A stretch of 60,502 bases of DNA from Geosiphon pyriformis. Its lineage: Eukaryota; Glomeromycota; Glomeromycetes; Archaeosporales; Geosiphonaceae. How positions within the stretch are numbered: the first letter of the stretch is position 1; each line of letters opens with the position of its first letter. The DNA lies in NCBI GenBank assembly GCA_016748015.1, contig JAAOMT010000529.1, positions 348,287-408,788 on the forward strand. Direction: 5' to 3'. Position numbers and translations under genes: made by a program. This document shows, one piece after another, positions 1-60,502 of the stretch. Below the pieces are notes generated by a model that saw only the letters and a list, made by a program, of their open reading frames with translations, was not told the DNA's origin and ran no database searches.

Positions 1-110
1 ACAACAGGAGTGAATATTCTTTTTTATCACTTATGAAACTAATATTATTAATCTCATTCTAAAGTTTAAAAGCTATGACATTTGATCAATATTAGATCTA
101 TTAAAAGTTG

Positions 111-1658
111 TCTAAATAGAATAGATAGTAAAATAAATAAAGTTTAAACAAGAGTATATAATACATTCTAACTTTTTTAACTCTTACTTTCAGGTAAATA
201 TACTAATTCTTTTAAAAGTAAATTAAGATAAAATAAAATTTTAATATATTGTATAACATTTAAATCAATGAATTATTCAATATAAAAATAGATAAACTAA
301 CCTTTAGAAAAATCAACCATCTGTGCAGTTAAAAGACGACCTGTATAAACTGCTCCTGGATGAATGCGCGTTGTTGAGTAATTTGTTGTAGAATCTTTCT
401 TCAACATTTCTCTTACTTATTTATATGATTCTACAAAATCAGAATTCCAAACCTCAAATTCCTTAAACTTCTTTCCAAGTTCAAACGCAGTAGGACGATT
501 CTCAGGATTAACATCCCAACACTTTACAATTATTTCAGCAATAGAAGGTTGAATAAATGGGGAAGTAATTTCAGGTCTAATACCATTTAAAATAGCCATA
601 ATAAGAATATAATTATGAGAAGAATCATGAAAAGGAAGCTTTCCTGTTGCTAATTCCCATAATAACATTCCACATCTATAAATATCACCAGCCAAAGTAA
701 ACTTTTCTCCACTTAAAACTTCGGGTGGAATGTATGAAGTCACTACATATATCTTTTTTTCCTTCGCGTCTTTTTTTGTTGTTATGTCTATTGCTGTTGC
801 TTCATTGTTTACTGGTTGACATAATCCCAGGTCTCCTATTCTTGCTTTATTCCCATGATGAACCATACCAGAATAATTAATTAATTTAAGTCCATTGGCT
901 ATATGACGCGCGATTGATAACTTTCCCAACCAATAAATAGAATGAAAATTTGTTGATAAATATTTTCGGATGTCTCCATGTTCGGCAAACACTATCACAA
1001 TTCCATACTCGAGTGTTTCAGCGTTTTGCGTAATCCCAATATTGAAGAGACATAATAACCTACATACCCACCGTTATTAATAAACATAGCTCTCTGAATA
1101 TTTAACTATCAACACAATATAAGAAAGTAAATAGATAATAGAATAAAGTGAATAAATAATAGGTTAATTAAAAATGAATTTTATATAAATAGTAATAATA
1201 ATAGTTTTTTTTACCTCTTTAAACACTTCTGAGCTGTTCGTTTTTATGATTTTTATTGCTACATCTTCTCTTCTCTATCTTTCATATTCCATTGAGCCAT
1301 GATGTTTTATACCTTCTATATCAATTAATCCATCAATTAGGATTACTTTACAAATTATACCGAACCCTCCTTTAGCAATTTCGTTGATATCCAACAAACT
1401 CTCCCATGGAATCCATTCATAGTAATTCAAATAACCATTATATATTCTATGTTCACCTTCATTATTAGGCGGAATATAGATTGGGTTCTTAATCATTTCA
1501 TAAACTACTTTATTGCCATTTGAAAAGTCGCGGTAAGGTTTTTCAAAAAATATGAACTGGCATGCTCTATAATAAATATTACTATAATTCTTTTTAATAC
1601 ACTCTTGACAAAATTCACATAGGTTGCAATCATGAGTCTCTGAACGTTTTTTTAACAT
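111..1658 (-). pseudogene. Decayed TKL-type kinase gene (copy A)
   Basis: This copy has the exon plan of the intact paralogue at 9146: exon 1 1658-1215, exon 2 1105-302, a 21-nt exon 208-188 and a terminal exon 121-111. At least four lesions are visible. An in-frame TAG at 1277-1275 falls where relatives read a Lys/Arg-rich stretch before VAIK. One G is lost near 1035 (relatives read TTGGGGATTACG), which shifts the frame. About 33 nt are lost near 856, removing HRDLHSGNILQ, so the catalytic loop is gone. A TAA at 419-417 cuts the tail after ESYK. The glycine loop is AKGGFGIICK. The 3' third and the flank to base 1 look almost identical to the reverse complement of 9.8-10.9 kb, so duplication or conversion is recent compared with the rest of the family. 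A functional product is very unlikely. Confidence 0.85.
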
Positions 1659-2100
1659 GGTTTGTTTAGAAAGTAATTTTTTAAAAGTGGACTTAGTATT
1701 TATGTTATTTCTCTGAGTTCACATACTAAAAAAATCTTTAAAAAAAATGTTATACTGAATAGGTTTGAGTAACTTTACAAAGGAAAATGCTAATTGTTCG
1801 TGTTCTAGTTGTTATTGTTATTGTTGTTGTTATTTTTATTGTCGTTTTTATTGTGGTTATTGGAATTATTCGATTAGATAATAAGACAAAAAGACAATTA
1901 TGTTTAAAAGATCTTTTAATAAATGTGTTAAACTTAAATTAAAAACCATTATTACATGGGAAAATTCAAATTGTATATTTCACTCTATGATAAAGCTTTA
2001 AAAAATATATTACTGGTATATATAATACCCAGTTATTTTTTTTTATTTTTACCAAATTAAATATATAAGCAATTTACTAAATTTGAATGTCTTTTTTTAG

Positions 2101-2370
2101 TCTAAACTTTCTAACAACTTAATTACAGTTCTAACGAAAAATAATAGGGGTAATACTGTTATCAGAATTTATCCCGTTTCAAAATTCAGGTCGATATGTA
2201 AATGTCACATTTGTTTACCACTAATTTCAGCAAACCTCCAATTTATTCCCACCGCCACTAATTTTATTTTATCCCTTATTCTAGCCAGAACTTATACCTC
2301 TACCATTAAAAATCCTTGCGGAGAACCAATTGCAATAGGCGCAATTATAAGATATAAAAAAATAAATTAA
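2101..2370 (+). other. ATG-less 90-codon open frame in a GC-richer island
   Basis: After the TAG at 2098-2100, frame 1 stays open for 89 codons to TAA at 2368-2370 with no Met codon. Base and codon composition is clearly richer in C and G than the surroundings. The conceptual product contains CKCHICLP in the middle and NPCGEPIAIGAI near the end. I do not recognise it. It could be an exon of an unseen gene, a fossil of a mobile-element ORF, or chance. A splice acceptor (ttttttttag) sits directly before it, which would suit an internal or last exon, but I cannot find a matching upstream exon. Confidence 0.3.
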
Positions 2371-3489
2371 AATTTGAAATATATTTTTTAACTTAATATG
2401 CTCCTTTAATTAAGCTTTATTTCATTTACTAACAAATCATAGGTTTTGAATAAGATAAAAAATAATAAGTTTTTTAGTGCATAATCAATTTTTATTAAAT
2501 TTTTATCATTTATTTGTCAATACCAATAAGATTAATTGTTATAATTTACTAAATTTAAGTATAACAATTATTTAATATAAATTAAAATGTATAATATTAT
2601 TAATTTATGTTTTTAACTATTATTTTATTTGTTAAATAAAAAATCATTTATAATACTTAATAGATTAAATAAAAATTGTTTTTTTTATTTATCTGGTTGA
2701 ACATGATTCACATAAAATACTATTTTTTTATAAATTTCCCGCGAAATCTAGTCATAATTATTAAAAAAGTTGAAAAACAAAAGTTTTCAATTTCATCATT
2801 TTTTAAAAAATTTTAACATTAAGAAAAATTAATTATTATATTGCGTTTTTGAAAAATTCTCAAAAATTTTTTTAATTACAAAATATAACAAATTTTATAA
2901 ATGAATTTTAAATTTTAAATTTGTAATCTCTAAATAACAAAAATAATAAAAAATGAAAATTAACTTTTATTAAATCACTTTATGAGATTCTCTGAAATTA
3001 AGATATAATAAAATATGGTTATATTTTTTAAAAAATAAAAAATAATAATTAAATGTAATTTTATAAAATTCTTTATTAGAGAACAATTTTAATTTAATTA
3101 ATTATTTTTTTAATAAATATTTTTAATACCTTTGATTAATAGATAAAACTGGGGTTAAAATAAATAGGCTAAATTTTTAGAAATTTGAAACTAAACAATA
3201 AAAACTTAATAGGTTTTATAAATCTTCATGATAATAATTTTTAAATAAAGACTTCAAATTGAAAGTTATAGCTAATTCGAAATATTAATTTAAAAATAGG
3301 TTTTGAAATTTATTAAACTGAGAGTATTATTTTATATTAAAGAATGTATGTTAAATTTTAATCAAATTTAAAATTTTATGATTATTGGATATTTGTTCTG
3401 ATAAACGACAAAATTAAGAATTTATAAATAAAGAATTAATTCGTTTAATAAATATCTTAATCGAATATAGAGAAAATCAGACAAAAAAA

Positions 3490-3951
3490 TTTAAAGCGGT
3501 CTTTAATAAACTTTTCTGCTTTAGTATTAGGCAAACTAAAATAATAAAATTTGTTTTTTGTATCCCTATATTGATTTTATTTAGACTCTTAATATGTAAG
3601 TGATAGCTTATTTAATTTTCATGGTTCACCCGAGCCCTAAATCATTTATTAGTATTATTGTTGTTGTTACTATTGTTCCAAAAATAAATTGAAATACTTG
3701 TTTAGGAAACATAACATAGAGACTTGTTTGGCGTTTTTCTGTATTATAGCTACTAAATTTATTTATAGATAAAATTTGTGAATGAATAGTACTTTGATGA
3801 ATATGATTTGTTATCATAGAGAAACAGTATAAATAGGGACTCCGCGTTTAAATAATTACTTTCTAAACGCACTATTAATAGAAGCTTTACAAAAGCCCTC
3901 AAGAATTATAACCTATTCATATTTTATACATTATCCACAATTATACACATT
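3490..3951 (+). promoter_or_regulatory. Conserved 5' flank of kinase copy B
   Basis: Segments here recur upstream of other copies. Examples are a TTAATAAACTTTTCTG block (about 3503; related block at about 8797), a TTG/TTA-rich stretch (about 3650), and the box TAACCTATTC at 3909-3918, 43 nt before the ATG. The same box, TAAC(C/T)TATTC, lies 24-50 nt before the ATG in the copies at 9146, 15197, 15633 and 51761. A promoter role is inferred from conservation and position only. Confidence 0.45.
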
Positions 3952-5582
3952 ATGGAAAACAAAGAAATTAAAAGAACTCGTCCAAATGCTCATGATTGCA
4001 ACCTGTGCAAAGAATGTCAAGAGTCTATTAAACACAATAAGAATAATTATTGTAGAGCATGCTGGTTCATATTTTTTGAAAAACATTATCGCGACTTTTC
4101 AAGCGGCAATAACGAAGTTGATGAAATAATTAAAAATCCAATCTATATTCCACCAAAGAGTAATAGTATTTTTGATGGTGGTAGTTTGAATTATTATGAA
4201 TGGATTCCATGGGAGCATTTGTCAAATATTGCGGAAATTTCCAGAGGAGGATTCAGTATAATTTATAAAGCAACCCTAATTGATGGATTAGTTGATGAAA
4301 AGAGTATAAAACATCACGGTTCAATGGAATGTACAAGGGCAAAAACTAATATCTTTAGAGAAAAGATTAATGAAGTAGCAATAAAAATTATAAAGAACAG
4401 CTCAGAAGTGTTTAAAGAGGTAAATAAACTTTTATTATTAATTCATATTTACTTATTATCTATTTACTTAATTTATCTTTTTTTTTTCACACTGTGTTGA
4501 TAGTTAAATATTCAAAGAGCTATGTTTATTAAGAATGGTGATAAATACATCAATAATATCTCTTCAATGTATGGAATTACGCAAAACGCTGAAACACTCG
4601 AGTATGGAATTGTGATGGAGTTTGCCGAACATATTTATCAACAAACTTTCATTCTGTGAGTTGGTTAGAAAAGTTATCGATCGCGCGTCATATAGCCAAT
4701 GGACTTAAATCGATTCATTCTTCTGATATGGTTCATTGTGACCTACACTCGGGCAACATCCTACAATTAAATGATGGGGATGTAAATATTGGAGACCTCG
4801 GATTATGTCGACAAGTAAACAATGAAGCAACAACAACAATAGATACAACAACAGGAAAAGCAACAAAGGAAAAAAAGATATATGGAGTGATACCATACAT
4901 TCCACCAGAAGTTTTAATAGGAGAAAAGTTTACTTCGGCTGGTGATATTTATAGTTTTGCCATGTTATTATGGGAATTAGCAACGGGAAAGCCTCCATTT
5001 CATGATCGTTCTCATGACCACCTTCTTATAATGGATATTTTGAATGGGGCTAGACCTAAGATTACCTCCCCACTTATTCCACCATGTATTGCCGAAATTA
5101 TTGTAAAGTGTTGGGATGTTAATCCTAAGAATCGTCCTGCTGCCAAACAAGTTAACGAGGCGTTGTGGGAACTTGGAGAGATCTATTGGAATTCTACAGA
5201 AAAGTCTAAACAGTTTTTAGAATCAGAGATATACGTGTTTGAAATGTTAATGAACGACTCTACAACAACAACAAACCCAACGCATATTCATCCAGGAGCA
5301 GTTTATACAAGTCGTCTTTTAACTGCACAGATGGTTGATTTTTCTAAAGGTTAGTTTATTTAATTTTAAATAATTCATTAATTTAATATTATATATTGAA
5401 ATTTATATTAATTTACTTTCCTTTACTTTTTAAAAGGATTAGTCTATTTGCCTGATGGTAATAAAAATTTTTACAATATCTAATTTATATATATGCAATT
5501 TTCTAATGCTTATTTATTTTGCTGTATATAATAATTAGCCGACTCTTACGCCCGATTCAATAAAAATATGATTTATACTTGA
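3952..5582 (+). pseudogene. TKL-type kinase pseudogene (copy B), frameshifted
   Basis: Exon 1 3952-4419 is intact: MENKEI start, Cys-rich module (HDCNLCKECQ, NYCRAC), then the kinase N-lobe with a changed glycine loop (RGGFSII) and VAIK. Intron 1 ends in gatag and exon 2 starts at 4504. Near 4632 a 16-nt deletion relative to relatives (after GAACAT) shifts the frame and gives a TGA soon after. Downstream the C-lobe stays open in another frame (4656-5349), but its catalytic loop reads HCDLHSGN instead of HRD. Terminal exons 5437-5457 and 5539-5582 can still be recognised and would end PDADSYARFN... With the N- and C-lobes out of frame and HRD altered, I call a pseudogene. A truncated N-terminal product or re-initiation at the downstream Met cannot be excluded. 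Confidence 0.75.
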
Positions 5583-6717
5583 TTTTAATTTGAAAAAGCC
5601 AGGTTAAATGAATTTATAGATAATTTTAAATATGGTATATCTAAATATATTTTAAATATGTTGAGCATATAATAAAATTATAAGTAAATTTCAATTGTTA
5701 TCTCATTGATTTAGTAATTGCTTGAAATATGATTTTGTTTTAAATAAAAATTTAATTGAAAAATTGTTTAAATGGCTCAATTAGTTTAAATTTTAATGTT
5801 TAAATTAATAACAACTGTTATTGTAAAATAAAATTAATTTTAAATTGTTTAATTTATATTGAAAAAAAAAATAGATTTTATAAATAAATAAATAAAGAAA
5901 ATTCCATTCGTTTTGTTAATTTTAAATCATCAGTCTTCGCAGAAACTACCGGATTTCAGATGTTTATTATTTTAGCCGCCCACACAAGCTTCCCGCAAAC
6001 GTTATTTTATAGTTTAAAATTTTATAAGATTACTAATTTTTATTAAAGTTTCTTAATTTATATAAGAATAACGATATGTTTACATTTTAAAAAATGTAAA
6101 ATAAACAAACAAACAAACAAACAGACATGATAAATTGCAGAATCAATTTTTTTGAAAAATTCAAATGATTTTTTTTTATATCTTAATGAGTAACCAACCA
6201 CATTTCAAATTAATTATCTGTTTGACTAATATATTGATACCTTATTTTTATTAATAAAATTTGCATAGAAATGATTTTAATAATTTTTATCAGAAATAAA
6301 AATAAAAACTTGATGAGCTTTTCATTTTAATTTTTAAAGCTCAATAAGTTTTCTAATCTAAAATTTTCTTTTAATTTTAATATTAAATATTTGTAAAAAA
6401 AATATATAATAAATCAAATAATGATTAATTTTAAATTATTTTTATTATAGTTTTATAATAGCTATAATAAATAGTAAATAATTGCACATAAATTTGACAT
6501 TTTTAACTATTTACATTCACTAATTTTGTTGAAAAGTAAAATCAAAATTATTATATTAAAAAAAATCATTTGATATTTTACTTTTTTGCAAGCTTGAAAA
6601 ACGACTTGATATACTGCACCTAGACCATTATTATTCCGTAGGTTTTTAACGTTTTTTCTACGTGGTTTTCTTATTATTTAAGGGGTAAACTGTCAGTTTT
6701 AGACTTTTTCATTAAAC
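5583..6717. other. AT-rich intergenic spacer
   Basis: No gene seen. It holds an (AAAC)n tract at about 6102-6121 and a short inverted repeat around 6075-6096 (TTTACATTTT / AAAATGTAAA). A small GC-richer islet lies at 5930-6005. Confidence 0.5.
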
Positions 6718-6945
6718 ATCGCAGCATTAAGACGATTCAATAAATTGAGATTTCAACACTTTTCAATGAGCTTAGCAATATCAGGTGGAATAAGAGAGGA
6801 GATTATTTAGTTTTTTTTTTATCATGAGGATAGCATTATAAGAATAATTATCAAAAAAAGGCCAATTTTCATAATAACACGCTAAACTATAAATTTCATT
6901 GGCTATTGTGAACCTTTTTCCTCTTAAAACCTATATTGAATCATC
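6718..6945 (-). pseudogene. Kinase C-lobe relic
   Basis: Read on the minus strand, the segment matches the family C-lobe in order: a VLRGKRFT-like stretch (relatives VLRGEKFT), an EIYS stretch, degenerate LLWEL, then the region of the CW-NPxNRP motif. It has many substitutions, indels and stops. It is far more diverged than copies A-F. The relic and its flank to about 7600 resemble 49925-50580, so both probably come from one older duplication. Confidence 0.6.
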
Positions 6946-8431
6946 CCAAATATATTTTTACCCTTTTTATTATCGAGTTTTTAAGTTGACTCAATCCAAG
7001 ATTTCAAATTATTGGATAAATTATGCATGAAATATTTAGCCTATATGCAATACTAAATGTTATTGCATTTTATGAGACAAAAGAATAGAATAAATATTTG
7101 GTATAATTCATTTTATACAGAGCTATAGGCTATGTCTTCAACTTAAGCTCTTTAAAAATTTATTTATGATAATTATAAAAATTAACGTAATAAATAAGTT
7201 TTGAACTTTGGTAAACATTCTTAAAGAGTTTATCACTATTTGCAATGATAGATTCAAAAATTCTATAGCAACCTAATCTTTAATATATATATATATTTTC
7301 CAGGAGGTGTATAGTATCTGAATAAAGATTATATAAATTAGATTTTGGGATTGTTTTAAAAGTCTTTTATTCTAAACTTTGTTAAAGAAATCATCACTCA
7401 CTCAAATCTCTAACTCAAAATAATATATATAAACTTTGAAAGGATTTCACAATGAGTCGCAGATGGTATCATTAATTAGTATCCATACAAAAGTATTAAT
7501 GATTGAAATAACAATGAGTAACTATATTCTTATTATATTCTTGCTATTTTTAATATAAAACAAGAATTAAAGTTGAAACCTTAATTAGCGATACAAAAGA
7601 CAATATTAAGTAATTCAAGTAATCATAATTTAAAAACTTTTTCCAAATGAATTGACAATTAATTAAATTTAATATCTAGCGTATGTTTATTGATCGTAAA
7701 ACAATATTATAAAGAAAATAAAAACAGCAAACAAAAAAAAATCATATAAAATTAAAATTTTAAAAATATATTGTTAATATAAAATTTTATTCAAATTCAT
7801 CATTAAGAAAAAGTTAATAAAATTATATTAAAATTTTAATTTATAAATAATTTATTTATTTATTTAAAATTTTTTTTAGAAATATTAAGATTTTATTAAA
7901 ATATTTTTATAAATACTATTTCATTTTCAATCTTTCAAAATCAAATTTAAATTGAATTTATTAATCAAATCATATTATATACGAATATAATATGATTTTG
8001 AAAAAGCACTAAATAATTTACATTAATATTTTGTAGATGTTTTTATTTAGAAAAAAATTATTTGAATCAAAATAAATAATATTTTTAAACGTCAACAATA
8101 TATTAGTTTTATTAAATTTATAATGAAACAAAAATATTTTTTTATTTTATTTTATATGAATAAATTTTTTATAAAATTTACTAATATAATTAAGATCTTT
8201 TAATTTACCATAATTTTATAATTATTTTGAAAAGTATATTTTTTAAAATATTAATACTTGAATTAATAAAATTAAAACAATAACTTTTTAAATAGATAAT
8301 CTCAACTGAAACATTATACATTGTTTTATCAAATGATTGTGTAATTCCCAAAGAATAGTTAAAACTTTAGTTTTATTATTATCTCTTAGTTCTAAAGATG
8401 ATAAATTATGACCAATTTGATAATTTTTTGG
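6946..8431. other. AT-rich spacer with old duplicated flank
   Basis: Positions 7390-7610 share an ordered series of short matches with 50455-50580 (ATCACTCA...CTCTAACT, GATTTCAC, TATTAATG.TTGAAATAA, a TTAAT.(A/T)GCGAT end), so the duplicated block extends past the kinase relic. From 7700 on the sequence is nearly pure A/T with no gene signal. A short (AT)n run lies at about 7280. Confidence 0.5.
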
Positions 8432-8695
8432 TTCAGCGAGGCGTTGACTTCGGGAAAGGGTGCTGATGTGGCTTCAGCTACGATCTTTTGGTTGCCCAAC
8501 TCTAAGTTGAGGACTGAGTACGAGAGAAGAGAGGTCCGATTGTGTCGGACCTTGGGATTTCTCTGAATCTATCTGTATAGTGTAGCCTTGACTGGCTCGA
8601 GTGGCTGGTCACATTCTAAATTGCGCCTAATTTGTAGGCTGTGTACGTTTAAGTAGCGGTTGGGCCACACTCGTGAACGTATAATGATAATAAAA
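8432..8695 (+). mobile_element. GC-rich element with hairpin and A/T-rich tail, probable truncated retroelement
   Basis: A sharply bounded island of balanced base composition sits in very AT-rich DNA. It begins GGTTCAGCGAGGCG and ends in an ATAATGATAATAAAA tail. Inside, 8532-8552 forms a perfect 8-bp hairpin (AGGTCCGA, TTGTG loop, TCGGACCT). There is no long ORF and no terminal repeat. The simple A/T-rich 3' tail suggests the 3' end of a 5'-truncated non-LTR element or a SINE on the plus strand. Class and boundaries are inference. Confidence 0.45.
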
Positions 8696-8739
8696 TTTCA
8701 TAAGAACAAAGATTCTTCATGATCCGAAAGTTTACTGTT

Positions 8740-9145
8740 AAAGCATTCGAAGTTAATTTAAAGAGAAACCGAGAGCTAACAAATAAAAGTGACCATTAAT
8801 AAAACTTTTCTGTTTTAGTGCTAAAAAAACCACAATAACGATAAAATTAAAATTAAATTTATAATTTCAAAATTGGTTTAATATTTAGAAAAGTCTTAAC
8901 ACAGTATCCAAGTAATTTTATGTTCCACACGAACCCTAATTTGATTTATTGTTATTGTTCTACAAAGAAATTGAACTGGTCATTTAACAATGAGACAATC
9001 AGAAACTCTTTAGTATTTTGTCTACTATTGCAAACCTATTTGTTATAGTGTGCAAACGTAAAAGAAACAATATCAAATAAAGCTTTAAAGAAACCTCAAG
9101 AATAATAACTTATTCCCTTTTTATCATTTGGCCTTTATTCACACG
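8740..9145 (+). promoter_or_regulatory. Conserved 5' flank of kinase copy C
   Basis: This shares blocks with the flanks of the copies at 3952, 15633 and 51761: TTAATAAAACTTTTCTG (about 8797), TTTGTTATAGTGTGC (about 9038), TATCAAATAAA (about 9071), and the box TAACTTATTC at 9106-9115, 40 nt before the ATG. A TTG reading frame upstream adds six residues, but the first ATG is at 9146. Confidence 0.45.
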
Positions 9146-10789
9146 ATGGAAAACAAAGAAATTAAAAGAACTCTTCCAGTGACTCATGATTGCAATTTGT
9201 GTGAAAAATGTCAAGAGAGTATTCGAGATGGATGGAATAAGTGTAATGCATGCAAATTCATATTTTTAAAAAAACTTTATAAAGACTTTTCAAGCGGCAA
9301 TAAAGAAGTGGATGAAATAATTAAGAATCCAATCTATATTCCACCTAAGAGTAATAATAAATTTGGTAGTGGTAAAGTTAATTACTATGAATGGATTCCA
9401 TGGGAGGGTTTGTCGAATATCAAGGAAATTGCTAAAGGAGGGTTCGGTATAATCTATAAAGCAACCTTAATTGATGGATTAATTGATGTAGAAAGTATAA
9501 AACATCATAGTTCAATGGAATATAAAAGAGGAAGAACTAATAACTTTGAAGAAAAGATTGATGAAGTAGCAATAAAAATTATCCCAACCAACAGTTCAGA
9601 AGTGTTTAAAGAGGTAAACAAAGTATTATTATTTATATTTAGTTCACATTTAATTATTTCATATTTTACCTATTATTTATTTACTGTATATTAACGTCTA
9701 TTATTTATTCTATTATCTATTTATTAATTTATGATTTTTTATACTCTATTGATAGTTAAATATTCAAAGAGCTATGTTTATTAATAATGATGAACGCTTA
9801 TGTCGTATCTCTCGAATCTATGGGATTACGCAAAACGCTGAAACACTCGAGTATGGAATTGTGATGGAGTTGGCTAAACATGGAGATATGAGAAAATTTT
9901 TATCAACAAATTTTCATTTTATGAATTGGCGTGATAAGTTAATGATCGCGTTTCGTATAGCTGAAGGACTTGAATCAATTCATTTTTCTGGTATGGTTCA
10001 TCGTGATCTACACTCGGGCAACATCCTACAACTAACTAATAAATATATAAATATTGGAGACCTCGGATTATGTCAATCTATAAACAATGAAGCAACAACA
10101 ACAACAACAACAGAGAGAGCAACAGAAAAGAAAAAGATATATGGAGTGATTCCATACATTCCACCAGAAGTTTTAAGAGGAGAAAATTTTACTTTGGCTG
10201 GTGATATTTATAGTTGTGGAATGTTATTATGGGAATTAGCAACAGGAAAGCCTCCTTTTCATGATCGTTCTCATGACTACCTTCTTATAATGGATATTTT
10301 AAATGGTATTAGACCTGAAATTACTTCCCCATTTATTCAACCTTCTATTGCTGAAATAATTGTAAAGTGTTGGGATGTTAATCCTGAGAATCGTCCTACT
10401 GCGTTTGAACTTGGAAAGAAGTTTGAGGAATTTGAGGTTTGGAATTCCGAGTTTGTAGAATCAGATAAATACATAAGAGAAATGTTGAAGAAAGACTCTA
10501 CAACAAATTACTCAACAACGCGCATTCATCCAGGAGCAGTTTATACAAGTCGTCTTTTAACTGCACAGATGGTTGATTTTTCTAAAGGTTAGTTTATCTA
10601 TTTTTTGTATTGAATAATTCATTGATTTAAATGTTATACAATATATTAAAATTTTATTTTATCTTAATTTACTTTTAAAAGAATTAGTATATTTACCTGA
10701 AAGTAAGAGTTAAAAAAGTTAGAATGTATTATATACTCTTGTTTAAACTTTATTTATTTTACTATCTATTCTATTTAGACAACTTTTAA
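9146..10789 (+). CDS. Zinc-ribbon-like/TKL protein kinase (copy C), intact
   Basis: Predicted 443 aa in four exons: 9146-9613, 9756-10587, 10682-10702 and 10779-10789. Phases agree at each junction and match paralogues. Residues 14-36 hold H-x-C-x2-C-x2-C...C-x2-C, a likely metal-binding module. The kinase domain follows: glycine loop AKGGFGIIYK (about 96-105), VAIK Lys144, HRDLHSGN (catalytic Asp near 240), DLG (Asp near 258), PPE in place of APE, and CWDVNPENRP. All catalytic residues are present, so a Ser/Thr or dual-specificity TKL-like kinase is likely; substrate unknown. The activation segment carries a Thr run encoded by (ACA)n. The ATG at 9146 is chosen because MENKEI is shared by relatives. 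Reading on past exon 2 gives a false stop (GGTTAG), which is the donor AAAG|gttagt; the spliced end is KELVYLPENNF. Confidence 0.85.
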
Positions 10790-13700
10790 TAGATCTAATA
10801 TTGATCAAATGTCATAGCTTTTAAACTTTAGAATGAGATTAATAATATTAGTTTCATAAGTGATAAAAAAGAATATTCACTCCTGTTGTTGCTGCTTTTT
10901 CTAATTTAATGTTTCATTGTTTGCTCGTTAAATTAATCCAATTTTATGCAGTAGCTGATGAAATAATTAAAAACTAATGTTTGTTATTTTAATTGAAAAC
11001 TATTATTTAAAGCGTAAATTAAAAAAAATGGTATATATAATCAACATAAAAATTTATTAATTTGTTTAAAGAAAAAAAAGCAATCAAGAATTTTTAATTA
11101 ATTTGTCTACTATTAATTTGTTATTTTTAAATATGTTTTTTTTTACAAATATAATTTTTGAGAATAAATAAACCATAAATATTAAGAATTAGTCATAATA
11201 ATCTATTATCTTTATTATTTTATTCTTTTTATTATTGAATTTTTATATATATATAATATAATTAAATATATTAAACAAAAAACATTATCAATTTTGTAAA
11301 AAAATAATAATCCAAATTAAAATTTGCAAATAAATTAATCTATATATTTTATATTAGTTGGTTTTTTATCTACTGCTCTTTTATTATTTTATTTTACAAT
11401 TTCTGTAATTAACTCTTAAATGATAAATTTGTAAAACTTTTAAAGTAAAAAATTATTTTATTTATATACAAAATATTTCACGAAAATATAAATGAATTTA
11501 AATTTTTTAGTTTGAAATATTAAAAAACAACAACTAAAAATACACCCTATAATTCTTACTTTTTAAATTTCCCAAAACATAATAAATGCTACTAAACTAA
11601 TAAATTAAATTATAACATTAATTCAAGATATTGTTTTTCTCTGATACAATTGAATAATTTGTAATGTTTTTTTTCGAAATATCTAATTTCAAGTTTTTTA
11701 ATTATAAATAAAAATTATTTAAATTTTTAAATCATTTTTTAAATTCGAGATTTAAAATTTAACTATTGAAAAAAGTTGAAGCTGTTACGCCTGAAATAGA
11801 ACAGTTTAAGAAATCAAATAAATATGTTGAAGAATAATTCGACAACGAATTATTCAATCAACTGAAAATTGGTTTTTATTCATCTGGCTAAACATGATTC
11901 CAATAAAATACTATTTTCTTATAAATTTTCCACAAAATCTAGCCATAATTAATTTTTGTGTTGCTTTTTTGAAAAATTCTCAAAGCTTTTTTTGATTATC
12001 AAAATATAAAATTTTAAATTTGTGATCTTTAAATAATTAATAATAATAATAAACAGTAAAGATTTAGTTTTATTAAATTATTTTATGAGATTATTTGAAA
12101 TTGAGATGAAACAAAAATGTGACTTTTCTGAAAAAATAGTCATTTTTATTTAAATAATAAAAATTAATAATTTCATGAAATTTCAAACTAAATTAAAATA
12201 GTGGTCATATTTTAATTTAATAATTCAGAATCATTATTTTATATATTTGTTTTTGAGATAGACAAATAATAAAGACTTACATTATTTTATACATTTATAA
12301 AAGGACATTTTTGATTTCTTTAAAACATTAAAGTTGTAAATAAATTAAATAAAATCTAATTAAAAGCATAATAAATTAGAATATATTTCTTCAATTTATA
12401 TTTGCTTTTATATATTAATAATTTTATAATTATTTCATGAGGTTTATTAGATTCATTTTAATATGTTAAATGTATTTTTAATAATTAAGTTATTATAACG
12501 ATATTCTTACACATTTAAAACATAATATATAAAGTTATGATAAAAAAATTATTTTAAAAAGTAAATCAATTTAGGTTTAAAATAATTTGACAGATAAAAT
12601 AAATGAAAGTTAAATTGTCTTAAAAGTTTTTCTTATATATTCTTGATTTCATTCATCGCTTGATGTTTTCTTCTTTGCTTGTTTCTTTGTTATTGAAACA
12701 AAATCTAATTTCGTTTTAAGAAAAATTAAAACATATTAAATTAGAATATTTTTTATAATAACACACTAGTACAATAGAATCAGAAAGTTTATAATTTATT
12801 TATCAAAAGAAAAGAATAGATTAAGATATTAATACAACTATTAAGTTTACCTTATTTTAAATTGAGTTAACATTTAAAATTAATGAGGCCAAACAGGGAA
12901 TCAGATTTGGCACTGATTGAAAAATCGGTATTAAAAAAAAATTTGATATTAGTGAAATATAGTTTAATAAAAATATTATTAAAATTAAAATAAGTATACT
13001 ACTCTTATAAAATAAATTTACTTAATATGTTAATTAAATTATTTTTTATTTTCATAATAAAAATAACAAAAATTTTTAATTAGGTTTTTTTAATTAAATC
13101 TAGTAATTTCGACAATGATATTCAAAAATAAAGTTAAATTATTTTTTGAATTATTATTTTTTTTTTTACATAAATTGAATTAATTCTACAAATATTTGCC
13201 AAATAATTTTAATTTAATTATCTAATTTGAGTTTTTTTGGTTAATTTTAATAAATTATAATTTTAAAAACTAATATATGTATTTATTTGGATAAAAGTGA
13301 AATGTAAAAAAAATATTATTATTACATATTTATTTACAAATTTATAAATTTTTAAATTTATAACTTATTGAAATAATATTAATTGCTAATTTTTTACATA
13401 ATTGGATTTCCAATTTTTTGTTTATCTTCTTTTTTAGATTGCTTTAATTTTTTTAATTTAACTTGTAATAATATTATTCATAATAATAATAATATTTTTC
13501 TTTTCTATTTATAAGAAAATATTAATTCAAATATAAATAGAGCCAATTTTATTATTTCATAGTAGCTCTCAGTCTTTAACTTATTTATATAATTATGCGT
13601 AAATTTTTCAATAATAAGCTATTTTTAAAATAAATAAAAACTCTTTAAATGTAGCTTTTTAACTTTAGTTTTATCTTGACTTATAATACGATAAAGACTT

Positions 13701-13877
13701 TTATCACGATTTAACTTTTATCTATAAATTTTAAATTTTTTTAATATAGTGAAATAATTTAATAAAATTTATTATTAATACGATTTATAAATTAATAAAG
13801 GTTATCGAAAATATATAACTTATGAAAAGATAATTCATTGAACCGAAAATTAAGATGATGGATCATGTTTAAATTTA
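10790..13877. other. Long AT-rich spacer with small kinase relics
   Basis: Positions 10790-10888 form the outer part of the inverted repeat with 1-110. A fragment at 10950-10976 resembles exon 1 of the kinases (...GATGAAATAATTAAAAA). A larger relic at 11785-11872 is listed separately. The rest is A/T-rich with no coding signal; a slightly richer patch at 12884-12936 is unexplained. Confidence 0.5.
11785..11872 (+). pseudogene. Kinase tail relic
   Basis: A short plus-strand stretch reads GAAATAGAACAGTTTAAGAA and onward, translating roughly as EIEQFKKSNKYVEE before breaking up. The same segment (EIEQFKESNKYVKE) is found in the minus-strand relic at 49925-50336 just before the HPGA-type tail. 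It is too short to be functional. Confidence 0.5.
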
Positions 13878-15197
13878 TTAAGAATCATCTAAAAGTTAAA
13901 GACAATAGATAGTAAAAGAAATAAGTATTAAACAAGAGGATAAATTTCATTAATAATTAATATAGATATAATTACTTACCTTTAGGCAAATAGACTAATT
14001 CTTTTATAAAGTAAAGTAAATTGATGTAAAATTTTAACATCCCAACACTTTTCAAATGAGTTCGGTAATATAAGAGGGAAGGTAGTCTTAGGTCTTTAAG
14101 TATTTAAAATAGCCATTATAAGAATATGATCATGAGAAAAATCATGAAAAGGAGGCTTTCCTGTTGCTAATTCCCATAATAACATGGCAAAACTATAAAT
14201 ATCACCAGCCACAGTAAACTTTTCTCCTCTTAAAACTTCTGGTGGAATGTATGGAATCACTCCATATATCTTTTTTCCTTTGTTGTTGTTGCTTCATTGT
14301 TTGTAGGTTGACATAATCGGAGGTCGCAAATTCGTGTGTTAGATGTCATAGATTTATATTGTAGGATGTTGCCCGAGTGTAGGTTACGATGAACCATACC
14401 AGAGTCATGAATTTCTTCAAGTCCTAAAGCTATTTGAAACGCGATCGTTCTTTTTTCTGTGAAACTTATAGAATCTATAGAATGAAAGTTTTTTGATAAA
14501 TATTTTCGCATATCTCCATGTTTTGCAAACTCCATCACAATTCCATACTCGAGTGTTATAGTGTTTTGCGTAATCCCCAATATTGAAGAGATACAACTTA
14601 AATACCCATACTTAATAAACATAGCTCTTTGAATATTTAACTAACAACACAATGCAAAAAAGTACATAGATAATATACAGTAAATAAATAAATAAATAAA
14701 AGGTAAATATGAATTAATAATAATACTTTTTTCACCTCTTTAAACACTTCTTCACTGTTCGTTTTTACAATTTTTATTGCTACTTGCCGCTCTCCATATC
14801 GTTGATATACACCATTACATCTTATACTATGTTTATTAATTTGTCCATCAACCCATGTTGCTTGATAAATTATACCGAACCCTCCTCTAGCAATTTCGTT
14901 AATATTTGACAAACGCTCCCATGAAATCCATTCATAGTAATTAACTCTACCATTACTATAATTATTTTTAGGTGAAATATAGATTGGATTCTTAATTATT
15001 TCATCAATTACTTTATTGCCGGTTGAAAAGTCGCGATAAAGTTTCTCAAAAAATATGAATTTGCATGCTCTACACAAATTATAATCCTTTTTAACGCTTT
15101 TTTGACACAAATCACATTGGTTGCAATCATGAGCATATTGACGAATATTCTTAACATAAGCTTCAGAGTGCATTTTTTTAGTTTGAAGATTCCCCAT
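13878..15197 (-). pseudogene. TKL-type kinase pseudogene (copy D)
   Basis: Exon 1 15197-14736 is intact (MGNLQTKK start, HDCNQCDLC, glycine loop ARGGFGIIY, VAIK). Exon 2 starts at 14640. One A is missing from a poly-A run near 14270 relative to the copy at 51761, so the frame ends in TGA at 14259-14257 right after KEKRYME. Further on, about 250 nt of the C-lobe end and linker are deleted: WDV joins directly to intron-2-like sequence near 14040. The small 3' exons can still be recognised (about 14003-13983 and 13888-13878). Its catalytic loop is HRNLHSGN and its DFG-equivalent is DLRL, exactly as in the copy at 51761, so the two are closest relatives. It lies head-to-head with copy E. Confidence 0.8.
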
Positions 15198-15632
15198 CGT
15201 GAATAAAAAGTGAATAGGTTATTATTCGAAAAAGTTTTTTAAAAGCTTTATTTGATAGTATGGTTAGATAGTAATTATTAAAGAGGGGAGTTCGTATTTA
15301 TGTTTTTCTCTAAGTAGTTATAATACGTAAATTACGCCAAACAAAGTCTCATCATTATGTTGCCTAAATGAGCTGTTCAATTTCTTGTAGAACAATAACG
15401 ATTTAGGCTTTGTGTGAAACATAAAAGATATTGTAGTACTAAAAATCATTGTGCACCAAAACAGAGTCAATAAATTGATTTGTTACACTATGCGAACATA
15501 GAAGAAACAACATAAGTAAGAACTCGCCTTTAGACAAATAACTTTCTAAACCTACTATCAAATAAACCTTTAAAGAAACCCTCTTTGAATGATAACCTAT
15601 TCCCTTTTTATCCTTTGGCCTTTATTCACACG
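15198..15632. promoter_or_regulatory. Shared divergent promoter of kinase copies D and E
   Basis: This 435-bp gap separates two oppositely oriented kinase copies. The box TAACCTATTC occurs on the minus strand at 15221-15212 and on the plus strand at 15593-15602, each followed by a T-rich stretch and the start codon. The plus half also carries TTTGTTACACTATGCGAACA (about 15479), which recurs at about 51598 upstream of copy F. Two inverted copies of one promoter meeting near 15.4 kb is the simplest reading. Confidence 0.5.
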
Positions 15633-17314
15633 ATGGAAAACAAAGAAATTAAAAGAACTCTTCCAGATGCTCATGATTGCAAGCTCTGTAGAAGATGTCG
15701 ATGGAATATTAGACTTAATAATGATAATTTGTGTCGGGGATGCCACTTCATATTTTTTGAAAAATTTTATAAAGACTTTTCAAGCGGCAATGAAGTAGTT
15801 GATGAAATAATTAAGAATCCAATATATATTCCACCTGAGGGTGAAGATGAATATGGTAAAGTGAAATACTATGAATGGATTCCATGGGAACGTTTGTCGA
15901 ATATCCACAAAATTGCTAGAGGAGGGTTTGGTATCATTTATAAAGCAACCCTAATTGATGGATTAATTAATGCGAGGAGTATAAGATGTAATGGTAAATA
16001 TGAAAGTGAAGGAATAGATAGAGAATTAGCAATAAAAATTATACCAACGAACAATTCAGAAGTGTTTAAGGAGGTAAACAAACTATTATTATTTATATTT
16101 ATATTTTTTTCACATTTACCTATTATTTATTTATTTACTGTATATTATCGTTTATTTATTTATATTATTTGTTTACTTTTTTATACTGTATTGATAGCTA
16201 GCTATTCAAAGAGTTATGTTTACAAATAACAATGGGTATTTAAGATATATCTCTTCAATGTATGGGATTACGCAAAATGCTGAAACACTCGAGTATGGAA
16301 TTGTGATGGAGTTTGCCGAACATGGTGACATGAGAAAATATTTATCAACAAATTTTCATTCAACGAGTTGGTATGATAAATTATATATCGCGTCTGATAT
16401 AGCTGAAGGACTTGATTCAATTCATTCTTCTGGTATTGTTCATCGTGACCTACACTCGGGCAACATCCTACAATATGTGAAAGATGAAGTGACTATTGGA
16501 GACCTCGGATTATGTCAACCAGTAAACAGTAAAGGAACAACAATAGACGCAACAACAGGAAAAGCAACAGAGGAAAAAAAAGAAATATTTGGAGTGATTC
16601 CATACATTCCACCAGAAGTTTTAAGAGGAGAAAAGTTTACAGACAAGGGTGATATTTATAGCTTTGCCATGTTATTATGGGAATTAGCAACAGGAAAGCC
16701 TCCTTTTCATGATCGTTCTCATGACCTTTTTCTCGTGATGGATATTCTTTATAATGGTATTAGACCTAAGATTACCTCTCCACTTATTCCCCCTTCTTAT
16801 GCTGAAATAATTGTAAAGTGTTGGGATGTTAATCCTGAGAATCGTCCTACTGCCAAAGAAGTTGTGCGTAAGTTGTGGGAAAATAAGATTTCGGAGCCCG
16901 AGTTTTTAGAATCTGATAAATACGTGTTTGAGATGTTAAAGAACGACTCTACAACAACAGCAAAAACAACAACAACAACAACGTGCATTCATCCAGGAGC
17001 AGTTTATACAAGTCGTCTTTTAACTTTGCAAATAATTGAAGAGACAAAAGGTTAGTTATCTATTTTGTATTAATTAATTTATTGATTTAATTATTATACA
17101 GTATATTAAAAATTTATGTAAATTTACTTTACTTCTTAAAAGAATTAGTATATTTGCCTGAAGGTAAGAAATTACAACTATCGTTAATCATTAATCATAA
17201 ATGAAATTTATCCTTTTGTATAATAACACTTATTTATTTTACTATCAATTATATTTAGACGAATGGGTAAAAGAAAGTGGGGAAGGAGACGACACTACAA
17301 CAAAAAACCTTTAG
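15633..17314 (+). CDS. Zinc-ribbon-like/TKL protein kinase (copy E), intact
   Basis: Predicted 456 aa in four exons: 15633-16073, 16198-17050, 17143-17163 and 17259-17314. The N-terminal module has HDCKLCRRCRWNI and LCRGC. Kinase motifs: ARGGFGIIYK, AIKI Lys, HRDLHSGN, DLGL, PPEVLRGEKFT, CWDVNPENRP, all intact, so catalysis is expected. The linker before HPGAVYTSR contains a long (ACA)n Thr tract. The terminal exon is longer than in copies A and C and ends ...EWVKESGEGDDTTTKNL; that it stays open in phase supports the small-exon model. The first ATG is at 15633; an upstream TTG reading is not credible in a eukaryote. Role unknown; signalling kinase by family. Confidence 0.85.
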
Positions 17315-17344
17315 AGAGATTTTTAAAATATAATCAAACCCTCG

Positions 17345-17426
17345 ATAACAACAACGCCAACGCGCATTCATCCGGAGCAGTCTTTACAAGTCGTCTTTAA
17401 CTGCACAGATCGTTGATTTTTCAAAA
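17345..17426 (+). pseudogene. Kinase tail fragment just after copy E
   Basis: The sequence matches the end of exon 2 of copies A and C: ACAACG, CGCGCATTCATCC, GAGCAGT.TTTACAAGTCG, CTGCACAGAT, GTTGATTTTTC. It is a second, broken copy of the HPGAVYTSRLL tail starting 30 nt after the stop of copy E. It probably marks an unequal-crossover or deletion junction that fused two array members. Confidence 0.65.
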
Positions 17427-20072
17427 GTGATAAGCTTTATAATTGATTAATCTATAAGGTAAATTAATAGGCTAACTTTCTTTTATTGAATTTTCAAATA
17501 GACTTTATCTACCTTCCGTAAAATAGTATCTTTTATACTTAAGAATTGTTATTAATTTTTAATATATTAAAGTATTTAGACTTTATTTTATTTTTTAAAA
17601 TCGCTTATCATCATAAATGAGTGGGTTCCAACTATATATACGTACATAGTTTAAATACATGTTCTAAGGTAAAAGGGGATCGTGCGCTTTTTACACGTGA
17701 ATAGCCACTCCGGTAAATTTTACCTATTCAAATAAATTTATTGCTTGAAGAGTAATTAAAATTATCTAATATAGAAAAGTCATGTTCATCAATTTAAATA
17801 TTAAACTTGAATTAACATTGTGATTTTAATATCGATTTAAATACCAATGTTATATGATAAATTCCAATGAACATTGTTATTTACATACTTGATTTGATTT
17901 ATTAAAGGTTGAGCATTAACCCTATATGAATTAAAATTAAATATTAATATCAATTTTATCAAATAATCTATTCAACTTATGGTACTTTAATGTAAAAAAA
18001 AAACTTAACTATTTCTCAAATATATTTTTTATAAAAAAAATAATCTCAATATTCGGTCATTAAATTTTATAATCTTAATAACTAATGATTTTAAAAATAA
18101 ATCTTTGAGTCAAAAGATGTTTAAATCAAACTTGATTCATAAAAACTTTTTTATAAAAATTAAAATACAACTATCTTTTGATTTATTTTTTAAAAACACA
18201 AAAATTTTAAAAAAAAATTCAGCTTTAGATCTTAATATGCGTAAAATTGAATTTTTTTTTTGAATAAAAATTTTAAACAACCAAAAAGAGGAATAATAAA
18301 TAAATCAATTTCGGTTTTTTGTAATCAAAACAAAAAATTTTTTTTTTTTTAAAAAAAATATTCATCGCTATCTTGTTTAATTTGTTTTTCAGCTAACAAT
18401 TAATCTAATATTTAATTTTAACCAGCTATTTATAAGTTTTTTAATATTTTAACATTATTATTAATCATATATTTTTTTATTTTATTAACATTTTCTTTTA
18501 ATTTTTACTTTGGTTTTTTGTTATAATAATATATATTTATATTATTATTTTTTAAATTTTATTTTTTAGCTTAGTTTATACCCTTGCATTAGACATAAAT
18601 GAAAAAATGATTAATCAAATGTTTTTTAACAAAATAATTAGTAATTATATTCATTTTTGATTTTAAAAGTATTTTAATAAATTAGAATAAAAATAACAAA
18701 TTAAATTAAATTAATTTTACAATTTGTAATATAATATATATTCTTAATTGACAATTAACCAAAAATTAAAAACTAAATTGGCAATCATAAATGAAATTTG
18801 TCAACTTTTTATACATTTTAAAAAAAATTTTTTGATTGGTAAACTTTGATCAAAATTTCCGAGTTTTTATTTTATTGCTACAATAAAACATAGGTCTTAT
18901 TTTTCAAATTATTTTTTTATTCTTAATTTTCCAAATTTAATTTTAAGAATAAATTTTGTTCACAAAAATTTAATTATTATCAGCTTTGAAGAAAAATATA
19001 AATTTTTTCAATTGCATTTTATCTTGTTTTAATATAATTTATTAAATTCAAAAAACTTTGAAAACTCAAACTACAATATTTTCAGTAGCTATCTAGCATT
19101 CAAAATTTACAGCCTTTTCTTTTTACCAGTGATAACTCCAGTGTGGTCAAAGCCTAAGAAATGGTCATTGGTTCTTTACAGAAATTCAGGCTTTTAAAAA
19201 CTAGTGAAGCAAAATTAAAGGGTTTTATAACTATAGAAGATATTAATTTCTACCAATGGAACTACAGCGTCAGATATATTTTTATAATTATACTAGTCTC
19301 TTTTTAGAGGTGAATTGAAAGATATCACTTATCAAGAAACAACAAGGAAGCGATAATGAATAAATATTATTAAGAATAATAGAAAACGAATTTTAATACT
19401 GATTCGGGATTTAATGCTCCAAGAAAGACTCCTTAAAAAGCTAGAAAAACCCATGGTGAACAAAGCAAAAATTGAGGAAATAGGAAATTGGGTTTAAGAA
19501 ATGACTTTTAACTTCAATAATAGTTTTTCTTTTGGGAATTCAATATTAGAATCTATAATTTCTATTCAGAAAGAAAATTTTCACCTTTGCACTGGATAAA
19601 ATAATATTTAAATAAATCCCTTCAATTAGAGAATGAAACGGTAAACCCGAGTTAACGTTTCAAATCGACTTGAAATTTTAATATATATTCAAAATTTGGG
19701 AATTAGGTAAAATCTTCTGGCAAAAAAAATAGTCCTAATATGAATAAGAAAAACCCTTTATCTCTGCATGAAATACTTGAAAATAAGCTCCTGAAAATCT
19801 TTTCGCAGGGAAAAATCTAAATTCTAATGCGGTGCAGTGTTACTAGGCGGGTGAGGTGCACTTTGATTTTTCTTTGATTCGTTATCTTGAAAATTTGATG
19901 GTCAAACTTTATTGCTTTTGTAGTGTGACAAAATTGTAACAATATAAAAAATCAATTCTTCCAAGTAAAGGAGGAATCTACCCTTATCGTACTATTTAAA
20001 AGAGGTATATATCACATTCCTCAAACATTCCCATCTAAAGTTGGAATATTTTAATTCATCATCTTTTGGAAA
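17427..20072. other. AT-rich spacer before the phosphatase gene
   Basis: No gene seen. A GC-richer patch at 17660-17735 (GGGGATCGTGCGC...GCCACTCCGG) is unexplained. Positions 19080-19990 are less AT-biased but lack an open frame I can support. TATATAT at about 20006-20012, 60 nt before the ATG at 20073, suits a TATA element. Confidence 0.45.
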
Positions 20073-21594
20073 ATGGAAAAGATTTTGAATTTTCGTGATG
20101 TAGGTAACACCATCTTTGAAAATAATAAACAAGGAAGAACCAGACTTGGTCAAAGTTCGGGGAATTGGTGGGCAGAAATGAAAATTTTAAAATCTGTATT
20201 TTCTTCAAAGGCCAATGATGAACTTAATGAATTTTATCACCTAAATTTTAAAATTAAGCATAATAAAGCCAGGTGTACTTTTCCGTGGAGCACAACCAGG
20301 TTAGGAAAATAATTGAAGAGTCTTTGAACCGCTGAGGAAAAAAATCGTTTTACTACCTTTTGATTAAACTTTGATACAGATGAGACTTCACCATCAGATG
20401 CTCAAAAGTTTATCGAGCTGGGTATTCGTACGATTATAGATTTGCGTAGTGGGTGAGTTACTTTCTCTTTTTTGTACAAAGTTTATCTATTATTACTTGT
20501 GAAACAAATTTATATAATCAAATTCTTTTCTTCGAAAACCTTTCAACTTCTTTTTACTTGATATTTAGATACGAAAATGTCAAACCACATATTTTGGCCA
20601 AATTATACCCGACAGTACCTATTTTAAATGTAAGTACTGAAAGCCTTTGATGATTTTAAATATTTGCTTTCTTTTTTTTAAAATAATTTTTTGAAAATTC
20701 GGTAAAGACGACCGACAAATTTAATGATGATAAGACATATAATGAGAAAAACAGTCGAAAAACGATAAAAATTTGTCTGGCTGGGAGAAATTATCAACGA
20801 ATGGTACTTGCGAACTCTAGTTGGCCAATTTCATTGTAGGTTTATTTATAATATCTAGCCTAGCAAAAATCTTTACGCTAAAAATTCTTTTATAAATATA
20901 TTCAAATAAACCTCTTGCCAAGTTTTAATATTTGTATATTTTATAGACAGGTTATTGGCTATTACTTAGTCTGTAACAAACAAATGGCTGCAAAAACTAT
21001 TGGATCTAAAGTTATTTCGCCTATGGGTTTGGGTGAAATGTACTCCAGTTTTCTCGAAGGCTGTCATGATGAAATTCGTGAGGTTAGAATTTTTACTTTG
21101 TTTTGTGAAAATTTTCAAGAACCCCGGAAAATCATCCATGACGCTAATTAACATTTTTAGATTTTTGAAATTATGATTGATTGCGAAAATTTTCCCATGT
21201 ATGTCCACTGTGCTTATGGGAAAGATCGAACGGGGTTTATAATTGGTAGGGTCTCTTAATTTCATTGGAGCGTTTTATTTTATTTATTTTTTTTTACTGA
21301 ATTCTTGATGTGATATTTTTAGCTCTTGTGTTGTCACTTTGTGGAGTAGACGACGAAATCATTATTCAAGACTATAGCATATCACAGGAAAACCTTAAAT
21401 CCTGGCGTGCGCGAATTGTCAAAGATATGGGAAAATTAGGTTTATCTGAAGATTTTGCAATGGCCAAACCTGAAGCGATGCATGAAATGTTAATGAATTT
21501 AAAAATAAAATACGGTAGTACTGCAGATTATTTGTCGTCGATTGGATTTTCAGTTCAGAAACAAAACCTATTGAAAAATTACCTTTGTAAATAA
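20073..21594 (+). CDS. Tyrosine phosphatase, PF13350-like (HCxxGKDRTG)
   Basis: Start Met at 20073 gives EKILNFRDVGNTI, the NFRDVGG-type opening of the family. Later exons: 20259-20299 (IIKPGVLFRGAQP), 20380-20452 (SDAQKFIELGIRTIIDLRSG), 20569-20629, 20708-20835, 20947-21082, 21161-21245 and 21323-21594. The 21161 exon encodes HCAYGKDRTG, the C-x5-R loop with nucleophilic Cys and phosphate-binding Arg. Phases from 20380 to the stop agree. The junction between the first exon and 20259 is not resolved: no GT donor gives the right phase, so there may be a non-canonical intron, an extra micro-exon or a frameshift. Fungal members are small cytosolic phosphatases with poorly known substrates. It converges on the peptidase gene. 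Confidence 0.75.
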
Positions 21595-23640
21595 GAATTT
21601 TGTATCATGATTGAAAAATTATTATTTTTTAATTTTACTGCAACTGAAATAATTTATCCCCCTTTCTTGAATAATAGCTAATTCATTAAATAAATGCCTA
21701 GAAAATTTTTTTGCAAGTTAATTCCTTTCCTAGGTATTTTGGAAATAAATTTAAAATGAAAGGAGAGAAATTAAACTTTGATTTTTGACAAAATCCGATT
21801 GAATTCATAAAATCTAAAAAGGGGCATTTCCACCAACTTTGATTGATTACATAATATATTATTTTTATTTAGTTTTTGAGAAGTTTAAAGTTCATATTTG
21901 AAAGCTTCACTGGATTGTGGACGTCACGCGATCCGTACTTGCCAGTGACTGAGTATATGCAAACATGTACATCATGAACCTATCCTAACAAAACAATTAT
22001 GAAAGACTATCCACTAAATGCGCACATTAATGAAAAAGGCAAGTACATGTACTAATAATTAGGGGAATCAAAAGCTTAATTCGGGATGGTAAAACTCTTG
22101 CATTAATTTAGCTTTTAGAAAATTTGAACGAGATCTTAATCCTTGTGAACTTTGAAACAAAAATCTTATATAGATATCTAATTTTTAGTATATAGATAAA
22201 CCGGGTTTTGAAACATAAAAAATTTTATATGATTAATCACATTATGTCACCAATATGAGTTTTTGAAAGTGTTCTCTAATGGCCTTGATATTAATTCTTC
22301 ATGACGAAATTTCAACACTTTCATCAATATATATGATCAACTAATAAATAGGACATTTGGATGTATAGGGAAACTTAGTATAAGATATTTGTTTTGTTTT
22401 CCAGATAAATAATTTTATGCATGAAATGGAAAAAGAAGAAATTTTTATTACAATATTTTTTTCCTGATTCGGTTTCTATTATATATATATATATTTATTT
22501 ATATATAATTTTTTTTCTTTTAAATCAATTTTTGGCAACTTCAAATTATCTTTAATTTTTCTTTATGCTACTTTATATTTTATATATATTTTTAAATTTG
22601 GTTTTTGAAAGAATCATCGATATTCATATATTTTTTAGTAAATTTCTGTGTTACATAATTAAAGCAAAAAATAACCTCAAGAATACAAAATGAAAAACAA
22701 AAAATATTTTAATAAGAAAACAGAAATAGCATTTTTTTATTAGTTGATTTCATTTTTTAGTTATTCTATTCTATTCTATTCTATTCTATTCTATTCTAAC
22801 TGAAATTCATAGTAAAATAAATAAAAATTTAATGAAACTCTTTTTCTGAGTCATTTTAAAATTTTAACAAAATGTAATTATTTGAGGAAAAAAAACCCCC
22901 CGTTATTTTGGTTGATTTTCTTGATATATATATATATCCTCTTTTTATTTAAATTTTTTATCCATAGATTTTTCTGCAAATATAATTCATAAGAATATTT
23001 TCAAATGTTGTTTATTATTATTTATAACAGGAAATTGATATTTTGATCTTCTATTTAAAATTTAGAGAAAAATTAACAACGTAAAAATTTTATCATAATC
23101 AAATTCATTTGTTCGAATTATGTTTTGATGAATTTTTGATTATTAAAAAAATTATTCATTTTTATCTTGGCAAATTCAACCCATATTTCAAGACAATTTC
23201 AAAAATAGGTTTTGTTTTCAAGTGTATAAATGAATAAAAATTTTTATTGCTTGAAAATCATTTTCAACCCCATTTTCCTACTTAAAATCAATGATATTCT
23301 CGATAAAATATCCAACATCAGAGATCCTCCTATTGATAAAGTTTTGTAATAATTTTTAATTAAATGGAACTTTTTTGTAGACCGAAGCATTGGGCAATGT
23401 TTTTTGCAAGATAATTTTGTAACTACTTGAAAAATAATCATAATGATTTAGTATCCATCGTATTAAAACAAGAAACTTGATTTTCTGTTAATAATTTAAT
23501 CAAAAGATATATGTAACATCAGTGGCCTACATACAGGTTTAACCGAGTCTATAAGTTGCATGGGTTTTGGTAAGTCAATATATTCTACTAATCCTCTGAA
23601 TTAAATTTTCTAATCTATAAACTCAGCACGATAACTTTTT
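21595..23640. other. Intergenic region between convergent genes
   Basis: This spans the 3' ends of the phosphatase and peptidase genes. A GC-richer patch at 21900-21960 contains GACGTCAC and TACTTGCCAGTGACTG; nature unknown. An (AT)n run lies at about 22479 and a pentanucleotide array at about 22763. No gene is supported. Confidence 0.5.
22763..22797. repeat. (ATTCT)n microsatellite
   Basis: Seven uninterrupted copies of a 5-bp unit (ATTCT on the plus strand), ending in ATTCTAAC. Likely length-polymorphic. Confidence 0.85.
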
Positions 23641-27607
<3,967 letters not shown>

Positions 27608-28309
27608 GACTTCAAGAGACGATCAACAAAACTATCTATTTTGATTAAGGATTTGAATAATATTCAGAGCAAGAAAAGGTTGATACACTTACATGATTTA
27701 GTTTATCAACAAGCTTTATTTACACCTAACATTGCCATTGAGAATTCTGTAAAATTCGAATGATCCCAATATTCTGATTTAACAAAATTAGTCTGATACC
27801 TACAGTCAGAAAATTTATTTTTCAATCTAAAATAAGGCTGAAAATGGCGAAAGCTCAAATGGGAGGAATCGTCGAACCACATTTAAGACATAAATGCAAT
27901 TTCAACGTTACACACAGTGATTGTGGCTGCAAGCCACCTTAAAATCTTATGAATCAAATTTAAAAATACACGAAATTTATTATCTTTTACATTATGTTAA
28001 ATATTTCACACAATTCTGTATTTGGTGCCATGGATTTAATCTATCAATGTTGATTTCTCAAAAATGAGCGACTATAATGGAAGAAAAAGACCAATAAACT
28101 TCCTTATTTGAATGGATTTCAATTTAAGGATATTAAAATTTGAAGCATCATATTTCTTCCTTGAATAGGTTTTTGCTTAGATGGAGAATTCTCAAAAAAT
28201 TGGCCATTAACCTATGCGTTCATCTTCAATTTATATAATTTTTTACGCAGCTTTCAAAAGAAAATCTAAAAGCTCCAGTTCCTGATTCAGTTCTTAAGCT
28301 AAATCGTAA
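27608..28309. other. Spacer between peptidase 5' end and MATH-BTB 3' end
   Basis: No gene seen; it should hold the peptidase promoter (minus strand) and the terminator of the MATH-BTB gene. I find no clear TATA or repeat. Confidence 0.4.
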
Positions 28310-29449
28310 TTATTTGATCCCAAAAAAACTCGCAGCATATATTTCATCAACCAATTCTTTATCGGCACTAGCAACAATGTTTCGCCAACTTGCCCCTTTT
28401 CTGATTTCTTCCCAATGATCAGAGACATACTCTAAGGCCACGTTTTTTAACCTGGAATTCCCAGTTTGCCATGCAAACAGCAAAACTTTATCCCAATTGT
28501 CTATTGTCCTCGCCAAAAGTTTCATTCTTCTTTCCACTACTTTCTGTAAATCTTCAATTCCCATCATGTCAGCTTTTTCATGTATTTCAACAATAATATC
28601 CAGAAAAAGATCCTCCTTAAGGATTCCAGTATATAGAAAATCTATCACTGCACGGAAAGCAGTATAAGAAAAATCTTTGATGGGAATTGTGGAGAGTCTT
28701 GTCTCCCTAAATCCACCTGTTAGAAGAGTTTTAAAGTATTCTGAGGCAGTTCCAATTACGAGCCGATGAGCTTTGATTATTGAACCACAGTCCAAGATGA
28801 ATTCAATATCACAAAACGTTTGGTCATTCAAATAATCGGCACTAGATTTTGGAAGCGGTGTTTGTTGAGCTGTAACTGCAATTGGAGAGTTTGAACTTGG
28901 ATTTTCCTTCATTATTTGCGGTTCAAATGTCACACGCATTACTAAATCAATAGGCTTTGTCCTTGTGTCGTCAGTATAAGTAAAAATATCACTCAAAGCG
29001 GCAAATTTCAAGAATCGATGATGATAGCTTTGTCCACCATGAAAAAAAAAGGTTGCTTTTTGTAAAGAGCGAGAAGCAATCAAATCAAATTGCAATTCTG
29101 GATCTTGTCGATCACTAACATGATATAATTCCATGGTATAACTAACAAAACGTGCTTTGATTCTCTTATCAACCTCGTACTTTGTCTGGTAGCCAATTAA
29201 CATTGCTGCAATATGGTTTGGGTTTTTGATTGTGCCTGTTGGCCAGATGCCCAGTCGCCATAGATCTGAGGTCTCTAATGGGTCAAAGTCAGCATTTGAC
29301 GACGATTCGATCTGCCGAGGTGTTGAGAATGTTTCGCTGAGAATAGGACTATTATTGAGGATTCGTTCGTGATAATGCTGGAAATCACGAAGTTGCCAAT
29401 TAAAAACGAAAGTATTTGAATGATTTAATCTGCTATTTGGTGATTGCAT
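28310..29449 (-). CDS. MATH-BTB protein (SPOP-like)
   Basis: An intronless 379-aa protein. Residues about 10-178 form a MATH/TRAF-like region (HSNTFVFNWQLRDF at the start; GGQSYHHRFLKFAALSDIF near the end). Residues about 206-300 form a BTB/POZ domain (DQTFCDIEFILDCG, IKAHRLVIGTASEYFKTLL, FRAVIDFLYTG), followed by a helical BACK-like tail. In this family the MATH part binds substrate and the BTB part binds cullin-3, so a ubiquitin-ligase adaptor is likely. MATH-BTB families are often expanded in these fungi. The start is the first Met of the frame. It is divergent from argininosuccinate lyase over a 444-bp gap. Confidence 0.8.
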   Translation of the reverse strand: MQSPNSRLNHSNTFVFNWQLRDFQHYHERILNNSPILSETFSTPRQIESSSNADFDPLETSDLWRLGIWPTGTIKNPNHIAAMLIGYQTKYEVDKRIKARFVSYTMELYHVSDRQDPELQFDLIASRSLQKATFFFHGGQSYHHRFLKFAALSDIFTYTDDTRTKPIDLVMRVTFEPQIMKENPSSNSPIAVTAQQTPLPKSSADYLNDQTFCDIEFILDCGSIIKAHRLVIGTASEYFKTLLTGGFRETRLSTIPIKDFSYTAFRAVIDFLYTGILKEDLFLDIIVEIHEKADMMGIEDLQKVVERRMKLLARTIDNWDKVLLFAWQTGNSRLKNVALEYVSDHWEEIRKGASWRNIVASADKELVDEIYAASFFGIK

Positions 29450-29893
29450 TTTTAGGCGATTTTAAAATAATAAGTCGGTTGTGGTTTTAATTTTTTGAGT
29501 TAGAATCCTGCTTTGGTTATTATCATAACAGGTAATACCAATGATTAGCAGGTTTTTTCTTCCCCGATCTCTGTTGAAAGTGGACCAAATTGAATTATCA
29601 TCATTCGCCGACTTTTTCCGTATCACTGATCTCCTAAATTATTCACATGACAGTAGCACTCTAAAATACTATTTGGCGTTAACACTGATTGAAAAATGAA
29701 TTTTTAAAAACAGACAAAACAATAAACAAATGATAACCGATAACATTTCAAAAAGATCCGTCTAGTGTCTCATTTGTGAAATCGTTGTCGAAAGATTCCA
29801 CGTTTTGAAGATTAGATGCATCAGCCCTATATAAATACCTCAATTGATTTTTCTTCAAGGTTCAGCGAAATTATCATTCAATAGGCTATAAAC
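29450..29893. promoter_or_regulatory. Divergent promoter region, MATH-BTB / argininosuccinate lyase
   Basis: A 444-bp gap between two start codons facing away from each other. A TATATAAATA element at 29828-29837 lies 57-66 nt before the lyase ATG and suits its TATA box. I see no perfect TGACTC (general amino-acid control) site, which would have been expected in yeasts. Confidence 0.5.
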
Positions 29894-31636
<1,743 letters not shown>

Positions 31637-33352
31637 GACTGAGCTGAATATACAAAAACTACTTGAAAATTCAATCTGCTCTAACGATTGATAATAAAGG
31701 TCAGTATCAAATCATTTTTATTTGGTCAGATGTAAAACTTCATACCTTATTGTCAAGTAAACATACGATATCACTTTTTAAAACGAAATATTTTTTACGA
31801 GAAAAAATGACAGAATGAAGACTTTTCAATTATCCATAATTTTAAGATAAAAAAGTTTGACAAGCGAAAAAATATGAAAAAGGGTCTCGCAAATACCTTA
31901 TATTCACGTTCTTTGAAACACCGGAAGTTCAGTTGTTTAAAGCAAATAAAGTATTAGTAAAACTTTGTTGAAGATATTAAAATTTTATAAATCAAAATTT
32001 TCCGGCCTATACTGATATTTTCCACAAAATAAAAACTTTCAAGTGAAGCTAAGAATCAGTAATTAGTCAGATGTTTTAATCACAATTGAAAGAATTAGAA
32101 TGATTCGAAAGAGAGGCATTTCGAGAAATAAGTGAAATTCGTAGATACTCTGCTAATTTGGTCTAACAATTAGCTATTTTAAGATTTCCTCATATTTGAA
32201 ACGCAAGTCATCAAATGTTTGGATGCTGCCTCCACTAATAAAACATATATGATTTGTCCTATTGTTATTTCAAATCTTTCATATGGGCCCACTTTCTATC
32301 AATAACATAGCAATTATGATCCTTTGACTCCTTTCAACAGCGAAAATTTTAAAATACATTGGACATTACATTTTTGATATTCATCACTAATTTTTGGAAA
32401 TTTGAAAATGACTTAAGTAAAATCCTGAATGGTGGTATAAAAGACAACTTTCAATTTGATCCATGAACCATTTCGTTCTTACGATTGATGATTTAGGTGA
32501 AAGATGGAAAGATTTTTACTCTATAAAGCTACTTAATTATCACTTTCACTCTCGTAAATTAGATTAAGAAGGACAGAAACGACACATATTTCGCTCTACT
32601 TCTCATGAGAATCCTATAAAAGAAATTTCAGGAGACTTGACCAAACACATGTATTTTTTATCGAAATTTTTATTAACTCATCATCATTGGATTTTTTATT
32701 TCAGCCGTTTTCACCACCTCCCAGTGTTACCACATAAAATTTTTGCCTATCGATAAAAATACTGATTAGTTGTCTGGTATTACTTATTATTTGCCGTCGC
32801 CGTTTCCCTAAAAAAATAAGTGATAAAATCATTGTTCGCTTTATTATTCTTGATTTTCTCTCTTCCTCTCCTTTGCCATTTATCAGCCTATAAGCCAGAT
32901 CTTTTGATTTTAGACTTATTTTTCAACTATCATCATTATTCTGAATCTCATGTACATAATGAATTTGAATATTATTTTAAAAATTAACCTGAGAAAAAAA
33001 TAAGATAACATTACCTTATGCTCTAAATGTTTTACAAATAATTTTTGGGACTAGTTAAATTGGTTCCTAAAGTCAAAATTAAATTATTTTAGAAAATATC
33101 TACTTCTTTTCCGATATTAAAATTAATTTTCCGAAATTACTCAACGAAAATAAAATTCGAAAGCTTCCATTTTGGAATTTAGCAATGTAAAATTTCTTGC
33201 ACCTGAATTTTTTGCTATCATAAAGAAGCCTAGTTAAAAGAAAATTCTGGGAAATCCTCAAGGATTATAAATCATAGAATTTACAAGGTCAAAATCCTTT
33301 TCCAAAATTGATAAATAATAATGTTTCAGAGTTCAGTCTGAGCATTTCAAGT
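31637..33352. other. Intergenic region, no gene seen
   Basis: This region lies between the ends of two convergent genes. It is only moderately AT-biased, with no open frame, repeat or RNA gene that I can support. Confidence 0.45.
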
Positions 33353-34741
33353 CTACCAAGGAGATGATTCTTTTCGTCTTATGGGGTTCGATAGGTCATT
33401 TGGTGATAACCCAGTGCTAGAATAAGAACTATTTGTATAATGACTTTCGTACTCGCCGCTCGGCCTCGGTGATGGGTAAGTGACTGACCTGCTTTCATAC
33501 TCAATACTGGATCGTTGTGAGCCAGGATATGTAGCTGAACGTGTAGTCAGGGGTACATCCAATCCTATAATCGAATCTATGTTGACTTTTAAATTGTTTC
33601 GTCGCCGGTGATTCCTCGATTCTTCGAATTGGGTTCGTCCACGTTCTGACATATAAAAATGGTGGATTTTAATATGAAATAAAATAAAATATCATAAACT
33701 CAAGTGGCCTGAGTACCTTGTATATGAGATGCGATATCGGTGGAAAATGCATAATCTAATGCAGTCCAGCCAGCCGCGTTTTTAACAGCGAAGTGAATAC
33801 CGCGTTCGATCAGCAATGTTACCGCCTATAGTTATTTATTTGTAAATATTTGCCCGGATATCTAAACATTATGATTCTTATTTTGCGCGAATAAAGCAAA
33901 CCTCAGTTCGATCCCAGGCAGCCGCACTAAAAAAAAAATTTATATGTTTGAAAGTTCAAGTTTTGAGCAATATATGGAGATATAAACATAGCAAACATCC
34001 CCTCAACTTACTAATGTAACGCAGTATTTCCTTCATAATCTGTTTGATTTATATCTACACCACATTCCAACAACCACTAGTTGAGAAAGAATTAGTAAAA
34101 AATGATTCACTCTCTGCTAACTTTTACTATTGATACAAATACCTTCATAATATCCATATATTCTTTTTGGGCAGCAAAGATTAAAGCAGTTTGACCCTTT
34201 TTATTTCCCATGTGAATACTATTCGGAAAAAAGCTGGTATATATTTTCATTATCTACAAAAGGAGTTTCGATTAACTCTAGATATTTTTCCGAATAAATA
34301 TAAGTCTTCAAAGTTACCTCGAGATAATTGTACTTTGCAGCAATCATCAATACCGTATTATTTTCAAAGTCCTAGGATTCAAAAGTTATATATAGTATCG
34401 AACTTGAAACTCTTGGGTTATTAAGAATTTTCAAAACATACTTTAGATACTTCGTGTTGTTCGTGACCAGCGTTCAACAAGAATTCGACAGTATGAGCAT
34501 GCCCACTCCTAGTGGCATACATCAACGTAGTCCTAAAAGAGAGAATTTAAGAAAGTTTTCAATTTATATAATGTAAATTTTAAGGACCTCTTGAATATGA
34601 TGAAACCTGAAAACATTTCACATACCAACCATTCTCTGGATCTGGATTTTGTAAATTTGTTTTAAGCATTAGACGTTTGATAAGGTCAATACTACCTTCA
34701 CAAGCAGCCCGCCTTAAACGATTTCTTTCTTCTACTGGCAT
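33353..34741 (-). CDS. AVO2: Ankyrin-repeat protein, AVO2-like (TORC2 subunit)
   Basis: Predicted 287 aa in eight exons: 34741-34626, 34532-34442, 34371-34318, 34253-34143, 34076-34012, 33926-33902, 33825-33717, 33645-33353; all phases close. The N-terminus (NRLRRAACEGSIDLIKRLM, then QNPDPENGWTTLMYATRSGH) follows the opening I recall for yeast Avo2, including the NPDPxNGW motif. About five ankyrin repeats follow (TVLMIAAKYNYLE, GQTALIFAAQKEYMDIMK, GNTALHYAAAWDRTEA, GWTALDYAFSTDIA). The last ~95 residues are Ser/Tyr/Arg-rich, low-complexity and probably phosphorylated. Avo2 is a non-essential subunit of TOR complex 2 at the plasma membrane. Orthology is by recalled motif order; a generic ankyrin protein is the alternative. 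Confidence 0.7.
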
Positions 34742-35782
34742 ATTTTTAAATCTAAACTCAAAAAAGAAAATTCAAAATTGGTGGTTGAACGTAATCAAAG
34801 AGCTAGTAATGTCAAAGAGGTAAAAGGAGAGTTGTTTTTCACCAGAAAATTGATGATTGCCTTTTCACTGTAGTTGGCTTTAGAGTTTGCTCAATTGAAA
34901 CGATTGCTGATGAATAAAGGTTATTTGAATGAAATAAATAAAAAATTAAGAGTTTGGGATAATAATATTAATGCAATAAAACTTCCGATCAGTAATAAAG
35001 ATAATACATGCACATTGAAAGGTTTACTAAAATGGGAAACTAAGTTGAGATTTACAAAAATTTCTGCATTGTACAATGTTCGACAAGTCAAACAGCAATA
35101 GGTTGACCCCTGAGTGCTGATAATTTGTCGCGCCCAATCCCGAACTTCTAAATTCTTAATATTTCAGACTGTAGAATTTCAAATTTCTGTTGCTTTTAAT
35201 ATTACATGGCGGATAAAACTTTGCTGGTCGATAATCATTGAGGATCACTATGGAGTAAAAAAATTTTCGAGCTCTATATTTTTCATTCCAAGGGGAAAAA
35301 ATAAAAATAAATTTACATCTTCTCTTTAGTAGGCCAGGCCGTTCAACGTTCTTTTAAACCATCAATTTCAACACTCGACTTTTCAAGGAATGAGAGATTT
35401 TGCATTTAAGTCCTTTGACCAATTCAAATTGAATTCATAATAAAATTAATATAACTCAAAAACAAATATTTTACGAGTATTTATTTAAGCAAAATGTACG
35501 AAATGAAAATCTATCTCCCAAATTAAATTTAAGTTACCAAAGTTTAATAAGGATGCTCATAAATTTTACTAAATAAGTAAAATTTGGCATTCTGAATTCT
35601 TAAGAAACTAATCTGTTTTTAAATTTACTATTGGAAGTAACAAAATTCAGCTTTAAAAGTAGGAATTTCATATTATTTAGAGGAAATTTTTTTAAAAGCT
35701 AGCTAAAAAAATTGTATTTTTGATAGCTTATTAAAATAAATCTTTCCGTTAATAGATCAAGGAAATGGTAAATTATTTACTT
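34742..35782. other. Intergenic region, no gene seen
   Basis: This carries the promoter of the AVO2-like gene and the 3' flank of the KH-like gene, both on the minus strand. Plus-strand frames here are short and lack family features. Confidence 0.4.
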
Positions 35783-38545
35783 TTACGATTGTCCTTTGTT
35801 ATATTTGCCTAAATCAAGACCAAGCTGACGATAATAATCATTATCTAACCATTCTTTTTGAAAATTTTGGTACTGCTTCAATATCTCTTTCGGAGTAAAT
35901 TTTTGATTTTTTGGTTTCTGAAGAGTGTTGGATAGGACATGATTTTGATTTGATTTGTTATTTTGCCGCGTGTTAAAATCTTTATTATTTTCTACCTTGC
36001 TTAAGATTGATTTGTTCGATGAAAGTTTATTATCGGAATAACAATCATCGGCATCTAATCCTTCTTGAAGGCTCAACTCTTCACAAAGAGCCATATGGGC
36101 TATTTCCAAAACTTCTTCGATAGAACTATCTTTCCTGCGCTTGGTGTCAGCAATAAATGAATTTTTAATTACAGTAGGAGCAGGAAGGAACGGGTCAGAG
36201 TGACAACCATCATTTGAATATTCGCTACTTTCCAAGGCTTCATCAATCAAGCCTTTCTGCGCAACTTCATTGCTCAGGAACTGGGTATCAGTTTTTTGCA
36301 TGTAGGATCCTTGCATTTGCGTTCTTTTCAAAATATTTTTACTGGATTGCTTGTTTTTTTGGTGAACTTCTTGTTTCAAAGTGAATGACGCCTTGTAACT
36401 TTTTGGATGGATTTGAAAAATATCCCACTGCCAATTCCGACTACAATTGTATTTTTTTGCACATGAAGCCTTCTTCATCTTGAGCTGTTTTTTATTATTT
36501 CCTCTTTTTACTCGAGGTTTAAATTTTCGAAAAACTTTTGACGCGAGTTTCCTGGCCGCAATATAGCTTTCCTCCGCTTTAAAAAAAGAGCCAGGCTTTG
36601 GCTCCAAAATAACAGCAGACTTTTTATTGCTGTCATCTGTTATCCATGAATAAACTTTTGTATACGTCTTTTGAGTAATGACATCAAAATTGATGCCAAC
36701 TGCTTTGATTAGTTTTTCAAAAGTCAAATACTGAGGCAGAGTGATCATAAGCTTGTTGCCGTTGTAGCCTTGGCGTTTTAGAAAATCGTCATAAACGTCA
36801 TATGGCATTAAAAATCCTATCATCGCGTGGATTTCTCTTTGAGCGGTGAGATGGCTATTGTGAGGAGATAGTTTGATTGGAGTAATTTCAATTGCTCGAT
36901 ATCGTAATAATTTGTCTTCAACAAAGATAATTTTGGTATCGGTTTTATCAGCAATTCTTCGAAGTTCAGAGTCATCAATTTGTTCTGAATTTATTTCTGT
37001 GGGAATTGGAATTTTCAAGTTAAATGAGAGATGTTTTTGAGATGGGATAAGCTTTTCCACCTGACGGGCCGCATTTTGAACCTGCTCCTGATCAATGTCT
37101 GGGTTGATGACGGACTTCGTCAAACTGCGTATGACTATAAAGTATTCTGTATAGTTTGATTTTTGAGTTTTTTTGAGAGTTGATTTAAGGCGAATTTTGG
37201 TTCCTGATGCCTTAGCTATTTCTTGAAGCCGTTTATAGCCGTGACTTTGCTTAAAGAAATTCACACATTTTTTGGGAATCGGTATGGTAATTTTGAATTT
37301 TTTGCTAGCTTTTTGAGAAAATTTTGACTCAACGTGTATTTCTTTGTTTTTCATTTTATTGGATTCCAAGAGGCATTCTTTATTTTCTTCAACTTCGTAA
37401 TGGGACGATTTGGTTGTCAATGTAAATTCTGTTTTTCCTAAGTCGTTTATATCATTCAGAGAATGTGTAGGTGAATTTGATAAAGAATTTTTTGATATCA
37501 AATTAGATGATCTTTGGATTGTATCTAAATTTTCATCACTAATTTTTATTGAATGGTTTTTCATTTTAATAGAATCGAACGGTGGTAAAAGAGAAAACTC
37601 TGAATTTGAAGTCAATCCAGATACTGAAGTGGATGAATTTTGAGCAATTTTTGCATCCAGGGTTAATTGTGATGGCGAGATTATTGTTTCCTGGTCAAGG
37701 TTATATTTTTGTACAAGGGATTTTTCCCCAGTTGTTTTTTCTCGAGGATTTTCCACAAAAAGCTCAATGTTGGGCGATCTAGTCAGAGATGGTTGGAATT
37801 GATAAGAGGTTCCAGGAGAAATACACTCATCTGATTCAGCATCGCCTACTTGTGAATCTTGACTATAATCAGGCGGGATGGTAAGGACCCTATCACTGTT
37901 TTGTGATGAACCTTCAACCGCCTCAAATTTTTGACTTTCAACATAATCAAACAATATTTGAATTTGGGAGACTGCGTCTGCAACTAAATCAACTGGAATA
38001 TCCTCATTCCTTCTTTTGCTTTCAATGACAACATATGGTCTATTTTCGTATCTCCGAATCCGTAATATGGTTTTGGTTAGTTGGCCAATCTCCTCCAAAC
38101 GATCTCGCGCATAATAGGAAAATTTGGCGAGACTAATAGAATCTGGGGGTTTTACATGATTTGTAGATCCACTCCAATTTCTAAATAAATTTTCAAGCTC
38201 CAATTTAGTTTTGATTATTTGCTGAGCAGTTAAAGGTTTCGATAAATTTTTGTGTGGTGATATGATGATTCTTGGCCAGTCATCAGTGGATGTAAAGTGT
38301 AGACACGTGCTTGTCCTATTCGCAATACGGCGAAGATTTTCCCACTTTTTCTCCTTTAAACAATGTGTCCCAACGTCAATTGGGATTTCCATAATTTCCT
38401 CATAGCCGATATTTTGCATTGGTGTCTTTGCAAAATAAAATTGCAAAGCGCAAATGAAATATTGGAAAGAGTACGTTGTGCGTGAGAATAAATTCCGTGT
38501 ACAGTTTTCAACGGGTGTGTGACCGTTCTTATGCATTGTTGACAT
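35783..38545 (-). CDS. Large intronless protein with KH-like repeats (paralogue 1)
   Basis: Up to 920 aa in one exon, unusual among the intron-rich neighbours. It aligns by eye with the 752-aa protein at 44373. Conserved units: EIPIDVGTHCLKE...ENLRRIANRT (KH-like, but the GxxG loop is replaced by KEKK), a second unit around YYARDRLEEIGQLTKT, then KITIPIPKK, LKIPIPTEI...ELRRIADKTDTKI and KLMITLPQYL units. A Ser-rich central linker and a basic stretch (KPRVKRGNNKKQLKMKK) follow. The last 40 residues (EWLDNDYYRQLGLDLGK) are shared almost exactly with paralogue 2. The first ~42 residues have no counterpart there; Met43 at 38419 is an alternative start. RNA binding is inferred from KH-like spacing. 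Family otherwise not recognised. Confidence 0.7.
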   Translation of the reverse strand: MSTMHKNGHTPVENCTRNLFSRTTYSFQYFICALQFYFAKTPMQNIGYEEIMEIPIDVGTHCLKEKKWENLRRIANRTSTCLHFTSTDDWPRIIISPHKNLSKPLTAQQIIKTKLELENLFRNWSGSTNHVKPPDSISLAKFSYYARDRLEEIGQLTKTILRIRRYENRPYVVIESKRRNEDIPVDLVADAVSQIQILFDYVESQKFEAVEGSSQNSDRVLTIPPDYSQDSQVGDAESDECISPGTSYQFQPSLTRSPNIELFVENPREKTTGEKSLVQKYNLDQETIISPSQLTLDAKIAQNSSTSVSGLTSNSEFSLLPPFDSIKMKNHSIKISDENLDTIQRSSNLISKNSLSNSPTHSLNDINDLGKTEFTLTTKSSHYEVEENKECLLESNKMKNKEIHVESKFSQKASKKFKITIPIPKKCVNFFKQSHGYKRLQEIAKASGTKIRLKSTLKKTQKSNYTEYFIVIRSLTKSVINPDIDQEQVQNAARQVEKLIPSQKHLSFNLKIPIPTEINSEQIDDSELRRIADKTDTKIIFVEDKLLRYRAIEITPIKLSPHNSHLTAQREIHAMIGFLMPYDVYDDFLKRQGYNGNKLMITLPQYLTFEKLIKAVGINFDVITQKTYTKVYSWITDDSNKKSAVILEPKPGSFFKAEESYIAARKLASKVFRKFKPRVKRGNNKKQLKMKKASCAKKYNCSRNWQWDIFQIHPKSYKASFTLKQEVHQKNKQSSKNILKRTQMQGSYMQKTDTQFLSNEVAQKGLIDEALESSEYSNDGCHSDPFLPAPTVIKNSFIADTKRRKDSSIEEVLEIAHMALCEELSLQEGLDADDCYSDNKLSSNKSILSKVENNKDFNTRQNNKSNQNHVLSNTLQKPKNQKFTPKEILKQYQNFQKEWLDNDYYRQLGLDLGKYNKGQS

Positions 38546-40461
38546 TTTATCGTGAATGGTTAGATTATCTGATCAGTTATTTCATGAATCACAGAAAATA
38601 TTGCTGATCAAAATAGCTCTCTGATTTAATTTTTAAAAGGAGTATTCTAAAACTCATTCACATTGCTAAAGTATCCCATAAATTTGAATATATACTTTGT
38701 TATTATTTTTTCCATTTCCGATTTTATAAAATGAAAACATTGAATTGACAGGAATGTAGGTTCAAGTAAACTATCAATTTTGAGGTAAAATAATGTGGAG
38801 AACTTATTCTTGCTGAAACGTTAAAGGATATATTAAACTATGAATAAATTGAAATCATAATAAAACTTAAATCACAAAACACTTTACCTACAAAAAGACG
38901 AACGAAATAATATGAGCTTTGAAATAATGCTCATTTATGAGTTCATCGATCTGAATTTGGAGCTTAATCAGTTTGTTAAAAATATCAAATAAACAAAAAT
39001 TTCAGAGGGCAATACTTTTTAGCATCTAAAGTTTTTTATGTATTCTTCGTTAGCTTTGAAAACATCTAACATAATACTAATAGATTGAACATTAATTTTA
39101 TCTTTTATAAATTTTCACTACTATTATTATTGCCTATAAATGATTATAAGTTTTTAATATGAGACAGTCCAAAATATATTTTGGTCATAATATATATTCG
39201 ACTTATATATTACACAAGATTGTATTTCAATATTTGTTGATACACTTTTTTATTTGTTTTTCATTAATTTACATAAATATTATATTATTTTTAATAAAAA
39301 CAGCAATAATAGTAAGTCTAAAAGTTCAAAAATAGCTTGGTTCTTATATAAGATTATATTTTTAATCCTTTTTTATATTATATAGAAATAACTAATTTTT
39401 GTTATATATAACTTATGGCTAAAATATTTTCTAATTAAACTATAAAAATATTTAAATTTTAAATAAAAGTTACTTATTTTCAAATTGTTAAAATATTAAT
39501 AAATAATTTATAATATTTTAATTACAAATACAATAAATAATTACTTAATTAAATATCAGTAAAATAAATTTTTTTAATTTTTTATGAATTAATTTTACAT
39601 AATATTTATTTTTAGTACTAATAAATAAATAGATTTTATAAAATTAACAAATAAACAATATATAAATATATATTAAATGTGAATTTATTTATTTAATTGA
39701 ATTTTTTTATTAAAAAATAGTTTTTTAATTATTATTTTTGCGTATTTATTTGTATTAATTTAATATATTCAAAATTTTATTAGTGGTTGAAACTTAAAAA
39801 TAAATTCAAGTAAATATTTTTAATAATAATATATTAAAATTCTTATATAAATTAATAAATTAAATTAAAATTTTTTTTTTATGCTTTATTTTTTTAAAGC
39901 TTTTAATTAATTAAAAGCTTTAATTATTAAATTATAAAGCATAATTTAAACATTTTTTAATAAATAAAATAATTATTAAATTGAGATTTTATTAATGTAA
40001 CATGTAAAATTCATATTTAAAAAAAATAAATATTTAATAAATAAGTTAAAATATATAAAAACAAAAAAACTTAATATATTATAACCATAAAATCTTAAAT
40101 CTTAATAATTCTATAAAATAAAAAACTGCTTTAGTTGCTTTTTGCCTATTATTGGCAAAATAAATTTACAAATATTTTTCAACACTAAAAACTTAATGCT
40201 AATAATTTCTCTACCTAATGTAAAAAATTATTTTTTAAAGCAGAAATTTTAAAAATTTTGGTCAATTCTGATAGGCTTAAAAAAAACTCTAATAAGGAAA
40301 TGAATGTCCGCATAAACGTACTAAAATCACATTACATAGTTCTTCCGGCATCATCTACGATCATTACCTAATGAGGAAAACATCCTTTGATAAGTTTGAT
40401 TACGGAGTTTATTATTTATAACCATTCTAGATTCCAAAATTAGCATTGTAGTACGACCACT
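38546..40461. other. Very AT-rich spacer with a perfect palindrome
   Basis: This separates the divergent KH-like and F-box genes. It is near-pure A/T between 39200 and 40100, with no gene. A 30-nt perfect palindrome lies at 39894-39923, and a short hairpin (TTTGCC...GGCAAA) at about 40142. Confidence 0.5.
39894..39923. repeat. 30-nt perfect palindrome
   Basis: The centre is AATT/AATT with arms TTAAAGCTTTTAATT and its exact complement. It can form a cruciform or stem, or be a chance product of A/T-rich DNA. The two embedded AAGCTT sites make it the most symmetric element I saw in the window. Confidence 0.7.
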
Positions 40462-41670
40462 ATGGCTTCTAATCTTCCCCAGCTATGTCTTGACGAAATC
40501 TTTGTAAATTTGGCTGCTGATACGGTGTCCTTATTTTCATGTCTTAAAGTAAATCGGCACTGGTGTCGAGCAGCTGTCAAAACTTTGTGGCGAGATCCTT
40601 TATCATTAAAGTCACGCAGGAAGCTTTCCTATCCACTTGCACTTTGCCTCGATGATGAAGATAAGCGCCAACAATCAGAAAAATTGCTCTATAAGCAACC
40701 CTTGTTTCGCTATTTAGCATTCATCAAAACTTTAGATCTGCCCTTATTGGTTAGTGCTACCATTGGAGCAGATTTCGGTGATTTGAATTTTAATAAAGCC
40801 GAAGCCAATTTACCTTTGGTTAAAGCCATACTTCACAAAAAGGTCACAGGAGATGACCATGGCGTTCTCACCACACTCAATCTGGATTTCATGGTTTCTA
40901 CAGTGAAAGAACAACGATTCTTGAATCGTCGGTTTTCTATTAAAGCATCAAATTTTACTGCAGACGATAGTTATATTTTGTTCAACTTACCTAACGCTTG
41001 GATATCACTCTCAAATCTACGAAGCTTGACGGTCTGTGACAAGAATTCATTCCAGATTCTCTGTTTAGCTTCTCAAATAAGTCCAAATATTTCAGAACTA
41101 TATATTAGTCTATATGTTGAAAATGAAATTTTGAATAATAAGGAGTTATGTGGAATTTCATCATTACTTCCTCTTCTTCAATCTTGGCCTCAACTCTCTA
41201 TTTTATCTTTCGCTGAGGGCGTGAATCGCCCTTGGGATCATACTATGATGATAGCGGATGATTTTTTGATTGGTCTTGCAAAATTTCTCCCACCAAATAC
41301 CTTTGAACACTTAATACTTGACGCTAAATTCAGCTTTACTGCATCAGCTTTGGCAAAATTTTATGAGACAATTGAAGCGAAAATTAGAAGAATCTCGCTT
41401 CAAAAAGCACATCGATTACAGGACGAACATCTTGAAATCTTCTGCATCCACGCGGAAAAGGGTTTGATTGAGCTTGATATCTCATCTTCAAAATGTATAA
41501 GTGAAGAAGCTTTGTCCGAAGCGTTAATTTTTATACCAGTTATTCATCTCAATTTAGAAGAACCAACTACAGATTATGATAGCGATCCTAATTACGATAC
41601 TGAATGGCAAGATCAGTATAATGACTTTGAAGAAACTTATGGTCCGCTAGATTTTCTAGACTTACTTTAG
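40462..41670 (+). CDS. F-box protein with LRR-like C-terminus
   Basis: An intronless 402-aa protein. Residues about 4-45 form an F-box (LPQLCLDEIFVNLAADTVSL, SCLKVNRHWCRAAVKTLWRDP), the pattern typical of Glomeromycotina F-box families. The rest has irregular leucine-rich repeats (SNLRSLTVCD, NISELYISL, GLIELDIS) and an acidic tail (DYDSDPNYDTEW). The F-box would bind Skp1 in an SCF ubiquitin ligase, with the LRR part as substrate receptor. Start: first ATG, followed by ASNLPQLC, as usual for the family. It lies between the two KH-like paralogues, on the plus strand. Confidence 0.8.
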   Translation: MASNLPQLCLDEIFVNLAADTVSLFSCLKVNRHWCRAAVKTLWRDPLSLKSRRKLSYPLALCLDDEDKRQQSEKLLYKQPLFRYLAFIKTLDLPLLVSATIGADFGDLNFNKAEANLPLVKAILHKKVTGDDHGVLTTLNLDFMVSTVKEQRFLNRRFSIKASNFTADDSYILFNLPNAWISLSNLRSLTVCDKNSFQILCLASQISPNISELYISLYVENEILNNKELCGISSLLPLLQSWPQLSILSFAEGVNRPWDHTMMIADDFLIGLAKFLPPNTFEHLILDAKFSFTASALAKFYETIEAKIRRISLQKAHRLQDEHLEIFCIHAEKGLIELDISSSKCISEEALSEALIFIPVIHLNLEEPTTDYDSDPNYDTEWQDQYNDFEETYGPLDFLDLL

Positions 41671-42164
41671 AGTCATTCCTCTTCTCTATCAGATGGATCG
41701 TGCGCTTCGTTAAGTCTAAAAATTTCAATCCTCGCTTAAGGGTAGTCTAAAAAAGGTTATTCGGTTTTAAATGAAAGATCTTCATTTAACGTTAGACTTT
41801 AATTATAAATATGCCTATGGCAATGCAATGCTCTTTCGGAACAGGTAGGAGGTGTAACAATATTTCTGACGAGTTATGTATTTATCAAATATTAAATAAG
41901 TGAAACTGAGAATGATTCTTAAATTATAAAGTAACTTTTATGCAAAAGATGAGGAAATTCAATTTTTCAATAATTCTCTGCATTCAAAATAATGAACGTC
42001 CAATTTGGCTGCAATTTAATTCAAAATACTGATATCTTTTGCATCATGTAAATCTGCTAATCTGAGATGCGTGATACTGTAGATCTCTGATCCCAAATTA
42101 AATCAGCAGGGAGAAATTTCTTTGAAACTTAACCCTAAAATTTTCAGAGTGCAACTGAACGACA
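41671..42164. other. Intergenic, no gene seen
   Basis: A 494-bp gap between two plus-strand genes. No repeat or clear core promoter motif was found. Confidence 0.4.
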
Positions 42165-43563
42165 ATGAGAACACCACCGAGGAGAGAATACCAATATCAT
42201 CGAATTATCGGGGAATGGTATGAACGGAACGCTAATCGTAAAGGATGGCTTAATAAAAATGGCAGTATATTTCCAATATCGGTGCAAAGCTTGTGTGATT
42301 ATATCCAACTCAAATCGGCTCGTTGTGAAATTTCAACAATTCTGAGTTATGTGAATGCACTGGGAAAATATCAAGCAGATATGTACCATGTTTACTCAAA
42401 TTGGGATAATATTCGATATCATCCTGAAGTTCAGAATACTCTGACACGTTGTGCCAGAGAAAAAAGGCATTTACAAAAGCAACAGGACGAAAGCCATTGT
42501 AGACCGAAGAATGTATCAAATTTGGCAGAATCGTCTACTTCTGCAAGTGAACAGGCTTCAGGAATTCCAGGTGAAAATTTCAAGATGCCCTTACTAGATT
42601 GTAATATGAAGGGTATAGAGATAAACGATCAAATATCTCATCATGAACGTCGAGCAAAGAACAATTATGCCGATATTTTTGAATTGAATGGGCGGGAATC
42701 TGAACGCAGAGGTTAATATTCTGAAATATGAAACAATTTCAAATATCTGATTTTTATCAAAACTTGATATTTTCTAGGAAAAGGGGATGCCTTACTAAAG
42801 AGAAACCCAAACTTGAATAAAAATCAAAAAAATCCTTTCGCTTATAGTCCAGAGAATGAGGTCTCTTTATACCAAAGCCGAATGCTCATTAAACCTCCAT
42901 TCAGTAAGGGAAACACTGATGCAATTGGTGATTATTCAACACTGAAATATTTCATAAAGTCTCAAAGCGAACTAATAGATTTACTCTACCAATCATACAA
43001 AGATGAAAATTCCATTCCGACTTTAACAACCAATCCAAGTATTCCCGTTGTAAATCTTATTGAGGACAATAATCCCGTCCATCCAAAATCTTTAATTCCA
43101 ATTAAGATTGAAGTCCTTCCTAGTGCTACCCCGCTACTGATGAAATATGCTAATGGGAATGAAGTTGGTATCAAAATCACAAAGAAAATTTTCCAAACAC
43201 ATATCTCTATATTAATTTCATAACTTTCAACTATAGTTTGAACTATTGCGCTTCGATGTTTTGACGCTTACTTATTTGACAGTTCTCAAATCCAAGTATA
43301 CGGGTAACTGCCCACACCATCCTGCTGGTTGTTATCCTTTAGACCAGGATCGCCATATGATTTTGACCCCACGAATGTTTAAAGATTGGGCTATGTTGAT
43401 GGTAAGTAAACTCCTCCCTATGGCATGTATATAAAATTTTTGGTCATGTTTTTTACTTTAGGCTGCTGATGATGCCGACAACCGAGTAACTAGAGAAAGC
43501 CTTCCACAATTTCAAGAAATGCCAGAATTTTGGGTGGACCATGCGGTTTATATTCAAGAATAA
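42165..43563 (+). CDS. Protein with tyrosine-recombinase-like N-terminal (SAM-like) domain
   Basis: Predicted 399 aa in four exons: 42165-42711, 42778-43163, 43237-43401, 43462-43563, all phases closing. Residues about 20-105 (GWLNKNGSIFPISVQSLCDY, STILSYVNALGKYQ, WDNIRYHPEVQNTLTRC) resemble the core-binding domain that precedes the catalytic half of phage-type and Crypton tyrosine recombinases. No R-H-R-Y catalytic half follows. The middle is a Ser/Asn-rich linker. The C-terminus has a compact Cys/His-containing block (CPHHPAGCYPLDQDRHMIL, then FKDWAMLM) and ends FWVDHAVYIQE. It is probably a domesticated, catalytically inactive DNA-binding protein. Assignment rests on pattern memory only. 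Confidence 0.6.
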
Positions 43564-44372
43564 ACCACAATTTGGCCATTCCAATATTTCAACTTTAAAG
43601 CTTTATTCTCTATAGAATTTTTTCAGTATTAATCTGGTTTTAGAGCTCCAATATGTCAAATTTTGAGGGTTTGCTACTCATTTTATATTCCTTCGGCTTC
43701 AACAAAATCGATAGAAATCTAATGTAGGATCGCCTAAAATGAAGTAATGATTAAAAATGTCTATAGAAATTTTTTTGAAAAAGAAAACATTAAATAATTA
43801 GCAGCTTGGTAATGCGAACTTTATTATTAAGCAGCCTTTTCCACGAAACCAGAAAACGTCAATCAGGAAGTTTTTTTAAAAAATGCATTTCTCTTGTGAG
43901 GAAAATCAGTGGGCTTCGGAAAATATTTTGGAAGATGTACATATATCTGTTTTAGATATTCAGTATCGTTGACCGATTCAGGAGAAAGTTATTGCTCTCA
44001 TTAACTTTTTGGGAGGTTTGTCGGGGACGGTTTACTCAAAGGAGTTCTTTGGGTTTCAAAGATTAAAAATCTATCTCTCCATTTGAATCAGCGATGTTTA
44101 TCACGATTATCTGATATCTGTGAGCTTTCGAAGTCATATTTTGGTTAGTTAATTAGATTGATCACGATACGCCCAACACATTATCTTTCTTAATAGGCTA
44201 CCAATTTAAAATTAATTTTAAGGGGCCCAAATGTATTCAATCTTTTTACTGCGGAACAGAATTTAAAATCTGGAGCTGTATCTTAGTTTACAAATTTTCC
44301 CACGTTCAAAAATATCTTTTGGTTCCCAAGGAGAAACGTTAAGATTCAAAGCGGAATTGACAAAACCCGATA
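43564..44372. other. Intergenic, no gene seen
   Basis: This is the 5' region of KH-like paralogue 2. Positions 43960-44120 are GC-richer but broken in all frames. Confidence 0.4.
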
Positions 44373-46631
44373 ATGAGTGCAGCAGAAATTTTTGAGATAC
44401 CGATAAGCGTTCCAATTGGTCTCTTGATGGGAAGACAGGGTGAAAATCTACGTCTGATACGTGAAAAGACTAATACATGGATCCAATTTTCACGTAAAAA
44501 CAACTGGCCAATCCTTACTTTAAATCCTAAGAAAGGATCAAAAGCATTATTGACACCGGAACAGATCCAAGATACAAAGGATGAAGTTGAGAAATTGTTC
44601 AAGGATTTGAGCCGTAATACCAGCTCAGTTAAGGCACCAAAATCTATTGACTACGCAAAATTGAACTTTTATGGCAAGGCTGAATTGAATGATATTGCAC
44701 AAAAAACTGAAACTGTCCTTTCCATACGTCAATACCAAAATAATTCTTACGTTCTAATCGATAAAAAGAAAACCAGTCATGAATTATCGAGAACGACCAA
44801 GAGAAAAGTAACTCAAGAAATTAAGAAAATATTTAACCATATCGCTCAACAACCAGCGTTAAGCGACGAAAAAGTTCCACAATCAATTAAATTGCCTATA
44901 ATTGAAATTAAGAGTGACTCGAGCACATATTCTGACACTAGCACTTTTGTTGGGTCTAATTCATTTGGTGAGATATCACACGGGAAGCTTCAATTTGGCC
45001 TTTCTTCTAAGATTTCTATTGAAGAAAGATCTTTTTTAAATGAAGGAGACTATAAAGAACAAGTTTCTTTCAATGCAATGAAAATGAACCACCTAGAAGG
45101 AATTGCGGAAGACTATATCGGATCTGGTAAAGAATTTAAAGTTATTAGCAACATGGAATCGACATATTCAGCGGATCCAATTGGTATTTCCAAAAACATC
45201 GAAGAAGCTACAATTTCTTCCCAAGAGCAGATTTCATCTATCATAGATATGACGAAAGATAATGATATTTCGCAACCCTTGGAGAAAACTTCTGAAATAA
45301 TTTTTCCAATTCCCGTTCCATTTGACCAAATATTCCAAGGAGGTCAACGGCCATATGAACTTCGTCTTATTGGAAAAGTGACCGATACCAGAATTCGTGT
45401 CATCACAAAAGCTTCGCGAAATTTGGAATCTAATGATTCTATGACACAAATGATTGTGATTGATAACCTTCCAGATGCCATTTCTGATATTCCACTTAAC
45501 GAAAGACTTCATATGTCCGCAAAGAAAGTTAGGGAATATCTTTTAAATCAAAGGGAACTCTTAGTTACAATAAAGATTCCTGTTCCGAAAGAATTACCAT
45601 ATAATGGCATTAATCCTATAGAGTTGGAAAAAATTGCCCAAGATTCTGGAACTTATATAAAATTTAGTGAATTGGAAGGTCGCAAAATTCGTGGAATTGA
45701 AATTCGTCCTAGTTGTGCACCCCATGAGAAAAATTTGGAGTATGCCCAAGAGAGAATTCATGAAATGCTTCGCAAAGTCTTGTTCATTGAAGATTGTGAC
45801 AAAGATTATAGTTTAAACGATGCGACAATTATTATTGGCATACCTCGAGCTTCCGATTTAATGCTGCTCTTGAAGAGTAGTGGAATACATTTAGATATGG
45901 TCACTAGAGCAAGTGAAACCATGGTCTATGCGTGGAAAATCGACCCATTTAAATTATCTTGGATAAAACTTGTCTCCAAAAAGCGATCAGGGTCAATAAA
46001 AAAAGATTTCAATACAGCAAGGCGAGTCATTGAAAATCTATTTGGTGATAAAGGTATTCAATTTCAATGGCAAGAGTCTACCTCTTTGAAACCCTTAGTT
46101 TCGCGCCCAGTCTGGAAAATTGAGGATAATGAGACAAAAGTTGAAGCAAATATTAAGGAAGCAAGATTTTTTCGAGAGGAGAGCGATATTGATCCTTGTA
46201 AATATAATGAAGAACCCTTGTTACCTTCTAATAACCCAAGAACGTATCAGCAGGACCTTATTCATTCGGACAGCGAAAAGCAATCAGCTTCTTCACGTAT
46301 TTCTAACACTAAAGAACCTGTCATTCAAAAAAAAATACGCAGAGTTTCAAAAGGCCAATCTAGCAGACACCAGCACCTGGATATGCAGACAAAGAAAGAA
46401 ATAGAGACTGATCACTCAGACTCGGTTATTAGACAGCCACTGCTTTTAGACAAGGAAATATCTATAAGCACAGATGAAATCGATGTGAACAAAAGGTTTG
46501 CCGGAAAACCTATTAGATACTCTGCGAAAGAAATTGCGAAAAGGTGGTCTCAATTTCGGAAAGGTTGGCTGGATAACGATTTTTATCGACAGCTAGGATT
46601 GGATTTAGGAAAAACGAGTATCCAAAAGTAA
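44373..46631 (+). CDS. Large intronless protein with KH-like repeats (paralogue 2)
   Basis: 752 aa in one exon. Unit 1 (about 6-70) is a recognisable type I KH motif: IPISVPIGLLMGRQGENLRL with GRQG as the GxxG loop, then REKTNTWIQF. Further KH-like units follow at about 90-155 (KAELNDIAQKTETVLSI), 308-390 (IIFPIPVPFDQI), 392-467 (VTIKIPVPKELP, ELEKIAQDSGTYIKF) and 482-560 (ATIIIGIPRASDLMLLLKSS). A polar linker (160-305) and a basic low-complexity stretch (about 650-665) separate them. The end, GWLDNDFYRQLGLDLGK, is almost the same as in the 35783-38545 protein. Multi-KH layout suggests an RNA-binding or ribonucleoprotein role, vigilin-like in plan only. Start: first Met, directly before the shared EIPI block. 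Confidence 0.75.
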   Translation: MSAAEIFEIPISVPIGLLMGRQGENLRLIREKTNTWIQFSRKNNWPILTLNPKKGSKALLTPEQIQDTKDEVEKLFKDLSRNTSSVKAPKSIDYAKLNFYGKAELNDIAQKTETVLSIRQYQNNSYVLIDKKKTSHELSRTTKRKVTQEIKKIFNHIAQQPALSDEKVPQSIKLPIIEIKSDSSTYSDTSTFVGSNSFGEISHGKLQFGLSSKISIEERSFLNEGDYKEQVSFNAMKMNHLEGIAEDYIGSGKEFKVISNMESTYSADPIGISKNIEEATISSQEQISSIIDMTKDNDISQPLEKTSEIIFPIPVPFDQIFQGGQRPYELRLIGKVTDTRIRVITKASRNLESNDSMTQMIVIDNLPDAISDIPLNERLHMSAKKVREYLLNQRELLVTIKIPVPKELPYNGINPIELEKIAQDSGTYIKFSELEGRKIRGIEIRPSCAPHEKNLEYAQERIHEMLRKVLFIEDCDKDYSLNDATIIIGIPRASDLMLLLKSSGIHLDMVTRASETMVYAWKIDPFKLSWIKLVSKKRSGSIKKDFNTARRVIENLFGDKGIQFQWQESTSLKPLVSRPVWKIEDNETKVEANIKEARFFREESDIDPCKYNEEPLLPSNNPRTYQQDLIHSDSEKQSASSRISNTKEPVIQKKIRRVSKGQSSRHQHLDMQTKKEIETDHSDSVIRQPLLLDKEISISTDEIDVNKRFAGKPIRYSAKEIAKRWSQFRKGWLDNDFYRQLGLDLGKTSIQK

Positions 46632-48369
46632 CGCATTGTGGTACAATTAAAGAATTTTGTTTCTGTCCAAAGGGGCAATTTTAAATGTCTAAATTATCTT
46701 TATTTTAAAAATTTTGTCAATAATTTAAGTTTTTTTTCTTGAAGCTGAAATTAATAATATACCAAATATTAATTTTCAATTGGAGTATTAGTTTCAGTAT
46801 TTAACTTGTAAATTTGAATCTAAATCAATATATTTTAATTATAAAGCTTAGTTACCGCTGAATAAAGAAAATGTATATTAGAGTTGGATATATAAAAAAT
46901 AGGTAATGAGAAAATTTTTATGAAAAAATCGAGTTTTAAAATAAATTACGCTGAAACAAATTGCAGCGGCAATCGAAATATATTTTTAAAAATATAAATT
47001 CAAGACGGGAACAAAAATTTCTTTCATGAAATTTTATTATTGTTAATAAATTTATATCCATTACTCATTATAGAGATAATCAATTTGAGGTATTTAAATA
47101 GCAAAATTAGATTTTTCGATCCAAAACTATTAAATATTGGTGATTGTTATTTCTTGCTGCCAAAAACTGCTGGACAAAGAATCTGAACAGATTATTAAAT
47201 ATGCATATATTCTAAATAAATTCGAAAACTATTAAATATTCTTTCTTTGTATATCGAGTAATCTGGGTAAGAAGTCCAATTTAAAGAATTAAAAAGATAT
47301 TGTGTCTCAATGAACTTTGCAAATTTCACAAATCCATCAATATGGTATTAAAATGAAGAGTTCAGAAATCCAAAATTATTCTTTTGATCAGAATATAAAT
47401 TTAACTTTTAGATTCGGCTCACAAGTAAATATGATCTGCATTCTTAAGCGTTTAAAGTTGGCCAATTGCAATCAGTAAAAGCATATTTTGATTTCAATCG
47501 TTTTTCAAAAAATTGACTATAAATGAGTTTATTCCAGTAAAAAATTTTGTGGATTATTTAAAATAGAGTCCTTACATTTTTGTGAGAATAAAGGAAAACT
47601 TCTTTTTTATGACTGCTCTATAAAGAACTGTTTATCATTCCTATCAAAATATTCTAGGCGAAAAATACTTAACTTAAATAAACTTGGATTTTTGACAATT
47701 CATTATATTCAGCCAAAAATAAACTAATATAAATAGACTATTTTACTTTTCTAATTAAAATAAATATTTTCCACATATTTTAAATGATTGAAAATTTTTT
47801 ATTGGAATTTTGGTTTGAGTAAAAGTTTATTTTGTTTGCTCGAAAAATTTTGAAAATGGATCTATTATTGAAACATTATTTAAGAGCACATTCCAAACTT
47901 TATATTTTGAAATCATCAATTAACAAAATTTAATTTTTTTTGAAATTTTAATTCTGTAAGTAAAGAAACATTTTTACTTAATGAAATAAGTTCGTGCTAA
48001 GGAAAGGGTTTCGTTTTAAATACAACTTCGCAGATATTAAACATATTCTGATGAGATTATTTCTTTCAAAACAAAAAAACTTTTTATTTATATTTAGTAA
48101 GAATGTTCTTTTAAACCCAGCCATTAAAAAAAAGGATTATTAAAAACCAAATATATTTCATTTCAAAATGGAATTAATGATCAAAGTGAATTATTTTGTA
48201 AACTCTTTAATTAAAATCTTATAATCAAATTTTTGTTTTGTAAAAGTAATGCTTTCAGAAATTTTTCCTTCTTTTGACTGCCCAATTCTTAATTACAATT
48301 GTTGAAAAATTACTATCTTTGCTTTTCAATTTCAGACTAATAAAATCAAGAAAATTTTCATTTGAGAAT
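46632..48369. other. AT-rich intergenic region, no gene seen
   Basis: This is the 3' flank of KH-like paralogue 2, grading into transposon debris. There are no supported coding, RNA or repeat features. Confidence 0.4.
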
Positions 48370-49065
48370 ACCTAATCGAAGTATCAAAACTAAATCACTG
48401 CTCTCTTAGAGCAGCCTTAAGTTCTCCTAAAGTCTTTAGAGAAACTTCGGGTTTTCAGATATTAGTTTCCAGATATTTTCTATAGGATTAAAAGTTCGTG
48501 ATCAATGCATACTTTTGATTTTTTTATTTGCAAACCATTTCACAACTTCATTTGCAGTATAAATTGGTGTATTATCTTATTGAAACACTAAGTTATTTTA
48601 CTAGAAAAATTCACGACAAAAAAATTCCTACTTACCTAGCTATTGGCAAGCATGAACTGAGGCACTATTTTGTAAAATGGTAAATATATATTTTGGTAAT
48701 ATTTTCTTCTCATCAAGTTACTCGTTTAATTGCTTAATTTTTTAAAAGAAATAACTTTTTTACTGCTATATGGAATCGAATTCCTGCATCATGAAGTATT
48801 ATTCCAGATTTTTAAAAAAATCACTCAAGCTCTAAATTGTTAACAATATCACAAAGTGGCTTTTCATATAGTGTATTTTTTTGGTTTGTTTTGTAAATCT
48901 TCTATTTTTTGATCCTTTTGTATTTAGCTAGGAGCCGTCATATTGTTGTGAGGTCGCACTTTATTTTCTTCGCAACTTTCTTAGGACTCATAATTTTAAA
49001 AAAGAACCAGTATTTTGCCTTTATCAATATCGGTTAGCTGCATCATATTTCCTCCAACAAATGTA
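48370..49065 (-). mobile_element. Fossil Tc1/mariner transposase
   Basis: Read on the minus strand in shifting frames, the order of Tc1/mariner landmarks is kept. There is an N-terminal helix-turn-helix (LTDIDKGKILVLF, then KKVAKKIKCDLTTI) at about 49045-48930. A middle part reads HDAGIRFHIAVKKL at about 48800. The DDE end reads DNTPIYTANEVVKWFANK, then NPIENIWKL, at about 48580-48450. Many stops and indels mean it is inactive. I could not define terminal inverted repeats or a TA duplication, so the ends are approximate. Confidence 0.7.
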
Positions 49066-49924
49066 TAAACGTTGAAAAAAATAATAAACAAAGAATTGGG
49101 ACCACTAAAAAAAAGTTTAAATGAGAAAATTCTTGCTGATCTGGTTAGTCACGTTACCTCAGAGGGGACTGTACATGTATAAGGTTTTTTACAAAAGACC
49201 AGTCAAAGATTTTTATTCAACCACATTCATTACCTTTAAAACAAAACTTATAACTCCCTGTGCAAGTTCATTATAGCTTAAAAGAAAGTTAAAAAAGCCA
49301 TTTCATTATAATTTCACCAGATTTGATGATTAAAATCTAACCATTAAAATGATATAAAAGCAGAGAATCGGATATTTTTCCCCATCTAATTATGAAATTA
49401 ATTACAACTTTCTTTGGAATATTAATCCAATTTTGAAAAGTGTTTTACATAATAATTAGCTTGTCATCATTTGTCAAAAACAAAAATAAGATATTCTTCT
49501 TTACTATAGAAAAATCTAATCTATAAAAAATCTTTGGGCATGTGATAAGTTTGATTTTTTACTGCGATACCAGTTTTTCAAGTTATTGAAAACAAACCAA
49601 AAAGCCATTTCATTAGAATAAAATTTCATTTTAATTATTATTTTAAGTTTTTGCACCTTTTTTTTATGTTTTCTATAAAAATTGGTGTAACTAATATTAG
49701 TTTTTTTATCTTTATGAAATGAATCTAAAATCATTATAATTTAAAATATATAATACACTTTATTATGAGTGAATTATATTTATCAAAAGTTTTCTAAATG
49801 TAAATTCTTTAAAATTTCTGAAATATATACATAAATTCTGTTTTGAAAATATCATTTAAAAAAAAGTGAGCTATGATGAATCAAAGAATTAATCAATATA
49901 AAAACTTTACTAAATTAGATAAAC
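49066..49924. other. AT-rich spacer between transposon fossil and kinase relic
   Basis: No gene seen; the minus-strand 72-codon frame around 49516-49734 is Lys/Asn-rich and looks like random A/T sequence. Confidence 0.4.
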
Positions 49925-50336
49925 TAACCTTTTGTTTCTTGAATCATTTGCAAACTTAAAAGAGGACTTGTATAAACTACTTTTGGATGAATGTATTGAA
50001 TAATTTGTTGTTGCATCGTTCTTCAATATTTCTTTTACATATTTATTTGATTCTTTAAACTGTTCTATTTCAGACGCATTAGATTCATGCAGTTCTAAAT
50101 CTTAATAAGTTCCCCCAAATTCTTTTCAACTCTTCGGCAGTAGGAAGATTCTTAGAATTAGGATCCCAACACTTTTCAATGAGTTTAGCAATTGAAGGTG
50201 TAACAAGTGGGGAGGTAATCTTAGGTTTAGCCCCATTTAAAATAGCCATTACAAGAAGATGATTATGTTTACGATCATGAAAAGGAGGCTTTACTGTTGC
50301 TAATTGCTAAAATTAATAAACAGGTTTAACTATAAA
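49925..50336 (-). pseudogene. Kinase C-lobe and tail relic
   Basis: On the minus strand it reads ATVKPPFHDRKHNHLLVMAI, NGAKPKITSPLVTPSIAKLI, EKCWDPNSKNLPTAEEL, then a frameshift, EIEQFKESNKYVKEIL and a tail VVYTSPLLSLQM. The N-lobe, the catalytic loop and all of exon 1 are missing. It is more diverged than copies A-F and carries the EIEQFKESNKY segment that they lack, so it is a different subfamily of the same kinases. Confidence 0.75.
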
Positions 50337-51369
50337 TGACTCAAGTGGCTATAATGCACAAAGAGGCCAAACAAGTTTGCCTAATAAAATTTAAACGTAA
50401 TACGACGCCTGACCATTTTGTTTATCCACAAGTACTTTTGGCACATCACTCAAACCTCTAACTTAAAAATAGTGCTGGGAATGATTTCACTATAGGTTAC
50501 ACAGATTTCTATGCCTAAAATTGTATTAATGGCTGAAATAAAAATTAGAGTTTAAACCCTAATTTGCGATAAAAAAAATCAATTATCATTTGATCAATGA
50601 TCAAATTAAACCTATTTCTGTCTAAATTTCTTTGAAAAAATCAAGGACATATTCATATTAAAGTAATAAATATGTAGTATATTTTAAAGATTTTTTTAAA
50701 TAAAAAATAACTGATTAATTTTGAAAATTATCATTGTAAAATAAAATGAAAAACGAAATAAAGCCAGCATCAGTTAAATAATTTTAAAAAAAATTTGGTC
50801 TATCTAATTTGAGTTATTTTATTTAATTAAATAATATCATAAATTTTAAAAATGGATTGATTAAATTAATTTTTATAAATCATACATAATTTGTTATGTT
50901 TAACATAAAAATTCATTTTCGGTTAAATGTTTCAGTTTCTAATTTTTTTAAAAATCGAATTTAAAAATTGTTAATATTTCAAAAAATCCTTTATTTAAGT
51001 ATAATGTAAATTGAATAATTTTAAAATATATTTCTTGTCTAATTAATTTTTTTTAAAAAAAAAGCAAAACAACAAGTTTGGAAGTTTCAACTGAATAAAT
51101 CTTAGTTCTAAAGATGATAATTATTAAGGTGAATTTAATATTTTTTAAATAATACTACACACTTCGGCTTAACAGAAAACAAGTTTGAATTGCAGATATT
51201 AAAATGGTAAATTAGCGGCCAATTTTTTGATAAAATAGAGTCACATTACTTAATCAATTTGAAATTTATACCGCCCTTATTTAAAAGTCTCTAATTAGTT
51301 TGTTTTATAAAAAATATTTTATAGATGATGTAAGAGAAGAACTTCCTTTCATATCTAAAATTTTGATGT
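50337..51369. other. AT-rich spacer with old duplicated flank
   Basis: Positions 50455-50580 match 7390-7610 in order, as noted for that region. The remainder is A/T-rich with no coding signal. Confidence 0.45.
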
Positions 51370-51760
51370 ATGAGTTCAAATTTAGTTTAGAGAGAAACTG
51401 AAGAGCTAATAAAAACAAAGAAATTAATGTTTTGGTGGATCATCCCACAAAGCCTAAATCGTTTTTATCATTATTATTGTTGCTGTTCTATAAATAAATT
51501 GGAGAAACGTGTTTGGCGTTTTTATTTATTATAGCTACTTAAAATTTATTCATATTTAGTATGATTTGTAGCTGATGAATAAGGTTGAGAAATAGATTTG
51601 TTACACTATGCGAACATAGAAGAAACAACATAAATAAGAACTCGCCTTTAGACAAATAACGTTCTAAACGTACTATCAAATAAACGTTTAAAGAAATCCT
51701 CTTTGAATAATAACTTATTCACTTTTTATCCTTCTTTATCCTTTGTTCTTTATCCACATC
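51370..51760 (+). promoter_or_regulatory. Conserved 5' flank of kinase copy F
   Basis: It shares long stretches with the flank of copy E, including TTTGTTACACTATGCGAACA (about 51598) and ACTCGCCTTTAGACAAATAA (about 51640). It also shares the TTG/TTA-rich stretch at about 51465 with copy B. The box TAACTTATTC lies at 51711-51720, 50 nt before the ATG. Confidence 0.45.
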
Positions 51761-53284
51761 ATGGAAAATCAAGAAATTAATAGATATCGTCCAGATGTTC
51801 ATGATTGCAACGAATGTAAACGGTGTCAAGGATGTATTAAAAATAATCGTAATAATAATAATTGTAGAGCATGCTGGTTTATATTTTTTGAAAAACATTA
51901 TAAAGACTTTTCAAGCGGTAATGACGAAGTTGATGAAATGATTAAGAATCCAATCTACTTTCCACCTAAGAAGAATAATTATGAGGGTAGTTTGAATTAC
52001 TATGAATGGATTCCATGGGAGCGTTTGTTGAATATCAATGAAATTGCTAGAGGAGGGCTCGGTATAATTTATAAAGCAACCATAATTGATGGATTAATTG
52101 ATGAGCGTAGTATAAAACATCATGGTGAGATGGAATATAAAAGAGGAAAATTTAATGAAGATGAAGAAAGGATTGATGAAGTAGCAATAAAAATTATCCC
52201 AACGAACAGTTTAGAAGTGTTTAAAGAGGTAAACAAACTATTATTATTTATATCTATATAAAATTAATTCATATTTATCTATTATTTATTCATTTATTTA
52301 CTGTATATTATCTATTTATTTTTTTACAGTTAAATATTCAAAGAGCTATGTTTATTAAGAATGGGTATTTTGGTTATGTCTCTTCAATATTGGGGATTAC
52401 GCAAAACGCTGAAACACTCGAGTATGGAATTGTGATGGAGTTTGCCGAACATGGTGACATCCGAAAATATTTATCAAAAAACTTTCATTCTATAGATTCT
52501 ATAAGTTTCACAGAAAAAAGAACGATCGCGTTTCAAATAGCTTTAGGACTTGAAGAAATTCATGACTCTGGTATGGTTCATCGTAACCTACACTCGGGCA
52601 ACATCCTACAATATAAATCTATGACATCTAACACACGAATTTGCGACCTCCGATTATGTCAACCTACAAACAATGAAGCAACAACAACAAAGGAAAAAAA
52701 GATATATGGAGTGATTCCATACATTCCACCAGAAGTTTTAAGAGGAGAAAAGTTTACTGTGGCTGGTGATATTTATAGTTTTGCCATGTTATTATGGGAA
52801 TTAGCAACAGGAAAGCCTCCTTTTTATGATCGTTCTCATGACCTTTTTCTCGTGATGGATATTCTTTATAATGGTATTAGACCTAAGATTACCTCTCCAC
52901 TTATTCCCCCTTCTTATGCTGAAATAATTGTAAAGTGTTGGGATGTTAATCCTGAAAATCGTCCTACTGCCAGAGAAGTTTATGAGATGTTGAATGAGCT
53001 TACGTTTTCGGAGTCCGAGTTTTGGGATTCAGATAATTACGTAAAAGAAATGGTAAAGAACGACTCGACAACAAATCATTCAACAACAACGATAACTCAC
53101 ATTCATCCAGGAGCAGTTTATACAAGTCGTCTTTTTACTTTGCAAATAATTGAAGAGACAAAAGGTTAGTTTATCTATTTCGTATTGATTAATTTATTGA
53201 TTTAATTATTTTACATTATATTAACAATTTAATTTATATCAATTTATAAAAGAATTTGTTTATATGCCTGAATATAAGAGTTAA
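51761..53284 (+). CDS. Zinc-ribbon-like/TKL pseudokinase (copy F), intact frame
   Basis: Predicted 444 aa: exons 51761-52228, 52330-53164 and 53253-53284. The Cys-rich module (HDCNECKRCQGC, NCRAC), VAIK Lys, PPEVLRGEKFT and CWDVNPENRP are present. The catalytic loop is HRNLHSGN (Asp replaced by Asn) and the DFG-equivalent is DLRL (Gly replaced by Arg), so phosphotransfer should be lost or very weak. The glycine loop has Leu for Phe (GGLGII). The donor that ends exon 3 in copies A, B, C and E (GAA|AGTAAG type) reads GAATATAAG here, so translation runs on to YKS and stop at 53282. An open frame with no lesion suggests constraint on a non-catalytic role or a recent origin. Confidence 0.75.
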
Positions 53285-55300
53285 AAAAGTTAGAATATAA
53301 TTATATACTCTTATTTATTTTATTATCTATTATATTTAGACAACTCTTAATAGATCTAATTGTGATCGCTCATCTTAATTTTCCATTCGTGAATTATCTC
53401 ATTTTTAAGCTCTATAATGAGATTATTATGTTTATTAAATTCATTTCAATATATATTCTTTTATTAATTCATTATAAAGAATATTCTTCACATCTAAATA
53501 ATAATATTTTTTAAAACTAATTTATAAGTAAATTATATTGGAAAACAATTTATTAAAAATTAATAAAATAATAAATTTTTAAATAAATATAACAATCTAA
53601 AAATATCGAATAATCAAAATAAATAAGTAATTTCTAAGAAATCTGCAATCTTTAAAATAAAGCTATAGTTTATAACTTTATAGTTTATTGCTAATAAATC
53701 AATAAAAAGTTTTTTTCCTGCTGAAGGTATAGTCCAACCACAGACTATTTTCTTAAGACACATTTATCATACATTAGACGTGTATCGTAAATAAACCGCG
53801 CGTAACCAGCCGCTCAACTACTCTTTAGCAAATTTCCGATTGGATACTAGTTTCAAAAATTCATCTCCAAAGATGTTACACTGTTTGAAGCGGCTTGCGT
53901 ACGCCCATGTCGCATAAATATCCAAGCCTCAAAAAAAGTTTTAATTATTAAATAATTAAATCCAAATTTTTTTTAGCAATAATTAAATAAATTAAATTAA
54001 TTTATTTAGAAAATGAAAATTTAGAAAGAAATTAAACTAATGAATTTAAAATTTAAAATTTGTTATAAAATTTATATTTTATCTAAAAAAATTCAATTAA
54101 ATATTAAAACCAAATTTATTTAACAAAGTTTTATAACACATTTTGAAATTTTAGGTTATTGTATTTTTATATAATTATCATATGTTAATTTAATATTAGT
54201 AAAACAAATTTTTAGTATAAATTGTTTTTATTTTATGTAAATAAATTAAAATACAAATTTAAAATAAAATTACTATATTTTAAATTGATAAAAAGATTGT
54301 AGATAATTTAAATTAATGAAAAAAGCTTTAGATAATTTAAAAATAAAAATATCAAAACAATTTTAAATATTTATTGAATCGATTTTCGTTTCAAATCTAT
54401 TGATAATTATCTAAAATATTAATTTTTTTGTAGAGTAATAAATTAATAACCTAAGGTTATTTAAAAAAAATAGAATAGAAGTTTATAAATTTAAAAATTA
54501 AAAATTTTTACATTTTTTTTAAGAACTTAATAAATTTACTTAGATAACTTAAAATCTAAAATATAAATATTTCTTTATTTGTTATTATTATATTTTGAAT
54601 ATTAAAATTTAATAAACATTTAAGAATTATTTTTAAATTAGATGAGATTTAAATTTTCAAAACTATTCTATAAAATACATTAATAAATAAATATTTTATC
54701 TTTTAATGTGTTGGTAGCCAATATTTTCGAATGTTTCGAAAGAGTTAAGGAATAGCTTTTGAGCAATATTTTAGGGTAGAATCGCTGATTCTTGACGGAT
54801 ATAATATTGTCCAATCGTTTTTGATATTTCTATCGTAATTTTGTTTGGGCAACTATTTCTTTTTCGGTGTTTTCTGTTGTGTTTTATCTTCAACTTTTTG
54901 AACTGACCTCTCCTTCAATAATCTATTAAAACTTATTACCGTGTTTTATATTAGACGAAGACATTTCTTGACTATAATTGTGCAAATGTGGAAGGAAAAT
55001 ATGTTTCAAAACTTGTAAAATTATACAGGACAAATAGTTTGAAATGTAAATTATTTGATAATAGAATCGTAAAATTTTTAAAAGTATACTTCAGAATATA
55101 CTTTATTAATTAATTCAAATTGAGCTTTGAATTTTCCCATTGTAAAAAACTAAAATTAAGGCTAGCTCGCAAGATAATTTGAGAATAAAAAAAATTATAT
55201 ATGCCTATTTAGATTTAAATCTCAATTAACAAGTTTTATGTTAGACACTCAACATAAATATTTAAAAATATTAAATGTTTTATCAATATTTTTACAGAGG
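53285..55300. other. AT-rich spacer with two GC-richer islands
   Basis: 53330-53410 still resembles the tail flank of copy C. Islands at 53712-53935 (with AACCGCGCGTAACCAGCCGC and GGCTTGCGTACGCCCATGTC) and 54712-54960 differ sharply in composition from their surroundings but hold no long frame or terminal repeats. On the minus strand 54960-54870 contains a short Lys/Gln-rich frame. Origin unknown; mobile-element remains are the simplest guess. Confidence 0.4.
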
Positions 55301-56650
55301 CTAGTTTTTATTTTTAACTTCACGATTACAACCACCATTTTCGGTCAGTTCATTCAATGCACCATAAGTTTCTGAATTGAAACCCTGCAAATATTTTTGA
55401 CTCAAGAACTGAGAAAGCAATTTAACTTTTCTTTTCAAAACTTCAATCTCATTCATTTGAACTGCAGGCGACGGAGTCGATTCCAATCTCTCATTTGAAT
55501 GACTCATCGTATCAACTCCCAACATCAAATTATTGTTTAATTCCGATAACGGAGAATGAGATGGTGATCGATCAATTTTGAAACATGGAACATCAACATT
55601 TTGTTGGGCCGAAGTTGGAGAAAGATCATGTAAAATGTCTGCGCGTTTAGACTTTGATTTTTGGCGGTTTTTCTTGGCGTCAGGGGAGCTTTGGAGAAGA
55701 TATTGTTGGATTATGCCCCAAGACTTAAATTTTCCATTACCAAAAAGAATTAGCCATATCGCAGAAATAAAGGTCAACAAGCCACCAACAGATGCAATAA
55801 AGTCAACCCAATTATAAGCTCTCTTTTCTGTATATCTTGTGACCTTGAAAATAATATGAAATTTTATTTAATCATTAATTGAGGTGTGAGATAAAGATCT
55901 ATCATAGAAACTTACCAAAAAATCGATTGGAAAATAAATAATCTCACATATTAGAAATCCTGAAATATCCAGAGACTTTTCATGCTGAAACTTTTCACTC
56001 TCTTTGTACCAGTGACTATTTCCTTCTACATCAATCCTCTCAATCGATTTGAATGTGAGCTTATGCAGCTCACCGTCACTTAATTTGAATGTCTTCCCGT
56101 CTTGATAATTGTCAATTCCTACATATGTAGTATAAAATAAACCAATTGAATCTTTCAAAGGAGTTTGTCGAATTAGATTACGCCAAAATCTGATTCTAAT
56201 CGATTCTATTCCTTCTCGTTTATAAATTAATTTCGAGTCATTTGATTGCTGAAATAATAAACATGGAACTGGATATTCTTCACGAGGTTCGAATTTAACT
56301 CTTGTAGAATTTGATGCTGTCCCATTCATAAAAATATAATCGGAGGCTATATTATTATCCGCAATTTGATATTCTATTGTCACTTTTTCTATGGCCGTTT
56401 CAAATTTTTGCGAGTCCTTTCGATCAAATACGCAAATGTATGCGTCTGGAACTGGAATACCATTGATATATTTATTATTAAGTAGTGAAATAGATATTAA
56501 TGGCTCTTGGTTGTTAAATAATTTTTTAAAGTTTGGGGTTGAGACGATGATAATGATTGCACAAAGAGTGGTGGAAACTAGAAGACGAATTCCTAGTTCT
56601 GGATTTCGTTTTAAGTAACCTATTTTTCTAAAAAGCTTTGAAAAAAACAT
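55301..56650 (-). CDS. Two-TM membrane protein, channel-like topology (paralogue 1)
   Basis: Predicted 425 aa in two exons: 56650-55916 and 55843-55301, phase 0. A short cytosolic start is followed by TM1 (LLVSTTLCAIIIIVSTP), then a ~200-residue middle domain with NGIPVPDAYICVF, N-glycosylation-type NGT/NST sites and the block IERIDVEGNSHWYKES. TM2 (FIASVGGLLTFISAIWLILF) follows, then FKSWGIIQQYLL, a Ser-rich cytosolic tail and a short coiled coil (EIEVLKRKVKLLSQFLSQKY). Two TMs around a large outer domain, with an ASVGGLL-type entry to TM2, recall DEG/ENaC or P2X channels, but no diagnostic Cys pattern is seen. Start: ATG at 56650; the upstream TTG is ignored. It is head-to-head with its paralogue. 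Confidence 0.7.
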
Positions 56651-57419
56651 AATTTTCAAAGATAAAATAAAAAATATTTTCTAGCACTAAATGGAATGAA
56701 TATAAATTTGGAAATGATATTGAAAAAAAAGACTAATATGTCTGAAAATAGATGAATATAAGGAAAATTAAATTCTTGCTTAGTTTTGTAGATAGGAAAA
56801 AAACTTGAACCGATGAGTAAAAAAAATGCTTTACTAAAATTTTTTTATCAACATAGAGATGCTAATATTTCTCATAGAGGATTACAATGGCATGATTATT
56901 TAGTTTATTATTTTTTGTAAGTTTTAAACTTGGAAATGGGCTTTACTATAGATAAATTATGGATAATCAAAAGTTCTTTCGGGATTTTGTAAACCAACTA
57001 AATAAACCAAACGAGGATAAAATTAAATAAAATCTAAAGAAAATAATCATTATAAATATTTTTACTTTGAGGTAGCATTAAAAATTTTAAAATAAACCAT
57101 TTTTTGGTGATAATTGTTCCAGGAAATATCTTAAACTACTTATCATTAATAACATTCATTTTCCATAAATAAAAATTTAGGTAAACATTCATAAACAGAT
57201 TCAATCGATACACCGAGTAGAAAGTATTGGTGGAATGATTGATCTTTGGAATTTATTTGCTTGTTTTTTTTAAAAATTTGACCAAAAAAACATTTCTATC
57301 AAATTTTCCTTTTAGTTATAATTTTTTTTTTGAATTTTTAATCTCTTGAATATAAAACCCAATTAGTCAAATTCCATCTGTTAAATTTTCATTTGTCCTC
57401 TCACAATTTTAAATTTAAA
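56651..57419. promoter_or_regulatory. Divergent promoter region of the two-TM pair
   Basis: A 769-bp A/T-rich gap between two start codons facing away from each other. No clear shared motif or TATA element could be singled out by eye. Confidence 0.35.
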
Positions 57420-58839
57420 ATGAGTGTTCTTCATTCGCTTCCAAAGTTAAACGCTGAACTAATAATTCGCCTCATATTTGGTCTCAGTATTTTCTCAATA
57501 ATCGTCGCCATGACAATTCCTACCTTTTTCAGAGTTTTCATATATCAAGACCCCTTAATTTCAATCTCTATAAACCACAATACATCAGAAAGTGGTATTC
57601 CAGTGCCAAATGCCTTGCTCTGTCTAAATATGATAATATTCCCTTATTTGAAAAATATAACTGTTTTGAGTGGACAAGATATTCTTTTTGGTTCTATTGA
57701 TCTAGAGGATAATGGAAGGTCATCAAATGAGACAAGATTGGTCTTACGAAAAATAGGTAGAAAGTTTAAATGTTTAGCTTTTAAACCTGAGAGTTCTCTG
57801 AAATACTATCAAGAAGCTGTGGATTTTGTTCAAATAATATTTTATTACAGAAATGAGTACGAAAGTAAAATAAATTATTTTCAGGAAATATGGAATGAAA
57901 TGTGGAAGAATGAACAGTTTGGATTTGTATGGGTTACATATGATTCAGTTAATGGCACTTATCAAGAGAGAGAATCAATTAAAATCAAACCAAATCAACT
58001 TACTGCTATCACCTTAAATCCGACCGAAAGAATAGATGTGAACGGAAATAGTCATTGGTACAAAAATGTTCCCGATAATTTTAAAGAAGACCCAATCCCA
58101 GGATACCCTTTTAATTTAGTTGAAGTTTGGATTTATCCGATTAATTCTTTGGTGAGTTTTCAAATTTAGATTGATGAAAATTCAGAAAAATTGACTATCC
58201 AATTTTTTAATGACTTTTTTATACATATAATTATAGGTAACACAATACACGGAAAAAAACGAGGTCACTTGGATTGATATTTTTACTGATGTAGGTGGTT
58301 TACTGGCGTATGCTTCCGGAGTATGGATAATATTATTCGGTCGTGGACGTTTTAAATCATGGGGTTATATACAACAATATATTCTCAAAACCGCACCAAA
58401 TGCTAATATACGAGGGCAAAAACAAATCAAAGGTTCACCAATATTACCAATTGAAGACTTTAAAAAGAATCTCTATTCACCAAGCGAAAATTCTCAGAGT
58501 GATACTTTAAGTAGCGTCACCACGTTTTTGTCTACCTCTAACTTTGGTGAACCTTTCCAATGCAACTTTGATAGTATCAATGAGAAGTCTAGCATTAAAG
58601 GTGAAAGTTCATACTCAGAAAAAAATCTCCAGTCTTGCAATCGCTTACCAAAAATAGTTTTAGATTATGAAAATAGTCATGAACGAATGTTTACAGATGA
58701 TTTACAGGTATTGCAAAGGAAAGTGAACTTGATTGAAAAAATGTTATGTCAAGAGTATTTAGAAGGATTTGGTTTAGAAACTTTTGATAAGATGAATCAG
58801 ACTTTTAATAGTGAAAAATTACCTGAAGTTAAGTTTTAA
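57420..58839 (+). CDS. Two-TM membrane protein, channel-like topology (paralogue 2)
   Basis: Predicted 444 aa in two exons: 57420-58151 and 58237-58839, the same intron position and phase as paralogue 1 (donor after Phe/Ser-Leu). TM1 lies at IIRLIFGLSIFSIIVAMTIP. The outer domain begins SGIPVPNALLCL and contains TERIDVNGNSHWYKN. TM2 is TDVGGLLAYASGVWIILF, then GRGRFKSWGYIQQYIL. A Ser-rich tail ends in a coiled coil (DDLQVLQRKVNLIEKMLCQE). The N-terminal ATG at 57420 (MSVLHSLPKL) is preferred to a TTG frame. No signal peptide apart from TM1. Function is not recognised; ion channel or receptor is inference from topology. Confidence 0.7.
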
Positions 58840-59555
58840 AAGCTACTTATTTTTACTTAATATATTTCAAATAAATAATTCAATTTTTAAAATTATAATT
58901 TTTAAGTCGTAATGATTCCAAAACAAAAGGGAGTAAAAATTAGAAAGATCATAATAACAATTAATATTTACATACAGTTAAGGTTTTTTTTGAATACAAT
59001 TAAGTGAAAATAAGAATTTTAACGTTTTAGACATATAATCAATGAAATATTTGGGCATAAATCCTTCGAAAAGCTAGAATTTTACCTAAAATCAGACAAC
59101 TATGTTCAAAGATCTGATAATTTCTAACTATATTTCTTTTATATATTTCTTAAAAAAGAAATTTGACTGGTTTTTCAAGAATTTAAATAAATTTTTAAGT
59201 GTAAATAAAAATTTTGAAAAATTAGTCTGAAAAACTATTAACATTCTCTTTTCAAGTCACAAACATTAATAAATTTACTGCTTATTTTTATATCTTTTTT
59301 TTTGATTTGACCAACTTTAAGATTTATTTTTACCTTTTTCAAATATAATAAATAATGAAAAAATTTCTGTTCCACGAACTATCTCGGAAAATTAGTTCGG
59401 CTAGGGCCGGAAATTGCAGAATTTTATTTGATTGGTTATTAAAAAACGTGATACGTTTTAATTATGTGTTTAATGTAATTTTTATCCGTTACCTGAATAT
59501 TTAAAATAATAAAGTTAGGTAATTAAATAAAGAAAATGTATGAATAAAAAACGCG
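58840..59555. other. AT-rich intergenic region
   Basis: No gene seen. A short GC-richer stretch at 59370-59420 (TTCCACGAACTATCTCGG, GGCTAGGGCCGG) precedes the transposase-like fossil. Confidence 0.4.
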
Positions 59556-59760
59556 TAAATACTTAGCATTTTGACAAGTTGTGCTATTATGCCCTGGTTG
59601 ACTGCATCTACCACAGGTTTATGTACGTAATTTTCCTTTTTTTTCAGTAATAGATTTATAACATTTGGTTTCTGGGCATTTCTTTCATCGTAAAACTAGT
59701 GAATTTTCAATTGGTCCAGATCCATTTTCCTTGTTTGCATTATTAGCTTGGATTTCAGAG
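59556..59760 (-). mobile_element. Transposase-like fossil with CCHC zinc knuckle
   Basis: On the minus strand, CGRCSQPGHNSTTC (C-x2-C-x4-H-x4-C) is preceded in the same frame by KKCPETKCYKSITEKKGKLR, with TGA and TAA stops in between. A basic Cys-containing stretch followed by a CCHC knuckle is common at the C-terminus of MULE-type transposases. It is inactive and truncated. It ends about 100-300 nt before the kinase fragment that lacks its first exon. Confidence 0.5.
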
Positions 59761-59865
59761 GGTTCTTAAAGATTTCGATTTTGCATTGACCTGGTAAGTG
59801 TAGCTGCTATTTTTTTATGCCGATTAATGAACTCTTTTAACCATGACAACATTTTATCATGATTA

Positions 59866-60502
59866 TAAAAATTATAAAAACGAGCAGTCCAGAAGTGTTT
59901 AAAGACGTAAACAAACTAGTAATATTAATATTTATATTTAATTCATATTTACTTATTATTTATATATTTACTGTATATTATCTATTTATTTCTATACACT
60001 GTGTTGATAGTTAAATATTCAAAGTGGTATGTTTATTAATAAGGGTGGGTATAAAAGTCGTTATATCTCTCCAATATTGGAGATTACGCGAAACGCTGAA
60101 ACACTCGAGTATGGAATTGTGATGGATTTTGCCAAATATGGTGACATGCGAAAATATTTAGCAAAAAATCTTCATTCTACGAGTTGGCCTGATAAATTAG
60201 AGATCGCGCAAGATATAGCTTTTGGACTTGATTCGATTCATTCTTCTGGTATGGTTCATCGTGATCTACACTCGGGCAACATCCTACAATATGTGAAAGA
60301 TGAAGTGACTATTGGAGACCTCGGGTTATGTCAACCTACAAACACAAACAATGAAGCAACAACAACAGAGGAGAAAAAGATCTATGGAGTGATTCCATAC
60401 ATTCCACCAGAAGTTTTAAGAGGAGAAAAGTTTACAACAGCTGGTGATATTTATAGTTTCTCCATGTTATTATGGGAATTAGCAACAGGAAAGCCTCCTT
60501 TT
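59866..60502 (+). pseudogene. TKL-type kinase, exon 1 truncated, runs off the window (copy G)
   Basis: Only the last ~14 codons of exon 1 remain (about 59866-59906, ...SPEVFKD), with donor gtaaac. Exon 2 opens at 60011 after gatag and stays open for 164 codons to the window end. It carries EYGIVMDFAKYGDMRKYL, HRDLHSGNILQ, GDLGLC, PPEVLRGEKFT and LLWELATGKPPF, so the C-lobe is intact and catalytic-looking. The Cys-rich module, glycine loop and VAIK Lys are gone, replaced by unrelated DNA with a transposase-like fossil. A functional kinase is not expected unless an upstream exon has been recruited. The 3' end is outside the window. Confidence 0.65.

Follow-up and report, generated by a model that had tools for sequence, protein, structure and literature searches.

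Vigilin carries more than ten KH units, and SLS1 is a fungal mitochondrial KH protein with divergent KH units. The GxxG loop of the KH domain contacts the RNA backbone, and single model KH domains no longer bind once it is changed to GDDG (PMC6486635, PMC9491823). In Bicc1, three KH domains coexist with two KH-like units devoid of GxxG; KH2 contributes, through its GxxG, a major RNA-binding determinant, and all three KH domains are needed in Xenopus (PMC9491823). The related GLD-3 is described as having a first KH domain that is structurally independent of the rigid platform formed by the others (PMC8249388), and a KH region and a C-terminal part that each bind a protein partner (PMC2679207). 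In the KHNYN and N4BP1 type of extended di-KH module, a KH domain lacking GxxG lies beside one that has it, and such modules can bind protein. KH2 of KHNYN keeps GAQG, yet RNA binding by the di-KH module was not detected (PMC11997328), so that a GxxG loop is not sufficient for RNA binding. In one assay, a change to GDDG in KH2 of IMP1 reduced the affinity by no more than about a factor of two (PMC11997328).

Against this background, we have analyzed a pair of large multi-KH genes, here called A and B, in a stretch of 60,502 nucleotides from Geosiphon pyriformis (the window). A and B are probably RNA-regulating scaffold proteins, uncharacterised but not of a fundamentally new kind. The features of the locus, with their positions in the window, are as follows.

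35783..38545, minus strand: KH protein A, a 920-aa frame that becomes homologous to B close to the ATG at 38419
35786..35911, minus strand: conserved C-terminal segment of A
36518..37318, minus strand: units 3-5 of A, 29% identical to units 3-5 of B
37907..38158, minus strand: unit 2 of A, KH-like only by alignment to B, 31% identical to B unit 2
38159..38410, minus strand: unit 1 of A, 38% identical to B unit 1, no Pfam match alone; loop position EKKW at 38342-38353
40462..41670, plus strand: F-box-like gene of 402 aa from a dispersed family, not thought to be part of the KH pair
42165..43223, plus strand: small gene, frames 42165-42716 and 42768-43223 taken as one gene, not thought to be part of the KH pair
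44373..46631, plus strand: KH protein B, 752 aa
44373..44624, plus strand: unit 1 of B, KH type I with a KH_1 match; loop GRQG at 44430-44441
44625..44876, plus strand: unit 2 of B, KH-like by predicted secondary structure only
45279..45554, plus strand: unit 3 of B, predicted KH fold with GQRP at the loop position; none of 200 shuffles scores as well
45555..45788, plus strand: unit 4 of B, predicted KH fold with GINP at the loop position; none of 200 shuffles scores as well
45816..46070, plus strand: unit 5 of B, KH-like by predicted secondary structure only, pLDDT under 50
46509..46628, plus strand: conserved C-terminal segment of B, a predicted helix followed by WLDNDFYRQLGLDLGK

Both large intronless frames of the original prediction are present and uninterrupted. 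The frame of A spans 929 codons from stop to stop, compared with a longest stop-free frame of 110 amino acids on average and 171 at most in 200 Markov-1 simulations of the region 35000-47500. Its first ATG adds 42 residues (38420-38545) ahead of the ATG at which homology to B begins, and the true start of A is therefore uncertain. Elsewhere in the window, the genes at 24290-26178 and 29885-31636, which we take to encode a dipeptidyl-peptidase and an argininosuccinate lyase, are split into several frames, whereas the KH genes are intronless. A and B lie head to head in divergent orientation and, as had been described, flank two other genes, one of which occupies two open frames. Starting one codon before the second candidate start of A, B can be aligned with A throughout at an overall identity of 29%; on the strength of this alignment, A and B are collinear paralogues. 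They would descend from a single multi-KH protein through an old inverted duplication, the ancestor being composed of a module of units 1-2, a linker, a module of units 3-5 and a short conserved end.

The similarity between A and B is found in three stretches, corresponding to units 1-2 (E 5e-26), units 3-5 (E 1e-19) and the end (E 1e-6). Amino-acid identity amounts to 38, 31, 24, 36 and 25% for units 1 to 5, to 20 and 22% in the two linkers and to 47% over residues 700-752 of B; in plain identity, units 3 and 5 (24-25%) are hardly above the linkers (20-22%). Among the 42 four-fold sites with the same amino acid in both genes, the same base occurs at 9, with 11.8 expected by composition. The synonymous sites are saturated, and dN/dS is consequently not usable. 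Since both frames are intact and still match each other after saturation, both have been kept by selection; judged from this sequence comparison, A and B are old genes under long-term constraint by purifying selection. Being made without an outgroup, the comparison gives no direction of change.

The five KH-like units claimed for both proteins differ in how well their KH nature is supported. Pfam KH_1 matches unit 1 of B with an E-value of 6.5e-7 and 29.5 bits, the cut-off being 21.5. Whole A gives no Pfam match at E ≤1 and B units 3-5 give no KH_1 match at E ≤10; among the pieces of A and B that were searched (A units 3-5 aside), the one row beside KH_1 is a chance match to IL13 (E 0.1). As a second line of evidence, A+B alignments were compared with a KH profile of 22 KH stretches of the same genome, taken from 31 matches by leaving out B itself, five short or weak matches on contigs C10 and C307 and three on further contigs; the 22 stretches are not independent, the genes on C238 and C344 being nearly identical. 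Units 1, 3 and 4 score 28.1, 26.0 and 19.1 against this profile, values that none of 200 column shuffles reached. Unit 2 scores 11.4 (9 of 200 shuffles as high) and unit 5 scores 10.7 (23 of 200), compared with 11.7 for linker 1 (16 of 200), 7.0 for linker 2 (175 of 200) and 6.1 for the tail region (176 of 200). The corresponding hhalign probabilities for units 1 to 5 are 75, 0.5, 58, 12 and 0.3%. The claim of five units is thus upheld for units 1, 3 and 4, which the Pfam match of B unit 1 together with the profile and structure matches supports as KH-related. It does not hold for units 2 and 5 at this level: in the profile comparison they are no better than linker, and their KH nature is a matter of predicted topology, taken from low-confidence models.

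These AlphaFold models were built from two-row alignments for full B and for B units 3-5, A never being the folded sequence. The model of full B is poor (pLDDT 38, pTM 0.23) and that of units 3-5 is of low confidence as well (pLDDT 54, pTM 0.38). Structure prediction of each unit, which had been suggested as a check, thus covers B as a whole and its units 3-5 together; strands and helices are predicted to follow a KH-like order at five places in B. All six elements of the strand-helix-helix-strand-strand-helix order are present in units 1, 3 and 4, some of them just 2-4 residues long in these low-confidence models, but the first strand is absent from unit 2 and one of the helices from unit 5. 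Two Foldseek runs against the PDB returned four matches each at E ≤0.001, among 1344 and 1089 at E ≤10. All four per run are tandem KH structures, with FBP and IMP3 in both runs and IMP1 also in the second; their TM-scores are low and the rmsd over two domains is large, and non-KH structures such as aspartokinase are interspersed with the KH matches or follow them. With VIA-align, unit 4 resembles hnRNP K KH3 (1zzk; Z 9.0, 2.8 Å over 74 residues), units 3-4 resemble FMRP KH1-KH2 (2qnd_B; Z 9.0, 5.2 Å over 128) and unit 4 of the full B model resembles IGF2BP3 KH1-2 (7yey_A; Z 9.1, 2.2 Å over 70). The VIA-align matches mostly cover units 3-4, and many have a Z around 8, a level at which chance arrangements are frequent; the top match of the run that gave hnRNP K and FMRP, 7vpx_D (Z 9.1), comes without a chain name and is not counted as KH. 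A and B would share the KH type I fold with the IMP, FBP, hnRNP K and FMRP proteins, which are the closest to units 3-4 in structure, but apart from KH itself the sequences showed no relation to them. Indeed, among PDB sequences A has no match up to E 10 and the A+B profile none up to E 1, and B has two weak KH matches, to MEX3C (E 0.0099) and KSRP (E 0.26).

Concerning the loops, the original prediction assigned GRQG to unit 1 of B and KEKK to the corresponding place in A. The GRQG is confirmed and A has no such loop, but the aligned residues of A are EKKW, one position on from KEKK. At the loop positions of units 1 to 4, B reads GRQG, GKAE, GQRP and GINP, and A reads EKKW, ARDR, SHGY and QIDD (units 2-4 aligned by eye); no loop can be clearly made out in unit 5 of either protein. 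By eye, B has the first-place glycine in four units and both glycines in unit 1 only, and A has neither. The GRQG of B unit 1 is hence the one GxxG of the pair that occupies a KH loop position. Two other G..G motifs lie off the loop position by eye: GDKG at residue 558 of B, past the final helix of unit 5, and GYNG at residue 593 of the 920 of A, immediately ahead of the strand that opens unit 5.

We propose, with a probability of about one half, that A and B form a diverged pair of KH scaffold proteins, in which B acts on RNA via unit 1, A is its partner or competitor and the common tail recruits an effector. B would contact single-stranded RNA through the GRQG of unit 1, and its units without a loop would act as a spacer and as a scaffold for binding proteins. 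A, in which the loop positions of units 1-4 have no GxxG, would be the diverged partner or competitor, and the tail could recruit an effector or dock a partner common to both proteins. The role of such a pair would lie in regulating mRNA translation, decay or localisation. By analogy with Bicc1 and GLD-3, unit 1 of B would sit on RNA, units 3-5 would provide a platform and the tail would be responsible for docking.

The same loop pattern also bears on the idea that neither protein binds RNA any longer and both serve as protein-protein scaffolds, with the GRQG of B as a remnant. Both loop glycines are found, by eye, in one of four alignable units of B and in none of four of A, and KHNYN offers a case of a retained GxxG without detectable RNA binding (PMC11997328). 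KHNYN and N4BP1 are a functional parallel only; A and B have no NYN nuclease match. However, the unit 1 loop of B has retained a basic residue and belongs to a domain that scores above the Pfam cut-off. In addition, units 1-2 of B carry a net charge of +10, and we regard the loss of RNA binding by both proteins as somewhat unlikely.

The distribution of charge differs between the two proteins. Units 1 and 2 have net charges of +3 and +7 in B against +2 and -1 in A, whereas unit 3 is at +1 in B and +14 in A, and linker 2 at -1 in B and +13 in A; the tail segment has +5 in B and +2 in A. Given the charge of its unit 3 and linker 2, A need not be inert towards RNA, and it may touch RNA. Both proteins could then bind RNA, B via units 1-2 and A via its basic unit 3 and linker 2, and act as two regulators with different targets. 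The opposite charge patterns of units 1-2 and of unit 3 with linker 2 point in this direction, but charge alone is weak evidence and unit 3 of A has SHGY at the loop position, which leaves this arrangement unlikely in our judgement. A division of roles, as originally suggested, is thus permitted by a diverged pair of which one member lacks GxxG, but its wording as an RNA-binding and a non-binding partner is too firm in view of KHNYN and of the charge of A.

For the diverged scaffold pair that we favor, the common tail is the element through which A and B would meet the same partner. The near-identical end that had been noted is indeed there, reading WLDND[FY]YRQLGLDLGK and giving 59% identity over 37 residues (E 1.4e-9, with the last 54 residues of B as query), and the tail is the part most alike between the two proteins. 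Compared with PDB sequences, it has no convincing relative, the search returning just two chance-level photosystem matches (E 1.6). In the genome, a degenerate DNA pattern of the tail occurs at two places, A and B. Searches of the 124.7-Mb genome with B (E ≤0.01), with A (E ≤10) and with the last 54 residues of B (E ≤10) likewise match only A and B. No third copy was found when the best candidates were scored exon by exon, in searches that are not exhaustive and that an intron-rich or very diverged copy could escape. An alignment-based scan of viral contigs gave 73 pattern matches and no relative of the pair, and the corrected tail pattern had no match in viral contigs or in bacterial and archaeal genome contigs. 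A narrow open-access literature search (Rhizophagus, arbuscular mycorrhizal and Mucoromycota, each with KH domain) returned no paper whose title or opening abstract lines describe such a KH pair, which is weak evidence. A further, doubtful possibility is that the pair represents an undescribed KH family, perhaps of one fungal lineage, in which RNA-binding and loop-dead members compete via the tail for an effector and their ratio sets mRNA fate. If the split of roles is real, the pair would be a compact natural experiment in which a KH protein loses its RNA-contact loop and keeps its partner-binding end, and it would offer a short docking segment.

The original prediction would have fallen with a clear assignment to a known vigilin-type or other KH family with the same tail; the features of vigilin, Bicaudal-C and SLS1 that were looked for are not found in A and B. 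Like vigilin/Scp160, A and B are multi-KH proteins, but they have five units at most. A separate gene with 12 KH_1 matches on one strand of contig C307, 11 of them over the cut-off, looks like the vigilin of this genome. Three further genes, on C238, C344 and C368, have three KH matches each and are presumably of the PCBP/Hek2 type; three KH domains, each with GxxG, are not what A and B have. The three-KH genes at C238:732548-733537 and C344:735601-736624 are nearly identical and may be a recent duplicate or a second haplotype. Bicaudal-C and GLD-3 resemble the pair in having up to five KH or KH-like units, in the scarcity of GxxG loops and in a C-terminal part that lies beyond the KH units, but A and B have a long linker between units 1-2 and units 3-5. 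No SAM domain was matched by Pfam in A or B at E ≤1, and in place of the GxxG in three KH domains of Bicaudal-C there is one in B and none in A. As to SLS1, neither protein has a match to the SLS1 family at E ≤1, the start of B is by eye unlike a mitochondrial presequence, and PF14611 (KH_SLS1_1) is not matched anywhere in the genome at E ≤1 (the 14 control genomes being prokaryotes, none of them fungal).

That A and B are nevertheless a fast-diverged member of one of these families (vigilin, Bicaudal-C/GLD-3, SLS1 or PCBP/Hek2 type) finds some backing in 3n89, which we take to be GLD-3 and which ranks 39 among the best 50 VIA-align matches (Z 7.5, 62 residues on unit 4), one among many KH rows. 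The up to five KH or KH-like units, as in Bicc1, would also fit. Against this, the Pfam searches for SAM and SLS1 were negative in the pair, PF14611 is missing from the genome at the same threshold, and the vigilin-like and three three-KH genes sit elsewhere in it. We consider such a family membership highly improbable.

The two genes between A and B give no sign of extending the diverged scaffold pair to a larger unit. The F-box-like gene matches Pfam F-box-like with an E-value of 2.3e-4 and 21.3 bits, under the curated 24.3, and has 32 other matches in the genome (E ≤1e-5), some of which are two pieces of one gene. Neither frame of the small gene has a Pfam match; its first 100 residues resemble a recombinase-type N-terminal domain, and its first frame has 8 other matches in the genome (E ≤0.01). 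Within C126:293725-300125, the best relative of the F-box-like gene has a relative of the small gene at a distance of about 5 kb, the two being oriented to each other as their counterparts in the window are. No relative of A or B is found there among five frames of at least 90 aa (9.5 kb), and C126 has no KH_1 match. This suggests that the F-box-like and the small gene are an older, possibly duplicated block of their own, rather than part of a KH cassette. The possibility that they form one system with the KH pair was set aside, as both belong to dispersed families. The proposal of a new system is accordingly not sustained: the pair consists of paralogous multi-KH proteins, and its intervening genes show no sign of a cassette.

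Elsewhere in the window, several similar kinase-like genes are seen by eye at 417-17055, 51707-53169 and 60011-60502, most of them in two open frames. They have a cysteine-rich start, and the end HPGAVYTSRL is common to four; they look like a local expansion. A low G+C content and an abundance of kinase and F-box genes are reminiscent of arbuscular mycorrhizal fungi. Related membrane-protein-like genes at 55301-56680 (minus strand) and 57342-58839 (plus strand) lie head to head and, with one pair of frames aligned, represent another inverted duplicate pair in the window.
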